Below, piece by piece: positions 1 to 52,513 of a stretch of 52,513 nt of DNA. The notes under the pieces are model-generated. The model was given only the letters and a program-made list of their open reading frames with translations, searched no databases and was not told the origin of the DNA. Source of the DNA: a virus. The stretch spans positions 1 through 52,513 of the IMG/VR virus record IMGVR_UViG_3300031565_000048; one strand, given 5' to 3'. The position numbers and the translations under genes were made by a program. Position 1 is the first letter of the stretch. Each line of letters begins with the position of its first letter.

Positions 1-127
1 GATTCGTTGACTGCCTGAGTTAGATTCCAATCATATTCTGTGAAAATGTCGATTATGTTCTGGTGCCTTTGTTGCATTAACCATTTCTTGAACTGTTTTC
101 TGCCTTCTTCTTGTCCTCTAGTTTGGT
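1..127. repeat. Terminal direct repeat, left copy
   Basis: These 127 bases recur without mismatch at the right end (52387-52513). One gene reads through the join in frame when a copy is removed, so the molecule closes into a circle of about 52,386 bp. The length of 127 equals a common assembler k-mer, so this is most simply an assembly overlap of a circular or circularly permuted genome, not a biological terminal repeat. Confidence 0.95.
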
Positions 128-236
128 AAATCTCATAACCACCAGAATATCCCCAAGTTTCCCATAGAGGGTAATGCCATAGGCATACGCCCTCGGCATA
201 TTCTGGGTGATCACAGTATTCTATTGAACATTTCAT
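1..236 (-). CDS. Small hypothetical protein crossing the circular join (N-terminal part)
   Basis: The ATG at 236 overlaps the stop of the upstream gene as ATGA. The frame is open to base 1 and continues at 52386 on the circle, ending at 52347, for 91 residues in all. The protein is rich in charged and aromatic residues and has an early Cys pair (CSIEYC). Its end, SMDSDIKRTMKNE, carries the array's KRT tail. I recognise no domain. The intact frame across the join is direct support for circularity. Confidence 0.75.
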   Translation of the reverse strand, partial: MKCSIEYCDHPEYAEGVCLWHYPLWETWGYSGGYEIYQTRGQEEGRKQFKKWLMQQRHQNIIDIFTEYDWNLTQAVNE

Positions 237-478
237 TGTGTTCGTTCTCCTTTAGAGTTGACGGATTTGATCACGCTCGCAGCCAACTCTTTGAACTCTT
301 TAAGATAATATTGGGCTGATCTTCGGTGGATCCCAAACTTTTCGGCGATTTCAAGGCTGGTGGGGGTGTTTTCAGCTATATAGAGCATGATTAGTCCCCA
401 CTGTTCATGATGTAGATCATTCTTCCATATTTCATGGATTTTACCGCAGTTAGTACAAAAAAAATATTGGGGGTTCAT
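233..478 (-). CDS. Small zinc-finger/HTH protein
   Basis: 81 residues. A CTNCGK half-knuckle near the N-terminus is followed by a helix-turn-helix-like stretch at about 40-70 (TSLEIAEKFGIHRRSAQYYL), which suggests a small DNA-binding regulator. It is preceded by GGTGAT as ribosome binding site. The C-terminus SVNSKGERTQ is a KRT-type tail that overlaps the start of the next gene. The function beyond DNA binding is inferred. Confidence 0.7.
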   Translation of the reverse strand: MNPQYFFCTNCGKIHEIWKNDLHHEQWGLIMLYIAENTPTSLEIAEKFGIHRRSAQYYLKEFKELAASVIKSVNSKGERTQ

Positions 479-482
479 AGTA

Positions 483-827
483 TCACCAGATTGGCTTCTC
501 TGTGTAGCTCTTGTCTTTGTCGTGGCGATGGTTACGGAATGCTTCTATGAGTTCGTTTTGTCTAGCGATTATGCGTATTAGTTCCTCTCGTAAATCGGTG
601 TTTAAAGCAGTTACAAGGTTTCCAGATAGGCGATATATTAAGACGTTCTCTGCCTTATTGACTGGCTTCCAGTCTACTTTTTCGCCTTCCTTCGCCAGTT
701 GTGCCTTGTCGATTATCTCAAGAAGTTCTATGCTGGTCTTGTTTTCGTATTCTTCGTCTAGGCTCTCATGGTCGTATATTTTTAGCAGCACTTCGTTTCT
801 AGGCGGTTCTACTTTTTTCATGTTCAT
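483..827 (-). CDS. Hypothetical acidic/helical protein
   Basis: 114 residues, charged and probably all-helical, with no family recognised. The start overlaps the stop of the ASCH-like gene upstream (ATGA) and the stop lies five bases before the next start, so it is translationally coupled on both sides. Confidence 0.6.
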   Translation of the reverse strand: MNMKKVEPPRNEVLLKIYDHESLDEEYENKTSIELLEIIDKAQLAKEGEKVDWKPVNKAENVLIYRLSGNLVTALNTDLREELIRIIARQNELIEAFRNHRHDKDKSYTEKPIW

Positions 828-1333
828 GTTTTTTCCTCTTTTTCCCTTCCGCTTGAGGCGGGGACGGGTTGTGTGTCTGCTTCTCCAGTGTCGGGATGCT
901 CCGCAGACTCGCTTCTTAAAACACTGGTTTTCCTAAGTTGCTGGGATGCTATGGACATCATGACTGTCATGGCCTCATCGAGTTCACCGTCTTCTATCAA
1001 TTCGATTGCCTCAGTTGGGTAATACTGAAAAAGGTAGGCCCACCGTTCTATCCAGCCTGGGTGCATTTTCTCGTAAAGTTCCTCATATTCGTGTGAAGAG
1101 TAGCCGCCCTCAGCCTCCGCCTCATCTGGTAGTATCATCCACCATTGAGGCCGCCCTATCTTTACCTCTAGGCGTTTAGCGGTTATCAAGATTCTACCGT
1201 TTGGGATGCCCTTGCAGGTTCGGCATGGCTGAACCGCGTAGAGCTTACCTACCTCGTATCTGTCTGAGATCCGCCGCGTCTGTGTCTTGGTTCCCGCCTT
1301 GATCTGCTCTATGTGGTCGCCCTCTGAGAAGAT
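824..1333 (-). CDS. ASCH/PUA-like domain protein with an apparent ATC start
   Basis: The frame is open from 1351 and has no ATG, GTG or TTG before about codon 57, where an ATG at 1189 would remove the conserved part. Residues 1-50 contain a motif ending GTKTQTRR, typical of ASCH domains (a PUA-like fold that binds RNA or modified nucleotides), followed by a Cys pair (CRTC). The junction with the upstream gene closely matches the one at 1965: AGGAGG, a short spacer, then GAATAATC here and GAATAATG there. I therefore place the start at ATC 1333, giving 169 residues; ATA at 1336 is the alternative. A sequencing error at the G/C base would also explain it. The C-terminal third is acidic and unrecognised. 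Confidence 0.65.
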   Translation of the reverse strand: MFSEGDHIEQIKAGTKTQTRRISDRYEVGKLYAVQPCRTCKGIPNGRILITAKRLEVKIGRPQWWMILPDEAEAEGGYSSHEYEELYEKMHPGWIERWAYLFQYYPTEAIELIEDGELDEAMTVMMSIASQQLRKTSVLRSESAEHPDTGEADTQPVPASSGREKEEKT

Positions 1334-1965
1334 TATTCGGTGTCCCTCCTGAGTTCAGCGTATTCGATGGGCTGAATGTTTTTGTTGAAGAATGCCCTTA
1401 TGCAGCCTTTGTGGTCTGATTGGTTTTCCCAATACTCGTAACAATCAACGCAGAGTTCAAGGTAGTCGCCATGTTCTTCGCAGCATTGAGGGTGATCTGG
1501 GGCTTGTATCTCATCGGCCCATGTTATTGGGTCGCCGCAGATGGCACAATTTGAGTCTGTGTAAACTTCCTCTGGATCTGGCTCCCATAGGAACTCGCCG
1601 CCGTATTTTTCTCTTTGTTCGAATAGGGTTAATTTGATGGAGGGAAGATACCAGGCTTTACCTATCAAGACTAGGAGAGGCAGCATTGCATATTCTAGGC
1701 GTTTCCACTTCCTACGCTTTTTCTCTCGATTATGATAGGTTTTCCACTTCTGTTCGTTGTCGTATTGGCATTCATCACAGCCATACCCGGTTTTGAAGAA
1801 ACTCGGTGAACCACATACAGGGCAGTGGAAGGTTCCCCAATCTCTCTGTCCCTTGATGGGAATGGGAAGCCAAGACCAGAACTTGATCATCGGGGCAGGG
1901 ATATGACCGTGAGGGGTTCTCACAAGGTCATAATAATTCGCGTTTTTAGGCTGTGCAAACTTCAT
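1333..1965 (-). CDS. Zinc-binding protein with two Cys clusters
   Basis: 210 residues from the ATG at 1965, chosen because it follows GGAGG and overlaps the upstream stop as TAATG. The first zinc ribbon at about 47-65 has CPVCG...CDEC. The second cluster at about 143-175 has CAICGD...CC...H...CVDC, resembling HNH-like or treble-clef zinc sites but without clear catalytic residues. It sits directly downstream of a radical SAM protein and ends in AELRR, as does that protein. Function unknown. Confidence 0.65.
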   Translation of the reverse strand: MKFAQPKNANYYDLVRTPHGHIPAPMIKFWSWLPIPIKGQRDWGTFHCPVCGSPSFFKTGYGCDECQYDNEQKWKTYHNREKKRRKWKRLEYAMLPLLVLIGKAWYLPSIKLTLFEQREKYGGEFLWEPDPEEVYTDSNCAICGDPITWADEIQAPDHPQCCEEHGDYLELCVDCYEYWENQSDHKGCIRAFFNKNIQPIEYAELRRDTE

Positions 1966-2678
1966 TATTCGGGCCTCCTTAGTTCGGCGCAGCAAATGGA
2001 CTCTACGTTTTCTTTTAGAATGTACTCGAACCATGTTTTATCCAGCCAATTTGTTAATTGACAGATTTTTTCATCTGTGGGTCTTGTGGTGTGGCTTGTG
2101 TAGTTCTCTAGACCTATTTCTATGGCCTCTGGCTGTATCGACATGATCCATGAAGCAAGTTCCCCAAAGTCGAAGTCTGAAAGTGGCTCCAAACTGAGAA
2201 AAGTTTTGAATCCGTTTAGCTTCATCTGTGAGAGACAATAGGCTCTTTCATGTGTACTTGGGGCCTTTGTCCAAGGGGTTAATCTATTTGTCTCAATGGT
2301 GGTACCTAGAATCACCTTTTCCTTCACTGCATCTAGGTCAAGATCTTTATCAAGGAAGCGACGGGGGTTCTTGGATTGTAGTAGGAACTTGTTGTTTGAA
2401 TTGTCTCTAAGTATGGTTAGTATTAGTTGGTATAGCCAAGAGTCGGGTACTTCATCACAGAACACATCACCCATGCTTCCGACGAATATCCAGGATTCAT
2501 CGTTTGGCATTGGGTCTTCTAGGAATTTTTCTCGGAACTGTGGGTGAAACTCTTTTCCCCATCTCTCAGTGAGTGCCCTAGCCCAGCAGTATTTACAATC
2601 GTGAGTGCAGCCCCATATTGGGTTCCATGTCCAGCCCACGGACTTGAACATGCGTCCTTTAGCTTTATTGAGTGTCAT
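1965..2678 (-). CDS. Radical SAM protein of the phage Gp37/Gp68 (DUF5131) type
   Basis: 237 residues. The N-terminus reads TWNPIWGCTHDCKYCWAR, with the C-x3-C-x2-C cluster that binds the 4Fe-4S centre of radical SAM enzymes, followed by FVGSMGDVF and FLLQSKNPRRF, as in the phage Gp37/Gp68 family. The reaction of this family is not established to my knowledge; it is common in phages and mobile DNA. It ends AELRRPE, with codons containing the AGGAGG of the next gene. The neighbouring zinc and ASCH-like genes may form a unit with it, but that is only contextual. Confidence 0.85.
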   Translation of the reverse strand: MTLNKAKGRMFKSVGWTWNPIWGCTHDCKYCWARALTERWGKEFHPQFREKFLEDPMPNDESWIFVGSMGDVFCDEVPDSWLYQLILTILRDNSNNKFLLQSKNPRRFLDKDLDLDAVKEKVILGTTIETNRLTPWTKAPSTHERAYCLSQMKLNGFKTFLSLEPLSDFDFGELASWIMSIQPEAIEIGLENYTSHTTRPTDEKICQLTNWLDKTWFEYILKENVESICCAELRRPE

Positions 2679-2830
2679 GTCCTATCGCCACCGTTCTTAA
2701 TGGATTCCTCTGACGTATGAGCCTCTGGGTGTATGCATTCTTTAGCGATGCAAAGAACACCCCATTTTAGTTCTCTCAATGCCCAGCAGTTTACCTTCTT
2801 ACAATCTTCGATTTTCACTGTCCTTGACAT
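2675..2830 (-). CDS. Small Cys-rich protein
   Basis: 51 residues from the ATG at 2830 (a longer in-frame start at 2887 lies inside the previous gene). Four cysteines in two C-x4-C pairs suggest a metal site. The tail SIKNGGDRT belongs to the array's conserved tail family and overlaps the next start. Confidence 0.65.
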   Translation of the reverse strand: MSRTVKIEDCKKVNCWALRELKWGVLCIAKECIHPEAHTSEESIKNGGDRT

Positions 2831-2834
2831 AGTA

Positions 2835-3029
2835 TCACGTCCTCTTTTCTTGATTCTTAATGGATTTACGTTTCTCCAAGTAACCATTAACTAGCTTAAC
2901 GAGTTTTTCTTGAAATTCCTCATCATGTTCTCTACAAAGAAGGACGCCTGGTTGTCTTAGTCGTTTTACCCCGAACATAGTTATTGTATTATATGCTGGG
3001 TTGTCACAAAAGTCACAGGTAGCCACCAT
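2835..3029 (-). CDS. Small zinc-finger protein
   Basis: 64 residues. CDFCDN at 5-10 and CREH at 32-35 form a likely C-C-C-H zinc site. The tail SIKNQEKRT is of the KRT type, and its last codons hold the AGAGGA ribosome binding site of the following gene. The start overlaps the upstream stop (TAATG). Confidence 0.7.
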   Translation of the reverse strand: MVATCDFCDNPAYNTITMFGVKRLRQPGVLLCREHDEEFQEKLVKLVNGYLEKRKSIKNQEKRT

Positions 3030-3202
3030 TATGTCCTTACCCCCGTGTATCTAATGGATTTGTCAACATGTCTTTCCATCCAACAGGCTCGGCAGACCCA
3101 CTTTATCAGAGGACGATCCTCATCTAACTGGTTAGGGCAACTCGGCACATAGTCGAGTGGATCTCCGCAGTAATAGCAGACTTTAGGTATATCTTCATCC
3201 AA
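3029..3202 (-). CDS. Zinc-ribbon microprotein
   Basis: 57 residues from a TTG at 3202, placed seven bases after a strong GGAGGT. CYYCG...C...CRAC gives a four-Cys ribbon. It ends DKSIRYTGVRT, another member of the tail family. It overlaps the end of the preceding gene by eight bases. Confidence 0.7.
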   Translation of the reverse strand: MDEDIPKVCYYCGDPLDYVPSCPNQLDEDRPLIKWVCRACWMERHVDKSIRYTGVRT

Positions 3203-3515
3203 CGATCTTTACCTCCTGTTTATTCTCTGGAGTGGAGATAATGGACATCAGTATCTCATGGTATTTCTGGAAGTGTTCTAAGGCGTCCATTTCGTCCATG
3301 TTATCATGATCGTAATTATTGTCACATTCAAGGATAGTTTTCTTGAGTTCTGCAACCAGATTCCATAGGCGTTGTCTTTCAAGTCTCTCAACTATGTACT
3401 CATATCGTAGTACGGATTTTTTCTCTGATGGGAGTGCTTTGAATGTCTCTCTAGCTTGATCTATTATTTCATTGGGGAATACCATTTCAGATAATATTTT
3501 TTCTTTTAGACTCAT
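3195..3515 (-). CDS. Hypothetical helical protein
   Basis: 106 residues, helical and charged, no family recognised. It has no KRT tail of its own; its last codons (QEV) instead hold the GGAGGT for the downstream TTG-start gene. Confidence 0.6.
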   Translation of the reverse strand: MSLKEKILSEMVFPNEIIDQARETFKALPSEKKSVLRYEYIVERLERQRLWNLVAELKKTILECDNNYDHDNMDEMDALEHFQKYHEILMSIISTPENKQEVKIVG

Positions 3516-3556
3516 TGTTCTCCATCCGTCCTCTTGGCGTTGGGGTTAATGGTCAT
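3512..3556 (-). CDS. Tail-only mini-ORF (14 residues)
   Basis: MTINPNAKRTDGEQ. The ATG overlaps the stop of the previous gene (ATGA) and the TGA overlaps the start of the next. The encoded peptide is only the KRT-type tail found at the ends of neighbouring genes. It may act as a translation-coupling leader or be a cassette whose body was lost. Whether the peptide accumulates is unknown. Confidence 0.4.
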   Translation of the reverse strand: MTINPNAKRTDGEQ

Positions 3557-3771
3557 TCTGGATCGTACTCCCTACCTTCGAGGATGCATTCAAGTTCGTA
3601 TCGCTTCTCGATGAAGGTTTCAGGGCTCATTGAGTAACCTAGACCATTTAACCAGATCTTGACCTTCTGGATTATTCCTTCTAAGTTCTTAATGTATTCA
3701 TGAATCTCTGTCTTGACGAGGTTTCCTTCCTCGTCGCAGACTAGATCCAGTATCGAAAAGGGTTTTTTCAT
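3553..3771 (-). CDS. Hypothetical protein
   Basis: 72 residues, acidic, no recognised domain. It ends REYDPE just upstream of a tail-only mini-ORF, as if its stop had moved ahead of the shared tail. Its start overlaps the stop of the gene upstream. Confidence 0.55.
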   Translation of the reverse strand: MKKPFSILDLVCDEEGNLVKTEIHEYIKNLEGIIQKVKIWLNGLGYSMSPETFIEKRYELECILEGREYDPE

Positions 3772-4187
3772 TGTGTTTCCTCCGTCCTCTTGGCATGGGT
3801 AACAATGGATAATTCGGTGATTTTCTGGTTGTAATCTGCCATTATTTTTCGTTCCAGAAAATTCAACTCTGAGGAACTTCGTGTTAATTCTGGTGTAGTG
3901 TTTGGGTATAGTTTTTCAAATTGTTGTCTTTCCTTATTTTTCTCGATAAGTTCATCTAGGGCCGCTTGATATTTTTTGATCTGGTATTTCGGGTCTAAGA
4001 TCTGTGATTTCTGTTCTTTTGAGGCAAACCCGCATGGCTCATATACATCTATGCTAAACATGGCTGGGTTCAAGTATGTGCTCTCTATTTTTCCGCACCT
4101 TCGACAGATGCGGCGATCACAATCAAATGTACCGAACTCATCATAGTAGAACCAGGCGTGGAAGCCTAGCAAACAACGTAGGTTCAT
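3768..4187 (-). CDS. DUF1660-like zinc protein with coiled coil
   Basis: 139 residues. The N-terminus (MNLRCLLGFHAW followed by CDRRICRRCGK) resembles phage DUF1660-type proteins, with a small Cys/His metal site. Residues about 65-130 are likely coiled coil. The end LSIVTHAKRTEETQ carries the tail motif. Function unknown. Confidence 0.65.
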   Translation of the reverse strand: MNLRCLLGFHAWFYYDEFGTFDCDRRICRRCGKIESTYLNPAMFSIDVYEPCGFASKEQKSQILDPKYQIKKYQAALDELIEKNKERQQFEKLYPNTTPELTRSSSELNFLERKIMADYNQKITELSIVTHAKRTEETQ

Positions 4188-4375
4188 TCTGTTGTCCTCC
4201 TTTCATGGGTGTTAATGGATTGACGTTTTTTCCACTCAATTTCAATGGGGCATTTTGGTTTTCGGATGCAGTTTAAACAATTATGGTAATCATCGCAGGG
4301 GAGATGTGGTTTCCCTAATTCTATCCATAGTTTTTCCTTTAGTAGATCTTCCTTAAAGCGGGATATTTTTTCCAT
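4184..4375 (-). CDS. Small Cys-rich protein
   Basis: 63 residues with a Cys cluster C-x5-C-x2-C-x5-C at 27-42, a spacing close to that in several other array proteins. It ends SINTHERRTTE, where the RRT codons form AGGAGGACA, the next gene's ribosome binding site. Confidence 0.65.
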   Translation of the reverse strand: MEKISRFKEDLLKEKLWIELGKPHLPCDDYHNCLNCIRKPKCPIEIEWKKRQSINTHERRTTE

Positions 4376-4379
4376 CTTC

Positions 4380-4583
4380 TCATGTCCTCCTTTCAGATGT
4401 GTTTTGGGTCGTGGTGAAGATGCTCACCAGGATATGATAGTCGCCCTTTTCGGTGGGTAGCGGTGTGCTTACGCTACAGCCGGGGGCAAACTCGTTTCTG
4501 ATGCGGTCCCCGATTATCTGTAGTGTTTGGGGGTCGTCACCGTAGAACTTGCCTTTCACTTTTTCCTTCATTTTCGTTTTCAT
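4380..4583 (-). CDS. Small basic hypothetical protein
   Basis: 67 residues, Lys-rich at the start. A downstream ATG four codons in is an alternative start. It ends in the tail TSERRT, the last one on this arc of the array. No family recognised. Confidence 0.6.
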   Translation of the reverse strand: MKTKMKEKVKGKFYGDDPQTLQIIGDRIRNEFAPGCSVSTPLPTEKGDYHILVSIFTTTQNTSERRT

Positions 4584-4632
4584 CTTCTTTGACTACTTTA
4601 TGTATGATGACAACCAAGTTAAGTTTAGCCAT
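4537..4632 (-). CDS. Possible 31-residue leader ORF
   Basis: An ATG at 4632 follows GGTGGTGAAG and opens a 31-codon frame (MAKLNLVVIIHKV...) that overlaps the first 47 bases of the following gene. It fills an otherwise empty gap, but no homology is visible, so it remains tentative. Confidence 0.3.
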   Translation of the reverse strand: MAKLNLVVIIHKVVKEDENENEGKSERQVLR

Positions 4633-4634
4633 CT

Positions 4635-4841
4635 TCACCACCTCGAATGGATCTCGCCCCATGTGGAGGGCTCCTCAGGGATCAGGACGCTCGCCTTAGT
4701 GGTCTCGACTCCGCCGCCTATCCCGCTGCAGTCGTTGAAGGCCCTGCAACCCATGCAGTTGGAGGCCATGTACTTCTCGCCCAGCTCGTACATCTCGCCG
4801 ATACAGGAGGGGTATTTCTGGTTAGCCGTCTTCGTCACCAC
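4635..4841 (-). CDS. First gene of the array: Cys-cluster protein
   Basis: 68 residues from GTG at 4841, or 67 from GTG at 4838. Cys13, 29, 32 and 38 form a likely metal site. The gene lies directly behind a TATA box and the shared GTACGGGTAA element. The two genes with the same leader have GTGGTGATGAA at this place, whereas here ATG is replaced by ACG, so initiation must use GTG. Confidence 0.7.
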   Translation of the reverse strand: MVTKTANQKYPSCIGEMYELGEKYMASNCMGCRAFNDCSGIGGGVETTKASVLIPEEPSTWGEIHSRW

Positions 4842-4845
4842 AGTG

Positions 4846-4875
4846 AAGTACGGGTAATAAATATATAAAACTTTG
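4846..4875 (-). promoter_or_regulatory. Promoter with shared operator-like element (copy 1)
   Basis: Read on the minus strand, TTTATATA (plus 4862-4869) is followed by TTACCCGTAC (plus 4848-4857) and then the start codons about 28-31 bases from the box centre, giving a very short leader. The same TATA-plus-TTACCCGTAC arrangement occurs at 13783-13803 and 15147-15167. It should drive the array toward the circle join. Confidence 0.7.
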
Positions 4876-5006
4876 GGTGATCTGTTTTGAGGTGAAATCT
4901 CTTTATACTCCTAACCCAGATAGGTACTGACGGAGGGGTAACTACCTTTATCTTGGTCGTTTCGTCACCACCCCCTACCGTCAACTTTAGAAAAAAGAGG
5001 GGGGTG
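4861..5006. other. Gap between ParB partner gene and array promoter
   Basis: This stretch holds the promoter above. At about 4966 there is a second GTGGTGACGAAA start-like string, but with only a five-codon frame behind it. An A/T-rich tract lies directly after the stop at 5007. No further gene is seen. Confidence 0.5.
4985..5000 (-). terminator. T-rich terminator after the ParB partner gene
   Basis: On the minus strand the stop at 5007 is followed within about ten bases by CCTCTTTTTTCTAAAG, a run of six T as in archaeal intrinsic terminators, without a strong hairpin. Confidence 0.45.
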
Positions 5007-5837
5007 TTATTCCCTTGAAAATGTGTAGATGGGGATGTCTGGTCCTAGAACTGCTGCGATTCGTTGACTGTTTTTCATTAGGGCGAATACAATGGCGCCT
5101 GTTTCACCTAATAGCTGTTCTCCATTGGTTTGGTTTATTATTGGCTCTGGGATGCCTACGTCAAGTAACCTAGAGTTTTTTCTTGTAGCTTCGGTGAAAT
5201 ATTTTTGTGCAATAGAGGTTTCGGAGAAAAGGGTGTCGTAACCTATGTTAAACCTTTCATCTGTTTTACCGATTATTTTATGTGTTTTCAAGACTGATCT
5301 TGGTCGATATGAGGCCCTTACCTTTTTACTCCATAGCCCCATTTGTTGTAGCAGGTGTCTTGTTTCGTAGTAGGGGTTCATTACGCCTGTAAACCCCGCG
5401 CTCCTTCCGAGGGTCTTATGTGCGTTAAGGGTTCTCACTATGCTATCCAATGTGTCAAAGTTTTCATGTGATATGAGAGGCTTCGTGACGAGGGCTAATG
5501 ATTTTACTGTCCAGGTGTTGACATCTGGGTTGTGTTCGGTGGCTTGTTCAACAAGTTCTTTTCCAGTAATAGCTATATCAAGGGGTGAATCGGTTCCCGG
5601 TTCTTCTATGTCGGGTTTGAACATGTTTCTGTTGACGGTTGAAACGATGTCTGTTCCAGTTTTAACCGTTCTTCGTTTCATTTCCTCGGATGAGCTTGCT
5701 ATTGCGGTGGCTCCGACTATTTTAGCCTTTGGCATGATGTCTGGGATGTGTTCTAGGGCGCGTATGAAGTTAAACTCTCTTGGGATGATAGAGGGGTATG
5801 ATGGAATCCTTTTGTTTAGGGCTTCAAGGTAGCTCAT
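5007..5837 (-). CDS. Hypothetical protein coupled to a ParB-like gene
   Basis: 276 residues, soluble, mixed alpha/beta by composition. I do not recognise the family. Its ATG overlaps the stop of the ParB-like gene (ATGA), so the two are probably made together and may act together. It is the last gene before a T-rich terminator. Confidence 0.6.
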   Translation of the reverse strand: MSYLEALNKRIPSYPSIIPREFNFIRALEHIPDIMPKAKIVGATAIASSSEEMKRRTVKTGTDIVSTVNRNMFKPDIEEPGTDSPLDIAITGKELVEQATEHNPDVNTWTVKSLALVTKPLISHENFDTLDSIVRTLNAHKTLGRSAGFTGVMNPYYETRHLLQQMGLWSKKVRASYRPRSVLKTHKIIGKTDERFNIGYDTLFSETSIAQKYFTEATRKNSRLLDVGIPEPIINQTNGEQLLGETGAIVFALMKNSQRIAAVLGPDIPIYTFSRE

Positions 5838-6700
5838 TGTACCGCCTCCTGTGCTATTCTCTGTGCTTCTGATAATGGGATCTCACCACATTTTTGGCAT
5901 CTTAGGATAGCCTCAGCTTCTCCGCCGCAGATGGGGCATACCAAATCCTTTGATGAGGCTAGTATGACGCTTAGTGATCGCCATGCCTTAAGTAGCCGTG
6001 ACTTGTCTCTCATCGCAGGCGAAGCTTTGAAGGTTTCACGCTCTTCCTCGGTTTCCTTGGCCCGCTCTCTTACCTCTCTCTTCGCGGTCCTCTCGATGGT
6101 TGGCTTATGGTAGCCCTGCCGATCCACTACAGTTACTCGTTTGGGTGACAGTACCTCAGGTGCTTTCTCGATTGCCTTCACGATGAAGTCAGGGTCTTTC
6201 AATGCTTTCTCTAGGACCTCGGTTTCATGGCGTTCAACATAGTCTGAGCCAAGTGCGGTTTCAATCCGCTGAGAAGCGGGAATCGTAGGTTTCTTTTTTT
6301 GCGCAAGTGATTCTTTTTCTGGTTGTTTAAACTCGTAGACAAGGTACTTGTTTACAGTCTGTTGTGTTAACGCTGTTACTTCCACAAGCTTCTCGACTAT
6401 TTCGTTTTTGAAAGGAAAACTACCTTTGATCTTTAGTCCTTGTTTTTGGTAGATTTTTGCCAGCCCGTTAATCCATTTTTCCTTTTCCGTTCTTGGAATC
6501 TCTCGTCTATGCCAGTTCGATATAGCCCTAGCCAACAACAGCTTCTCCTCAGAGTCGATGTGTTCAAGCGTCTCAGTCTTCCAGTCAGGATTATCCTCCA
6601 ACCTGTGAAAACCGTCAATCACCTGACCATCCTTAGCCACAAGAACCGGGTATAACTCACCCACGATCTTGGTAGACTCCTTACGATTGTATTCGCTCAT
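5834..6700 (-). CDS. ParB-like nuclease-fold protein with C-terminal zinc ribbon
   Basis: 288 residues from ATG 6700, which follows GGAGG (an in-frame ATG at 6718 lies inside the upstream gene). Residues about 10-40 (LYPVLVAKDGQVIDGFHRL) match the ParB/Srx N-terminal domain, whose arginine box binds nucleotide in classical ParB proteins. An HTH-like middle at about 115-135 and a charged linker follow. Near 255 there is a ribbon CPICGG...CQKCGE. Such proteins in phages serve in partition, transcription control or DNA processing; no ParA is present here, so classical partition is unlikely. Confidence 0.75.
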   Translation of the reverse strand: MSEYNRKESTKIVGELYPVLVAKDGQVIDGFHRLEDNPDWKTETLEHIDSEEKLLLARAISNWHRREIPRTEKEKWINGLAKIYQKQGLKIKGSFPFKNEIVEKLVEVTALTQQTVNKYLVYEFKQPEKESLAQKKKPTIPASQRIETALGSDYVERHETEVLEKALKDPDFIVKAIEKAPEVLSPKRVTVVDRQGYHKPTIERTAKREVRERAKETEEERETFKASPAMRDKSRLLKAWRSLSVILASSKDLVCPICGGEAEAILRCQKCGEIPLSEAQRIAQEAVQ

Positions 6701-6791
6701 TTTTCCTCCTCTCCTCATTGATCTGTCGCAGGAGTCTAGTTGCCTCTATCAGAAATTCTTGGGGAAGTTCTTTCCGGGGAAATTCTTTCAT
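6681..6791 (-). CDS. Small linker ORF (36 residues)
   Basis: ATG 6791 overlaps the stop of the RHH gene (ATGA). The 36 codons are charged and helical, and the AGGAGG for the ParB-like gene lies inside. It may serve mainly for coupling. Confidence 0.45.
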   Translation of the reverse strand: MKEFPRKELPQEFLIEATRLLRQINEERRKNERIQS

Positions 6792-6928
6792 GGCTCTCCC
6801 TCCTCGTTTTTCTTCCACCAGAAGGTTAGCAGTTTTTTGATAACTTCGTCAAATGTGTCTCCGGGTTCCTTTAACTGGTTTAGTGACATCCATGTTTCAT
6901 CTTCAATGGCTATTTGTCTTTTTGTCAT
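6788..6928 (-). CDS. RHH protein of VapB/DUF7557-like type
   Basis: 46 residues. KRQIAIEDETWMSLNQLKEP then GDTFDEVIKKLL matches the short archaeal ribbon-helix-helix family often annotated as antitoxin-like. No toxin gene is adjacent. It is first in the operon with the ParB-like gene and so is a candidate autoregulator. Confidence 0.7.
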   Translation of the reverse strand: MTKRQIAIEDETWMSLNQLKEPGDTFDEVIKKLLTFWWKKNEEGEP

Positions 6929-6939
6929 TGTAATTATAT

Positions 6940-6990
6940 TCTAGGTTTTATCGTTATTAAGGTTTTGTATTTAAAAAGGGGCATATAAGC
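6940..6990 (-). promoter_or_regulatory. AT-rich promoter region of the RHH/ParB operon
   Basis: The minus strand shows TTTTTAAATA (about 6968-6977) and GCTTATATG (about 6982-6990) upstream of the ATG at 6928, followed by an AT-rich leader without a clear ribosome binding site. Which box is used cannot be decided. Confidence 0.4.
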
Positions 6991-6991
6991 C

Positions 6992-7054
6992 TTATTTGAC
7001 TTTGTTGTAGACTCCGCTGAGCCGGTGGCCTGTCACATCTATGCCTGCCCCTCG
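6992..7054 (-). pseudogene. Fragment of a holin-like gene end
   Basis: The minus strand encodes GAGIDVTGHRLSGVYNKVK and a stop, clearly related to GAGVDVAGHRLSGAINQL in the membrane protein gene at 46461-46781. An in-frame stop lies immediately upstream, so only about 20 codons remain. It is a relic of a duplication or recombination. Confidence 0.65.
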
Positions 7055-7156
7055 TCAATTTCACCGAACAACATTTCACCAGTTACCCATACCTATTTGG
7101 TCTTAGAAAGTCATACCCGCCCATCGTCAAACTCCGGGCGGGACCAAGGTCTTGGG
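7055..7156. other. Non-coding stretch with a GC-rich inverted repeat
   Basis: It contains CCCGCCC (7116-7122) and GGGCGGG (7136-7142), a seven-pair stem with a 13-base loop just past the stop at 7157. That fits a terminator of the MCM operon. Otherwise I see only an 11-codon ORF with no support. Confidence 0.45.
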
Positions 7157-7354
7157 TCATTTAAACGTCATGTCGAGCACGGCGGCCCTGTTTATCCTCG
7201 TGATCTTGTACTGAGGCGCCACACGTGAGAACCTCACATAGATCACAGGGCACGTCGGGTTATTGCAGTTATACCTTCCGTTCGGGGTTTCCCTCTTTAG
7301 CCATTCACCGCAGTCAGGACACCTGTGATTATTATTGTAAGGCCGAGATTGCAC
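7157..7354 (-). CDS. Zinc-ribbon protein
   Basis: 65 residues with CPDCGEW and CNNPTC forming a zinc ribbon, then a basic C-terminus. It is the last gene of the MCM transcription unit and is separated by one base from the gene upstream. A nucleic-acid-binding role is likely but unspecific. Confidence 0.65.
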   Translation of the reverse strand: MQSRPYNNNHRCPDCGEWLKRETPNGRYNCNNPTCPVIYVRFSRVAPQYKITRINRAAVLDMTFK

Positions 7355-7355
7355 A

Positions 7356-7670
7356 TTATCTCCCCCTATCTGGGTTGAAAGCCCAGGCGATGGCTTTTCG
7401 TCCTGTAACCAGGCATTCGCGTCGGCGGCTCTCTATGAGCACCGGATTATGTTTGAGAGGATTGTGTTTGCCTTCGCCACGTAGTTCGTAGACTCTGGGC
7501 GTAACTCGGTTGATGCTCCACCCCAACTCCTCGGCGAGCTCCATGTTTGTGAAATCAAGTATCGGGTTCTCTAGGAATATGTCGAGGACTTGTCCCTGTC
7601 TCTCACTGAGACTAGGAAGCACCTCCCCGAAGAAGACCTCCAGGCTAGTCGATTGCATGTTTGTAGTCAT
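7356..7670 (-). CDS. Winged-helix DNA-binding protein
   Basis: 104 residues. SLSERQGQVLDIFLENP then TNMELAEELGWSINRVTPRV is a helix-turn-helix, followed by a wing-like segment. An AGGAGG lies nine to ten bases before the ATG. It follows MCM and is a candidate regulator or replication accessory protein. Confidence 0.7.
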   Translation of the reverse strand: MTTNMQSTSLEVFFGEVLPSLSERQGQVLDIFLENPILDFTNMELAEELGWSINRVTPRVYELRGEGKHNPLKHNPVLIESRRRECLVTGRKAIAWAFNPDRGR

Positions 7671-7704
7671 TTCTGGTGTTCCTCCTTTGGTTCTCTCCTA
7701 CAGA

Positions 7705-9960
7705 TTATGTGCGGCGATATATGCCTGGGCGGGGGCTGAATATGGTGCCATCCTTCATGAGTACGCTTACTAGTTTGGCGGCCTCTGACCGCGTCACGCC
7801 CTGACCCTGCAACGCCTCATACAGGTCGTCGTCCTTGACACCGCTTTCTATAGTGCTCATCTCCCCTATCAGTTGCAGCGTCTTCTGTAGCTGACCCTTG
7901 AGGCTCCGCGCCTTCCCCGTGTACCCCATCGGCTTAAGTATCCGTAGTTTCCCCGTCACAGGCTCTGACGCATCCTCGAGGAGCAGCTGCTCAACGAATT
8001 TCCTTAGCTCGGATACCTTGAAGAGCCCCTTCTCGGTCACCCGCTGCAGCATCGTCTGGTAGTCACAATGCCCGTCAGTGGCTTCGCACTGCATCTCATA
8101 TATGATGTTACGAAGCAACTCCAGCTTCTGATGTAACCCTTTAGGCTTCCCCGTCATCCAGCTGTCTATGTTGCGTTCCCCTGTGGTGGGGTCTACGCCT
8201 ACTTGCTCCATGCTTGCCTCGATGATTCCCAGAGCGGTGAGGGCGTCGTCCTCTGTGGCTACCTCGTGGAGCCTGGATCGGGCCACGGCTTCGGTGACCC
8301 GTATGCATGATTCGAATTGTCGGGGAGTGATCATGATGGTAGGTTGCTTGGGATCCCCTATGTCGCCTTCCTTGGTGCGTCGGAGACCTAAGTAATATTC
8401 CTTAAGTTGCTGACCCACTGTCGGGGGTACCTCAGGGTGTATGTGTTTTCTGCAATATGCCACGTATTTTCGGAGTTCTCTGAGAGTGAGAGGTGACTGA
8501 ACTTGCTCACCGCGATGCACTCTCAGCAGGTGATCTGCTAGAGCTGCGTCTCGCTCCTCGTTTGGCTGATCCTTCATCACTCGTATTAAGTCAAACCTGT
8601 TCAGTATGGTCTCTTCGAGATTGATATTCTGAACCACGGTAAGGTATGGGTTATACCTCCCATCCTTAGGGTTCCCAGCCCCCAATATCCCACATCGTGC
8701 GTTAAGAGTCGTGTTGATGCCGCCCTTGTTGATCGGCACTATTTGTTGTTCCATGGCGGGGTGTATGGCGCGTCTGTCGTTCTCTTCCATTTTCTCGATC
8801 TCATCGATGGATACATGCCCCCTGTCAGCCAGAACTAGGGCGCCCGCCTCAAGGCTGTATCCGATGTCCTTATCCTTGACCACCGCCGCCGTGAGACCTG
8901 CGGCACTGCTGCCCCTGCCTGTGGTGTAGAGTCCCCGTGGGCTGGCTTTAGAGGCGAACTTAAGTAGTTGACTCTTCGCCAAACCAGGGTCACCGATGAG
9001 TAGGACGCTTATGTCGCCTCTTATGCGGACATCCTCCATCTCCTTGGCTTCCCCACCCATCAGGTAGGCGGCGACGCACTGCTTTTCCTCCCTGAGCCCG
9101 TAGATGCTGGGGGCGACGCTATCGGTGACGGCGGCGAACATATCCTGCCTCTTAGCCATATCACTGAAACTCTGCGCGTCCTCGGTGCTGCACTCCAGGT
9201 CTTCCGCATCTTCGGCTAGATACCCGAAGCCAAAGCAGCGCCCATACATCTCTAGTCTGCGTTCAGGGCTGCTCTTTCCCGCCATAGCCGCGTCGATAAC
9301 CGCAGTGATCCTAATCCGGTCACCCGCGTTGACACGTCCACAGAGCAATCCCCTGAGTTCGTAGGTGAATGTGCGAGGCATCTGCCCCGAGGGAAGGCTT
9401 TCAGGCGCCTCCTGCAGCTTCAGCAACTGAATGTCCTCGAATACGCTGTGTGATGGATCGAGTACCCAGTTTTTCCCCTTACAGTTATCGCACCTATCTA
9501 ACGGCTCGCTTCTGTACTGCATCTTCTGGGGGACTCTAATGCCCTGCCCACACTTCTGACAGATATAATAGGCTTCCCTGATCTTCGGCTCCGTTTGCGT
9601 GATCTTGACAACAATGCCGGACGTTGACGCAAGGCTGCCTATCATGTGGCTGCGTAGACTCCGAAGGGGAGTCTCCTGGTCGGGATGCCCGACTAGATGA
9701 ACCTCCACCGGGTGGTCCCTGATCAACTCGGGGACACGCATCGTCAGCAACTCCTTAACGTGGTATGAGACATCCAACAGAGTTTTATCTGTGTCACTGA
9801 CTAGGCGCTCCACGAGTTCGGTGCTATACTGGTAGAGGTCCGTGAGGTTGATCACTAGGCTCCCGTCGAGCCGCATGGTGGCTGCATCCAACGGGGGCAC
9901 AGCCCCGCAGCCTGTTAGGTATTCGCGGAGTGGTTCCATGTCCAAGTCCAGGGCGTCCAT
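7705..9960 (-). CDS. mcm: MCM replicative helicase
   Basis: 751 residues, full length for an archaeal MCM. The N-terminal domain has a zinc site (C134, C137, C157, C160). The AAA+ core carries Walker A GDPGLAKS at 323-330, Walker B with DE near 386, sensor 1 around GAGNPKDGRY and the arginine finger in ILNRFDLI near 455. A winged-helix-like C-terminus follows. It unwinds DNA ahead of the host polymerase; no viral polymerase or primase is visible, so the virus probably recruits host enzymes. The start overlaps the stop of the winged-helix gene upstream by one base. Confidence 0.97.
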   Translation of the reverse strand: MDALDLDMEPLREYLTGCGAVPPLDAATMRLDGSLVINLTDLYQYSTELVERLVSDTDKTLLDVSYHVKELLTMRVPELIRDHPVEVHLVGHPDQETPLRSLRSHMIGSLASTSGIVVKITQTEPKIREAYYICQKCGQGIRVPQKMQYRSEPLDRCDNCKGKNWVLDPSHSVFEDIQLLKLQEAPESLPSGQMPRTFTYELRGLLCGRVNAGDRIRITAVIDAAMAGKSSPERRLEMYGRCFGFGYLAEDAEDLECSTEDAQSFSDMAKRQDMFAAVTDSVAPSIYGLREEKQCVAAYLMGGEAKEMEDVRIRGDISVLLIGDPGLAKSQLLKFASKASPRGLYTTGRGSSAAGLTAAVVKDKDIGYSLEAGALVLADRGHVSIDEIEKMEENDRRAIHPAMEQQIVPINKGGINTTLNARCGILGAGNPKDGRYNPYLTVVQNINLEETILNRFDLIRVMKDQPNEERDAALADHLLRVHRGEQVQSPLTLRELRKYVAYCRKHIHPEVPPTVGQQLKEYYLGLRRTKEGDIGDPKQPTIMITPRQFESCIRVTEAVARSRLHEVATEDDALTALGIIEASMEQVGVDPTTGERNIDSWMTGKPKGLHQKLELLRNIIYEMQCEATDGHCDYQTMLQRVTEKGLFKVSELRKFVEQLLLEDASEPVTGKLRILKPMGYTGKARSLKGQLQKTLQLIGEMSTIESGVKDDDLYEALQGQGVTRSEAAKLVSVLMKDGTIFSPRPGIYRRT

Positions 9961-10583
9961 CAGGCTCCCTCCACAATGGTGTATCCCATAGAAGCCACGA
10001 TGCGCCGCACCTCAAGCAACGCGTCATCGTCGTATATCCGCTTAACCGCTAACAGGTTAACCAGAGTCCACGAACCTAATTGCCCCTCCTCATTGAGGTA
10101 CTTCACAGCTTCCTCCGCTACCTCTTTGTAGTCATGATCTACCAGATAGTCGTCAAGACGCTTAACGTGTTCAGTGTTTGCGTCCCTGTAGAGGTTGGCC
10201 GCCTCCACCACCTGACTATCAGAGGCATCGTACAATGCATACAGATTGGCAGGTCTACCTTGGCCCCCAACCCTGTAACGTTCATAAGCCACGCCGCCTC
10301 TGACAAGTCTCCCCACGACACTGTAGATGAGGTTGATTTCAACCCCTGTGGAGGAGGCCACTATGGGGATCGTGAATGCCTTCCGCTCAAGAATGTATTG
10401 CAGGCATCCGCCCCCAGGTAAGAGATACGCAGCCATGAGGCACTTCGCTCGATTCACGTCCTCGCCGAATACATTACTACTATTACTACTACTTTCTTTT
10501 TCTAGTCTAGAAAGAGAAAGAAGTATTTCAGTGAGGTTTTCCGTCAGGCTACGCGTGTCCTGTAACTGGACCTGATCATTCAA
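9960..10583 (-). CDS. Winged-helix protein coupled to MCM
   Basis: 207 residues from a TTG at 10583. Residues about 65-115 (FTIPIVASSTGVEINLIYSV then VRGGVAYERYRVGGQGRPA) form a winged helix. The gene lies next to the AT-rich intergenic region and overlaps MCM, so it is a candidate origin-binding or helicase-loading protein. That role is inferred from position only. Confidence 0.7.
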   Translation of the reverse strand: MNDQVQLQDTRSLTENLTEILLSLSRLEKESSSNSSNVFGEDVNRAKCLMAAYLLPGGGCLQYILERKAFTIPIVASSTGVEINLIYSVVGRLVRGGVAYERYRVGGQGRPANLYALYDASDSQVVEAANLYRDANTEHVKRLDDYLVDHDYKEVAEEAVKYLNEEGQLGSWTLVNLLAVKRIYDDDALLEVRRIVASMGYTIVEGA

Positions 10584-10786
10584 CTTATGCTCCCAAATGG
10601 GATGAGGGTTCCCTATTATATAAAATTGATGGGTTGGTGGGTTAGGGAAGAGGGAGCATAATCTTCCCTATACATGTCGATCACCGCACCAAGTATGGAT
10701 GATTCGTAGATATATTTATTTTTATCTGATTAAATGGATTGTCATAAAAATAATGGTTGATATAAATAAATGATCAGAGTGCACTC
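10584..10786. other. AT-rich intergenic region upstream of the replication genes: candidate origin
   Basis: About 200 bases without a gene. It contains a TATA box for the replication operon, an inverted repeat GGGAAGA/TCTTCCC (10645-10651 and 10662-10668), a strongly AT-rich stretch (10700-10770) and the perfect palindrome GAGTGCACTC (10777-10786). It is one of the longest gene-free stretches and sits beside MCM, which fits an origin. Confidence 0.45.
10608..10630 (-). promoter_or_regulatory. TATA box of the MCM operon
   Basis: The minus strand reads TTTTATATAATAGGG about 30-40 bases before the TTG at 10583, so the predicted leader is about ten bases. Confidence 0.6.
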
Positions 10787-11056
10787 TCACTCACTTTTAC
10801 CTACCTCTCCCTCTGCCTCTTTAAACTCCGGTAGGCGTCGCCACCTGATGCCCAGCTTGTCACCTTGCCTAACCATCGACGCCTCTATGCGGCCCTCGAT
10901 GTGGAGCCCCACGAGTTGACGGAAATACCATTTACTTGAGTGAGAAGTCTTCGTTACCTTGGAGACGGCGTGGATCATCCGGAATATCTCGATGGGTTGG
11001 GGGCGTTCCTGAATGTAGTCCAGGATAGCCTGAGAGACGGGTCCGAGATCACTCAA
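10787..11056 (-). CDS. Winged-helix protein
   Basis: 89 residues from TTG 11056. This start is inside the previous gene's last codons as GTTGAGTGA, the same overlap used at 23232. A TTG 12 codons upstream is possible. The sequence (ILDYIQERPQPIEIFRMIHA, then SSKWYFRQLVGLHIEGRIEA) fits a winged helix with a charged C-terminal tail. Confidence 0.6.
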   Translation of the reverse strand: MSDLGPVSQAILDYIQERPQPIEIFRMIHAVSKVTKTSHSSKWYFRQLVGLHIEGRIEASMVRQGDKLGIRWRRLPEFKEAEGEVGKSE

Positions 11057-11357
11057 CGCCCTCAGCCTCTTGCTCTGCTTCAAGGAGATCAATCATCTTG
11101 GGAAGTAGCATCCCCAGGTTTGGCTCATATTTGCCTTGAAGTACCCGGATGATGATTCCTTTCTCAACAAGCCGTTTCAGTGTTCGCTGGACGGAGTCGT
11201 ATGAGTTCCCGCAGTCTTGTTTCATAATTTTTTGGATTTTGCCTGTCTCCTTGGCCTGGCCGTCGAATACGATGTGGGCCACCCAGAGTTCATCTTCATC
11301 CTCGGTGAGAAAATCAAGTGCTTTAAAGGCGAGGTCTGACACGCTCTTTACTCTCAT
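11049..11357 (-). CDS. Winged-helix protein
   Basis: 102 residues. KIMKQDCGNSYDSVQRTLKR followed by LVEKGIIIRVLQGKYEP is a winged helix-turn-helix. It is the second of two such genes in tandem, so they may bind DNA as partners. Its start overlaps the stop of the zinc protein gene upstream. Confidence 0.65.
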   Translation of the reverse strand: MRVKSVSDLAFKALDFLTEDEDELWVAHIVFDGQAKETGKIQKIMKQDCGNSYDSVQRTLKRLVEKGIIIRVLQGKYEPNLGMLLPKMIDLLEAEQEAEGVE

Positions 11358-11539
11358 CAGCCCTCAGCCTCCTCGGCCGTCTCACGCGCCTCTGTGTAGA
11401 TGCAGCCCCAGTGAAAATACCGGGCTCGGCTGTTTACGCGACGTCGCGCAACGTTCTCGCCTTCCTTTAGAGGTTCGCCGCAGCCTTTGCAGAGCATAGT
11501 GCCTTGGTGTCGCTGCAGGAGGGCCTGTGTGATTATCAC
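11357..11539 (-). CDS. Small zinc-finger protein
   Basis: 60 residues from a GTG at 11539 after GGAGG. CKGCGEPL and FHWGC form a C-x2-C...H-x2-C site. Function unknown. Confidence 0.6.
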   Translation of the reverse strand: MIITQALLQRHQGTMLCKGCGEPLKEGENVARRRVNSRARYFHWGCIYTEARETAEEAEG

Positions 11540-11552
11540 CCCTCAGCCTCCT

Positions 11553-11675
11553 TCATGGTAGCCGTTTCCTGTTCAGCAGTTTACCGAGGCGGCGCAAACT
11601 CTGGTATTTGAGTTCCCTGATCTTCCTCAAGTCAACGATGACTCTGTCAACCTTGTTGAAGTCTAGAGAACTCAT
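11553..11675 (-). CDS. Small basic protein (40 residues)
   Basis: ATG 11675 overlaps the upstream stop (ATGA). The peptide is rich in Arg, Lys and Leu (LRKIRELKYQSLRRLGKLLN) and probably helical and nucleic-acid-binding. It is followed by a six-codon frame that contains the next ribosome binding site. Confidence 0.5.
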   Translation of the reverse strand: MSSLDFNKVDRVIVDLRKIRELKYQSLRRLGKLLNRKRLP

Positions 11676-11872
11676 GGATTCGCCTCCTTGTCGTTTATCT
11701 GGAAGCCTAGCTGGCTCGACTTGACTATGTCCTCCCCATCTTCCATCACCTTGTACGATTTCTTACAATGCCCACACCGGTACTTCATGTAACCCTCCTC
11801 CCAACCCCGCAGATATTGGTTGGTAGTCTCGCCGCATCTAGGGCACTTCGGAGTTATTTTCTGCTCACCCAT
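11672..11872 (-). CDS. Zinc-ribbon protein
   Basis: 66 residues from ATG 11872, which follows GGAGG; an in-frame upstream ATG lies inside the previous gene. CPRCGETT and CGHCKKSY make a TFIIS-like ribbon. Probably nucleic-acid-binding. Confidence 0.65.
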   Translation of the reverse strand: MGEQKITPKCPRCGETTNQYLRGWEEGYMKYRCGHCKKSYKVMEDGEDIVKSSQLGFQINDKEANP

Positions 11873-11873
11873 T

Positions 11874-12098
11874 TTAGGTCGCCTCCGTGTAGTCACGGCC
11901 ACCCAGTTCATCGATCTTTTTAAGCATTGTACCCAACTGGATAGCCATCCCGTCGTTCACCCTGTCAATAAGGGCGTCAAGTATGTCGTTTTCTTCCTCA
12001 AGCTCTATGGTGAACTCCTGAGTGATCTCGTCCCGGTACTTGCCTTCGTAGTCAGGCAGCCGGGCGTTGACTCTGATCCGTTTAACTACCTTCATCAT
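11874..12098 (-). CDS. Hypothetical protein
   Basis: 74 residues with a basic beta-like N-terminus and an acidic helical middle. No family recognised. Coupled to the genes on both sides. Confidence 0.55.
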   Translation of the reverse strand: MMKVVKRIRVNARLPDYEGKYRDEITQEFTIELEEENDILDALIDRVNDGMAIQLGTMLKKIDELGGRDYTEAT

Positions 12099-12913
12099 CC
12101 GATCACGTCCTTTCTATTCAGCCGGAATATCCTGTTGCGTTGTATGAAGCCTGCTGCGAGCATGACGCCGGTTATGTCCGGCATTGCCTCCGCTGGGATT
12201 GCCTTTATGGGTTTCACGGTGATCTTCACGGTGTCCGACTTCACCTCAAAGTCGTCTAGGTTGAAGCCCGCCGCCTTCATCCAGCCCTCAGTCATCTCCT
12301 TGGCTTGGTCCCATGAATCCTCTGCACGGTTCAATTCGTCAGCGAGCAGCCACTCCGGCAGCTTTAGCTCGACGGGCTTCATGAAGTCTTGAACCCTGAC
12401 TGCGTCTTCCGGTGCTTTTCTTTGTGGGGTGTCAAACTCTGGGCCTAGACTCATCTCCTCGGCGCTGACATCGGCTGACCCCACGAAGTTACTGACGGCG
12501 CGGTTCCAAGCCCGGGTGAAGGCTATGGATCGGACGTCATGGTAGGGACGATCCTTATGGTGGATCAGGTTCGGCTCATCGATGGTGCAGCTGCCGACTC
12601 CAGTAGATCTCCTGCCCAGTCGGTTATAGACGCAGACAGTGTAGTTGAACCCGTAGAAACGGCCATCCTGGTATATCTCCTTCTCCAATAGTATCTCGTC
12701 GCTCAGGTCGAAGCCTTGGGCGAGTTTGGCGAATCCGCTGCGGGCTGTGTATTGCTTGTTTCCTTGGATGAAGTAGTCCTTGTTCTTCGTCATCAGGGTC
12801 TCCTTGACCTGGGCGACGTAGTTCGTCAGCTTCGTAAGTTCCTCGATGGGCATCATAGGGATGGCGAGTGCCAACTGTTCAGTGTTTGCTAGGGACCTGT
12901 CCTCATCAACCAT
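12095..12913 (-). CDS. Possible single-strand annealing-type protein
   Basis: 272 residues from ATG 12913 after GAGG; a TTG at 12922 is possible. The pattern KDYFIQGNKQYTARSGFAKL, a beta-rich middle, then SIAFTRAWNRAVSNFVG with VSAEE recalls phage proteins placed near Rad52/ERF-like annealing proteins. No diagnostic motif is conclusive. The acidic C-terminus has a second small beta domain. It sits in the replication block, which supports a role in DNA replication or recombination. Confidence 0.45.
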   Translation of the reverse strand: MVDEDRSLANTEQLALAIPMMPIEELTKLTNYVAQVKETLMTKNKDYFIQGNKQYTARSGFAKLAQGFDLSDEILLEKEIYQDGRFYGFNYTVCVYNRLGRRSTGVGSCTIDEPNLIHHKDRPYHDVRSIAFTRAWNRAVSNFVGSADVSAEEMSLGPEFDTPQRKAPEDAVRVQDFMKPVELKLPEWLLADELNRAEDSWDQAKEMTEGWMKAAGFNLDDFEVKSDTVKITVKPIKAIPAEAMPDITGVMLAAGFIQRNRIFRLNRKDVIG

Positions 12914-13478
12914 CGTCCTCAACCTCCTCGGGTGTTGTCTTCTCTAGGTACTCAAGGATGTCGTACCCCTTGTCCTGAAGGTCATCTGGGTCCACGTCAT
13001 TAACATACATCGCTATGAGGGCAAGAGGGTTACGCAGGATGCTTGGGAGAACGGTTCTGGTGTACTTGATAGACTTATGTGTCCTTTGCTCCGCATCCAT
13101 CAGCCCATTAGCCTCCTTCATACAGGGGGCAAGAGACTCACCACAGTCGTCACAGTTACCATTATCTGGACGGAAGTCACAGTCTCCGATACACCAAGCC
13201 CACCCTTTAGGGCATAATTCATTAGGGTCCATCTGACTCTCAGTATCTTGACCCATGTTGACGAGCTCCTTCCAGACACCTGGGTCCGGATTCGGGGCAT
13301 GATCCTCGGCTTTCTCTTTGGTGGCCTTCTGCATCGCGCGGCAAGACCTGAGCTTTGCGATGATGGCATCCTGGGCGAAGGCGCTGAGGCTCGGCCAGTA
13401 CCCAACCTCCTCCATGAGCGCTGTGACGTCGTCGGCGAGGGGCTTCGGGATGCTAACCGTCCTGTACTCGACCATCAT
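12906..13478 (-). CDS. RHH protein with Cys-rich domain
   Basis: 190 residues. The N-terminus (EYRTVSIPKPLADDVTALME, then SLSAFAQDAIIAKL) is ribbon-helix-helix. Residues about 85-120 carry a dense cluster C..C..C...C..C...C (CPKGWAWCIGDCDF...CDDCGESLAPC), likely metal-binding. A sensor-regulator role is conceivable but unproven. It follows two small regulators in the same operon. Confidence 0.65.
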   Translation of the reverse strand: MMVEYRTVSIPKPLADDVTALMEEVGYWPSLSAFAQDAIIAKLRSCRAMQKATKEKAEDHAPNPDPGVWKELVNMGQDTESQMDPNELCPKGWAWCIGDCDFRPDNGNCDDCGESLAPCMKEANGLMDAEQRTHKSIKYTRTVLPSILRNPLALIAMYVNDVDPDDLQDKGYDILEYLEKTTPEEVEDDG

Positions 13479-13600
13479 ACATCAGCCTCCCCGTTTTTCG
13501 CCTTGAGGCGTGCCCAACAGACGGGCCCTATCCCACGATCCACGCTCTCAGGGACAGTGAGCAGACGACCACAGACACGGCACCTTGTCTCCTTGCTCAT
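13475..13600 (-). CDS. DUF6011-like zinc microprotein
   Basis: 41 residues. CRVCGRLLTVPESVDRGIGP followed by VCWARL matches the small DUF6011-type zinc domain seen in phages. Both ends overlap neighbouring genes as ATGA. Confidence 0.65.
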   Translation of the reverse strand: MSKETRCRVCGRLLTVPESVDRGIGPVCWARLKAKNGEADV

Positions 13601-13770
13601 TTTTCTTTCTCCTCCCCCGCCGGAGCAGGGTAATCTGGGTAGTTTGTTTCGAGAAGCTTCCGGAGTAAGTCAGGCATAGTCAACCCCTCGGCTCTAGCTC
13701 TGCTCTGGATTTGATCCTTAAGTTCCTCGGAAAGGGTGATTTGTTTAAAACCTGGTTTCGGCGTTTTCAT
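13597..13770 (-). CDS. RHH transcription regulator, first gene of the control/replication block
   Basis: 57 residues. GFKQITLSEELKDQIQSRAR then GLTMPDLLRKLLE is a clear CopG/Arc-type ribbon-helix-helix. The ATG lies about 30 bases from the centre of a TATA box, so the mRNA has almost no leader. The TTACCCGTAC element between box and start is shared with two other promoters. This protein is a good candidate to bind it. Confidence 0.75.
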   Translation of the reverse strand: MKTPKPGFKQITLSEELKDQIQSRARAEGLTMPDLLRKLLETNYPDYPAPAGEEKEK

Positions 13771-13805
13771 CACCACACAAGGGTACGGGTAACAATATAT
13801 AAGTC
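13771..13805 (-). promoter_or_regulatory. Promoter with shared operator-like element (copy 2)
   Basis: Minus strand: CTTATATATT (box at 13796-13803), GTTACCCGTAC (13783-13793), then TGTGGTGATGAA with the start. Box-to-ATG spacing is the same as in the copy at 15147-15167. Confidence 0.75.
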
Positions 13806-13854
13806 TTTCATAAAAATATGGTGGGTAAATACGCCCTTTATTTTTTACTGCCTG

Positions 13855-13897
13855 TTGGGGTGTGACAAAAAGCCCCTTGACCCTTGGGTGAATGTGC
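13855..13897 (-). repeat. Intergenic repeat/terminator copy 1
   Basis: Directly after the stop at 13898. Shared with 14699-14744: GGGG-TGTGACAA..AGCCCC..TGAC..TAGGTGAAT-like. GGGG/CCCC can form a short stem and is followed on the minus strand by T- and A-rich DNA (near 13840-13850), which suggests a terminator. Confidence 0.5.
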
Positions 13898-14599
13898 CTA
13901 GATAGGTGTCACAAGCTCTGGGTTGACGGGTATCACTCTGAAGTTAATGAGTTTGGGTTCGTAGTCGGCAGGTGTTGATGCCTTAACCTCGATCACATGT
14001 GTCTCCCCTGGGGCGATCTCGTACACCTCAGATGATGATCCGAAAGGTGCACCGTTCACAACCCAGTCCAGAGGCACCACGCCTATGTCAACGGAAGTTG
14101 TACGGCTGTATTTAACCCTCCACGCATGTTCCCCTTCTCGGTTGTCGTAGATCCAAGCCGCCATTATGGTTGATCCAGGCTCCGCCCAGAATCGTTGCGT
14201 TACAGGCCACATCTTAGGGGGCGTAACGATGTCAACGATGACCTTCGTGTCGCTTGGATCGGGTGCGGGATAGTCGGGGTGCAGGATGATTATCATCTTG
14301 GTGTCCGTGATCTTTATCGGGTTAAGCCATGTGCCGTGTCCCACCTCGACCTGAAGGATCAGGTGACCTTTTGGAACGGCATAGTAGGTATGGCCTCCAT
14401 GCAGTTCCCCTGGGCTGTGGCTGGGTATGTCCGCCATCATTTTAAAGTCCCAGGTGCCAGGCTTTCTCGTCCTGTAGAACGTTGGTCCCTCTACGCTAGT
14501 GTTATTGTACTCGATTCCAATCTGGAGATCTCCGTCGATGGGCATGGTATAGGGATGTTCTAGCTTCGTGATCCTGCAGATAGGGTTCTCTTCACTCAA
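13898..14599 (-). CDS. Hypothetical beta-sandwich protein, possibly virion-associated
   Basis: 233 residues from a TTG at 14599. The composition is beta-rich with two similar halves, each ending in a segment like an Ig/fibronectin-type domain (residues about 10-105 and 115-230, the latter with YEIAPGETHVIEVKAS). No signal peptide. Its place after the tail genes suggests a decoration or receptor-related role, but it is a single-gene unit flanked by related terminators and may be an accessory gene. Confidence 0.55.
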   Translation of the reverse strand: MSEENPICRITKLEHPYTMPIDGDLQIGIEYNNTSVEGPTFYRTRKPGTWDFKMMADIPSHSPGELHGGHTYYAVPKGHLILQVEVGHGTWLNPIKITDTKMIIILHPDYPAPDPSDTKVIVDIVTPPKMWPVTQRFWAEPGSTIMAAWIYDNREGEHAWRVKYSRTTSVDIGVVPLDWVVNGAPFGSSSEVYEIAPGETHVIEVKASTPADYEPKLINFRVIPVNPELVTPI

Positions 14600-14698
14600 C
14601 TTTCATCAATTAAAGAAGGAGGGGGGAGATGTTTTTAAATCCATTGTGTGTATGAAGGTGCTGCTTCATGGTGCCTAGAATATCTATTTTTATTAGGT
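14600..14698. other. Promoter region of the beta-sandwich gene
   Basis: The minus strand has TTTAAAAACATC about 30-40 bases before the TTG start. A small hairpin ATGAAG/CTTCAT is visible further upstream. No gene seen. Confidence 0.4.
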
Positions 14699-14744
14699 TT
14701 TGGGGCGTGACAAGGAGCCCCCTGACGCGTAGGTGAATATGGTC
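14699..14744 (-). repeat. Intergenic repeat/terminator copy 2
   Basis: Follows the stop at 14760 by about 15 bases and matches the element at 13855-13897. GGGGC (14702-14706) pairs with GCCCC (14717-14721), and the minus strand then runs into T-rich sequence. Confidence 0.5.
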
Positions 14745-14759
14745 AGAAACTATCCGTCT

Positions 14760-15134
14760 TTAAGGTTGGCTGGTCGAGGCTGCCAGAATCAGGGAGGCAG
14801 ATATACGGTCGCTCGGCGTCCAGGGAAGGGAGAACGGGTTAACCAGCTGGGCTAGACGGCGCGTATCATACAGGATGTCAAGGGTTTCGTTGTATCGTTC
14901 AACCCATTCCTGGTGCCATTGAACATCGCCGACTTGGGAGGAGTCAAATTCGCTATTCTCGGTGAGGTAATCAACCCATAATATGTGTATGTCCCGGCAT
15001 TCCTCGATGTATCCAATGACTTCGCTGAGTTGGCTATCTGACGGAAGCGCCATTGATATGGTTCCTAATGTGATTAGGAAAACGGTTAAAAATAGTAAAC
15101 CGCGCTTCATAATTTGCGTTTTTGTCGTATTCAT
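14760..15134 (-). CDS. Secreted or membrane-anchored small protein
   Basis: 124 residues from ATG 15134, whose spacing to the TATA box equals that of the RHH gene; GTG codons at 15137 and 15140 are in frame. A hydrophobic segment at about 11-28 (RGLLFLTVFLITLGTISMAL) looks like a signal peptide or anchor, with an acidic exported domain after it. It carries the same promoter/operator as the RHH regulator and the array, so it is probably expressed with them, as for a superinfection-exclusion or envelope protein. That role is speculation. Confidence 0.65.
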   Translation of the reverse strand: MNTTKTQIMKRGLLFLTVFLITLGTISMALPSDSQLSEVIGYIEECRDIHILWVDYLTENSEFDSSQVGDVQWHQEWVERYNETLDILYDTRRLAQLVNPFSLPWTPSDRISASLILAASTSQP

Positions 15135-15140
15135 CACCAC

Positions 15141-15170
15141 ATTGGGGTACGGGTAACAATATATAAGGGT
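15141..15170 (-). promoter_or_regulatory. Promoter with shared operator-like element (copy 3)
   Basis: Minus strand: CTTATATATT (box at 15160-15167), GTTACCCGTAC (15147-15157), then TGTGGTGATGAA. Nearly identical over about 35 bases to the copy at 13771-13805. Confidence 0.75.
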
Positions 15171-15202
15171 TCTTGTGGGTTGGTCGGTTCCTTGCTCTGT
15201 TC

Positions 15203-17890
15203 TCAGCGGACGTAGAGGCGCCTCGGCTTCGTGAAGGTGCGCAGGGCTGCGTGGGCAAGGTCACCCGGCCAATCGCGTCCGTCTCCGATGGGAATACAGA
15301 GGAAGTAGTCGACGTAGATTTCGTTGCCGCCGCCCGTGTCTTTCGTCACCACCATACCTATGGTATTCAGCCCCGCCACGTCCTCCTCAAGTATGTCGAA
15401 GACCTCCCCATAGTACCCATACGCAGACGCCGCAGGCGCAGTGACGGTGAACTCGCTGTTCTGCTCGCCCCGCTGCTCACCATCCGTAGCGTTGGTGACC
15501 CTCAACGCTATGTCGTCCGCCACCTGGAACTGATCCGCCACACGGAAGAAGGCGAAGTACCTTCCAGCGGGCAGGTCGGTGCCAGCAGTGAAGTTGTATC
15601 GGACGTACTCGGTTATAGCGTCCAGTATCACGCAATTACTCACGAGGGTCGTCCCTGCGGGTATGATGTGTATGGGGTTGCCGAGGCTGTCCTGCACCGT
15701 CACGTTGTTACCCGCCGCCGGGGCTAGTTTCAATATGTAGACGCGGTCGAAGTCCTCCGTGCCGGGAACCACGGCGACGCCGTTCAGCGTGATCGTGTCC
15801 GTCGTCCTGACGCCGCCCACGTCGCCGATGATCGTCAACACGTTGCCCACATCCGCCCCCGCGCTGAACGCCTGCAAGTTCGCTGACCCAACCGCCGGCT
15901 CCCCGAACAGCCTCGCCGCCCCAGCGCCCAGCGTAGCGTCCTCAGCTTCCTTGAAGAGATTAGCGACAAGAGGGAACGGAGTTAATGATAACCAGAATGT
16001 GTTTTCTAATGCTGTTGCGGGGCTGAAGGCATCCGCCACAAGCAGACCACCAGTAGAAGTAATAAATCTTAAGGGGGCACTATTTGGTTTTTTGTTCATA
16101 GATACCGTGAAAACAACGGCGTCACCATCATCAAATATTAATAAAAAGTTGTCTGTGAACGTGGTATTTGTTCCAGATACAGATACATCCTCGTCACCAA
16201 TTTTACCATCTCCAACATATCCCCACCTCATTTTAGGAATGTTCGATAAGTTTCCAATTTGGGTGGGTTGTTCTGGTTGAATGTTGGTGATGATACATTC
16301 TAAAGACCATTTTCCCCTCTGAAGCGATATGGTCATAATTATATAAAAATTATTATCGTTAACCGCTGTCTCCGTGAACTTTAGCCGTATACTTGTTTTT
16401 TCGGGGGAAACCTGATTCACCCCAAGTAGATGAACATACCTTAAAGAGATGACGTCCGTTTCGAGAGCCATATTTATGGTTTTAACTGGTTGAGCCCATA
16501 CTGCCCCCGTCCAATAATATAGTTTCAGTCCATCAACACCCGCATCTACGTGAAGCCTCAACAAACCGTTTTGTAAGTAAGCATCAGACGCGAATTCGTG
16601 ATCTTCATCGTAAACACGCTGTGAAGTCGCTAACGCCGGATCTCCATCGTAGAGACACACATCCCCATCCCCATAGTCCGCGTCCGTGAAGTCGTACTTC
16701 AACGCGAAGAGGGCGGGGTAACTGGTGCGCAGGTAAGTGCTTATCGCCTCAAGGCCGGAGCCCACCGAATCGCCGAACCATATCTCGTTTGCAGTTATGA
16801 TCTGATACGCCGGGTAGCCCACCTTGAAGAGCAGATCGCTTATGTCGTAGGGGCTCGCCTGGGTGCCAACGGTGTCATAGAGTTCCTCCTCCGTCGCCGC
16901 CTCAGCGGTCGCCCGGCTGGCGCCGTGCTTAGCGTAGACGTGCATGTGCCTGTCATCCGCCGGGGCCGCCTCGCCGGCGTGGCCGTCGTGGAAGACGAAT
17001 CGGAATATCCAGAACTGGTCGGCGGTGGTGCTGAAGATGCTGTCGCCGTCTGCGGTGGAACCGTCCCACAGAAGCGTGTTGACGCCGCCCACCTCCTTGT
17101 ATAGCTGCAGAATTAGGCCGTTCTGGTCTACGAAGTGTCGTACCATGATGAAGTTTGGATCATTTGACGGTGTGGTTAACTCCTTCTGGTCTCGTATGTA
17201 GAACTCGAAGTATATGTCATAAGTTGGCGTAGTGGTGTCCGCCGTCGGGATCTCCAGCTCAACCGTTAGCTCCGCCTTGTTCATCAGAACAAAGGGGTGA
17301 TGGTTGTTGATCCAGCCATATCTCAAGGTGCCATCGGAGTCAGATTCGCCGCCCATCTCCAGCATGCCCGTGACCACGCCATTGATCCGTGCCGTGAAGG
17401 TGACTATGTCGGCGTCCCAGTCCTTCTTAAATTGGCCCTCAAGGACCTCGCCGACGAACTCGCAGCCCCCGCAGAGCGGCAGGATAACCTCGTTGCCGTC
17501 CTTGCCGACACGCTTGAATACGTCGGGGCTGAGCACCCGACGGCCGATGGCTATCGTTCCGAGGACGACGGCGGTGCTATCCCTGATCGAGACGGTGCCC
17601 GCACAGACAGCGTCTAGGTAGGCCTCGAAGACCTCGGTGAAGTCCAGGGCTCCATTCACCCATGTGGTGCCGTTAAGCGCGAAGCTCTCTGAGACTGGGG
17701 CTCCGGCTACTATGCCATATACCACAAGGTTCTGCGTGTTGTCAACGGCATTGCTCGACCTGGCTTCTATACGAGTGCTCGCCACCGCCGGAGCCGTGAA
17801 AACGGATTCGACGAGGTTATAGTCGACGCCGTTATGAGTTATTTTCAGGTTCTGACTTGAGACAGGTAAACCTATTTCCGCCATCGGCAT
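15203..17890 (-). CDS. Large adhesin-like tail protein
   Basis: 895 residues, the last structural gene. ATG 17890 or 17884. Beta-rich throughout. Residues 1-150 are repetitive beta, about 170-400 resemble a concanavalin/LamG-like sandwich (IYFEFYIRDQ, VRHFVDQNGLILQLYKE), and about 640-740 resemble an Ig-like domain. The part for residues about 413-643 is clearly richer in A+T than its flanks, which suggests domain exchange. By position after tape measure and hub it is a likely receptor-binding fibre or tip protein. Confidence 0.65.
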   Translation of the reverse strand: MPMAEIGLPVSSQNLKITHNGVDYNLVESVFTAPAVASTRIEARSSNAVDNTQNLVVYGIVAGAPVSESFALNGTTWVNGALDFTEVFEAYLDAVCAGTVSIRDSTAVVLGTIAIGRRVLSPDVFKRVGKDGNEVILPLCGGCEFVGEVLEGQFKKDWDADIVTFTARINGVVTGMLEMGGESDSDGTLRYGWINNHHPFVLMNKAELTVELEIPTADTTTPTYDIYFEFYIRDQKELTTPSNDPNFIMVRHFVDQNGLILQLYKEVGGVNTLLWDGSTADGDSIFSTTADQFWIFRFVFHDGHAGEAAPADDRHMHVYAKHGASRATAEAATEEELYDTVGTQASPYDISDLLFKVGYPAYQIITANEIWFGDSVGSGLEAISTYLRTSYPALFALKYDFTDADYGDGDVCLYDGDPALATSQRVYDEDHEFASDAYLQNGLLRLHVDAGVDGLKLYYWTGAVWAQPVKTINMALETDVISLRYVHLLGVNQVSPEKTSIRLKFTETAVNDNNFYIIMTISLQRGKWSLECIITNIQPEQPTQIGNLSNIPKMRWGYVGDGKIGDEDVSVSGTNTTFTDNFLLIFDDGDAVVFTVSMNKKPNSAPLRFITSTGGLLVADAFSPATALENTFWLSLTPFPLVANLFKEAEDATLGAGAARLFGEPAVGSANLQAFSAGADVGNVLTIIGDVGGVRTTDTITLNGVAVVPGTEDFDRVYILKLAPAAGNNVTVQDSLGNPIHIIPAGTTLVSNCVILDAITEYVRYNFTAGTDLPAGRYFAFFRVADQFQVADDIALRVTNATDGEQRGEQNSEFTVTAPAASAYGYYGEVFDILEEDVAGLNTIGMVVTKDTGGGNEIYVDYFLCIPIGDGRDWPGDLAHAALRTFTKPRRLYVR

Positions 17891-17891
17891 G

Positions 17892-17954
17892 TCATTTCAA
17901 CTCCTTTAACGATTCTTCCTTCCCATATGACATTGTGTGGAAGTAATCAGCCAT
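17892..17954 (-). CDS. Possible 20-residue ORF between tail genes
   Basis: The ATG directly follows the upstream stop. The frame (MADYFHTMSYGKEESLKELK) contains the AAAGGAG that serves the next gene. It may be only a coupling leader. Confidence 0.3.
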   Translation of the reverse strand: MADYFHTMSYGKEESLKELK

Positions 17955-18377
17955 CTATATCCCCCAATCCGAGACTGCTGCTTCGAGGTCCTTCAACGCA
18001 AAGCCCGCTACGTAATAGGTGACGGTTCCGAGGAAGAATAGGTCCACGGTGAAGGCATAGGTGGCGCGGTCGGCACCCATGGGTGTCTCGTCCTGGAAGA
18101 GGCTGAAGCTCCTGAGCAGATACCAGCCTGTTATCGGGCGGTCGCCATGGCTGAACTGCACGTACTGCGTGTTGCGCAGCTCCTCGTCCATATCCTCTCC
18201 AATGGGACGCCGCCCCGGAATGTTATGTATTGCCGTGCCCGTCCGGCATAGGGCGAAGAGCTCCCTCATGCTATGCAGATCCTCGTCCCGGTCCACGGCG
18301 CCCCCCAGGACCACCCCGTACTGACTGTAACGATACTCCTCCGGAATATCCACTACAGCTACGCCGATCTGTGTCAC
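17955..18377 (-). CDS. Hypothetical tail/baseplate protein
   Basis: 140 residues, beta-rich, no family recognised. It lies between the hub and the adhesin-like gene, so it is probably a baseplate or tail-tip component. Confidence 0.55.
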   Translation of the reverse strand: MTQIGVAVVDIPEEYRYSQYGVVLGGAVDRDEDLHSMRELFALCRTGTAIHNIPGRRPIGEDMDEELRNTQYVQFSHGDRPITGWYLLRSFSLFQDETPMGADRATYAFTVDLFFLGTVTYYVAGFALKDLEAAVSDWGI

Positions 18378-18394
18378 ATCAATTCACCTCATGT

Positions 18395-20872
18395 CTACGC
18401 TGTGAACCACCGCTCAAGAGTGGCCGTCTTGCTCATATAAGCCCAATACTCAGCCGCCTTCATCTGGTTGCTAAACGAGGCGCTTACCTGTTCACCGTCC
18501 GCGCCGTAATCCCTTGAAAGCTGGATGATCCTGTGAGAGCCAGAGATCTTCAGGGCGCCATCATCCCACTCGGCCACAAGGGTCACGCTGTCACCGATCT
18601 CTATATCCTTCGGATCATACTCGTCGAGGAAACGCCCCGTGATGCGAAGCGACACAGCATTCCGTCTCTGAAGCTCAATGTAACCCCGCTGTACCGCCAT
18701 GCTCACCGTAAGTATGTCGGCGTCCCGAAGCGTCTTCCAGACTTCCTGGCCGAAGGCGGCGATCTCCGTGGGATCCTTCACCGTTCCCTCGACTCGGACT
18801 CCGTCCACGGTTCCGCCGATCACCTTTATGCAGTTCGCGTATCGGTCCCAGTCAAAGGTATTCTCCAGAAACTTTATATTCGGCTCAACAGTGGGGTAGT
18901 CCGCCGTCTTGGCACTTTTCAGCACCACAAGGTTGGACTTGTCACTACCCCGCCGAGTTGAGAAGTAAAGCGTGTAGACGCCACCGGCCTTCTCCACCCA
19001 GAACTCGGCACCAGCGAGATCGGCGAGCCTTGAGACGCCTATGAAGCAGTCCTCATAGTCCGTGTCCATAGTAACCTCGTCAAGGCGCTCCGAAATAGCG
19101 AAGGCCGAAACGTATGGCTGTTGGGCAACAAGACGGTACAAATCACATTTGACCTTGACAACGTTCTCAGCCGGGTCCAAGCTGCCGTCGTAGTGCAGGT
19201 CGTAGGTCGTCTCGATGCCGTCGAGGAGCAACACGTTAGCATTATCGAGGATGCTCCAGTCGTCGAGGACCTCAATGTTTTCAGAGGTAAGTAGCCCCCA
19301 TTGAACCCCGCTAGTGGTAACGGCGTCCGCTCGGAACGACCCGGAATTGGAGAACTCGTGGAGCCTTATCCCCGTCGGCGGGAAGAGTATGAACCAACCG
19401 TCAGCGTCTGAGTCTAATGCACAGAAGAAAACCCCTAAGTCTCCTTCCTCCGCGAAGGGGTTAGATCCTCCAAAAATTGTGCCGGAGGGATACCACATAT
19501 AAGTGGATGTTACTGGCCAAGTAACATCACCCGCCCCTCCCAACTTAATGACAAAGGACCCGGCTGGTTGGTTATAGATCAGGTAAGCCGCTTCACCTGC
19601 GTCGCAGCAGAAGCTGAAGCTACCATCATAATCTCCAACTGTGCCAGAGTACCGACTGCTCCATACTGCTCCAAAAAGGCTGTAAACATAGATCGTGGTT
19701 CCGTCGCGAAAGCAGACCCAAGGGTTGTAATAGTGGTGGCTTACCGTGGCCTGCAGCGCGTCTATGTCGCCGGTGGTATCACAAATCTTTCTGGTGCGTG
19801 TGAATGAGGGCACCGACTTATCATACAGCCACTCCTCCAAATCATCGACAACATCATTCAATACGAAGCCGATCATGTCGCCGGCACCATACAGAATCCT
19901 TCTAGGGACTACTCCCCAAAGGTTGTGGTCTGCCGGACCCACGAATCTGGCGTTCCAACTCGCCCCGTCGTCTTCAGACTCCCACGCCCGACCATTCGCA
20001 ACTTCCTCGACCACCCAGATATGTCCTTCGTTGCCCCAGACGGGGCCGAACCTCATCGCATTCGGGTTCGCAAATATGTCTCCATCTCTCCAAACGAAGT
20101 TAATCACACCATCCGGGTCGTTTATCGTGCCCCTGTAGAGGTCAGTGACGTTCGCAGCACCCTCAAAGAAGAGGTAAACTTTGTTGTCATGCCAGGCCAC
20201 GCTGAAGTGGTTGGACGGGCAGGCGTATGGGGTGACCACCCGTGTCCATGTTACGCCATCGACGCTGCGGTCGTAGCAGATGTCGCCGCCTTCCCGGTAG
20301 AATATGTAGAACCGCTGCGTCGTCCCGTCGTAGAAGAAGCAGTTATGCAGCCCCCCTGCACTGTATGACTGGATGGTTCCCGTGCGAAACTCGTTGTTTA
20401 TCTCGGGGTCGGTAATGGCAAACTCGATGCAGGTGTCGGTGTAAAGCTCGATGTCCCTGAGGAACTCTAGGCTCGTCTCCCATTCCTCTAGCTGCGATAT
20501 GTAGGCGAAAGCCCCATCTATTGGGGCTATGGCGTGCGGCCAGTTAGTTAATATGAGGGCGAGGGCGGCCGCCGTCGTCTTGTCTACGATGCTCTGAGCG
20601 GGCGTCAGGTAGTCCTGGAGCATAATCGTGTAGTCGTAGCCCTCCACGGTCATACCCGTCCCCTCGGCGCCGAAGCGTATTTTCGGGGTCTGAATCCGCC
20701 CGCCGAATATTTCGATGTTGTCTCGCTCGATCGTGGCCTCAGCGTATCCGGCCAAGTCCTCGGCCACGCGGAGCGTAGCCCTAAAGCTGTCGAGGGTACT
20801 GACGTCCCATTCAACATTCAACTGGCCCATGTGCGGCTTCTCGACGCCTTCGATCTTGATCTTCCCGATCAC
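18395..20872 (-). CDS. Tail hub protein with inserted sialidase-like propeller
   Basis: 825 residues. Residues 1-160 and about 560-825 look like a tail hub (gp27/Tal-type; ends with VSLRITGRFLDEYDPKDIEI and QLSRDYGADGEQVSASFSNQ). About 165-530 form an insert with repeats of the BNR/Asp-box type (YDRSVDGVTW, WESEDDGASW) and many aromatic beta strands, as in sialidase or glycan-binding propellers. No full set of sialidase catalytic arginines can be assigned by eye. The insert probably binds or cleaves host surface glycans at the tail tip. Confidence 0.7.
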   Translation of the reverse strand: MIGKIKIEGVEKPHMGQLNVEWDVSTLDSFRATLRVAEDLAGYAEATIERDNIEIFGGRIQTPKIRFGAEGTGMTVEGYDYTIMLQDYLTPAQSIVDKTTAAALALILTNWPHAIAPIDGAFAYISQLEEWETSLEFLRDIELYTDTCIEFAITDPEINNEFRTGTIQSYSAGGLHNCFFYDGTTQRFYIFYREGGDICYDRSVDGVTWTRVVTPYACPSNHFSVAWHDNKVYLFFEGAANVTDLYRGTINDPDGVINFVWRDGDIFANPNAMRFGPVWGNEGHIWVVEEVANGRAWESEDDGASWNARFVGPADHNLWGVVPRRILYGAGDMIGFVLNDVVDDLEEWLYDKSVPSFTRTRKICDTTGDIDALQATVSHHYYNPWVCFRDGTTIYVYSLFGAVWSSRYSGTVGDYDGSFSFCCDAGEAAYLIYNQPAGSFVIKLGGAGDVTWPVTSTYMWYPSGTIFGGSNPFAEEGDLGVFFCALDSDADGWFILFPPTGIRLHEFSNSGSFRADAVTTSGVQWGLLTSENIEVLDDWSILDNANVLLLDGIETTYDLHYDGSLDPAENVVKVKCDLYRLVAQQPYVSAFAISERLDEVTMDTDYEDCFIGVSRLADLAGAEFWVEKAGGVYTLYFSTRRGSDKSNLVVLKSAKTADYPTVEPNIKFLENTFDWDRYANCIKVIGGTVDGVRVEGTVKDPTEIAAFGQEVWKTLRDADILTVSMAVQRGYIELQRRNAVSLRITGRFLDEYDPKDIEIGDSVTLVAEWDDGALKISGSHRIIQLSRDYGADGEQVSASFSNQMKAAEYWAYMSKTATLERWFTA

Positions 20873-23232
20873 ATGGTAACCCCCCTCTTTCTAAGCTCCC
20901 TCACGGCCTCATCAGCGAACTCGACGGCGTAACGCCTCGCATCCTCCGATGACTCCATAGACCCCACAGTCACATTGATGTTGATGTCGCCACTCCCTCG
21001 CTCCGCCAGGGCACCCCGGGGCGTGACGCTCACGTACTCGGACCCAGCTTCGCCGGCGAGGAAATGAGTCGGCTTCGTCACCATACCCTCGAATCCGTGT
21101 TGGACTGCGAACCTCTCGGCGCCGCCCCACGGACCCTCCGGAATGTATGGTGTGGGTGGCGTCGGCGCTGGGGGCGTTGGTACGGGCGGTGCTGGTGCAG
21201 GAGGCGTTGGCGCCCCATCTCTGTCTCCATCTCTTGGCGGTGTCGGCGCGGGGGGTGTTGGCGCAGGCGGTTTAGGCTGTGCAGGAACCTCTATTTTCTT
21301 GAGGCCGAGCAGTTCCTTAAGCCAGTCTGGCATCCAGTCAAGGAACGTGTCCGCGGCGCCCTTAAGAGTGTCAACGATCCCGTCCCCGATGGCACTGAAG
21401 ACCTCACGCCAATCTGTTTCTCTAATATGCTCGCCTATATAGTACCCGATGTTTTGAGGGGCTTTACTGATCTGCTCAAATATCCATAAGGGAAGGTTAA
21501 CGGCAAACGATCCCAGGCTCTTGAAGACGGCGGACCAGTCGACCGTGCCCACCCATTCAGTGAAAGCCGTTTCTATGTCCGGCACCGCCTTGCCGAAGAG
21601 CCAACCCCAGAAAGCGTCCATCCAGTCGCTTAGTCCGCCGAAGACGGTTGACCAGTTAACGGTTCCGAACCAGTTGAGGAAGGCGGTGCTTATGTCCCCG
21701 GCCCATCCCGCGACTTTATCCCATAGATAAGTGACGTATCTTTTCAGGCCGCCCCACACCTCGTCCCAGTCTGTGGCGTCCCACCAGTCAACGAAGAACG
21801 TGGCGATGTCGCCGGCCCACCCTTTGATCGTATCGAATAGACCCTCAGTGAAGGTTTGAAGTCCACTCCATACGGCGATCCAGTCAATCTTGCCCCACCA
21901 AGCGATGAAGAAGGACGCTATGTCCCCAGCCCAACCCATGAATCTCTCGTAGAGGGTTCCGAGGAACGCCCTGGCTTTAGCCCACACCCCATCCCAATCG
22001 ATCTCGTTAAACCACTCCACGAATTTGCTTGATATGCCGCTGTAGATTTCCTCTATGATTCTGAACGCTGCGTCCCAGTCGCCCTCCGCGAGGGCGCCCG
22101 CCACATCAAAAATCTTAGTTGCGAAGGTGGCGAAGTCGTCGATAAGGTCGCTGATCACTGGCATCCAGTCCTCAAATACGGTTAACACGCCGAGGGCGTA
22201 AGGCATCAGCCGCTCCCCTAGACTCACAGCCATCACCTGGATGCGAGACCCCGCTATCTTCATACGCCCCGCAAACGTGTCGAGAACCAAGTTGACTTTA
22301 TCCTGCGCCGACCGCATCTGCTCAAGGTCTCTCTGAGTCTCGTAGATGCTTTCATCATAGCCAGCGAGACCGAGGATGGCTTTCTGGGCTCGCATGTCGA
22401 ACTGCCCCAGCCACTCGTTGACTGCCTTCTGGTCATCTCCGAATCCCTGTAAGACCTCACGAACCTGCCCCATGATGTCGTCCAGACTCCTCATCGAGCC
22501 GTCCACATTATAGAGTTCGAGTCCTGCCTTGTCCGCCTTCGAAGTCATGTCAAGAAGCATGCGGTTGAGGAATGTCCCGGACTCCTGGGCACCGCCGAAC
22601 GTTTTGTCAAGTTGCACAAGGGCAGCCATCGTCTCCTCCATGCTGAGTCCCATGGCGTTAGCCGTGGCCCCTACGTTTGAGAGGCCCGCCGCATAGCCCC
22701 CTGCGGCGTCTATGCCTGCGTCAGCGGCAGCCGAGAACATGTCGATTATGTGGGTTGCGTCCTCAGCTTCGAGGCCGAACATCGTCATCGCCGATACGAG
22801 CATGTTGGAGGCTTCAGCAGTACCCATTCCTTCGAGAGCCGCGAGCTGCAGCGCCCCCTGAAGCGCTGTTATGGCCTCCTCTCCCTCAAGACCCGCCTTC
22901 ACGAGGGCCTCTAGGGCGACTACGGCGTTCGTCGCGCTTATCCCGAACTCGGGGCCCGCCGCCTTGGCTGCGTCAGATAAAGCGGTTTCAAGGTTCTTCG
23001 CCTCCTCACCGGTCTTACCTGACGCCGCTATGATTCTGGTGAGGGCTTCCTCGAAGTCGGCAGCCGCTTTGATGGATAACCCCATCCCCGTCACGGCGGC
23101 GGCGCCGGCGACCATGACGCTCTTCGCTATGATGCCGAAGACTGACCCTATTTTACCTCTAAGCGAGTCCAGTGTCTTACCTGTCTCATCCTTAAGCCGC
23201 AAACGGCCAGTGATTATCGGTCCTTCACTCAA
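20869..23232 (-). CDS. Tape measure protein
   Basis: 787 residues from a TTG at 23232 that overlaps the previous stop (GTTGAGTGA). About 40-330 match the TP901-type tape measure core (AADFEEALTRIIAASGKTGE...). Several tandem Trp-rich units of about 45 residues follow (IDWIAVWSGL...GWAGDIATFFVDWW). A Pro/Thr-rich linker at about 665-705 and a short beta domain close the protein. Tape measure length sets tail length, so a tail on the order of 110-120 nm is expected. Confidence 0.9.
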   Translation of the reverse strand: MSEGPIITGRLRLKDETGKTLDSLRGKIGSVFGIIAKSVMVAGAAAVTGMGLSIKAAADFEEALTRIIAASGKTGEEAKNLETALSDAAKAAGPEFGISATNAVVALEALVKAGLEGEEAITALQGALQLAALEGMGTAEASNMLVSAMTMFGLEAEDATHIIDMFSAAADAGIDAAGGYAAGLSNVGATANAMGLSMEETMAALVQLDKTFGGAQESGTFLNRMLLDMTSKADKAGLELYNVDGSMRSLDDIMGQVREVLQGFGDDQKAVNEWLGQFDMRAQKAILGLAGYDESIYETQRDLEQMRSAQDKVNLVLDTFAGRMKIAGSRIQVMAVSLGERLMPYALGVLTVFEDWMPVISDLIDDFATFATKIFDVAGALAEGDWDAAFRIIEEIYSGISSKFVEWFNEIDWDGVWAKARAFLGTLYERFMGWAGDIASFFIAWWGKIDWIAVWSGLQTFTEGLFDTIKGWAGDIATFFVDWWDATDWDEVWGGLKRYVTYLWDKVAGWAGDISTAFLNWFGTVNWSTVFGGLSDWMDAFWGWLFGKAVPDIETAFTEWVGTVDWSAVFKSLGSFAVNLPLWIFEQISKAPQNIGYYIGEHIRETDWREVFSAIGDGIVDTLKGAADTFLDWMPDWLKELLGLKKIEVPAQPKPPAPTPPAPTPPRDGDRDGAPTPPAPAPPVPTPPAPTPPTPYIPEGPWGGAERFAVQHGFEGMVTKPTHFLAGEAGSEYVSVTPRGALAERGSGDININVTVGSMESSEDARRYAVEFADEAVRELRKRGVTM

Positions 23233-23641
23233 CTTTTACTCGCCTGCTTAACGCCTTCCAGAAGTTTCCCTCGATCTGCTTGGATGCCCATATGATCGCC
23301 GGCCTCATGTATGGCTGTGGCCTTTGCCTGCTTGTGCCATACTCAACATAAATCGCATAGTCGACGAGCCGCTTAGTCTTCGGGTTCACCACATAGCCGC
23401 CTGCCCTGATCCCCACGTAAGTGATGTTACCTGCGGGCCACGCGTGGCGTTCTTTACGGATGCTCTTCTGTAGTGACCCCGTGTCAACAGCGACAAGTTC
23501 CTTAGCCCGATCCCGTGCGGCGTCAGCACCCTTATCCAGAGCCTCCACGACGGATTCCTCGAATGCCTGAGGCATATCTGAAGCTAGGTATCTACTGTAG
23601 TTGTCGAGGTTATCCCATTTTATAGAAAATCTGAGACTCAT
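23225..23641 (-). CDS. HK97 gp10-like tail completion/neck protein
   Basis: 138 residues. The pattern VVEALDKGADAARDRAKELV then VDTGSLQKSI, with YAIYVEYGTS and QPYMRPAI, matches the HK97-gp10 family of head-tail joining proteins. Confidence 0.8.
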   Translation of the reverse strand: MSLRFSIKWDNLDNYSRYLASDMPQAFEESVVEALDKGADAARDRAKELVAVDTGSLQKSIRKERHAWPAGNITYVGIRAGGYVVNPKTKRLVDYAIYVEYGTSRQRPQPYMRPAIIWASKQIEGNFWKALSRRVKVE

Positions 23642-23644
23642 CGC

Positions 23645-23863
23645 TTATCTTCTACTCCTACGGCTCTGAATGATACGCCTATTACGCTCCGCAAGGCCTT
23701 CCTCAAGGAACGCATATTGCTCAGGATCCACCCGTCGAAGCTCCCCGAGCTCGCGGAGAGTCATACCGGTGACGCTGCATAGCTCCATATAGAACTGGCC
23801 GACATTACTCCTTGCGAAAGGATGTGGCTTCCCCCACCTTTTCCAGGGTCCCGTAGACGCTTC
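23645..23863 (-). CDS. Downstream frame of the tail chaperone, made by +1/-2 frameshift
   Basis: The frame is open from 23863 to the TAA at 23645 and has no start before an internal ATG. It encodes WGKPHPFARSNVGQFYMELC then MTLRELGELRRVDPEQYAFL. It overlaps the end of the preceding gene in the +1 frame. A run GGTGGGGGAAG (five G at plus 23831-23835) in the overlap lets a GGG-decoding tRNA slip one base and still pair. This is the layout of gpG-gpGT tail chaperones upstream of a tape measure. Confidence 0.65.
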   Translation of the reverse strand, partial: EASTGPWKRWGKPHPFARSNVGQFYMELCSVTGMTLRELGELRRVDPEQYAFLEEGLAERNRRIIQSRRSRR

Positions 23864-24362
23864 TCAGCACCATCGCGACGACGACGTCGTCGCCGACGTC
23901 ACCTGATCTCAGGTACTCGTCCAGCCCCGGCGTCACACATATCTCCGCGGCAAGCTCCTTCAGTCCTTTGATGGCTTCATCGTATTTAGAAAGATCCTCC
24001 CGACCCTGCCCAAGCATCTGGTTCATCCTCAACGCGTCGCTGCGTTCACTGCTCGTCATCAGCCGGGTCTCAACGGCGAAGTCACCGAGGTCATCCCTGA
24101 ACACCGTCTTGAACACCGTCTTCTCGGTTCGCCGCATCAACCGGTCGCGGATGGATAGTTGCGCCGCTGTGTCGGCGGACTCTTCATTCTCCTCCGTATC
24201 CACGGCGCCCTCAAGCCTCGCCTCCCGCTCAATGTTTTCCTCTGCACGCGTCTTCTTCTTAGGGGCCTCTGGTTTCTCCTTTTCCTTTGGCTGGGTTTTC
24301 ATTGTCTTAAGCTTACGCTTAAGCTGTTCCTCTGATAGATCTAGGTCACCTATTTCATTCAT
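23805..24362 (-). CDS. Tail assembly chaperone, gpG-like
   Basis: 185 residues, charged linker N-terminus (about 1-70) followed by a helical domain. Position before the tape measure and the frameshifted downstream frame identify it as the gpG analogue; sequence alone would not. GGAGG precedes the ATG. Confidence 0.65.
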   Translation of the reverse strand: MNEIGDLDLSEEQLKRKLKTMKTQPKEKEKPEAPKKKTRAEENIEREARLEGAVDTEENEESADTAAQLSIRDRLMRRTEKTVFKTVFRDDLGDFAVETRLMTSSERSDALRMNQMLGQGREDLSKYDEAIKGLKELAAEICVTPGLDEYLRSGDVGDDVVVAMVLRSVYGTLEKVGEATSFRKE

Positions 24363-24380
24363 CTCTATGTTTCCTCCACT

Positions 24381-25079
24381 CTAGTTATCTCTAATTCGTC
24401 CTTTTTGATACTCTTTATTTTCATGCCTTTTTATCCAGTTGCAGTTTGCACATAATAACTGGTATTTATGTTTGCATTCTGGGTTTTTAATAATGTTTTT
24501 CATTACGTGGTAATTTCCACCTTTTTTGAGTTCCTTTTTTCCACCACCACATACGTGATCTATTTGTAAAACTCGATGATCGGTAATACCACATCTTTGA
24601 CATTCGCCGCCTAGAATTTTTAAGATCTCTAAACGCATCTCTTTGCGACGATTCCTTGATTTTTTATTATCCGTTTCTTTATTCATTTGGTGTCGCTTCT
24701 TTGCGTAAAGTAAATTTCTATCTCTATTTTTCTGATAACGATCTCTTGACTCTTGAAGAAGTCTAGGTTCGTTTTCTTCGCGGTGTTGTTTTTGATAATT
24801 CTTTATTTTATCTCTATTCTCTAAATAATATTCCTTTGCCTTGCTTAGTCTTTTGACCTTGTTTTTCTGGCAGTATTCTTTCTTTTGTTTTAATATTTTG
24901 TTTCTATTTTCTAAATAATATTGTTTTTGTAGCTTTTGTCGATGCGTCTTTTCTGATTCTGTGTATGCCCAATAACGACAAACTGCACTCTGTCTATCCC
25001 GTATATTATAAGCCTCTTCTAGTACACTGAACATCGGTCTTTCAATTAGTTTTTGAATGAACTCGCTATTATATTCCAT
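24381..25079 (-). CDS. HNH homing endonuclease
   Basis: 232 residues, A+T-rich unlike its neighbours. Residues about 45-150 are repeats of the YYLENRNKI.. type common in phage HNH proteins. About 160-225 form the HNH nuclease with CQRCG, LQIDHVCGGG and CANCNWIKRH. It is a free-standing gene inserted between a connector gene and the tail chaperone gene, overlapping the former by eleven bases. Confidence 0.85.
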   Translation of the reverse strand: MEYNSEFIQKLIERPMFSVLEEAYNIRDRQSAVCRYWAYTESEKTHRQKLQKQYYLENRNKILKQKKEYCQKNKVKRLSKAKEYYLENRDKIKNYQKQHREENEPRLLQESRDRYQKNRDRNLLYAKKRHQMNKETDNKKSRNRRKEMRLEILKILGGECQRCGITDHRVLQIDHVCGGGKKELKKGGNYHVMKNIIKNPECKHKYQLLCANCNWIKRHENKEYQKGRIRDN

Positions 25080-25350
25080 CTTTATTCTCCTTATTTTTCC
25101 GCCATAAAAGATATTCGTCGTACTGCTCTACTTTGACGATTCGAAGATGGGTGGTCGAAAAGGTCTTGTACACTACCCTGAACTCCGGGATCATGCTCAG
25201 ATGCTTCTTAAGCCGCTGGTAGTCGATCCAGTTCATAGATATGACGAAGGCGGCGGTCCCTGCGAACAGGGCGTCCTCCTCAGTCATCTCCTCCTTCAAC
25301 TCGTCAAACGTGTATCTTCGGATACCTTCTCCGATTCTTACTTTCTCCAT
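25069..25350 (-). CDS. Hypothetical tail/neck protein
   Basis: 93 residues, mixed alpha/beta, unrecognised. It sits between the tail-terminator-like gene and the chaperone. It is bounded on both sides by homing endonuclease genes, and its last codons overlap the HNH gene start. Confidence 0.55.
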   Translation of the reverse strand: MEKVRIGEGIRRYTFDELKEEMTEEDALFAGTAAFVISMNWIDYQRLKKHLSMIPEFRVVYKTFSTTHLRIVKVEQYDEYLLWRKNKENKDGI

Positions 25351-25366
25351 AGTCTCAACTCCAAAC

Positions 25367-25399
25367 TTAACTAATATGGTTTACCTGGAACGTTATTTC
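25367..25399 (-). repeat. Duplicated gene end, displaced copy
   Basis: 33 bases encoding EITFQVNHIS and stop, identical at 27 of 33 positions to 26146-26178. Lying next to the following structural gene, it is probably the original end of the tail-terminator-like gene, now fused to the endonuclease. Confidence 0.8.
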
Positions 25400-26128
25400 A
25401 TCTACACATCTTTGAACATTATCTTTAATTTCGTGCTCCCAGAAACGAAGAACCTGCCACCCATTCGCTCTAAGAGCCTTGTCCTGCCTTCTATCCTTCT
25501 CGACCATCTCAGGCAAGTTATGCCAGTAATCACCATCGCATTGAATAATGATCTTTCTCTCTGGAAAAACTATGTCAGGCTGGCACACCCCGCAAACCGG
25601 AAGATGCTTCTCGTAAATAATTCCTCGTTGGGTTAATTCGTTTTGCATAGCGACTTCAATAGAAGTATCCTTTTGGGGAAAAACCTGTTTTAGTCTAGCT
25701 TCTCGAATTTTATTTTTATGTTCTTCTGAAAATGTTTTTTCATAATAGCGGTGCATGTTTCCCTTTTTAAATCTACCCGAATGAGTTATTTTCTTTTGAG
25801 CATCCGACATTCTTCGTTTTGTATCTTCAGAAGCCTTGCGGTCCTTATTATGTTTGTTTCCCTTCGAGGATGTACTTATTTTTCTTCTATGATCCTCTGA
25901 GTATATTCCTTTTTGCCCTTTATTCCATGTAATAATACCTTTTAAAACCCTGCTAATTTTTTGTTTGTGTTCTTTAGATAGTGTTTTTCCTTTATGGGCA
26001 TTACTTATTTTTATTTTATGTTCTTCGGATAGTTTCTTATCCAGCCAATAACGTGTAGGGTTTTTCAGGTGACTCTCGGACATTTTTCTCTTGGTTTCTT
26101 CAGAGTGTTTAAACCCTTGTTTATACAT
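25367..26128 (-). CDS. EDxHD-type homing endonuclease with NUMOD3 repeats
   Basis: 253 residues, A+T-rich. About six NUMOD3 DNA-binding motifs occupy residues 8-150 (for example HSEETKRKMSESH, SEEHKIKISNAHKGK, SKEHKQKISRVLKG). The C-terminal domain is Vsr-like: IEVAMQNEL, CQPDIVFPERK and CDGDYWHN correspond to the E-D-H residues of the EDxHD family (I-Bth0305I type). The last codons encode EITFQVNHIS, a diverged copy of the end of the gene directly upstream (EITFQVNHVS), so the element appears to have entered that gene's 3' end and supplied a replacement. Confidence 0.88.
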   Translation of the reverse strand: MYKQGFKHSEETKRKMSESHLKNPTRYWLDKKLSEEHKIKISNAHKGKTLSKEHKQKISRVLKGIITWNKGQKGIYSEDHRRKISTSSKGNKHNKDRKASEDTKRRMSDAQKKITHSGRFKKGNMHRYYEKTFSEEHKNKIREARLKQVFPQKDTSIEVAMQNELTQRGIIYEKHLPVCGVCQPDIVFPERKIIIQCDGDYWHNLPEMVEKDRRQDKALRANGWQVLRFWEHEIKDNVQRCVDEITFQVNHIS

Positions 26129-26145
26129 AGTTTCTTGTACCTCAT

Positions 26146-26178
26146 TTAACTGACATGATTCACCTGAAAAGTTATTTC
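26146..26178 (-). repeat. Duplicated gene end, copy serving the target gene
   Basis: 33 bases encoding EITFQVNHVS and stop. Five of the six differences from the other copy are silent, so the protein end is preserved while the DNA differs. Confidence 0.8.
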
Positions 26179-26640
26179 GTAACGCAGAATCCTTGGCGAC
26201 GCATCCATCTCGTGGTGCGCTACGCCCTCGTCAAGCGGGATCTCGAAAGCTATCTTGGTGCAGGTGAAGTTAGTCCTCTCCTCATTCAGTATTCGGACAA
26301 CCTCGTACCGTATCTGCTCAGCGTAGTCGCGCCAAGTATCCGTCTCGTCGCCCGGTGGGATTGGCACCCAGACGTTCACCACGTACCGGTGGAAACTCAT
26401 CAAGACCAGCCCCGGAAGCAGTGTGCCCGGCGCGACTCCTAGATCGGATCCGAAATACCTGATAGGAGACGCTATCGGGCCGCTGACGATTATCTGGGCG
26501 TTCACGTTCGTGGCTCTAAGCTGCTTCCGGTCCACCCAACCCACGTCAAAATGCAGATGCCCGGCGTCAAGGGGCGTTAGTAAACCCCAGTTCGTCGCGA
26601 GCGACGCGATGATCTCCTCTGGGATCGTGGTCGTTGCCAT
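26146..26640 (-). CDS. Tail-terminator-like protein
   Basis: 164 residues. The pattern of an N-terminal helix, PLDAGHLHFDVGWVD and a late RYEVVRILNEER helix with beta strands fits tail terminator/completion proteins that follow head-tail connectors. It overlaps the connector stop by one base. Its final 11 codons, stop included, are duplicated at the end of the adjacent endonuclease gene. Confidence 0.6.
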   Translation of the reverse strand: MATTTIPEEIIASLATNWGLLTPLDAGHLHFDVGWVDRKQLRATNVNAQIIVSGPIASPIRYFGSDLGVAPGTLLPGLVLMSFHRYVVNVWVPIPPGDETDTWRDYAEQIRYEVVRILNEERTNFTCTKIAFEIPLDEGVAHHEMDASPRILRYEITFQVNHVS

Positions 26641-27311
26641 CAGGTTATCTCCATCGCGTGATAACGATATTTGTTTAAGATCGATTTTTCGTTTTCTGTG
26701 AGTACCTTCGGTGACCTGAAAAGCATGTTCAGGTTTCCGCCGCCTTCTAGGACTGGTGTTATGAGGTCGCCGAGTGTCCGCCTTCTAATCATGTCTGCCA
26801 TGATGTTTGAGCATAACTCTGCACAAACGTATTGGATGTCGTGTGGAATGGTTCCGTAGCCGAATGTGGCGATGACCGCGACGTTCTGCCGTCCTTGGGC
26901 GAAAACGTTGTCTCTATGGGTGATGTGGGCGGTATAGGTTTGGAAGTTCGTTAGTGTTTGTGTTACTCCCTCAATTTTGATTTCCGTTATTTCCATGAGA
27001 GGGATTGGCATTAGGTTGACGGGAAGCGTTGAAGTCAATGGAGCCGAGGAGGGGGGTGGCATTAACCCCGTCGTTTTGGCGTGGGGTGGGATGTGTTGGG
27101 TCTCCTTTCCCGTGCCATCCATTGTGATGGTTCCCGCGTTGAGCTGAAAGTTGTGGCGGCAATAGTTGTCTATGAAGTCCATGGCTTTGTAGATGAGGGT
27201 GCCATGCACCCAGTCATTGAAGTAGGTGATGGATCCGAAGCCAAGTTGCTGCCATTCAACTTGCCCAAGGATGCTAACATCTAGGGTCGAACAATATCTA
27301 ATCGCTGCCAT
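26640..27311 (-). CDS. Head-tail connector protein
   Basis: 223 residues. Helical N- and C-termini around a beta core, with AMDFIDNYCRHNF early and VCAELCSNIMADMIRRRT late, as in gp6/YqbG-like connectors. It is the first gene of the neck/tail block, immediately after the glycosylation island. Confidence 0.65.
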   Translation of the reverse strand: MAAIRYCSTLDVSILGQVEWQQLGFGSITYFNDWVHGTLIYKAMDFIDNYCRHNFQLNAGTITMDGTGKETQHIPPHAKTTGLMPPPSSAPLTSTLPVNLMPIPLMEITEIKIEGVTQTLTNFQTYTAHITHRDNVFAQGRQNVAVIATFGYGTIPHDIQYVCAELCSNIMADMIRRRTLGDLITPVLEGGGNLNMLFRSPKVLTENEKSILNKYRYHAMEIT

Positions 27312-27361
27312 TTTAACTCACGTTCTCCTGTTACCGTTTTATGGTTCTACGTGCTCCATCT

Positions 27362-28345
27362 CTAAAGCCCATCTTCTAAACTCCTCAGAAACTCTTCAGC
27401 TCGATGCCTATGAGTGTGTCGCTCCAAGATTAAGCGTCTGCCGTTGCCCGCTATACGTTCAGCCTCAGAGGGGTGACCCAGGTAATAATCCAGTTTGTGC
27501 TTCCAGTTGGTCGCCGTGATGGTCACATAGGTTTCGCCATCTACGAGTCCGAGGGCCGCCGCGTCGCTAGGCTCGTCAGCCATAACCAAGCATCCCGTGC
27601 TTGCGCCCTCCGTGTATTTCTGTATAGCATAACGGTATCTGCTGGAGCCGAAGAGAAGCATCCTCGTCTGCCCTAGCGTTTTCTCGTAGTCTTCACCGAC
27701 AATGTAGCGACTATCCCCCTTGTAATCGCTTATTTTTCTCTTGAAGCTTTCCAGCTTAGGGGGCTCCCTCATAAGCAGCCGTAGCCTCCGTTCCCCGCAG
27801 AATTGGGGTAGTTCCCTCCACAACCTGTTTCTAAGCGGGTAAACGGGTCCCTTCCTTCCGAGGAACGCTGCATCTATCGTCTTCTCAAGCGGCTTGAATT
27901 TATCTGGGTCCACGCTCCAAGGAAGGAAATATACGCGGGGATTGAGGCTCTTAAGAAACAGGTCTGGAGGCGCCGAGGTTCCGTAGATGTGAAGATACTT
28001 CAGGAACACGGCGTCGTATCCAGCGGTGTTTATCAAGTTCACAAAACCGCGTGGGGTTTGAATGTTTTTACTCCATTTTCCGTGTAGATCTGAGAGGAAG
28101 GCGCCGACTTTATAGTGTCGGTTGCTCGGCGGGTTGAATCCGTCGTCCCTATCGAACACCCAGTCGGCGTCCGGCATCACCCGTTTCACGGTTTCATTCA
28201 TGAACTCGTTCGGCTTATGCAGGGGCCACCCTTCTCCCGCCCATTGGCATTCTGCTAGTTTACCGACCGCTTGCTCGAACTCATGATACTTTCCTGGTGC
28301 GCCTACGAGGCCCTCGCATCGGCGTCTTAGAAACAGGATTTTCAT
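27362..28345 (-). CDS. CgeB-like glycosyltransferase
   Basis: 327 residues from ATG 28345 (an in-frame ATG at 28366 is possible). FLPWSVDPDKFKP, DAAFLGRKGPVYPLRN and a C-terminal GASTGCLVMADEPSDAAALG region match CgeB-type GT-B glycosyltransferases. Last gene of the glycosylation island; likely adds a sugar to virion or host surface glycans. Confidence 0.8.
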   Translation of the reverse strand: MKILFLRRRCEGLVGAPGKYHEFEQAVGKLAECQWAGEGWPLHKPNEFMNETVKRVMPDADWVFDRDDGFNPPSNRHYKVGAFLSDLHGKWSKNIQTPRGFVNLINTAGYDAVFLKYLHIYGTSAPPDLFLKSLNPRVYFLPWSVDPDKFKPLEKTIDAAFLGRKGPVYPLRNRLWRELPQFCGERRLRLLMREPPKLESFKRKISDYKGDSRYIVGEDYEKTLGQTRMLLFGSSRYRYAIQKYTEGASTGCLVMADEPSDAAALGLVDGETYVTITATNWKHKLDYYLGHPSEAERIAGNGRRLILERHTHRHRAEEFLRSLEDGL

Positions 28346-28382
28346 TTTAGGGTTTCCTGATAACATCGTTCAGCTTTAGCTC

Positions 28383-29336
28383 TTAATTCACCCGTTCTTC
28401 AATCCAGTGATAGAGTTTAGATATACCATCTTCAAGACTGACTTTTGGCTCCCAATCCAAAACCTTGCGAAGCAAGGTTAAGTCTGCGTTCCTTCCTCGG
28501 ACACCCTGTGGTTTCGAGAGATCGTGTTCAATCGTCAGGTTCTTCCCAGCTATCCCCATAACCACGTGCGCCAGCTCGTCCACGCCGACGCTCCGACTCG
28601 TGCCGATGTTAACCGGATCACTGAAACCGCTTTGAGTCAGCCTGTAGAAACCCTCGCAGCAGTCGTCCACCCAGAGGTAGCTCCGCCTCTGTTTGCCGTC
28701 ACCCCAGAGAATGATCGAGCCCCCATCAGGAGCCTCGGCCACCTTTCTGCAGACCGCGGCCGGGAACTTCTCCTGCCCTCCCGTGTAAGTCCCGTGGGTG
28801 CCGTAAATATTGTGGAATCGGGCAATCCGAACGGGAAGCCCGTAGTCATGTTCGTAGCTCTTGCAAAGCAATTCGGCGTACAGCTTTTCCCACCCGTAGG
28901 CCGAATCTGGGTGGGCCGGTAATACACTGCTCTCCTTAAGGGGCGGGGAATGAGGTTCCGCTTGGAGGTCGCGGTTGTAGGTACACGCCGAGCTGCTGAA
29001 GAAGTAGCGGTTCACATCGGCGAGGCGGGATGCCTTAAGCATGTTGAGGTTGATAAGGGAATTGTTATGCATTATCGGGGCGTTGTACTCGGTGATGTAG
29101 CCTATGCCCCCCATGTCGGCCGCCAAGTTGAAGACCCAGTCAACGTCGGTTAGGGCGGAAACCGCGTTCTCGAAGAGCCTCAAATCGATCTGTAGAAACT
29201 CGTCTTCCTTGGTTTCTAGGTAGCAATCGCTTCTACTTTTTATGTCGGCCCCTCTTACCCAGTGCCCCTTGGATTTCAGGTAGTTAACTAGATGGCTTCC
29301 AATGAAGCCAACGGACCCGGTTACGAGACATTTCAT
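28383..29336 (-). CDS. NDP-sugar epimerase, GDP-mannose 3,5-epimerase-like
   Basis: 317 residues from ATG 29336 after AGGAGG. An extended SDR: GSVGFIGS (nucleotide binding) near the start, catalytic Y-x3-K in YGWEK, and FNLAADMGGIGYI with the SSACTYN segment, which most resemble GDP-mannose 3,5-epimerase. It would supply an activated sugar to the neighbouring transferases. Substrate assignment is by similarity only. Confidence 0.85.
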   Translation of the reverse strand: MKCLVTGSVGFIGSHLVNYLKSKGHWVRGADIKSRSDCYLETKEDEFLQIDLRLFENAVSALTDVDWVFNLAADMGGIGYITEYNAPIMHNNSLINLNMLKASRLADVNRYFFSSSACTYNRDLQAEPHSPPLKESSVLPAHPDSAYGWEKLYAELLCKSYEHDYGLPVRIARFHNIYGTHGTYTGGQEKFPAAVCRKVAEAPDGGSIILWGDGKQRRSYLWVDDCCEGFYRLTQSGFSDPVNIGTSRSVGVDELAHVVMGIAGKNLTIEHDLSKPQGVRGRNADLTLLRKVLDWEPKVSLEDGISKLYHWIEERVN

Positions 29337-29359
29337 CAATATTTTCCTCCTAAGAATTA

Positions 29360-30454
29360 TTAAGGTTCATGATACAAGTGCCAATGCTCCCCAATCCCAA
29401 GTTTTTCAAGCAAGGTTTTCCAGAAACCTATGTTTTCGACCGTTATGTGCCAAGAACGATTCCAAAACCGACCAAAACCTTTCATGTGTATTCTATGGAT
29501 GTTTGCTTTACCGACCCTGTCCATTTCAAGGAGGACCCTATCCAAGCCGGATCTGTGTATATGCTCCAGGACTCCAAGACTAATCACGGCATCAAAACTT
29601 TTGTTCCTGAAGGGCAAGGTCTCCGTTGAAGCCTTAATGATGTGATCAGACACCCTTTTTCTTATTGCCCTTCCATAAATTTCTATTCCATAGATCTCAA
29701 AGCCTCTACTTTCCAAAATGTTGATGCCGTAACCAGTTAAGCAACCAACCTCCAATATTTTTTGGGGGTTTGGCTCCAATGATTTTAATACGTCAGCAAT
29801 TTCGTAATATCTCTGTGGATAAAAAGATGTTTTATCATCTATATCTAAGTCGTAAGCATCATTCAAATACCATCTACAAGCTTCCCAATACTCCTTGGGT
29901 AAAGCATTAGACTGTTTTTGTATAACACCAAGACCGAAACACTCGGGATAATTAGTAAATAAAAATGTTGGATTCTCTTCAAGATATTTTTCTATTGCTT
30001 TCATAAGATCAGGATAGTTCTGTGCAGTTGTGTCGTGAAGGGACATTATTCCATTTTCTTTAACCCAGTCCCCCCATTCACGGAGTTCTGCAAGAGTGTG
30101 TTTAAAGGTATGGCTCGTATCAATGAATAGGTGGTCTATTGGCTTGTCCCATTCTTTGATGATCTCTATATCGTTTCCATGGATAAAAGACCAATTGGGT
30201 TCTCCTTTCAATCGTCTTCTAGTCTTGTTGCATTCTGCTATATCCACACTGATTAATCGCCCACCTGTATCGTTTACAGCAGCTAACAATGCTGTTGTAG
30301 ACTCTCCACTTCTCACCCCAAGTTCTACTACAACCTTTTCTTTAAAAGGGATATTGGCAGTTAGCTTATAGAGGCGAGTCAGGTGTTTATTTATGTCACT
30401 TTTCATCTTGGATCTAGATAGAACGTTTTCATATGTTAGCAAGTCTACATTCAA
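29360..30454 (-). CDS. Fusion of two SAM methyltransferase domains
   Basis: 364 residues. Residues about 40-180 form one class I methyltransferase-like domain (VVELGVRSGESTTALLAA, acidic ISVDI, HLFIDTSHTF). About 230-345 form a second (ILEVGCLTGYGIN, FDAVISLGVLEHIH). Both have the glycine-rich SAM loop. Likely methylates sugars. A+T-rich compared with the flanking glycan genes. Confidence 0.8.
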   Translation of the reverse strand: MNVDLLTYENVLSRSKMKSDINKHLTRLYKLTANIPFKEKVVVELGVRSGESTTALLAAVNDTGGRLISVDIAECNKTRRRLKGEPNWSFIHGNDIEIIKEWDKPIDHLFIDTSHTFKHTLAELREWGDWVKENGIMSLHDTTAQNYPDLMKAIEKYLEENPTFLFTNYPECFGLGVIQKQSNALPKEYWEACRWYLNDAYDLDIDDKTSFYPQRYYEIADVLKSLEPNPQKILEVGCLTGYGINILESRGFEIYGIEIYGRAIRKRVSDHIIKASTETLPFRNKSFDAVISLGVLEHIHRSGLDRVLLEMDRVGKANIHRIHMKGFGRFWNRSWHITVENIGFWKTLLEKLGIGEHWHLYHEP

Positions 30455-30471
30455 TCCAGCGATTTTCCAGC

Positions 30472-31233
30472 CTACCGTTTACGTGAACCATACAGTTTAT
30501 CTAATAAACGTTTTGACTCTATCCTGTGTTTGTTCCATTCTGGATCAGTTTTTTCTATCACGCTAGTAGTTCTCCCCTGAAAGTGATAAACACATGTATT
30601 CAAAGCAATTACATTCTTAAAGCCAGCGTTTGATAACCGTATCCCAATATCCTTATCTTCACCCATCCAGTAAATAGGGTTCCAAAGTCCAACTTGTTCA
30701 AGAGCACTTCTTCTGAAGAGGGTGTGGCTCCCATTAACCCACCACATTTTCTTCAAGCCGTTATTATTCTTTATAGTCCGTGCAAATTCATGTATTTTCT
30801 CCGGATCTTTTCCACGGAGACTCCATAGTGCCTGGCACACTGCTATTTTCTTGTCCATCTCCATATGCTGGATCAATCTCGTAAGCCAACCTTCTGTTAG
30901 AATCAAATCATTGTCCAAGTCACCAATGTATTCGCTTTCTTTGCTACATTTACTGAAGCCGATGTTCATCGCCTCGCCTATCCCAATTTTTGGCACGAAG
31001 ACTTTCACGGTTTCCTTGTGTAGCTCCGAATTAAGCCACTCCCTCGTTCCATCGGTGCTTATACAATCAACCCAGACAAGTTCATAGGGGTATCGAGTGT
31101 ACTTTTTCAGAGAAGAATACATCATCTGGCTATACATAATCTGGTTATGACTCGTCACTATTAACGAGACTTTGGGTTTAGACGATTGGATTCCTGATGA
31201 TTCAGCTACATTAGAGTTCGGGCCATCGCCCAA
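30472..31233 (-). CDS. Family 2 glycosyltransferase
   Basis: 253 residues from a TTG at 31233, preferred because GGAGGTG lies six bases before it; ATG 31251 has no such site. KVSLIVTSHNQ at the start, GDLDNDLIL as the DXD-type metal site and MGEDKDIGIRL are typical of GT-A family 2 enzymes. A+T-rich like the methyltransferase gene next to it. Confidence 0.85.
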   Translation of the reverse strand: MGDGPNSNVAESSGIQSSKPKVSLIVTSHNQIMYSQMMYSSLKKYTRYPYELVWVDCISTDGTREWLNSELHKETVKVFVPKIGIGEAMNIGFSKCSKESEYIGDLDNDLILTEGWLTRLIQHMEMDKKIAVCQALWSLRGKDPEKIHEFARTIKNNNGLKKMWWVNGSHTLFRRSALEQVGLWNPIYWMGEDKDIGIRLSNAGFKNVIALNTCVYHFQGRTTSVIEKTDPEWNKHRIESKRLLDKLYGSRKR

Positions 31234-32059
31234 CGATTTCACCTCCCTCATAGACCAACTTGTACCGTGGGTTTCTCTGTTCTTCCCTAATAACCTCGGG
31301 AAGCCCTTGCCGGTGACTCTCCTTTAATGGTGCTGCATAGCGTTGCAACAGGTCTAGGAACCAGGTGGGGGCGATGCGCTTCACGTCCTCAAGGGTCAGT
31401 CCCTCCTCGGCCTCTACGTACTCCAGGAGTGAGGGGTGATGGCCGCCCGAGAATTGCCATTGCAGTTGCCGGTTCTCCGGCGTCCGCCACTCGCGACCCG
31501 TCTCCGGTTTGAAGGGCTCACCTCGGAGCCAGTAGCGCCACGCCGGCCTTACCCGGCTGAGGCTCACTGCCCAATTATTCAGCAGGATTCGCCCCGAGAC
31601 TGGAAGAGGGTAGTCGAAGTCATCTCGCCACCGAATTGCGTCACGGGGGAATAATACGTTATGATGAGCATGGAACGGGAGGGATGTGAAGTAATGCTCA
31701 TAGTCGCCCATCAGGTTTAAGCTGCGAACCATACCGGGACGCCCTCCCTCAGCAGACTGTCTTAGCTCTTTCTTCAATGCCTCAGTGAGGACGATGTTCG
31801 CGTCTACCAGTTGTATCCACGGATGCGTGCATTTCTCTATCGCTGCCCGGCGGGCCTGACCGAGCCCTCGAATCGTGACGCTGAAAACCTCGCCCGGCAA
31901 GTCTAGTCTGTCAAGCCACTCCCGAGCCTTGCCGACGGTTCCGTCGAAGCTACCTGTGTCGGAGATCACGACCTCGTCGGCGTGGCCTTTGAGGGATTTA
32001 AGGCAGAGGTCTATAGTCTCCGCCTCACACCAGGCGATGAGGGCGGCGCTAATCTTCAC
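31211..32059 (-). CDS. Family 2 glycosyltransferase
   Basis: 282 residues. SAALIAWCEAETIDLCLKSL, DEVVISDTGSFDGT and QLVDANIVL define a GT-A family 2 fold like glycosyltransferases acting in surface glycan assembly. G+C-rich, in contrast to the gene after it. Confidence 0.85.
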   Translation of the reverse strand: MKISAALIAWCEAETIDLCLKSLKGHADEVVISDTGSFDGTVGKAREWLDRLDLPGEVFSVTIRGLGQARRAAIEKCTHPWIQLVDANIVLTEALKKELRQSAEGGRPGMVRSLNLMGDYEHYFTSLPFHAHHNVLFPRDAIRWRDDFDYPLPVSGRILLNNWAVSLSRVRPAWRYWLRGEPFKPETGREWRTPENRQLQWQFSGGHHPSLLEYVEAEEGLTLEDVKRIAPTWFLDLLQRYAAPLKESHRQGLPEVIREEQRNPRYKLVYEGGEIVGRWPEL

Positions 32060-32861
32060 GCCACAGCCCCCAGGCTTCGTCGTTACGCCTCACACCCTTA
32101 GTGACTCGAGCCCACCGTGAGTTCTGCTTTATGGCCGCTATGACCTTTTTATCTTTAGCCCTAATTGCGTTCACCGGTATGCTCGGGTGATGCACGTGAT
32201 ATACGGTGGTTCCCTCTTCACCGGCGACGTAGAGCCGGTAGCGACTCATTCCCGCCCTGGCGGCACGTTTCCACATATCCACGTCCTCAGAGCCCCAGAC
32301 CGTCATGCGCTCGTCGAAGCCCTGGCACTCGTGCCACCAATCGGTGGAGGCGCTCACGAAGCCGCCCCATCCCTCTGACCCAAAGGTCCAGCGTGCTAAA
32401 GCTAGTTTGTCGTAGTCTTCTGGAAGCGTGAGGGTGGCGGGGTCTACGGCCGCAAAGTCTAGGATTGTCACATTGGTGCTCATATAGGTGCGTGGTTTGG
32501 CGGTGTGTATCCGGTGGGCGACTTCGAGGACGCGGGGCTCCATTATCAGGTCGGCATCCAGGGAACACGACGTCCTCGCCGTGGCCCGTCGGAGCCCTAT
32601 GTTTCGGGCGACGGAGAGGCTCCAGGGTGCATCTGTCTTACAGTGGTAGACGGTGCAGTCTGGGAGTAGTCTCATCAGTTTCTCATGGTTTTCCTCGGTG
32701 GAGCCGTAGTCGACTATGATTAGCTCCAGGGGTTGAAGCGTCTGCAGTTCCACGCTTTTCAGGCAGAGACGGAGGGCGTGGCCGCACCGGTCTCGGATGG
32801 GGATAACCACCGAGTAGACCGGGTTCTCCACGCCGTGAACCTGCGGGGTCTCAACAGCCAT
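32049..32861 (-). CDS. Family 2 glycosyltransferase with galactosyltransferase-like C-terminus
   Basis: 270 residues. YSVVIPIRDRCGHALRLCLK, LIIVDYGSTEEN and SLDADLIMEPRV are the GT2 nucleotide and DXD motifs. GFDERMTVWGSEDVDMWKRA resembles the C-terminal galactosyltransferase motif of polypeptide glycosyltransferases. Confidence 0.88.
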   Translation of the reverse strand: MAVETPQVHGVENPVYSVVIPIRDRCGHALRLCLKSVELQTLQPLELIIVDYGSTEENHEKLMRLLPDCTVYHCKTDAPWSLSVARNIGLRRATARTSCSLDADLIMEPRVLEVAHRIHTAKPRTYMSTNVTILDFAAVDPATLTLPEDYDKLALARWTFGSEGWGGFVSASTDWWHECQGFDERMTVWGSEDVDMWKRAARAGMSRYRLYVAGEEGTTVYHVHHPSIPVNAIRAKDKKVIAAIKQNSRWARVTKGVRRNDEAWGLWRED

Positions 32862-32862
32862 T

Positions 32863-33027
32863 TTAGTCTCGCCTCAGCCGCCCTAGTCTGGATCCGCAGA
32901 TGGGGCAGCACGGCGTCTTCAATAGGTAATATATTAGGTAGAATATGCCGAAGCCGAAGATGAAGCCGATCCAGCTCCAGCCTTTATGAGGTCGGACGTT
33001 CCGGTTGCAATATTTACAGAACCTCAT
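32863..33027 (-). CDS. Small membrane zinc-ribbon protein
   Basis: 54 residues. CKYC at 4-7 and CCPIC at about 41-45 flank one hydrophobic span (WIGFIFGFGIFYLIYYL). ATG 33027 overlaps the upstream stop (ATGA). Within the glycosylation island it might anchor enzymes at the membrane; no direct evidence. Confidence 0.65.
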   Translation of the reverse strand: MRFCKYCNRNVRPHKGWSWIGFIFGFGIFYLIYYLLKTPCCPICGSRLGRLRRD

Positions 33028-33833
33028 TTCGGTGCTCGCCCCCAGACGAAGGCGTCGATGGCGTCCTTAGCGATCTGCTCGCCGTCAACGACTGTGCCGT
33101 CCTTCATTATGTATGGTGGTGGGTTGAAGGGCTGCCCCCTCAACGTCTCGATTGCCGTCTTCTTTATGCCGAGCTTCATATCGTCGAGGTGCAGCACCTC
33201 AGTGCCTGGGTCAGCCCAGACCTCGTAGCCTTCCTTCAACGCGTTCTCGCAGAACCGTATATGTGGGTGCGGGTTCTCATAGTCGACAAGCTTGAATGGC
33301 TCGTATTTGGCGAGGTAGCAGCTGCCGACGCTGTCTAGCTCGAAAGGCTCTCCGTTGTTGGGGTCGGGTGGCGAGAAGGGGTGGAACCGGTGTTCATATA
33401 TTCGGAAGCAGTGGATGTCGAAGAACTGGCGGGGGTTCGATCTGTCAACCCACACGAAGGGGGCGATGATGTCTTTGTCATGTTTCTTCAGGCGTTGGAT
33501 CAGGTCGGCGGGGGCATGCATTATGTCGGCGTCGAGAAGCAGGAAGTGGGTCTCCTCCTCCCAGCCCTCCTCGCCGATGATCTCCTGGAAGTCCTTGTAG
33601 ACGGGGGCGATCTCAGCGGCGGATAGGGGTCCGGGCATCCACGGCTCAGCGATTATCTCCGTCGGGTGCTTAGTGTCATGCTCATACTGTTGTAAGATAT
33701 TAAGCGTAGGGTCGCGGCTAAAGCCATAACTGAATATGACGCGGGACACGTCCTCAAGTTTCTCAAGCTGCTCAAGGAAGCGGGCGAGCCAAATCGCCGA
33801 GTTCTTAACTGGGACGCCGACCATGACGCTCAT
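33024..33833 (-). CDS. GT-A glycosyltransferase, Anp1-like
   Basis: 269 residues from ATG 33833, which overlaps the upstream stop; an in-frame ATG at 33905 would sit inside that gene. VMVGVPVKNSAIWLARFLEQ, FLLLDADIM as DXD, IIAPFVWVD and the EVLHLDDM end resemble the Anp1/Mnn9 type and related enzymes. Confidence 0.75.
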   Translation of the reverse strand: MSVMVGVPVKNSAIWLARFLEQLEKLEDVSRVIFSYGFSRDPTLNILQQYEHDTKHPTEIIAEPWMPGPLSAAEIAPVYKDFQEIIGEEGWEEETHFLLLDADIMHAPADLIQRLKKHDKDIIAPFVWVDRSNPRQFFDIHCFRIYEHRFHPFSPPDPNNGEPFELDSVGSCYLAKYEPFKLVDYENPHPHIRFCENALKEGYEVWADPGTEVLHLDDMKLGIKKTAIETLRGQPFNPPPYIMKDGTVVDGEQIAKDAIDAFVWGRAPK

Positions 33834-35896
33834 GTCATCATCCTCCTCTCCGCGAGGGTTCTTGGACGCATCTCCTCCCGTATCTCCTCTATGAGGTTGA
33901 CCCACAAAGGCACAATTACTTTACGCCAGTCGTAGTTCAGGGCGAATTTCCTCGACGCCTCGCCGAATTGTGCAGTTTTGTCGCGGTTGTTATAGGCATC
34001 CTCTAGGTGCTGCGCCATCTCGTACTCGCTCGGAGACGCGATGAAACTGAGCGCCGCCGTGAGTTCCCGGTTATATTTCTCCACCAGCCAGCCGTGCCCT
34101 CTTATGAGTTCGGGCATGGCCGTGAAGTTGGTTCCTATCGTCGGCACCCCGCAGGCGGCTGCTTCGATGATGGGTATGCCGAACCCCTCGCCGCGACTGG
34201 CATTCAATAGTACATCGAAGCCGCCGTAGAGTTTCGCCATATCCTCGGGGGTCAAGCCCTGCCACCAGAAGAACTCGTCTATGACTTTCACGTATTGTGC
34301 GACACCGCAGATGTCGTACCAGTGGTCTATGTTGAAGCCGCCGGGGAAGCGGGGGAGCGTATGCATGAAGACCCGGGTATCCTTCTTAGCGTCAGGGTTG
34401 TTCTCGAAGAATATGTTTAGAGCCAGGGCGTCCTTGTCGAAGCCTTTACGTTTAGTGTCCTTGTTGGCGGCGACCTTGCCGATGACGAAGCAGTCCTCGG
34501 GCCACGGCTCAGCTTTACCGGCGACGAGCGGAACCGATATGTCCTGAAGGTGCTGCCGACTCACCACTTTGTCCTCCGAAGGCTTGAATACAGATGTTTC
34601 AACGCCGTGCGGGATGTATGTTGAGGAGACGCCGTTAGCCTCAAGCTGCCTCTGCCCGAACCTGCTCATAGCTACCGGCTTATACGCCCTCCTCGCGGGC
34701 ACCAACGTGGGCATCGGGATCGGGTCATGATCCACGGGTATGATCGGCACCCAGTACGGGTGCATGCTGCTCAGCCAACCCGGTGGACCTATGGGGCTTA
34801 GTGACTCGTCGATCCAGATGTCGAAAAGTGTGACCATGATGTCGGGCTTCCATCGGTCGCAGATGAGTTTCGCGGCGTCCGACCCGAACTGGTCGAACCG
34901 TTTAGGGTACGTTATGAGTGGGCGTCGACCCTTTACGGGGGTACCGCCTATCGGGGTGCTGAACCCCATTGCTTTTCCTTCAAGCCCGTAGAAGGCGAGG
35001 TTCCGCACGTTATAGTGTTCTAATAGGTCAAAGACTACGCCGGCGGTGCCTACCCCGTACCCGGTTCCACAGAAGAATGCGTTAGCCCACCACAGAATCT
35101 TGAAGTCCTGACTTCCCTTAGCGACCGGCGTTAACGTTATGTTCTCAGCCGTCGGGGTGGGGATGGGGCGGCGGAACCAGACGGTGTAGCCGTGGTCATG
35201 TTTATCCGGCCACGGCGAGTCCTCCTTCTCCTCTGGATAGGCGTACTCGTTGGGCTGACCGAAGGGCTCCATACCCCTCTCCATGAACTGTCTTATCCAC
35301 CAGTGTTTGGAGTAGCAGCTTACGTGGCTCTTATCGGTGCCGTGGCTCTGGTCGGGCTCATCGTCATGGGGCATTATGGGGACGTCAAGCAGCACCATAC
35401 AGCCAACTCGGACCGCCTCATCTAGCGCCTTATAGAGCGATTCATCATACGGTATTTCATCATCCGGGGCTCGAATATGCTCTAGCACGTCGAGGGCCAC
35501 GACGAGGTCAACCCCCCCGTCAACCCATTTACTGAGGTCGCATACGTCGCCCCAATACATGTAGGGCTCGACGCCTTCGGCGCAGTTCTCCACGGCCCAC
35601 CGGCTCAAGTCTACTCCGTCGGCGTTGACGCCGCGCTCACGGAAGGCACGGACCAGGTAGCCCCGGGCTGCCCCGAGAACCAGAACCGTGTTTAGTCTAG
35701 GTGCGACGGATAGTATCCTTTTGACGAGCTCACGGTTTCTTATTAGGTACGACTCGTCGTAGGGCGCGAACGGCTCCCTGCCATAGTTGCTACCCTCCCC
35801 CTCAAGAAAATACTCTCTTGAATAGAAGTTTGGTGGGGCGCTGCCTTTGAATCTCTTTGTTGAACTTACTTTGATCTCTCTCTTCTCCAATTTCAT
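33830..35896 (-). CDS. Methyltransferase-GT4 glycosyltransferase fusion
   Basis: 688 residues. About 60-230 form a class I SAM methyltransferase (VLVLGAARGYLVRAF, VDLVVALDVLEHI). About 280-680 form a GT-B family 4 transferase with NASRGEGFGIPIIEAAACGV and the conserved Glu. Probably methylates and transfers sugars in one polypeptide. First gene of the glycosylation island. Confidence 0.88.
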   Translation of the reverse strand: MKLEKREIKVSSTKRFKGSAPPNFYSREYFLEGEGSNYGREPFAPYDESYLIRNRELVKRILSVAPRLNTVLVLGAARGYLVRAFRERGVNADGVDLSRWAVENCAEGVEPYMYWGDVCDLSKWVDGGVDLVVALDVLEHIRAPDDEIPYDESLYKALDEAVRVGCMVLLDVPIMPHDDEPDQSHGTDKSHVSCYSKHWWIRQFMERGMEPFGQPNEYAYPEEKEDSPWPDKHDHGYTVWFRRPIPTPTAENITLTPVAKGSQDFKILWWANAFFCGTGYGVGTAGVVFDLLEHYNVRNLAFYGLEGKAMGFSTPIGGTPVKGRRPLITYPKRFDQFGSDAAKLICDRWKPDIMVTLFDIWIDESLSPIGPPGWLSSMHPYWVPIIPVDHDPIPMPTLVPARRAYKPVAMSRFGQRQLEANGVSSTYIPHGVETSVFKPSEDKVVSRQHLQDISVPLVAGKAEPWPEDCFVIGKVAANKDTKRKGFDKDALALNIFFENNPDAKKDTRVFMHTLPRFPGGFNIDHWYDICGVAQYVKVIDEFFWWQGLTPEDMAKLYGGFDVLLNASRGEGFGIPIIEAAACGVPTIGTNFTAMPELIRGHGWLVEKYNRELTAALSFIASPSEYEMAQHLEDAYNNRDKTAQFGEASRKFALNYDWRKVIVPLWVNLIEEIREEMRPRTLAERRMMT

Positions 35897-35968
35897 ATCT
35901 CCATCAATACATGAAACTATTATCCCGTAAAAACCCGGGGGGAAAGAAGGTCAGCCTGGTCTAGTTGG
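35897..35968 (-). terminator. Probable terminator after the capsid gene
   Basis: On the minus strand after the stop at 35969, CCCGGGTTTTTACGGG pairs CCCG with CGGG and contains a T run. The same short gap must hold the start signals of the glycan island; no clear TATA box is seen. Confidence 0.45.
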
Positions 35969-37159
35969 CTAGCAGGAGAACGGGGACTCGACCGTCTCGA
36001 TCCAGAAGATCCCGTCAGGGTGCAGACGCGTGCCGCCATACTTGATGTCGGCAATTATCCACTTCTTCTGGAGGCGTGGCGAGTACTCCGTCTCGATCGT
36101 TATCCCGTGCTTCAGGGCACCGGCGAGGGCGCCGTTGGCCAGTAGCAGTGTCCGGTAGGTTCCGCCGCCGATGAGCAGCGTGCCCTTCGGGGCCACGTTG
36201 ATTTCGAGGCCGTAAGCCTCTTCAAGCCGCCCGCCTAGAATGGCGTCTCTGGCGCCGAACCTGTTAGCATAGCTGAAGTTGGTGTCCTGCATCAGCGAAG
36301 CCCAGACGACGGGGTGCATGATAATCTTGACTGGCTTGTAAGTTCCAGCCATCATGCTTCCCATCGCCTCGACGATTATGGAGCCGGCCATGGGGCCGGT
36401 GCATGTCAGTGTTCCGGCGTTGTCGCCGGCGAGGGCGACGTCGAAGAAGTAGTTGTCCACACAGACCTGCAGGCAGCTGCCGAGGCCTTCCGTGATGGCG
36501 TCTACGAGACCGTACTGCACGGTCTCCATGGTGTTCTTGCAGATAGCGGTGGCGCAGACGTCGTGGTGCAGTTCGATGGCGGGGCACGTAACCACGGGTG
36601 CCGTGGTTGCGGGTTCCTCGCATGTTAGGTCGGTACATACTGCGGGGGCCACGCGGCAGATGTTGATCTTGTCGCCTGGCTTGCCCTTGATGTCGTCGTA
36701 CCATCTTACGAACCATGCGTCTAGGAAGACGCTGCCCGGGTAGACGTGGTCGCGCTCGATCTTGTCGGCCCACACCTCGGGGATGCAGCAGGTAGTCGTG
36801 CTGATGGTTCCGATGGTTTCGACTAGCTTCTCGGATAGTTTATAGCTGGTTTTCTTGGTTTTCTCGTCGTAGGTGCGGATGGCTAACTTCTCGATCGGAC
36901 GCCTGTCCTGCCAGGCGTCGGTGCGGATGTTGTCGCTCGGCCTGAAGCTTCTGAGCATCTCGTCGATGCCTTCACGCCAGTCGTAGTCGACGAACTTGTT
37001 GTCGCCTACGCTCTCGGTGAGAGCCTCTGTCTTCTCTTGTGCGGTGAGCATCTCCTCTAGCTTCTTGAACTTGAGGTTGAAGTTGTTGTTGAGTCTGTCT
37101 TCCATGCCTTTGGTGTCGATTGACACTTCTATGGGGGATTCGATTTCGGATTTACTCAA
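35969..37159 (-). CDS. Major capsid protein, HK97-type, Cys-rich
   Basis: 396 residues from a TTG at 37159 after GGTGAT. The N-terminal coiled coil (about 15-50) is followed by a capsid body ending in an A-domain-like stretch (IIMHPVVWASLMQDTNFSYA, GGGTYRTLLLANGALAGALK, IETEYSPRLQKKWIIADIKY). Twelve cysteines, several in close groups (CC, C-x6-C-x4-C, C-x8-C-x4-C), suggest disulfides or metal sites stabilising the shell. Its own promoter lies upstream. Confidence 0.8.
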   Translation of the reverse strand: MSKSEIESPIEVSIDTKGMEDRLNNNFNLKFKKLEEMLTAQEKTEALTESVGDNKFVDYDWREGIDEMLRSFRPSDNIRTDAWQDRRPIEKLAIRTYDEKTKKTSYKLSEKLVETIGTISTTTCCIPEVWADKIERDHVYPGSVFLDAWFVRWYDDIKGKPGDKINICRVAPAVCTDLTCEEPATTAPVVTCPAIELHHDVCATAICKNTMETVQYGLVDAITEGLGSCLQVCVDNYFFDVALAGDNAGTLTCTGPMAGSIIVEAMGSMMAGTYKPVKIIMHPVVWASLMQDTNFSYANRFGARDAILGGRLEEAYGLEINVAPKGTLLIGGGTYRTLLLANGALAGALKHGITIETEYSPRLQKKWIIADIKYGGTRLHPDGIFWIETVESPFSC

Positions 37160-37343
37160 TTTCTTTAATCACCTTTTTTGGTGGGCGGCGTTTAACGGCG
37201 GCATGCCCGATTTAGTCCGCCGAGTGCCACAATTTTTATCGCGCAGGCACTTATGCGCGGTCAGCTTTTGACTTTGAGCTCCACTCTACAGGGATCCCCT
37301 ATAAAAAGGCGGGGGGGAAGGATGGACGGTGTTTCAGCGGGGT
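37160..37343 (-). promoter_or_regulatory. Capsid gene promoter and leader
   Basis: Minus strand CCTTTTTATAGGGG (box about 37302-37309) predicts a transcript beginning near 37280 with a leader of about 120 bases. The leader contains hairpins such as GCGCA/TGCGC. A second weak box GATAAAAATT lies near 37230. No gene in this gap. Confidence 0.5.
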
Positions 37344-37760
37344 TTAAGGTTGGCTGACGTTGTACATGGCGAAGGTTAGCTCTTCGATCTTCGCGGCCTC
37401 CGCTTCGGCTTCCCAGCCGGTTAGGCGCCAGCCCGTGAAGATGAGTGAGCCTGCTATGGTTCCGCACGCGGCTGTGCCGCCTGTGCAGTGGCCGTAGCGG
37501 GGGTAGAATGTGCCTGCTATGGTTCCGCAGTTGTTTCGGAACAGCGTCAGGAAGTCCCCGCAGATGAATGCTTTGCGGGCGCTCCCCTCATAGTTCCTAC
37601 GGCCGCGGAGTAGCGTGGTGGCGTCGTAAGTCCCCATAGCCCTGTAGTGTGTCACTGATCGGTCGCCGCTCAGCTCTACACCGAGCAGGTGTCCGATGAT
37701 GGTTCCGCCGAGCGTTATCTTTCCGATTAGCCCCTCAACGGGGTAGTTTGGTGCTGCCAT
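37344..37760 (-). CDS. Tail-tube-like protein
   Basis: 138 residues, beta-rich. GLIGKITLGGTIIGHLLGVE, YEGSARKAFICGDFL and IFTGWRLTGWEAEAEAAKIE follow the pattern of major tail proteins. It contains a small internal repeat, CGTIAGTFYP and CGTIAGSLIF, and four cysteines. A capsid decoration protein is the alternative, since it lies directly before the capsid gene. Confidence 0.55.
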   Translation of the reverse strand: MAAPNYPVEGLIGKITLGGTIIGHLLGVELSGDRSVTHYRAMGTYDATTLLRGRRNYEGSARKAFICGDFLTLFRNNCGTIAGTFYPRYGHCTGGTAACGTIAGSLIFTGWRLTGWEAEAEAAKIEELTFAMYNVSQP

Positions 37761-37771
37761 TTCTCATCACC

Positions 37772-39763
37772 TCATGTCCTCACGTTGACCCGGATCTTCT
37801 TCCGGTCCTTCAATGTGTTGTAGTCTTGTTTGAGTTTCCGGTATTCCTCGACTAGGTCGCCGTGTTTCTTCCGCAGTTCGTCTATGGTTTTTCCATCGGT
37901 GATCTGTTTCTTTGCGTACTCGTTAAGCCGCATCGCGAAGTCGCTGAGTTCCCTTGTCCTGGCGGCGACCTCGGCGGTCGATATGGCGAGTTCCTCTATC
38001 GCGCGTGCCTTGTCGGTTTCGGCGTTGATCGCCTGTTGCACGGCTTGTGCGCGTTTCGTTGATTCGTCGTTAGTCTTGGTCAATGCCTTTGTGAGGGCTT
38101 CCTTGGTCTCTGCGATGGTATGTCGAGTCGCCTCGATGGATTCGTTGATCCTCTTATTTTCGTCCTTGTAGAAGGAGAGATCCTTTTCGGTAGACCCTAC
38201 CTGGACCTCCAGTCGGGTATTATCCTCTTTCTGGCGGTCACCTTCCTCTCTGAGTCGGAGCCGCTCCTCCTTAAGGCGCTTGATCTCGGATGTGTTCTGG
38301 CTCTTGTCTTTGGTTAGGCTGGCGATCTTGTTGTCTTTCTCGACCATCTCTTGAAGCGTTTTGATGTTCTTCTGACGCTCCTCGTTGGTGGCTTGCCGTT
38401 CCTGTAAGACGGTGTTCTTCAGATCCGCTATCTCGGATTTCAGGTTAATCTCGGTCATGGTTTCAATCGTCCTATCCAGGTTCGTAGGCTGATCTCGAGG
38501 CCGCCCGTCAGTGCAGACGGAGTCGGCCTTCCTTACGCGTCTTCTGGCGACGCTGCAGTTTCCGATGCCGGGGCCGATGGCTCCGGCGGTGTGCGTCACG
38601 ATCGCGTCGCTCCCCGGGGCTGCCGGGGCTTCCGTGGTCACGTTCTCCAAGTCCGTGAAGAACTTGCATTGGCCGCAGACGTCCATGCCCTGTATGCCTT
38701 TCTCGGCTAGCGCCTCCTGGACGGTCTTCTCCTGAGCCCACTTGCTGTTAGGCAGAAGCCTCTTAGCGAGCGGGATCAGTTCAGCCCGTGCCTTCCGGCG
38801 CAGAGCCTCATCGCTTCCGTTGCAGACGCTTATGATCTGGTCCATACGGGCCAGGGCGTTACGCAGGTGCGGGAGATCTATTTTTCCGGCGGCGTCTTTG
38901 TAAGGCAGGTGCCGGGCGTCCTTGCGAGTGTCGGCGCACGGCTCGACTACGGCGAAGCTGCCGTCTGGCAGATCGTTGATGTAGGCTCTAGTCCACCGTG
39001 CCTCGGCGAGTATGTATTCGGTCGCCTCTTCGAGTTCAACCTCTTCTTGGTTAGACATTGTGTTTTTCTCTTTTTCTTGCTCCATACTCAGGCTCTCTAC
39101 AAGGCTATGTCCGAGGGCCTCATTTAGGAACAGCGGCTCGAAGCCGATGGTCGTCGGGACCCCTGGAAGGGATGCGTTTTTCTCTAGGAGGGCGAGACAG
39201 GTAAAGTTATACCACTTCGGTACATTGCGTCCGTCCTCTGTGCGGTAGCCGCCCCGAGGCTCGCCCTCTATGCTGGGGTTGACTATGTCCCCGTTGTCTA
39301 GTTTGTCCTGGATGTCAGCCTGCTCGTTGTCGATGCGTATGATGGCTTCGACGGCTAGGTCCTCGTACTCCGCCCAGTCGACGCGGTTCTGGGGGAAGGG
39401 AAGCATCTGGCGGGGGTCGTGGTTCAGGTTGAGTGGCCGCCATGTGAGGGTGCGGGCGCTGCGTTCGATCTCCTCTAGGTCGCTGTAGTCGTTGGCGTTC
39501 ATGCTGAGGGTGGCGGTGAGGGCTCGTACTTTGTAGTATTTGGCTTCCTCGTCCTTCTTCAGGTATTGTATGAGGGGCGTCGCCCATTGGAAAGATTCGC
39601 ATATTCCGTTTAGGCATTCTCGGGTGAGTTGAGAGGCGTAGGACTTTGTCGCATCGAGGCTGTACTGTTTTATGAAGTCATCGTACTTGCGGCGGCCAGC
39701 TTCTCCGAAGAGGCTGAGGAAGTCGGTTAGGATGCGCTTGAAGTCAACGTGTATGGAATCCAA
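37772..39763 (-). CDS. Prohead protease-scaffold fusion
   Basis: 663 residues. About 65-230 resemble XkdF-like prohead proteases (LTATLSMNANDYSDLEEIER, NLNHDPRQM). About 280-345 contain ARHLPYKDAAGKIDLPHLRN then ALARMDQ, a motif common in such proteins. About 440-655 are one long coiled coil suited to an internal scaffold. The fused enzyme would shape the prohead and then process it. Confidence 0.75.
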   Translation of the reverse strand: MDSIHVDFKRILTDFLSLFGEAGRRKYDDFIKQYSLDATKSYASQLTRECLNGICESFQWATPLIQYLKKDEEAKYYKVRALTATLSMNANDYSDLEEIERSARTLTWRPLNLNHDPRQMLPFPQNRVDWAEYEDLAVEAIIRIDNEQADIQDKLDNGDIVNPSIEGEPRGGYRTEDGRNVPKWYNFTCLALLEKNASLPGVPTTIGFEPLFLNEALGHSLVESLSMEQEKEKNTMSNQEEVELEEATEYILAEARWTRAYINDLPDGSFAVVEPCADTRKDARHLPYKDAAGKIDLPHLRNALARMDQIISVCNGSDEALRRKARAELIPLAKRLLPNSKWAQEKTVQEALAEKGIQGMDVCGQCKFFTDLENVTTEAPAAPGSDAIVTHTAGAIGPGIGNCSVARRRVRKADSVCTDGRPRDQPTNLDRTIETMTEINLKSEIADLKNTVLQERQATNEERQKNIKTLQEMVEKDNKIASLTKDKSQNTSEIKRLKEERLRLREEGDRQKEDNTRLEVQVGSTEKDLSFYKDENKRINESIEATRHTIAETKEALTKALTKTNDESTKRAQAVQQAINAETDKARAIEELAISTAEVAARTRELSDFAMRLNEYAKKQITDGKTIDELRKKHGDLVEEYRKLKQDYNTLKDRKKIRVNVRT

Positions 39764-40040
39764 TGAAGACCTCCTTTTGTCTCGGCTCGCTTTTCAGATC
39801 CATCCATTTGATCTGCTCTTCCACGTTTTCGCTGTGGGCTTTAAACCACGTCTTCGCCTTCGACATGGTCCACCCCTTATCCTTTGCGAATAGGTAGCTC
39901 TGGATTGAGGACTTGTCCCCTTTGAAGCAGATTATGGCCTTGATACCTTGGGCGGCGCTCAGTGTCTTGGTTCTCATTCGGTCACAGTCCGTGGAGCCGT
40001 GGCCGCTTCGAATGTAGTCATCCGTCTCATCCCAAGGCAT
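39744..40040 (-). CDS. Protease-associated N-terminal-type domain protein
   Basis: 98 residues. PWDETDDYIRSGH, then KAIICFKGDKSSIQSYLFAK and GWTMSKAKTWFKAH match the domain usually found at the front of phage prohead proteases. Here it is a separate gene that overlaps the protease/scaffold gene by 20 bases, so it is probably part of the same machine. Confidence 0.7.
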   Translation of the reverse strand: MPWDETDDYIRSGHGSTDCDRMRTKTLSAAQGIKAIICFKGDKSSIQSYLFAKDKGWTMSKAKTWFKAHSENVEEQIKWMDLKSEPRQKEVFIGFHTR

Positions 40041-40512
40041 ACTTCACACCCGCCTTCTCGGCTTTAAGCCGCCGCATACACTCTCGCCACGACGGCCTGC
40101 TCTTACAGCTTTTAACGCTTCGAAGCCGCTCGTCCTTAGCGTAACACCAGTAGTCACAGCACCCGTGTTCGCCCTCTGGGATGGGCCCCAGGTAGGGGCA
40201 GTCACTCGACGGGACTGAAGTCGGCACTCGTGCTTCTATGGGCTCGGGTTCAACGACGACTCTGATGGTTTCCACGTCGACCCCGGTGATGGTGATGACT
40301 TCCTCGGTGGGCGGCAGTTCTATGACTTCTACCTCTGGCTCTAGTTCCGGGTGGACTTCAAGGTAGCGAGGGCATTCAATCCACGCCTCCTCGTCCGTGC
40401 ACATCGCCGTATCTAGGAGCTTTTTCCGGCTTCCCCGGGAGAGGCAGAACCAGCCCCTACAGTTAGTGCAGGTCTTCTTAACCTCATGATAGAGGAACTC
40501 GCAGTCGACCAT
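40027..40512 (-). CDS. Cys-rich hypothetical protein
   Basis: 161 residues from ATG 40512, which overlaps the upstream stop (TAATG). Two Cys clusters, CTNCRGWFC near the start and CPYLG...CCDYWC...C near the end, flank an acidic beta segment. Possibly a metal-binding virion protein; no family recognised. Confidence 0.55.
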   Translation of the reverse strand: MVDCEFLYHEVKKTCTNCRGWFCLSRGSRKKLLDTAMCTDEEAWIECPRYLEVHPELEPEVEVIELPPTEEVITITGVDVETIRVVVEPEPIEARVPTSVPSSDCPYLGPIPEGEHGCCDYWCYAKDERLRSVKSCKSRPSWRECMRRLKAEKAGVKYALG

Positions 40513-40745
40513 TAGATCACCCCGAACGTTCTTAGGACGGTCAGCAGGCTTATGAGGGCGCCTAGCAGGCTTGTGCCGAATATGAATTTGACCCAGCTCT
40601 TCGTGGTCCTCCACTCCGTCTTCATCTCGATGAAGCCGTTTTCCAGTCTCTGGTGGCTATCGTTGAGGACGTTGTATGACTTGGAGAGGTCGTCTATCCG
40701 CCTGTTGATCATCTTCAACACTTCTTCGTTATTCAACGTTTTCAC
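40512..40745 (-). CDS. XhlA-like membrane protein
   Basis: 77 residues. A coiled-coil N-terminus (about 1-48) is followed by WVKFIFGTSLLGALISLLTV, one membrane span, and a very short tail. This is the layout of XhlA-type lysis or tail-associated proteins. Confidence 0.6.
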   Translation of the reverse strand: MKTLNNEEVLKMINRRIDDLSKSYNVLNDSHQRLENGFIEMKTEWRTTKSWVKFIFGTSLLGALISLLTVLRTFGVI

Positions 40746-40836
40746 CTATATCTTCTATCCTCTACAGGCTCAAAACTAAAACTGGCGACGGCGTACCTGC
40801 TACATTCACTTAGGGGACCCAGGGGTTTATAGAGTT
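40746..40836 (-). promoter_or_regulatory. Promoter region before the XhlA-like gene
   Basis: Minus strand CTCTATAAACCCC near 40826-40838 is a possible TATA box, which would leave a leader of about 60 bases. GGTG lies shortly before the start. No gene in the gap. Confidence 0.35.
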
Positions 40837-41178
40837 TTATACTATGTAGCTCGGTATCTCCTTCGGATCGAACATGAGTTCCCAGCCGCACACACACTTA
40901 TTATGAGCTGGCAAGGGCGGTAGGAATTGCCCCTTCCGGTAGATGCGTCCGTTCTGCGAGTCACAGTAATCGCATGGTCCTGTTTTTGAGGCGCCGGGGT
41001 TTGTGGCCCAGCGTACTCTTGTTATGCCGGCGCTGTAGCCGTAGAACATAAGGCTGTTGTTGACTATCTGGTATGTGAAGCTCTGGCTGAGCATCTCTAT
41101 GCGGTGGGCTATCCCGATGGGTGAACGCCAATAGTCGCTAGTCCTCGGATTATATTCGTGAAGATGGGATAGGGTCAT
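40837..41178 (-). CDS. Minor head protein, SPP1 gp7/Mu gpF-like C-terminal part
   Basis: 113 residues. VRWATNPGASKTGPCDYCDS, GRIYRKGQFLPPLPAHNKCV and CGWELMF are the conserved C-terminal zinc-like motif of phage head morphogenesis proteins. It is much shorter than the usual 250-400 residues. A short helical protein at 42185-42487 could be the matching N-terminal part. Confidence 0.75.
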   Translation of the reverse strand: MTLSHLHEYNPRTSDYWRSPIGIAHRIEMLSQSFTYQIVNNSLMFYGYSAGITRVRWATNPGASKTGPCDYCDSQNGRIYRKGQFLPPLPAHNKCVCGWELMFDPKEIPSYIV

Positions 41179-41204
41179 TAATGCTTCTCCACCTCTTTGG
41201 TGGG

Positions 41205-41585
41205 TTAACTATGATAAAGTAATATTCGCTTAGTTAGATTCAAAATGTCAACGGTGTTATCATGGCCTTCTATATCATAGTATCTTTCTATTCCAATCAC
41301 TGTTTGAAGAAGTGCGTCTTGGCTTTTCATCGCAAGATCGTAGGGTGCCGTTTCTCCAAGTATTTTTAATGCATCATAGAAGCTTCCCCCACTCCATTCT
41401 GGTTGTATGGTGCGGGCTCTAGGAAATACATCCTTTATCATTTGGTTCTTATCGTGTTCTAGGGCTATGTAGATGTCTATAGCCTCTATTATAGATGGGT
41501 ATGAAGTGTCAGATCCTAGTGGTGATGGTTTATTTTCGGCTGTTGGTGTCGTAGGGGCTTCCCGTGTATCCTTTTCACGAGTCAC
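41205..41585 (-). CDS. Hypothetical protein in the interrupted head region
   Basis: 126 residues from GTG 41585. Disordered polar N-terminus (about 1-30) then helical. A+T-rich, unlike the head genes around it. No family recognised. Confidence 0.5.
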   Translation of the reverse strand: MTREKDTREAPTTPTAENKPSPLGSDTSYPSIIEAIDIYIALEHDKNQMIKDVFPRARTIQPEWSGGSFYDALKILGETAPYDLAMKSQDALLQTVIGIERYYDIEGHDNTVDILNLTKRILLYHS

Positions 41586-41902
41586 TTATCTTCACCTATC
41601 TTAGTTTCGGATAAACTCTTATCTTCATTAAGACTGAGGCCTGTAAAAACAACTTCAAAGATATTATCTTCAAGTCGTTCTCGATACATGTATTCTGTGC
41701 GTGGATCATTAAGTTCCATTTCGTAGTCTATGCCTCCATCCCTATATTCCGCATCAATTATGATTCCAACTATTTCTTTAAAGTTGGCTTTCACGGGTTT
41801 ACCTATCAATGTTCTTGCGGATTTTTCAAGTTCCTCTTTCGAAATAAAGATGTTGCTTCCAACCCAAGGAGTATATCTTCCTTTAGCCTTCATCATCTTC
41901 AC
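41582..41902 (-). CDS. DUF2213/XkdF-like domain protein
   Basis: 106 residues. ISKEELEKSARTLIGKPVKA, then GIIIDAEYRDGGIDYEMEL and VVFTGLSL recall the N-terminal half of phage head maturation proteins. Too short to be a whole protease. Overlaps the downstream gene by four bases. Confidence 0.5.
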   Translation of the reverse strand: MKMMKAKGRYTPWVGSNIFISKEELEKSARTLIGKPVKANFKEIVGIIIDAEYRDGGIDYEMELNDPRTEYMYRERLEDNIFEVVFTGLSLNEDKSLSETKIGEDK

Positions 41903-41912
41903 CTTTCACTGT

Positions 41913-42131
41913 TTAATTAGGAGACTGATTCAACCCCTCAGCCGCCAGAAGGGGGTCTATACTGAGCCGCATCCACTCAGTGAGTGCGCCGAGGATGGGT
42001 TTCACGTGGGATACGATGAGACGCCGGATCACTGCGTCGTTGCTCTCTCCACCCCGTTTCAGGGCATTCAGAGCTCGGTGGGTCTCCTCTGAGACCTTGA
42101 TATATTTGGTTGTTCCCAAACTGTTCACCAT
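41913..42131 (-). CDS. RHH protein with its own promoter
   Basis: 72 residues. TKYIKVSEETHRALNALKRG then GESNDAVIRRLIV is ribbon-helix-helix of the archaeal VapB-like type. The ATG coincides with the expected transcription start of the TATA box upstream, so the mRNA is probably leaderless. It interrupts the head genes. Confidence 0.7.
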   Translation of the reverse strand: MVNSLGTTKYIKVSEETHRALNALKRGGESNDAVIRRLIVSHVKPILGALTEWMRLSIDPLLAAEGLNQSPN

Positions 42132-42165
42132 ATAACAGGGTGCAACGTGGTTATATAAGGTTTAC
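42130..42165 (-). promoter_or_regulatory. TATA promoter within the head genes
   Basis: Minus strand CCTTATATAACC (about 42153-42164) lies about 26 bases before the ATG at 42131. It drives the RHH gene and probably the two genes after it. Confidence 0.65.
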
Positions 42166-42184
42166 TTGGTGGGTTTCTTCTCGG

Positions 42185-42487
42185 TTATTTCACGTCGTCC
42201 AGTATAGTGTTCCAGTCCTTGATGGCTTCGTCTCGCCACCTGTCTAGGCGGCGCTGATCCTCGGGGGCGAGGGTGACGGGGCGGCCCAAGGAATAGCCGA
42301 GGCGTCCCCGGGTTAGCCTGAGCAGGGTCTGGTAGTGGTCTTCTATGACTCGGGCGCCCGCCTCCTTGGCCCTTGCCTTGTCTATGATGCCGAACCGGTA
42401 GTTTGTCTGGATGCCTTTGAGGCGCCGGGTTAGGTCGGCGGTCTCGCGTTGCTGGGCTCCCTGTCCGATCATAATGTGGCGGCTCAA
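42185..42487 (-). CDS. Helical head-region protein, possible N-terminal part of the minor head protein
   Basis: 100 residues from a TTG at 42487. All-helical and basic (KGIQTNYRFGIIDKARAKEA). It follows the portal block where the SPP1-gp7-like protein normally begins, and the C-terminal motif of that family is found 1 kb further on at 40837-41178. Confidence 0.5.
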   Translation of the reverse strand: MSRHIMIGQGAQQRETADLTRRLKGIQTNYRFGIIDKARAKEAGARVIEDHYQTLLRLTRGRLGYSLGRPVTLAPEDQRRLDRWRDEAIKDWNTILDDVK

Positions 42488-42667
42488 CTAGCTCACTTCG
42501 TACCATGTCAGGACTATTGCGACCTCTGTGCTGTCCGTGTCCACCGTTACCTTGACGAGGTAGGTCGCAGCCTGTTTGAGGAGCGGTACAAGTTTGCCGT
42601 CTAAGAGTATTTCGGGGAGCTCTATTGTCATCCCCCGATCAGTGTAGACACCGATGTATCTAGACAT
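42488..42667 (-). CDS. Small beta-rich hypothetical protein
   Basis: 59 residues: MSRYIGVYTDRGMTIELPEI ... YLVKVTVDTDSTEVAIVLTW. Beta-rich, no family recognised. It lies directly after the portal gene. Confidence 0.5.
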   Translation of the reverse strand: MSRYIGVYTDRGMTIELPEILLDGKLVPLLKQAATYLVKVTVDTDSTEVAIVLTWYEVS

Positions 42668-42674
42668 TATTCAA

Positions 42675-43991
42675 TCAGCTTTCCTCTTCTGGTTCTTCTT
42701 CAGGCTCCCCTTCAGGAGGCTCCTCCTCTGGGGGCTCTTCCTCCGGGGCTTCAGGCGGCACCTCGTAACCCAACTCGCCGAGGTCAAGACCCATTATCTT
42801 CAAAAGTAACGCCAGTTGCTTGGGCCCGATCATGCCGACCTCTATGGCGGTAGCGACTATGCTCTCAAGTTGCAGGTCCTCGGCGCCAGTCTTCTCAACG
42901 CCCCAGATGGCTTTCGGCTCCGCCTCCAGCTTGTTTGCCGCCATGAGGCGGTCGAAGAACCCTGCTTCCACGCCTCTGCCCATGTTCCGCTGGATGGCGT
43001 TGATGTTGCGGTCTACCATGGCCGTGAGTTCGCGGGCGCTGGCGAGGGTGGCGTCCTTCCAATAGTAGAGGTCGGGCGCGTAGAGTCCCTTGTAGATGAG
43101 GCGGTCTACGTGTTCAATGTAGCCTTCGTATCGGGTGCTGCCGCGGACCTCGATGATCTGGGCGACGTTCGCCAGTTCGCCTTCCTCTAGCCAGCCGAGG
43201 ACTAGGTCTTCGTCGACTTCTTTCTGGGAGAGCAGTTCTTTGAGGCCGGCGGGGTCTCGGGTGGTTTTCCAGATGATGTCGGGGAACATCCGTTTCTCTA
43301 TGATCTTGTCGATGTTGGATATGGCTGTCTTCTTCGTGGCGAGGAGGGACTCGACGGGTTTTACGATGCTGGTGCCTGTGGGGTCGTTGGCGATCTGGTT
43401 GTGGATGAAGAGGGTGAGGGTGTTTCCGAGTATCGTGACGTCTGCGCCGCCGGTGTTCTGCGCCTTCTGGATTAGGTGCTTTACCGAGCCGTCCTGGTTT
43501 AGGACTATTTCCTTGACGGTCTTCGGGTGGATGATCTTGAGGGCGGATTTGGACGGTATTTTGTTGATCTTCGTCTCGACGGGGCAGAACCCGGCGATGA
43601 GCATGTTCTTGCAGATGTTAGGCAGCAGGACGTCGAGGTTCATGGCCTTGCCGAACTCGTCGACGAGCTCCTTAGCCTGCTTAGGTTCGTCCTCCTTGAT
43701 GGCGGTGTGATAACCTTGGCCGACGGCGGCCTCAGATAATCCGTTGACGGATGCGAAGACGACGCCGTCTGTCTCATACCAAGTGTAGAAGCTTTCGATC
43801 CCTGTGACTTTGGTTTTCTTATCGGATGTCTTCTGCTCCCTGAACCTCGCCCGTTCATTAAGGTAGAAGGAGTCCGTCCGCTCGCCTTCGATCCGTCTCG
43901 ACGCGGCGGCGGGCTGGTAAGGTGGGCGTGTCCCCATGACTCTGGTGGAGACGTCTTCCAGGAACTTGGCGAACCTGTTGGGATTACTCAT
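42675..43991 (-). CDS. Portal protein
   Basis: 438 residues. The order (after the large terminase), the length and motifs such as GIESFYTWYETDGVVFASVN, NMLIAGFCPVETKIN, ALKIIHPKTVKEIV and a long helical clip/wing region fit phage portal proteins. The C-terminus is a Pro/Glu-rich acidic tail (about 405-438). The dodecameric ring forms the DNA entry point of the head. Confidence 0.85.
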   Translation of the reverse strand: MSNPNRFAKFLEDVSTRVMGTRPPYQPAAASRRIEGERTDSFYLNERARFREQKTSDKKTKVTGIESFYTWYETDGVVFASVNGLSEAAVGQGYHTAIKEDEPKQAKELVDEFGKAMNLDVLLPNICKNMLIAGFCPVETKINKIPSKSALKIIHPKTVKEIVLNQDGSVKHLIQKAQNTGGADVTILGNTLTLFIHNQIANDPTGTSIVKPVESLLATKKTAISNIDKIIEKRMFPDIIWKTTRDPAGLKELLSQKEVDEDLVLGWLEEGELANVAQIIEVRGSTRYEGYIEHVDRLIYKGLYAPDLYYWKDATLASARELTAMVDRNINAIQRNMGRGVEAGFFDRLMAANKLEAEPKAIWGVEKTGAEDLQLESIVATAIEVGMIGPKQLALLLKIMGLDLGELGYEVPPEAPEEEPPEEEPPEGEPEEEPEEES

Positions 43992-44152
43992 CTTTGTCTC
44001 TCCTTGAACCTTCTAATCACGTCCGCGTACTGATCCTCGGGGGCGGCTTCGACCAGCGTCTGCTCTCCGCATTGGGGACACGTCCATATCTGGGGCGGGC
44101 AGGATGGGCAGGCTTCGATGGATATAATGGACCCGCATTTACAGAACTGCAA
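43988..44152 (-). CDS. Zinc-ribbon protein
   Basis: 54 residues from TTG 44152 after GAGG; the longer frame to 44230 lies within the previous gene. CKCG, CPSC and CPQCGEQ provide up to six cysteines. It sits between terminase and portal and overlaps the portal start. Confidence 0.6.
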   Translation of the reverse strand: MQFCKCGSIISIEACPSCPPQIWTCPQCGEQTLVEAAPEDQYADVIRRFKERQR

Positions 44153-44154
44153 TT

Positions 44155-44334
44155 CTAATCCTCTAGGTGTCCGTGCTCTTCCTTCCACGTGTTCCCGGCG
44201 GTGCGGAAGACCTTGCCGCAGGCGAGGCATTTGATGAGCTTGCTATCCTTGACCATGGGCACGCCGGCGGAGCCGATGCGTTCAAGGTGGATGACCTCCC
44301 CGCATTTAGGGCAACTTATGAATGTGAAGCTCAT
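44155..44334 (-). CDS. Zinc-ribbon protein
   Basis: 59 residues. CPKCGEVIHLE and CLACGKVF form a ribbon. It overlaps the end of the terminase gene as ATGA. Two zinc ribbons in tandem after the terminase may assist DNA packaging; this is inferred from position. Confidence 0.6.
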   Translation of the reverse strand: MSFTFISCPKCGEVIHLERIGSAGVPMVKDSKLIKCLACGKVFRTAGNTWKEEHGHLED

Positions 44335-45626
44335 CTCATTATCTCCTTGGGACGGTAGACGCTGTAACCCCCTATCGGTCGGCGGCCCTTAGCGAGCATC
44401 CTGTGAGCCCCGCTGCTGGCGTCGGCCCTGTCCTTGTGCTCCGCCTCGGGGAATGACTCCATCTCGTCTAGGTAGCCTTCTACATCCCACATCCCGGGGA
44501 CGAGGTAGACGTTACCGGCTTGGGCTGTGCTGCTTAGGGGCGTGGCTCTGTCGGCTTTGGAGCCCGTCACCTTGTCCGGGTAGAAGGCGTGTCCCACTAG
44601 GACTTTGCGGGTGTAGTGGTCGATGACATCGACACCGCTGCTGCCGGGCTCCTGCTCCAGGTATATTCGGATGCTGCTGAGTTCGCCGTTTTCAACCCGC
44701 ATTCTGTCGAGGGCGGCTGTCTGCTTTATGAGATCCTCGATAGTCTTGGGTGTGCCTCGGGTGTGCCGGATGTCGAGGATGTAGAAGCGTCCTTCGTCGT
44801 CCATAGCCATGAGGACACCGGCGGTGTAGGAGGGATCCGTGCCCGGTCTCTCCTCTGAGGCGGCTTTATCCCAGTATCTGATTGCTCGGCAGCCGGAGGG
44901 AATGGATAGTTGGATTGTGAACCAGCTTCTTCTGAACATTCTTCCTACGTCCTTTATGTCCCAGTTGCCGTCCATTAGGCGGGCCCGGGTGACGGGTTCG
45001 AGGTACATGAGGCTTTTAATATAGGTCTCCTTGTCGAGTCCGGGATTATCCTCTATCTTCGCGGGTATGAAGGGGGCGACTGCGGTCTTGTAGTCGACGT
45101 AGCGTCGTTTCACCCATTGCACGTAAGGGCCGTCAGGGTTGCCAGCGTTCCTCATCCTTAGGGGGACGTTGTAGTCCTTCAGCTTCTCTGTTCGCCTGAT
45201 CCGGCTGAACAGGTACCGGACCTGAAACTCACGGTGCTGAGGCACCTCATCGAACGCTACGTACTGGTAGGCGCTACTCTGGTATCGGAGGTGGTCTAGG
45301 GGTGAATCCATGTAGCCGAATGTGACTGTGGCGCTTGAGGGGAAGGTGTAGGTATTGGTGTCTCCCCTCCACTTCGCCTTATTCGCCCACCATTCATGAG
45401 CCCGTGGAATCAACCCCTCAGGGAGCTGGTGGTCCCGCAGGGTCTTCCTAAATAGGATGGCGGCGTAGCTGGGTATGTGGCAGAACATGACGGCACCCAT
45501 CAGGAGGGCATCCGATTTGCCGCCGCCAGCTGCGCCTCCGTAGAAGGCCTCGAAGTCAGGCAACAGAAGGAACTGCAGTTGTTTGGCGGACGGCCTCTTG
45601 CCTTTATCCCGTGGGATCCACTCCAT
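44331..45626 (-). CDS. terL: Terminase large subunit
   Basis: 431 residues from ATG 45626; longer starts up to 45752 lie inside the small subunit gene. Walker A FYGGAAGGGKSDALL at about 28-42 and Walker B YVAFDEVPQ near 125 form the packaging ATPase. A C-terminal RNase H-like nuclease is indicated by IRYWDKAASEE with DPSYTAG and a late Asp (SGVDVIDHY). It cuts and pumps DNA into the prohead. Confidence 0.93.
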   Translation of the reverse strand: MEWIPRDKGKRPSAKQLQFLLLPDFEAFYGGAAGGGKSDALLMGAVMFCHIPSYAAILFRKTLRDHQLPEGLIPRAHEWWANKAKWRGDTNTYTFPSSATVTFGYMDSPLDHLRYQSSAYQYVAFDEVPQHREFQVRYLFSRIRRTEKLKDYNVPLRMRNAGNPDGPYVQWVKRRYVDYKTAVAPFIPAKIEDNPGLDKETYIKSLMYLEPVTRARLMDGNWDIKDVGRMFRRSWFTIQLSIPSGCRAIRYWDKAASEERPGTDPSYTAGVLMAMDDEGRFYILDIRHTRGTPKTIEDLIKQTAALDRMRVENGELSSIRIYLEQEPGSSGVDVIDHYTRKVLVGHAFYPDKVTGSKADRATPLSSTAQAGNVYLVPGMWDVEGYLDEMESFPEAEHKDRADASSGAHRMLAKGRRPIGGYSVYRPKEIMR

Positions 45627-46125
45627 CTTCAGGGCGTTCTTTAGCGCCCGGTATAGCATCTGGCTCTGGTTGACGTAGTCTTCTCGCCTCGTCGTCCATG
45701 AAGTTCTGAACGATTGCTCCGACTGCGTCTTCGTCAAGTCCTTTGAGTTCAACCCCCTCCACCTCTATCTTTTGTTGAAGTTCCCCACTAACTTTCTGGA
45801 TGACGTTCTTGGGTAGAAGACCATCGATCATCTTCCCTCTATAGAGCAACTGGAGGTGGGGGGTTACGCCCCCGCTCTCTATTTGATTAATCTGTCTTTT
45901 TATGAGTTGGTCTACGAGAGATCCTCTTCTCTCTTGAAGTTTCTCGACGTACTTGAAGGCGTAGGGGTGCTTCATGTCTCTCCTGACAGTGACCTCTGAT
46001 ACGCCGATCTCTGCCGCTATGTCGGCGTAGGTCCAGATGCCTCTGCCCATGGCCTCGAACTCTTTCTCTATTCGGACTCGTTTCTTCGCAGTTATCCGTG
46101 TCTCTTTTTGGTCAGAGTCGGTCAT
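45604..46125 (-). CDS. Terminase small subunit-like protein
   Basis: 173 residues. An HTH at about 25-60 (IWTYADIAAEIGVSEVTVRR) is followed by helical and acidic segments. The gene lies just before terL with a 23-base overlap. It would recognise viral DNA for packaging. Confidence 0.75.
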   Translation of the reverse strand: MTDSDQKETRITAKKRVRIEKEFEAMGRGIWTYADIAAEIGVSEVTVRRDMKHPYAFKYVEKLQERRGSLVDQLIKRQINQIESGGVTPHLQLLYRGKMIDGLLPKNVIQKVSGELQQKIEVEGVELKGLDEDAVGAIVQNFMDDEARRLRQPEPDAIPGAKERPEDGVDPTG

Positions 46126-46151
46126 TTCCGATCATTTCTCCGTTCTACAGG

Positions 46152-46409
46152 TTACTCGGTTGGGACGGCCTGTTGCGATCCCCGGCCGCGCGCATCGGAT
46201 AGGATCTCGCCTTTCGTGAACATGTCTTTATGCTTGAGGAGATCGTTGATCCTTTGTCGGGGCAGTTTCTCTATGAGATGGAAGAGTACTTGTCCCGGCG
46301 TGAGGACGTTAATAGCCTCCGCTTTCTCGTAGTCGCGGTGGGAGTGGGTGCTGACGATGCGTGCTGCGGTTCGCCGTATATGGGCGTCTCGACTTCTTTT
46401 ATGAGGCAT
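46152..46409 (-). CDS. Hypothetical basic protein
   Basis: 85 residues, basic N-terminus, helical, no family recognised. It lies between the holin-like gene and the terminase. Confidence 0.5.
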   Translation of the reverse strand: MPHKRSRDAHIRRTAARIVSTHSHRDYEKAEAINVLTPGQVLFHLIEKLPRQRINDLLKHKDMFTKGEILSDARGRGSQQAVPTE

Positions 46410-46460
46410 TGATACTCAACTCTAGGAGCCACACTCGCGCGGTGTCGGAGGCGGCTAAAC

Positions 46461-46781
46461 TTATTCGTTGACATCGCGGATTATAACGGGACCGTAGCCG
46501 TAGTCTTCATTATTTGTGAGTTGGTTGATGGCCCCACTGAGGCGGTGGCCTGCGACATCTACGCCTGCTCCTGTTAAAAGGGCTACGAGGTATATCCAGA
46601 TGTCTGGGTTTTCAATGTCTCGGAATATTAAAGCTGCAAGGAAACCGCCTAGTATTGCTCTTCCTATACTAGCCGCGAATTTCCTGAAGTCGAAGGGTTC
46701 TCCAGATTCTATCCAGCCAAGGACGGCCACGAAAAGGGCACCGAGGACGGTTAGCAGGATTAGGGTGATATGTGTATTCAT
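46461..46781 (-). CDS. Holin-like membrane protein
   Basis: 106 residues with three hydrophobic spans (about 5-22, 38-54, 60-72) and a charged C-terminal tail, the size and layout of a holin. No lytic enzyme is found beside it. A 20-codon relic of a related gene lies at 6992-7054. Confidence 0.6.
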   Translation of the reverse strand: MNTHITLILLTVLGALFVAVLGWIESGEPFDFRKFAASIGRAILGGFLAALIFRDIENPDIWIYLVALLTGAGVDVAGHRLSGAINQLTNNEDYGYGPVIIRDVNE

Positions 46782-46815
46782 TATATTGAATTAGTTATCA
46801 TCAGCATATAAATAA
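46782..46815 (-). promoter_or_regulatory. TATA promoter of the holin-like gene and packaging block
   Basis: Minus strand CTTATTTATATGC (about 46804-46816) lies 25-30 bases before the ATG at 46781, giving a near-leaderless mRNA. It probably drives the late block through terminase and portal. Confidence 0.6.
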
Positions 46816-46839
46816 GGTGTTGTGGTTTCAGCGCATCGC

Positions 46840-46965
46840 CTATCTCTCGATCACAGCGATGACTTTCTCTAGGCGATCAATGAGGCCGTCTATCGTTTTC
46901 TCGTGTTCCGTTAGGCAGTTTATGAGGAGATCAAGGACATCCATACGCTGGGTTAGGTTGCCCAT
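46840..46965 (-). CDS. Small coiled-coil protein
   Basis: 41 residues: MGNLTQRMDVLDLLINCLTE then a heptad-like helix to IAVIER. AAGGA precedes the ATG. Last gene of the array before the late promoter. Confidence 0.5.
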   Translation of the reverse strand: MGNLTQRMDVLDLLINCLTEHEKTIDGLIDRLEKVIAVIER

Positions 46966-47076
46966 TTTGTTCCTTTTAGTCCTCACAGTTCTCGGTAAAA
47001 TGGTTTGTGAAGTCAGGATATGGTTTAAAGATCTATGAATGGGTTGAGTGGGGAGAATCCTTCAACCTGTACCTAC
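46966..47076. other. Short gap with a weak promoter
   Basis: CTTTAAACC on the minus strand near 47020 is a possible TATA box for the coiled-coil gene. Nothing else is visible. Confidence 0.3.
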
Positions 47077-47313
47077 TTAGGACTCCTCTTCCTCGTTTGC
47101 TTTATGGACCCCGTGGCCCTCCCTAATCTGGTATGCCTTCACCGCCCTGTAGAGGTACATCCAGCCACACCCACAGTTATCACACCCCTGAACCCTGTCT
47201 GGGTGAAGCCTCCAGGGGCAGGCATCACATGGCGGCTCTACGGGTATCTTGAGAAGCTGGGCGTAGATTCTCAGCTTCTCCTTTGCTTTGGTGGGCCTGT
47301 GTCTTTCACTCAT
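47077..47313 (-). CDS. Cys-rich array protein
   Basis: 78 residues. CDACPW and CDNCGCGW form a compact metal site between a basic N-terminus and an acidic end. Overlaps the upstream gene by eight bases. Confidence 0.6.
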   Translation of the reverse strand: MSERHRPTKAKEKLRIYAQLLKIPVEPPCDACPWRLHPDRVQGCDNCGCGWMYLYRAVKAYQIREGHGVHKANEEEES

Positions 47314-47497
47314 CCTTATGCTCCTCCGGATAATGGATTTTAAACTTAGCTAAAGGATAAAGTGGAGTAGCCCACTGACAATCTGGGCATCTCCAAAATA
47401 TCTTTGAATATGTCAATCCATCAAGTAATTCATCAAGAACATCATTCCCACATCTGGGGCAAACATGAGGTTTAGTTATAACCGTTCTTTTACTCAC
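47306..47497 (-). CDS. Zinc-ribbon array protein
   Basis: 63 residues with CPRCGNDV and CPDCQWAT, a classical zinc ribbon, and an acidic end EEHKDE whose codons contain the GGA-type ribosome binding site of the next gene. Confidence 0.65.
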   Translation of the reverse strand: MSKRTVITKPHVCPRCGNDVLDELLDGLTYSKIFWRCPDCQWATPLYPLAKFKIHYPEEHKDE

Positions 47498-47678
47498 CCT
47501 TTGACTCCTCCGTTAATAGGATGCGGAGAACTTCTCGCCCCAGCCGTGTCGCATGGAAATAATGCGTAACGTGCCCACATTTGCAACTCCAATGTTTTAA
47601 TGCACCACACCCACATTCTTCGCTAGTGCAATAGATTCCGGAACCGTTGTCTGACCCACATTTCTCGCATTTACCCAT
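47490..47678 (-). CDS. Cys-rich array protein
   Basis: 62 residues from ATG 47678; ATG 47687 lies too close to the GGAGG. Eight cysteines (CEKCGS, CTSEECGCG, CKCGH) could bind two metals. Confidence 0.6.
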   Translation of the reverse strand: MGKCEKCGSDNGSGIYCTSEECGCGALKHWSCKCGHVTHYFHATRLGREVLRILLTEESKGE

Positions 47679-47814
47679 CCTTGGCATCCTCCGCTTTTAG
47701 GATTGATGAGCCGCATGTAATACATTCAACATGAATTTTTCTTGATGCCTTTCCACGGTAAACGTGAAAACATTTACCTCCACACTCTGCGCAGATTAGT
47801 TTTATTTTGTTCAT
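47671..47814 (-). CDS. Zinc-ribbon microprotein
   Basis: 47 residues: CAECGGKC and CITCGSS make a ribbon. Its ATG overlaps the upstream stop. Its last codons include the GGAGG of the next gene. Confidence 0.6.
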   Translation of the reverse strand: MNKIKLICAECGGKCFHVYRGKASRKIHVECITCGSSILKAEDAKDG

Positions 47815-48050
47815 TCCTCTTGCTCTCCCTCTTTATGGTCAATTAATTTAGCATCAAGAACCCATATCTCATCTGAGTCATTATCAATGCGTTCTAAGGC
47901 CCAATCTGCTGAAGCCTCGTAATCAGATGCTTCTAAAAACTTTTTATCGCATGATGGACATTTCGGGCAACCCATTTCATCTAATTTAAGAGTAGAATTA
48001 CAGATGTGGCAACGGGCTCTCAGTGATTCAAGATGTTCTCTTATGGACAT
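47811..48050 (-). CDS. Zinc-ribbon array protein
   Basis: 79 residues from ATG 48050 after GGAGG; the in-frame ATG at 48092 is inside the previous gene. CHICNSTL and CPKCPSCDKK give the metal site, and an acidic C-terminal domain follows. Confidence 0.6.
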   Translation of the reverse strand: MSIREHLESLRARCHICNSTLKLDEMGCPKCPSCDKKFLEASDYEASADWALERIDNDSDEIWVLDAKLIDHKEGEQEE

Positions 48051-48051
48051 C

Positions 48052-48180
48052 CTAAACGCCCTCCTCTTTACGGATTTCCTCTGAACGATCATAAAGATAA
48101 ATCAACCAAGGATGTTTTATCAAGTAAGCCAAAGCGTGCCAATAAAGCACCCACTCAGGTATTTTCTTAGTTCTTGACAA
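48052..48180 (-). CDS. Small aromatic-rich protein
   Basis: 42 residues from a TTG at 48180 after GGAGGTGCTTAGGAT. IPEWVLYWHALAYLIKHPWL is amphipathic or possibly membrane-associated. It begins MSRT, as do two other array genes, a sign of shared start modules. Confidence 0.5.
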   Translation of the reverse strand: MSRTKKIPEWVLYWHALAYLIKHPWLIYLYDRSEEIRKEEGV

Positions 48181-48183
48181 ATC

Positions 48184-48408
48184 CTAAGCACCTCCGTGTT
48201 TTAGGTCGTTTTCTAATGGGTAATCATCTGGCATGAATGGCATTCTCCCATATCTTTCAGGACTGTGTTTATTATGAACTTCTCTTATATGATCGGCAGT
48301 TTTTTTCAATAGTTTATCAAAATCGGTTTGCCGGATATTATCTTTAAATCCCCAAGTGTGCCAATCACAAAACGGGCATTCCATCCTTCTAACTCTTACT
48401 TTTTTCAT
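48184..48408 (-). CDS. C2H2-like array protein
   Basis: 74 residues from ATG 48408. CPFCDW and HIREVH form a C2H2-type zinc site. Ends KHGGA, with codons that hold the GGAGGTG of the next gene. Confidence 0.6.
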   Translation of the reverse strand: MKKVRVRRMECPFCDWHTWGFKDNIRQTDFDKLLKKTADHIREVHNKHSPERYGRMPFMPDDYPLENDLKHGGA

Positions 48409-48409
48409 C

Positions 48410-48622
48410 CTAAGCACCCTCATATTTACGGATAAGATTCTGAGGATCGGAAAACTTCAAGTTATAATTAGCCTCAAATACCCGAACCATGTCAATTAAC
48501 TGTCTAAGTTTCCGTTGATGTTTACTTGGAGGATTACGTATTGCCACATCTTCAAGTGGCTTCATCTTCCAGAACTCTTCAAGGAAGGTTTCTACAAGTT
48601 TCTTTAATTCAGTTTCACTCAT
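48410..48622 (-). CDS. Hypothetical helical protein
   Basis: 70 residues, helical, no Cys. The junction with the next gene (GGGTGCTTAGGATG) repeats the one at 48180, a second type of junction module. Confidence 0.55.
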   Translation of the reverse strand: MSETELKKLVETFLEEFWKMKPLEDVAIRNPPSKHQRKLRQLIDMVRVFEANYNLKFSDPQNLIRKYEGA

Positions 48623-49233
48623 GTCTCTATCCTCTTTGATTTGCTATTAGTGGATTTGAAGAAATCCAATAACTCTGTTTGTGGCCATGGCCCTTGTTTT
48701 TGGATCATTAGAAGCCAGTATGATTGTTTGGCTGTTTTACCAGCATATCCTACGGGGATTCTTAGGGCAACATCCCAGAGAGGGAGATATTCAAGAACCT
48801 CGTTTGTGCTTAGGCTGTTTTCACTCCACTTAAAGAATAGAATCCCGCCAGGTATTAGGACTCGTGCGATTTCCCTTTGGGTTTCGTAGATGAATCGCAT
48901 TAACTCGGTTTTTGTTTGGTACTTATCTGCTCCATAATAGACCGGCGGTGCTTCTCTGCTATGAGAGGGCCATTTCTTGTTCCATGTTTCTCGGTTTGGT
49001 GTGGTGAAGAGGCTGCTATTTTTTCTTTTGCCCCATTCATGTGGTGGATCAAACACAGCGAAGAACTTGGAATCTGGGGGGAGATCGGTATTAGTGGCAT
49101 CGCAGAGAAGGTCAGGGGGCAATGAGAGATCGGGTTCTTTATCTAAGAAGAGTATGTGTGGGCTATCTTTAAGGGTCCAGATACTACGGTTCCCGGCCGT
49201 GAAGTCAACTATTGTAGCATCTGGTTTCTCCAT
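48619..49233 (-). CDS. SAM-dependent DNA methyltransferase-like protein
   Basis: 204 residues. VDFTAGNRSIW is the SAM loop, FAVFDPPHEW the catalytic DPP(Y/H) motif of amino methyltransferases, and EIARVLIPGGILFFKWSEN the conserved strand after it. It may modify viral DNA against host restriction. DPPH instead of DPPY is seen in some family members. Ends TNSKSKRIET, a KRT-type tail. Confidence 0.7.
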   Translation of the reverse strand: MEKPDATIVDFTAGNRSIWTLKDSPHILFLDKEPDLSLPPDLLCDATNTDLPPDSKFFAVFDPPHEWGKRKNSSLFTTPNRETWNKKWPSHSREAPPVYYGADKYQTKTELMRFIYETQREIARVLIPGGILFFKWSENSLSTNEVLEYLPLWDVALRIPVGYAGKTAKQSYWLLMIQKQGPWPQTELLDFFKSTNSKSKRIET

Positions 49234-49235
49234 TT

Positions 49236-49439
49236 TTATGTCCTCTTTGTTTGCTTTCTTCTGGATTCAATTATCTTGGCATGTTGTTTACAATATTCAC
49301 CGTTAGGACCATACCCTCTTTTCCTTTTACATTGATAGAAATGCCAGCCAGTTTCATCTACCACCTCAGCAATACACCGAGTAGAATCTTCAGGAATACC
49401 TTGGGGCCTTATATTCGATTGATCATACACTCTATCCAT
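49236..49439 (-). CDS. Small Cys/His array protein
   Basis: 67 residues. CIAEV...YQCKRKRGYG...YCKQH resembles a small zinc site. Ends RRKQTKRT, the plain KRT tail. Confidence 0.6.
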   Translation of the reverse strand: MDRVYDQSNIRPQGIPEDSTRCIAEVVDETGWHFYQCKRKRGYGPNGEYCKQHAKIIESRRKQTKRT

Positions 49440-49443
49440 TTTT

Positions 49444-49476
49444 CTATGTCCTCTTTTTGGTTTCGACTTGGGTCAT
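49444..49476 (-). CDS. Tail-only mini-ORF (10 residues)
   Basis: MTQVETKKRT. The AAGAGGACA that encodes KRT is the ribosome binding site of the next gene. Like the mini-ORFs at 3512 and 50176 it begins MT, but here a few bases separate it from the previous stop. Confidence 0.35.
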   Translation of the reverse strand: MTQVETKKRT

Positions 49477-49484
49477 TTCATTTT

Positions 49485-49739
49485 TCACCTTGAAAGTAAA
49501 TACCTCATAAGTACATCGATGTTCGGCGAAGTCTTTTTGGCTCTTCTCTTCTTTATTCTCTCTATGATTTCGTTATGAATCTGTTTTTCCTGACAGTCAG
49601 GCTTCCCATGATTCGGGCATTTCTTCCATTCAGGGCAGACCACCAAGTTATTGGCGTTTATCTTGATATGAACTGCCCTGCGTTTGCCCTCAACCGTGCA
49701 GAGAACCACGCCTTCTTGGTAGCTGTGCTTACTCATCAT
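49485..49739 (-). CDS. Cys-rich array protein
   Basis: 84 residues. CPEWKKCPNHGKPDC is a compact metal site following a beta-rich N-terminus. The basic C-terminal helix suggests nucleic-acid contact. Confidence 0.6.
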   Translation of the reverse strand: MMSKHSYQEGVVLCTVEGKRRAVHIKINANNLVVCPEWKKCPNHGKPDCQEKQIHNEIIERIKKRRAKKTSPNIDVLMRYLLSR

Positions 49740-50179
49740 TCTACCTCCATCCGTTTAGTGTGTTTGATAATGGATGTATCAAGAATTAATGGTTCTAAGT
49801 TAGCGAGTTGAGTTAATATCTCATTAGCGTAAATATGGGAAACATGATTCTGAGGCCAAGTAATAGCTTTATCATCAATGTATGCAGTAGCGAATACCTT
49901 TCCATCCATCTGGGTGGCGATTTTATCAAAGGGCATATTATAATGTTCAAGGTATTCCTTTATTGCTACCTTGATTTTCTTGTAGTCGTGATTCTCCCAT
50001 TGCCCATTAGTTCTACATGTGAATATTACTATTTCATAGCCAAGTTTCTTTATTCCTTCAAGCAAATACCTTACGCTTTCATTAGGCTCCCCGAATTTAT
50101 ATGGATCATAGTGTCCATCATAATGACATATTACTCCATCAAAGTCTACTGCAATATGTCTAACTTTAATCCCCATCAT
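49736..50179 (-). CDS. HAD-superfamily phosphatase
   Basis: 147 residues. Motif I AVDFDGVIC near residue 8, motif II region IVIFTCR, and motif IV AYIDDKAI are those of small HAD hydrolases common in phages, some acting on nucleotides or nucleic acid ends. Ends TSIIKHTKRMEVE, a tail-family member. Confidence 0.8.
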   Translation of the reverse strand: MMGIKVRHIAVDFDGVICHYDGHYDPYKFGEPNESVRYLLEGIKKLGYEIVIFTCRTNGQWENHDYKKIKVAIKEYLEHYNMPFDKIATQMDGKVFATAYIDDKAITWPQNHVSHIYANEILTQLANLEPLILDTSIIKHTKRMEVE

Positions 50180-50214
50180 TCCACCGTCCTCTTAGTATCT
50201 GAGTTACTGGTCAT
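50176..50214 (-). CDS. Tail-only mini-ORF (12 residues)
   Basis: MTSNSDTKRTVE. The ATG overlaps the previous stop as ATGA and the stop overlaps the next start. Confidence 0.4.
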   Translation of the reverse strand: MTSNSDTKRTVE

Positions 50215-50387
50215 TCTTCTTTGAACTCCATCTTAATTTTATAGTGTGTTTGGTGTCTCTCCTCTCTTATCTCATCTAAGACTTCAACAAGTTCTGGTAA
50301 TGTTTCATAGGGCTGGGAGCCGTGACGCTGATATATTCCATCAATTAGAATGTTTAACACGGTTTTTGCTTCTTCTTTAAGACTCAT
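50211..50387 (-). CDS. Hypothetical helical protein
   Basis: 58 residues, helical: MSLKEEAKTVLNILIDGIYQ and on. Begins MSLKE like the gene at 3515. Its ATG overlaps the stop of the gene upstream. Confidence 0.55.
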   Translation of the reverse strand: MSLKEEAKTVLNILIDGIYQRHGSQPYETLPELVEVLDEIREERHQTHYKIKMEFKEE

Positions 50388-50665
50388 TTTTCCACTCTCC
50401 TAAGTTCTTTAGAGATAATGGAGCCGTTTCTCTTTGTGATCTCAACACCACAGTAAAACAATGTCTCGCCTTCTTGCATGGTGTCAAGGATTTTAGCTGT
50501 TCCAGCGGCTCTAATTAAGCTGCTTCCTCTTGAATGTTTATTCACAAGTTCCTTTGTTGTCGCCACTCGTTTACCGTATAGAAAGTCGGGGTAATTGTTC
50601 TGTAGAAGCCTCCAATGTTCCTTGAAGGCTAAATCAAATAGAAGGTCATCTGATATGGGCGTCAT
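50384..50665 (-). CDS. Hypothetical protein, N-terminus uncertain
   Basis: 93 residues from ATG 50665. The same frame is open for about 30 further codons with protein-like sequence (SSDSISGIQWLDRAVENFDQ) but no normal start. An ATG in another frame at the upstream gene's stop reaches this frame only through a run of six T (plus 50746-50751), so a frameshift or an indel is possible. Confidence 0.55.
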   Translation of the reverse strand: MTPISDDLLFDLAFKEHWRLLQNNYPDFLYGKRVATTKELVNKHSRGSSLIRAAGTAKILDTMQEGETLFYCGVEITKRNGSIISKELRRVEK

Positions 50666-50754
50666 TTTGTTTAGTATCGGCCATACTTGATCAAAGTTTT
50701 CTACGGCTCGGTCAAGCCATTGAATGCCGCTTATTGAGTCTGAGGAAAAAAGGC

Positions 50755-51108
50755 TCAGTTGGGGTCATCCTCCTGCCATGCAGAATAGACTTTCTGCCAA
50801 TCTGAGCCGTAGATTCGTTTGAAGTCGTCGATTGTTGGTTGTCTGCGTTCTATTTCTTTCCATCCATGATCATCTTTTAGCCAGTGGCGTTCTAACTTGA
50901 TTGACTTATTCGCTTCTTTAAGAACATAAAGCGGGTCAGCCTTCTCAAGTAGTTTCTTCAGTTTCTCTTGGTCCTCTTCGCATGGTGTGAACCATTCACC
51001 GAATGGACCTAGATAGAAGCGTATGGTGTCTGTCTCTGTAGTTACTGATTTGACGTATTCGCCTGTTTCGTCGTCTATGGTCTCCAAATTGTATTCGCGT
51101 GTTTTCAT
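50755..51108 (-). CDS. Hypothetical protein
   Basis: 117 residues from ATG 51108, which overlaps the upstream stop; the in-frame start at 51207 lies within that gene. Mixed alpha/beta, Trp-rich end (GWKEIERRQ, WQKVYSAWQE). No family recognised. Confidence 0.6.
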   Translation of the reverse strand: MKTREYNLETIDDETGEYVKSVTTETDTIRFYLGPFGEWFTPCEEDQEKLKKLLEKADPLYVLKEANKSIKLERHWLKDDHGWKEIERRQPTIDDFKRIYGSDWQKVYSAWQEDDPN

Positions 51109-51326
51109 TTTTCCATCTCCTTGGACCGTAATTGCTGGGAGTAAATGGATTCTTTTGAGTAGCTGATCAATATGACGGGTGGTTCGGTATTTTCTGTGAC
51201 GCAGCATTTCTTATACATGCCCTTAATATTAGGGTCATAGGTGCAAGCCCCAGATGCGATGTCAACACCACATCTTTGAGCCGTTTTACATTTCTCTGGA
51301 TATTTAGGGCATGGAAGCTTAGGCAT
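51105..51326 (-). CDS. Cys-rich array protein
   Basis: 73 residues. CPKYPEKCKTAQRCG and CTYDPNIKGMYKKCC make one or two metal sites. The end ESIYSQQLRSKEMEK is nearly the same as that of the next gene upstream (SISSQQLGTRESKGERTDA). Confidence 0.6.
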   Translation of the reverse strand: MPKLPCPKYPEKCKTAQRCGVDIASGACTYDPNIKGMYKKCCVTENTEPPVILISYSKESIYSQQLRSKEMEK

Positions 51327-51504
51327 CGGTCCTTTCTCCTTTAGATTCTCTGGTCCCGAGTTGCTGGGAGCTAATGGATGGGTTCACTTTGCTTTCTATT
51401 TCCCCAGTATCTCTGTAGTATCCGTACCAGAAAACGATGCAATTATCACAATCATGGTTTTTTGTGCATTCAAGTTCAGTAAATTTACATTTCAGTGGGG
51501 GCAT
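51319..51504 (-). CDS. Cys-rich array protein
   Basis: 61 residues. CKFTELECTKNHDCDNC is a four-Cys site close in spacing to those in neighbouring genes. It ends in the longest version of the tail, NPSISSQQLGTRESKGERTD plus a final Ala. Confidence 0.6.
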   Translation of the reverse strand: MPPLKCKFTELECTKNHDCDNCIVFWYGYYRDTGEIESKVNPSISSQQLGTRESKGERTDA

Positions 51505-51845
51505 TACCCAAGTTCCTCCGTTACGTTTGTGATGTGAGTTTCTAGTTGGTTTGAATCGTAGAGATAAACGATCTTGGTGACATCGGCTACTAATCGAGGG
51601 TACTTGGTGTATCCTACGACAAACACGGCTTTATCGTGTTTCAGTTGATTGCCTTGAAATACTATGTTTCTTCCTTTGTAGAATTGACCAAGTAATCTAG
51701 ATCTCTTCTCGATAAGTCGATTCCACCAGTGATCTGAAGCATCACGATATTCAACTGTCTTTTTACCTGATTTGATGGCTTCATATAGATCGCCATACTT
51801 CTCAAACCCTTCTAAATATCTTTTCAAGACAAAATGTGCTGGCAT
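51504..51845 (-). CDS. ASCH-domain protein
   Basis: 113 residues. AIKSGKKTVEYRDASDHWWN is the conserved ASCH front motif, and AVFVVGYTKYPRLVADVTKI the following beta strands. ASCH is a PUA-related fold thought to bind RNA or modified bases. This is the second ASCH-like protein of the array. It overlaps both neighbours by one base. Confidence 0.75.
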   Translation of the reverse strand: MPAHFVLKRYLEGFEKYGDLYEAIKSGKKTVEYRDASDHWWNRLIEKRSRLLGQFYKGRNIVFQGNQLKHDKAVFVVGYTKYPRLVADVTKIVYLYDSNQLETHITNVTEELG

Positions 51846-52036
51846 TAGGGCGTCCTCTTTTTGGTTTCGTCTACGGTTTCCTCTGAACTATTATTTTTAT
51901 CAAAATACCATATAGGTAAATCTTGACAATCGGTACAGTTAGACCTTGAACCCCCACCATATGGACAGCCAAGCGGATCTTCTCTAGCAGCAGGACATAG
52001 CCCCCAATCATCATCTTTTATGATAGTTCTTGACAA
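51845..52036 (-). CDS. Cys-rich array protein
   Basis: 63 residues from a TTG at 52036 (MSRTIIK). CPAAREDPLGCPYGGGSRSN followed by CTDC forms a four-Cys cluster. Ends DETKKRTP, a KRT tail. Confidence 0.6.
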   Translation of the reverse strand: MSRTIIKDDDWGLCPAAREDPLGCPYGGGSRSNCTDCQDLPIWYFDKNNSSEETVDETKKRTP

Positions 52037-52037
52037 G

Positions 52038-52178
52038 CTAAATCGACCTCTTCCTGTGTTTCTCTAAGGATGTCCTTTCAGCCATCATAATGTCCCCACA
52101 TTCAAAATCGTAATCACAGTATTTACAAAGCATTGAAGGTTGGCATTCTGGATATTTCTTACCATCAGTATCAGTCAT
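52038..52178 (-). CDS. Cys-rich microprotein
   Basis: 46 residues. C12, C18, C21 and C27 (CQPSMLCKYCDYDFEC) have the C-x5-C-x2-C-x5-C spacing shared with other array proteins. The ATG overlaps the upstream stop. Confidence 0.6.
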   Translation of the reverse strand: MTDTDGKKYPECQPSMLCKYCDYDFECGDIMMAERTSLEKHRKRSI

Positions 52179-52354
52179 TTTATTTCTATCCTCTTACTAT
52201 CTGATTTAGCGGAGTCATGTATTTCTCTAATTTTTTGATGACGTTCTTGGACAGTTCCATGCCACTTATAAGAACCCATCAATCGAGTCCGATCTTTGCC
52301 TGTTAATTCGTTTTCCCACCAACGGATTATTTTATGAATATCCATTTTACTCAT
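52175..52354 (-). CDS. Small basic protein
   Basis: 59 residues: MSKMDIHKIIRWWENELTGK and on, basic and helical. Ends AKSDSKRIEIK, a tail-family member. The ATG overlaps the stop of the gene that crosses the join. Confidence 0.6.
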   Translation of the reverse strand: MSKMDIHKIIRWWENELTGKDRTRLMGSYKWHGTVQERHQKIREIHDSAKSDSKRIEIK

Positions 52355-52386
52355 TTTTCATCGTCCTCTTAATATCTGAATCCATT
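52347..52386 (-). CDS. Small hypothetical protein crossing the circular join (C-terminal part)
   Basis: Last 13 codons of the gene that starts at 236, stop TAA at 52347. The codons for K-R-T contain the AGAGGA ribosome binding site of the next gene, whose ATG at 52354 overlaps this stop. Confidence 0.7.
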
Positions 52387-52513
52387 GATTCGTTGACTGC
52401 CTGAGTTAGATTCCAATCATATTCTGTGAAAATGTCGATTATGTTCTGGTGCCTTTGTTGCATTAACCATTTCTTGAACTGTTTTCTGCCTTCTTCTTGT
52501 CCTCTAGTTTGGT
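52387..52513. repeat. Terminal direct repeat, right copy
   Basis: Exact copy of bases 1-127. It lies inside the gene that crosses the join and is redundant once the molecule is circularised. Confidence 0.95.

What the first reader, a model, noticed from the sequence alone, without database searches (positions are those of the whole stretch)
48620..52386. Conserved junction module gives unrelated small proteins a common C-terminal tail
In one array that continues across the circle join (about 48.6 kb to 4.6 kb), about 20 gene junctions carry the same module: AATCCATTA, a spacer, AAGAGGACG, then the next ATG. Translated, it becomes an ending such as SIKNQEKRT, SINTHERRT or SDIKRT on proteins that otherwise share nothing. 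The KRT codons are the next gene's ribosome binding site. Cluster K mycobacteriophages have start-associated sequences at many starts, a known parallel in principle, but there the repeat is not, as far as I know, a coding tail. It could be a recombination handle that lets small genes shuffle as in-frame cassettes, a coupling device, or an RNA-level control site.
Basis: partly seen in the sequence, partly recalled or inferred. Interest (0 to 1): 0.9.

Follow-up and report, generated by a model that had tools for sequence, protein, structure and literature searches.

The report
Repeated translated gene junctions, archaeal virus
In an archaeal virus, a row of more than 30 tiny unrelated genes is joined by copies of one short DNA module that adds a similar tail to each protein while carrying the ribosome start signal for the next gene, probably a translation relay whose sequence spread by recombination between junctions.

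Summary
In the leftward 10.2-kb array (4.6 kb, across the join, to 47.1 kb), AAGAGGA occurs upstream of 13 of 35 starts (0.4 expected) and TCCATTA upstream of 9 (0.2 expected); TCCATTA enrichment is absent from the rest of the genome and from relatives. About 18 junctions end in a KRT/ERRT/KRI-type tail, 11 carry in-frame TCCATT (Ser-Ile), about 6 carry both TCCATT and AGGAC. All seven strongest DNA repeats of the array lie at junctions. Gene bodies share nothing detectable.

The tail is frame-locked (11/11) yet nucleotide-identical with rare codons. Its copies differ mostly by nonsynonymous changes, and two homologues elsewhere lack it. Three wider gaps hold mini-ORFs that carry the tail with its own ATG. 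A related virus has a different frame-locked tail (DSS) at its junctions. RNA folding shows nothing.

Best reading: translated termination-reinitiation junctions on one polycistronic mRNA, whose sequence is homogenised within each genome by copying or recombination between junctions; the peptide is a by-product. The virus encodes a probable Rad52-like annealing protein. Nearest precedents: Start-Associated Sequences (SAS/ESAS) of actinophages and boundary-homology modules. A new, coding variant. Cassette shuffling is plausible but unproven.

The parts
4851..4870 (-). Probable leaderless archaeal promoter of the array (TTTTATATATTTATTACCCG), GTG start of first gene at 4841
   Evidence: TATA-like box about 24 nt upstream of GTG; the following leader repeats at about 15167 and 13803 with CTTATATATTGTTACCCGTAC; only two other weak TATA matches in the array, both inside genes
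47077..52386 (-). Right part of the tiny-gene array (continues across the join at 52386/1)
   Evidence: ORFs and junctions; GC about 0.41 vs about 0.55 elsewhere
1..4583 (-). Left part of the tiny-gene array
4188..4219 (-). Module TCCATTA..AAGGAGGACA; tail SINTHERRTTE
   Evidence: 35-bp repeat with the 2830 junction
3772..3809 (-). Module TCCATTG..AAGAGGACG; tail SIVTHAKRTEETQ
3512..3556 (-). Mini-ORF MTINPNAKRTDGEQ carrying the module, ATGA overlap with both neighbours
3203..3245 (-). Module, tail SIISTPENKQEVKIVG
3030..3058 (-). Module, tail SIRYTGVRT
2831..2864 (-). Module TCCATTA..AAGAGGACG, tail SIKNQEKRT
2679..2704 (-). Module, tail SIKNGGDRT; AGGAC lies 1 base from ATG
1966..2000 (-). 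Module variant TCCATTT..CTAAGGAGG, tail SICCAELRRPE
237..267 (-). Module variant, tail SVNSKGERTQ
52362..52379 (-). Module variant TCAGATATTAAGAGGACG, tail SDIKRTMKNE
52189..52208 (-). Module variant TAAATCAGATAGTAAGAGGA, tail SDSKRIEIK
51852..51869 (-). Module variant CGAAACCAAAAAGAGGAC (identical 18-mer at 49465-49448)
51327..51378 (-). Module, tail SISSQQLGTRESKGERTDA
51109..51149 (-). Module, tail SIYSQQLRSKEMEK; homologue in G006/L007 lacks this tail
50388..50422 (-). Module, tail SIISKELRRVEK
50176..50214 (-). Mini-ORF MTSNSDTKRTVE carrying the module, ATGA overlap with both neighbours; apparent chimera of the 3515 and 52354 junctions
49740..49774 (-). Module, tail SIIKHTKRMEVE
49444..49476 (-). 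Mini-ORF MTQVETKKRT carrying the module
48623..48656 (-). Module variant AATCCACTA..AAGAGGATA, tail STNSKSKRIET; 43% identical homologue in G005 ends before it
12095..12913 (-). Probable Rad52-like single-strand annealing protein (candidate driver of junction recombination)
   Evidence: AlphaFold2 model, mean pLDDT 52; 27 best PDB matches all RAD52, best E 2e-3; sequence relatives among phage records only in methanogen viruses

Best explanation
The module is a translated gene junction. One leaderless promoter near 4.87 kb drives a roughly 10-kb polycistronic mRNA of tiny genes (inferred from sequence). At each junction the ribosome translates through the Shine-Dalgarno, stops on or next to the following start codon, and reinitiates there (inferred; the geometry is shown). 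Where two genes do not abut, a mini-ORF carries the tail and bridges the gap. The junction DNA (TCCATTA, spacer, AAGAGGAC, start region) is repeated because junctions have been copied from one another, by tandem duplication, gene conversion or annealing at short homologies, probably helped by the virus's Rad52-like protein. This keeps junctions similar within a genome while they differ between viruses. The shared C-terminal peptide is a tolerated by-product, kept in frame because translation must run through the site to couple. Recombination between such modules could add, remove or swap small genes without breaking coupling; that step is a hypothesis.
For: Repeats sit at junctions: 17 ungapped repeats score 13 or more (1-4 in shuffles); 14 of 17, and 7 of 7 scoring 14 or more, have both copies at junctions, which cover 28% of the array. 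Rate of similar junction pairs (score 13 or more): 14/595 in the array, 2/1596 in the rest of the genome, 2.8 per 1000 in 80 control loci, which include two with repeats of their own. C-terminal peptide pairs scoring 30 or more: 2.0% vs 0.11% in controls and 0% for internal windows. Frame lock: TCCATT in frame 0 in 11 of 11 copies near the end of an upstream ORF (one further copy, at the 47313 junction outside the KRT-type set, is out of frame), although stop/start offsets differ; TCC is 13% of Ser codons and ATT 16% of Ile codons in the bodies, so conservation is at nucleotide level. Among repeated tails 22 of 27 codon differences are nonsynonymous, pN/pS 0.71, so no strong peptide selection. 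Homologues of two array genes end before the tail. Neighbouring junctions are more alike (6 of 14 pairs, p = 8e-5) and some junctions look chimeric. Stop-start distances are -8 to +4 at 31 of 34 array junctions, roughly 21 of 57 elsewhere. In Haloferax, gaps of about 20 nt abolish reinitiation; in E. [quoted passage not shown] G005 has its own frame-locked tail: DSS 6 times in 858 tail residues, 0 in 3493 body residues; GAYAGTTC in frame 6 of 7. Rad52-like gene; Rad52-like phage recombinases work on short diverged homologies (PMC3945230).
Against: No relative with the same array in another order was found, so gene gain or loss at modules is not observed. G008 has the Rad52-like homologue but no junction repeat family. 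The TCCATTA part has no known role in reinitiation. The mini-ORF bridges are not significant alone: shuffles that keep the flanking stop and start give all three about 32% of the time. The RAD52 match rests on a low-confidence model built from two sequences. The DUF5131 protein of ANMV-1 has a C-terminus of similar length, so its tail here is a replacement or the native end rather than a clean addition.
Confidence: 0.55

Rival explanations
1. A cis-acting nucleic-acid signal comparable to SAS/ESAS: TCCATTA plus AAGAGGAC is a binding site for a viral or host factor (translation activator, processing enzyme or internal promoter element) under direct selection at each junction.
For: Nucleotide-level conservation with rare codons; conserved bases beyond the Shine-Dalgarno, as argued for SAS in PMC3203893; ESAS-like second element upstream; motif confined to one transcription unit.
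Against: TCCATT-to-ATG distance varies from 26 to 52 nt and follows the upstream reading frame rather than the start, which a free-standing signal would not need; only a graded subset of junctions has it; no RNA structure (mean z -0.36); no Rfam match; no TATA box at the junctions.
Confidence: 0.2
2. A functional C-terminal peptide (degron, targeting or docking tag) shared by the small proteins.
For: Same reading frame 11/11, tail provided with its own ATG in mini-ORFs, second virus with its own frame-locked tail.
Against: Differences among tails are mostly nonsynonymous, Ser-Ile codons are identical, tails end differently after KRT, homologues in other viruses lack the tail, and the tail differs completely in the related virus G005.
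Confidence: 0.1
3. Purely convergent by-product: Shine-Dalgarno sequences inside overlapping gene ends force similar K/R/G/E-rich C-termini, with no shared ancestry.
For: SD-coded C-termini are slightly alike in all genomes examined (C-terminal vs internal pairs in controls 0.39% vs 0.26% at score 26).
Against: Does not explain TCCATTA, the 18-35-bp junction repeats, the use of the weaker AAGAGGA in place of AGGAGG used elsewhere in the genome, or the 18-fold excess over controls.
Confidence: 0.05
4. Old tandem gene duplication: gene plus junction duplicated repeatedly; bodies diverged beyond recognition while junctions stayed similar.
For: Neighbouring junctions are the most alike (p = 8e-5); some neighbours share a similar first few residues (MPPLKC / MPKLPC) and many are small Cys-rich proteins.
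Against: No body homology in 595 pairs; apparent mosaic junctions joined across the array.
Confidence: 0.1

Closest known systems
Start-Associated Sequences and extended SAS (SAS/ESAS) of Cluster K mycobacteriophages and Cluster EF Microbacterium phages (PMC3203893, PMC7302621)
   Same: Many near-identical copies at gene starts in the non-structural region of one genome, containing a Shine-Dalgarno but conserved beyond it, with a second element upstream, private to a virus group
   Different: Here an archaeal virus; the module is usually translated in one frame as the C-terminus of the upstream protein; different sequence; no inverted repeats; conservation graded
Translational coupling by termination-reinitiation at overlapping genes in archaea (PMC6728339, PMC10666635)
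   Same: -4, -1 and -8 overlaps with the Shine-Dalgarno inside the upstream gene; about 34 serial junctions
   Different: Known pairs are not described as sharing a repeated junction sequence or tail; the mini-ORF bridges are an addition
Short conserved boundary sequences between phage genes as recombination targets (model summarised in PMC3233612) and Rad52-like relaxed recombination (PMC3945230)
   Same: Homology at gene boundaries, variable genes between them, probable annealing protein in the genome
   Different: Boundary homology is coding and frame-locked; exchange between viruses at these sites not observed
Mobile regulatory cassettes of T4-type phages (Arbiol et al. 2010, seen only as a citation in PMC3950731; content from memory)
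   Same: Dispersed short cassettes at gene junctions proposed to mediate shuffling
   Different: Those carry promoters and stem-loops in intergenic DNA; here no promoter or stable hairpin is seen

Membership tests
SAS/ESAS start-associated repeats | Conserved repeat within a few bases of many start codons, containing the SD and conserved beyond it | tested here: met
   AAGAGGAC(G) about 6-20 nt upstream; the C after AGGA and TCCATTA are conserved beyond SD pairing
SAS/ESAS start-associated repeats | 13-bp consensus GGGATAGGAGCCC (cluster K) or GGGAAAGGACCCC (cluster EF) | tested here: not met
   Array modules read TCCATTA..AAGAGGAC; unrelated apart from the SD core
SAS/ESAS start-associated repeats | ESAS element upstream: imperfect 17-bp inverted repeats (cluster K) | tested here: not met
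   No structure at junctions, mean z -0.36; cluster EF ESAS is described differently, around a GTAGAG core
Termination-reinitiation junctions | Stop/start overlap or very short gap | tested here: met
   31 of 34 junctions between -8 and +4; 3 bridged by mini-ORFs
Termination-reinitiation junctions | Downstream translation depends on upstream translation | not testable with these tools
   needs reporter or ribosome-profiling data
Boundary-homology recombination modules | Repeats located at gene boundaries, not in bodies | tested here: met
   14/17 and 7/7 of repeats at junctions
Boundary-homology recombination modules | Module boundaries coincide with gene gain/loss or order change between relatives | tested here: inconclusive
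   Array genes almost all absent from 12 structural relatives; no relative shares the array, so breakpoints cannot be mapped
Rad52-like annealing proteins (gene 12095-12913) | RAD52 fold | tested here: inconclusive
   27 top PDB matches all RAD52 but best E 2e-3 on a pLDDT-52 model
Integron-type gene cassettes | attC-like folded recombination sites recognised by an integrase | tested here: not met
   No conserved fold at junctions, no Rfam hit; integrase not searched for

The most novel reading that the evidence does not exclude
A coding recombination site: a short, always-translated tail plus reinitiation site acts as a frame-keeping handle, so small genes can be inserted, deleted or swapped by annealing recombination without breaking the translation relay. 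It would be an integrase-free gene-cassette array, with the mini-ORFs as empty cassettes, evolving in concert within each archaeal virus lineage.
Probability: 0.3. Interest if true: 0.75.

Novelty: new variant of a known kind. Interest (0 to 1): 0.55.

Why it matters
How viruses gain and reshuffle accessory genes without breaking expression is an open question, and repeated start-associated sequences were described in 2011 without a known function. A frame-locked, translated version that recurs with a different sequence in a related virus separates the models: it argues against a specific peptide or a fixed binding site and for a coupling relay kept uniform by recombination. That can be tested with reporter pairs in Haloferax and with strain-level metagenomes.

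Tried and rejected
RNA hairpin at junctions: no signal; Rfam none; no tRNA; bacterial promoter/terminator scan near chance. Module in other viruses: AATCCATTA-N6-16-AAGAGGACG gave 9 single, context-free hits in IMG/VR, judged chance. Shared start TTGTCAAGAACTA (52036, 48180 and G005 973): the 16-base form gave 16 viral hits, near chance apart from G005. Array proteins used as queries (DUF5131, methyltransferase, HAD) found no close relatives in viral contigs. Mini-ORF bridges as independent proof: expected about 32% of the time given the flanks, so only supporting. Gene-body paralogy: none significant. TM4 as positive control for SAS: record not held. Structure of 13898-14599: model too poor.
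Full report
What the window is. The record is a circular virus genome of 52,386 bases shown with a 127-base redundancy. It has a terminase, a tail tape-measure-type protein and an MCM helicase whose matches among phage records are all archaeal viruses by name. DUF5131 has relatives that include ANMV-1 and a Methanomicrobiales virus, and the 12095-12913 protein matches only viruses of Methanobacteriales. Three operons, including the array, start with a repeated TATA-box and leaderless-type leader, TTATATATT.TTACCCGTAC.....TGTGGTGA. I therefore take it as an archaeal tailed virus; the host is unknown.

The array. From 4.58 kb leftward across the join to 47.08 kb, about 35 small genes lie on the minus strand. 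GC is about 0.41-0.46 against about 0.55 elsewhere. Many are Cys-rich. Only two of them have recognisable relatives among twelve related contigs outside the identical fragment G001, although the structural genes are 40-86% identical. Stop-to-start distances are -8 to +4 at 31 of 34 junctions. Two junctions seem to use non-ATG starts overlapping the stop (CTGA near 50758; ATA/ATC near 1333).

Observation check. AAGAGGA and TCCATTA are strongly enriched upstream of array starts and TCCATTA is not enriched elsewhere in this genome or in its relatives. An unbiased repeat search in the array finds 17 repeats where shuffles give 1-4, and all seven of the strongest lie at junctions on both sides. Compared with 80 control loci, similar junction pairs are about eight times more frequent even though the controls include two loci with repeats of their own: L068, a Methanosarcinales provirus-like contig with AATAGGAGGTGARAAAAGGAAAAATG at many starts, and L017, promoter/operator repeats. 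At protein level, C-terminal 18-mers of the array are alike about 18 times more often than in controls while internal windows are not. The module is graded: few junctions carry the full form, and there are sub-families (SI..KRT, SI..ELRR, SDxKRT, ETKKRT, and a separate GAGGGTGCTTAGGATG class at 48.0-48.4 kb).

Coding or not. All 11 copies of TCCATT at the KRT- and ELRR-type junctions are in the Ser-Ile frame even though the offset between the two genes differs; a twelfth copy at the 47313 junction, outside that set, is out of frame. Three junctions have gaps of 31-45 nt, and in each the module lies in a short ORF with its own ATG: MTINPNAKRTDGEQ, MTSNSDTKRTVE and MTQVETKKRT. Two of these overlap both neighbours by ATGA. 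Taken alone this is not surprising, since shuffles give all three about 32% of the time, but it means the module is translated everywhere. Against selection on the peptide: Ser-Ile is always written with two uncommon codons (13% and 16%), 22 of 27 differences between repeated tails are nonsynonymous (pN/pS 0.71, a small and ascertained sample), the methyltransferase homologue in G005 and the Cys-rich homologue in G006/L007 end before the tail, and AGGAC persists at 2678 where it lies 1 base from the ATG.

A parallel in a relative. G005, with related structural genes, has a different tail. DSS occurs six times in the last 22 residues of its accessory proteins and never in 3,493 body residues, and GAYAGTTC is in frame in 6 of 7 copies. 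The wider C-terminal statistic is only mildly raised in G005 and G003, and G008 shows no clear family. So the form recurs and the sequence does not. Similarity within a genome together with difference between genomes is what copying between junctions would leave.

Signs of copying. Neighbouring junctions are the most alike (6 of 14 strong pairs, p = 8e-5). Some look chimeric: the 50179 junction resembles 3515 on its left (AGAATGACCA.TAAC) and 52354 on its right (TCAGATA.TAAGAGGACG), while 3515 resembles 3771 on its right. The gene at 12095-12913 gives a model of low confidence whose 27 best matches among solved structures are all RAD52. Rad52-like phage recombinases act on short diverged homologies (PMC3945230).

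Mechanism. In Haloferax, reinitiation is nearly lost once the stop and the next start are about 20 nt apart; in E. [quoted passage not shown] A chain of tiny genes from one promoter therefore benefits if every junction is translated up to the next start. This accounts for the frame lock, the overlaps and the bridging mini-ORFs. The TCCATTA part is not explained by coupling. I attribute it to shared ancestry of junctions, and a binding site remains the main rival. That junctions serve as handles for moving genes is consistent with everything seen but is not shown, because no relative carries the same array.

Verdict. The feature is real and unusual, akin to SAS/ESAS (PMC3203893, PMC7302621) but coding and frame-locked, and it is recurrent in one relative with another sequence. 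I rate it a new variant of a known kind.

Noticed in passing
window 10.8-11.6 kb, minus strand: A second small family of similar gene junctions: GAGGCTGAGGG, giving tails EAEG / EAEGVE / EAEGEVGKSE.
   Followed up: partly
window about 15167, 13803 and 4860, minus strand: Repeated leaderless-type promoter TTATATATT.TTACCCGTAC.....TGTGGTGA.GAA.ACG at three operon starts.
   Followed up: partly
window 25367-26640, minus strand: Two neighbouring genes share the C-terminus EITFQVNHxS; probably paralogues.
   Followed up: no
window near 50758 and 1333, minus strand: Probable non-ATG starts (CTG overlapping TGA; ATA or ATC next to TAA) directly after AGGAGG; the 824-1333 ORF looks ASCH-like.
   Followed up: no
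L068 2111-5161: Methanosarcinales provirus-like contig with its own repeated, non-coding start module AATAGGAGGTGARAAAAGGAAAAATG and GGGGCGATGAACCCCGC hairpins.
   Followed up: partly
L017 54-3203: Several near-identical promoter/operator blocks TTTCCGGAAGATTTCTCTTGACA..AAGCTTCCGGAAGGTTTATAGTTAGATCATGG.
   Followed up: no
window 52036 and 48180; L029 961-973: Identical 13-base gene start TTGTCAAGAACTA (LSRT) on three otherwise different small genes in two viruses.
   Followed up: partly
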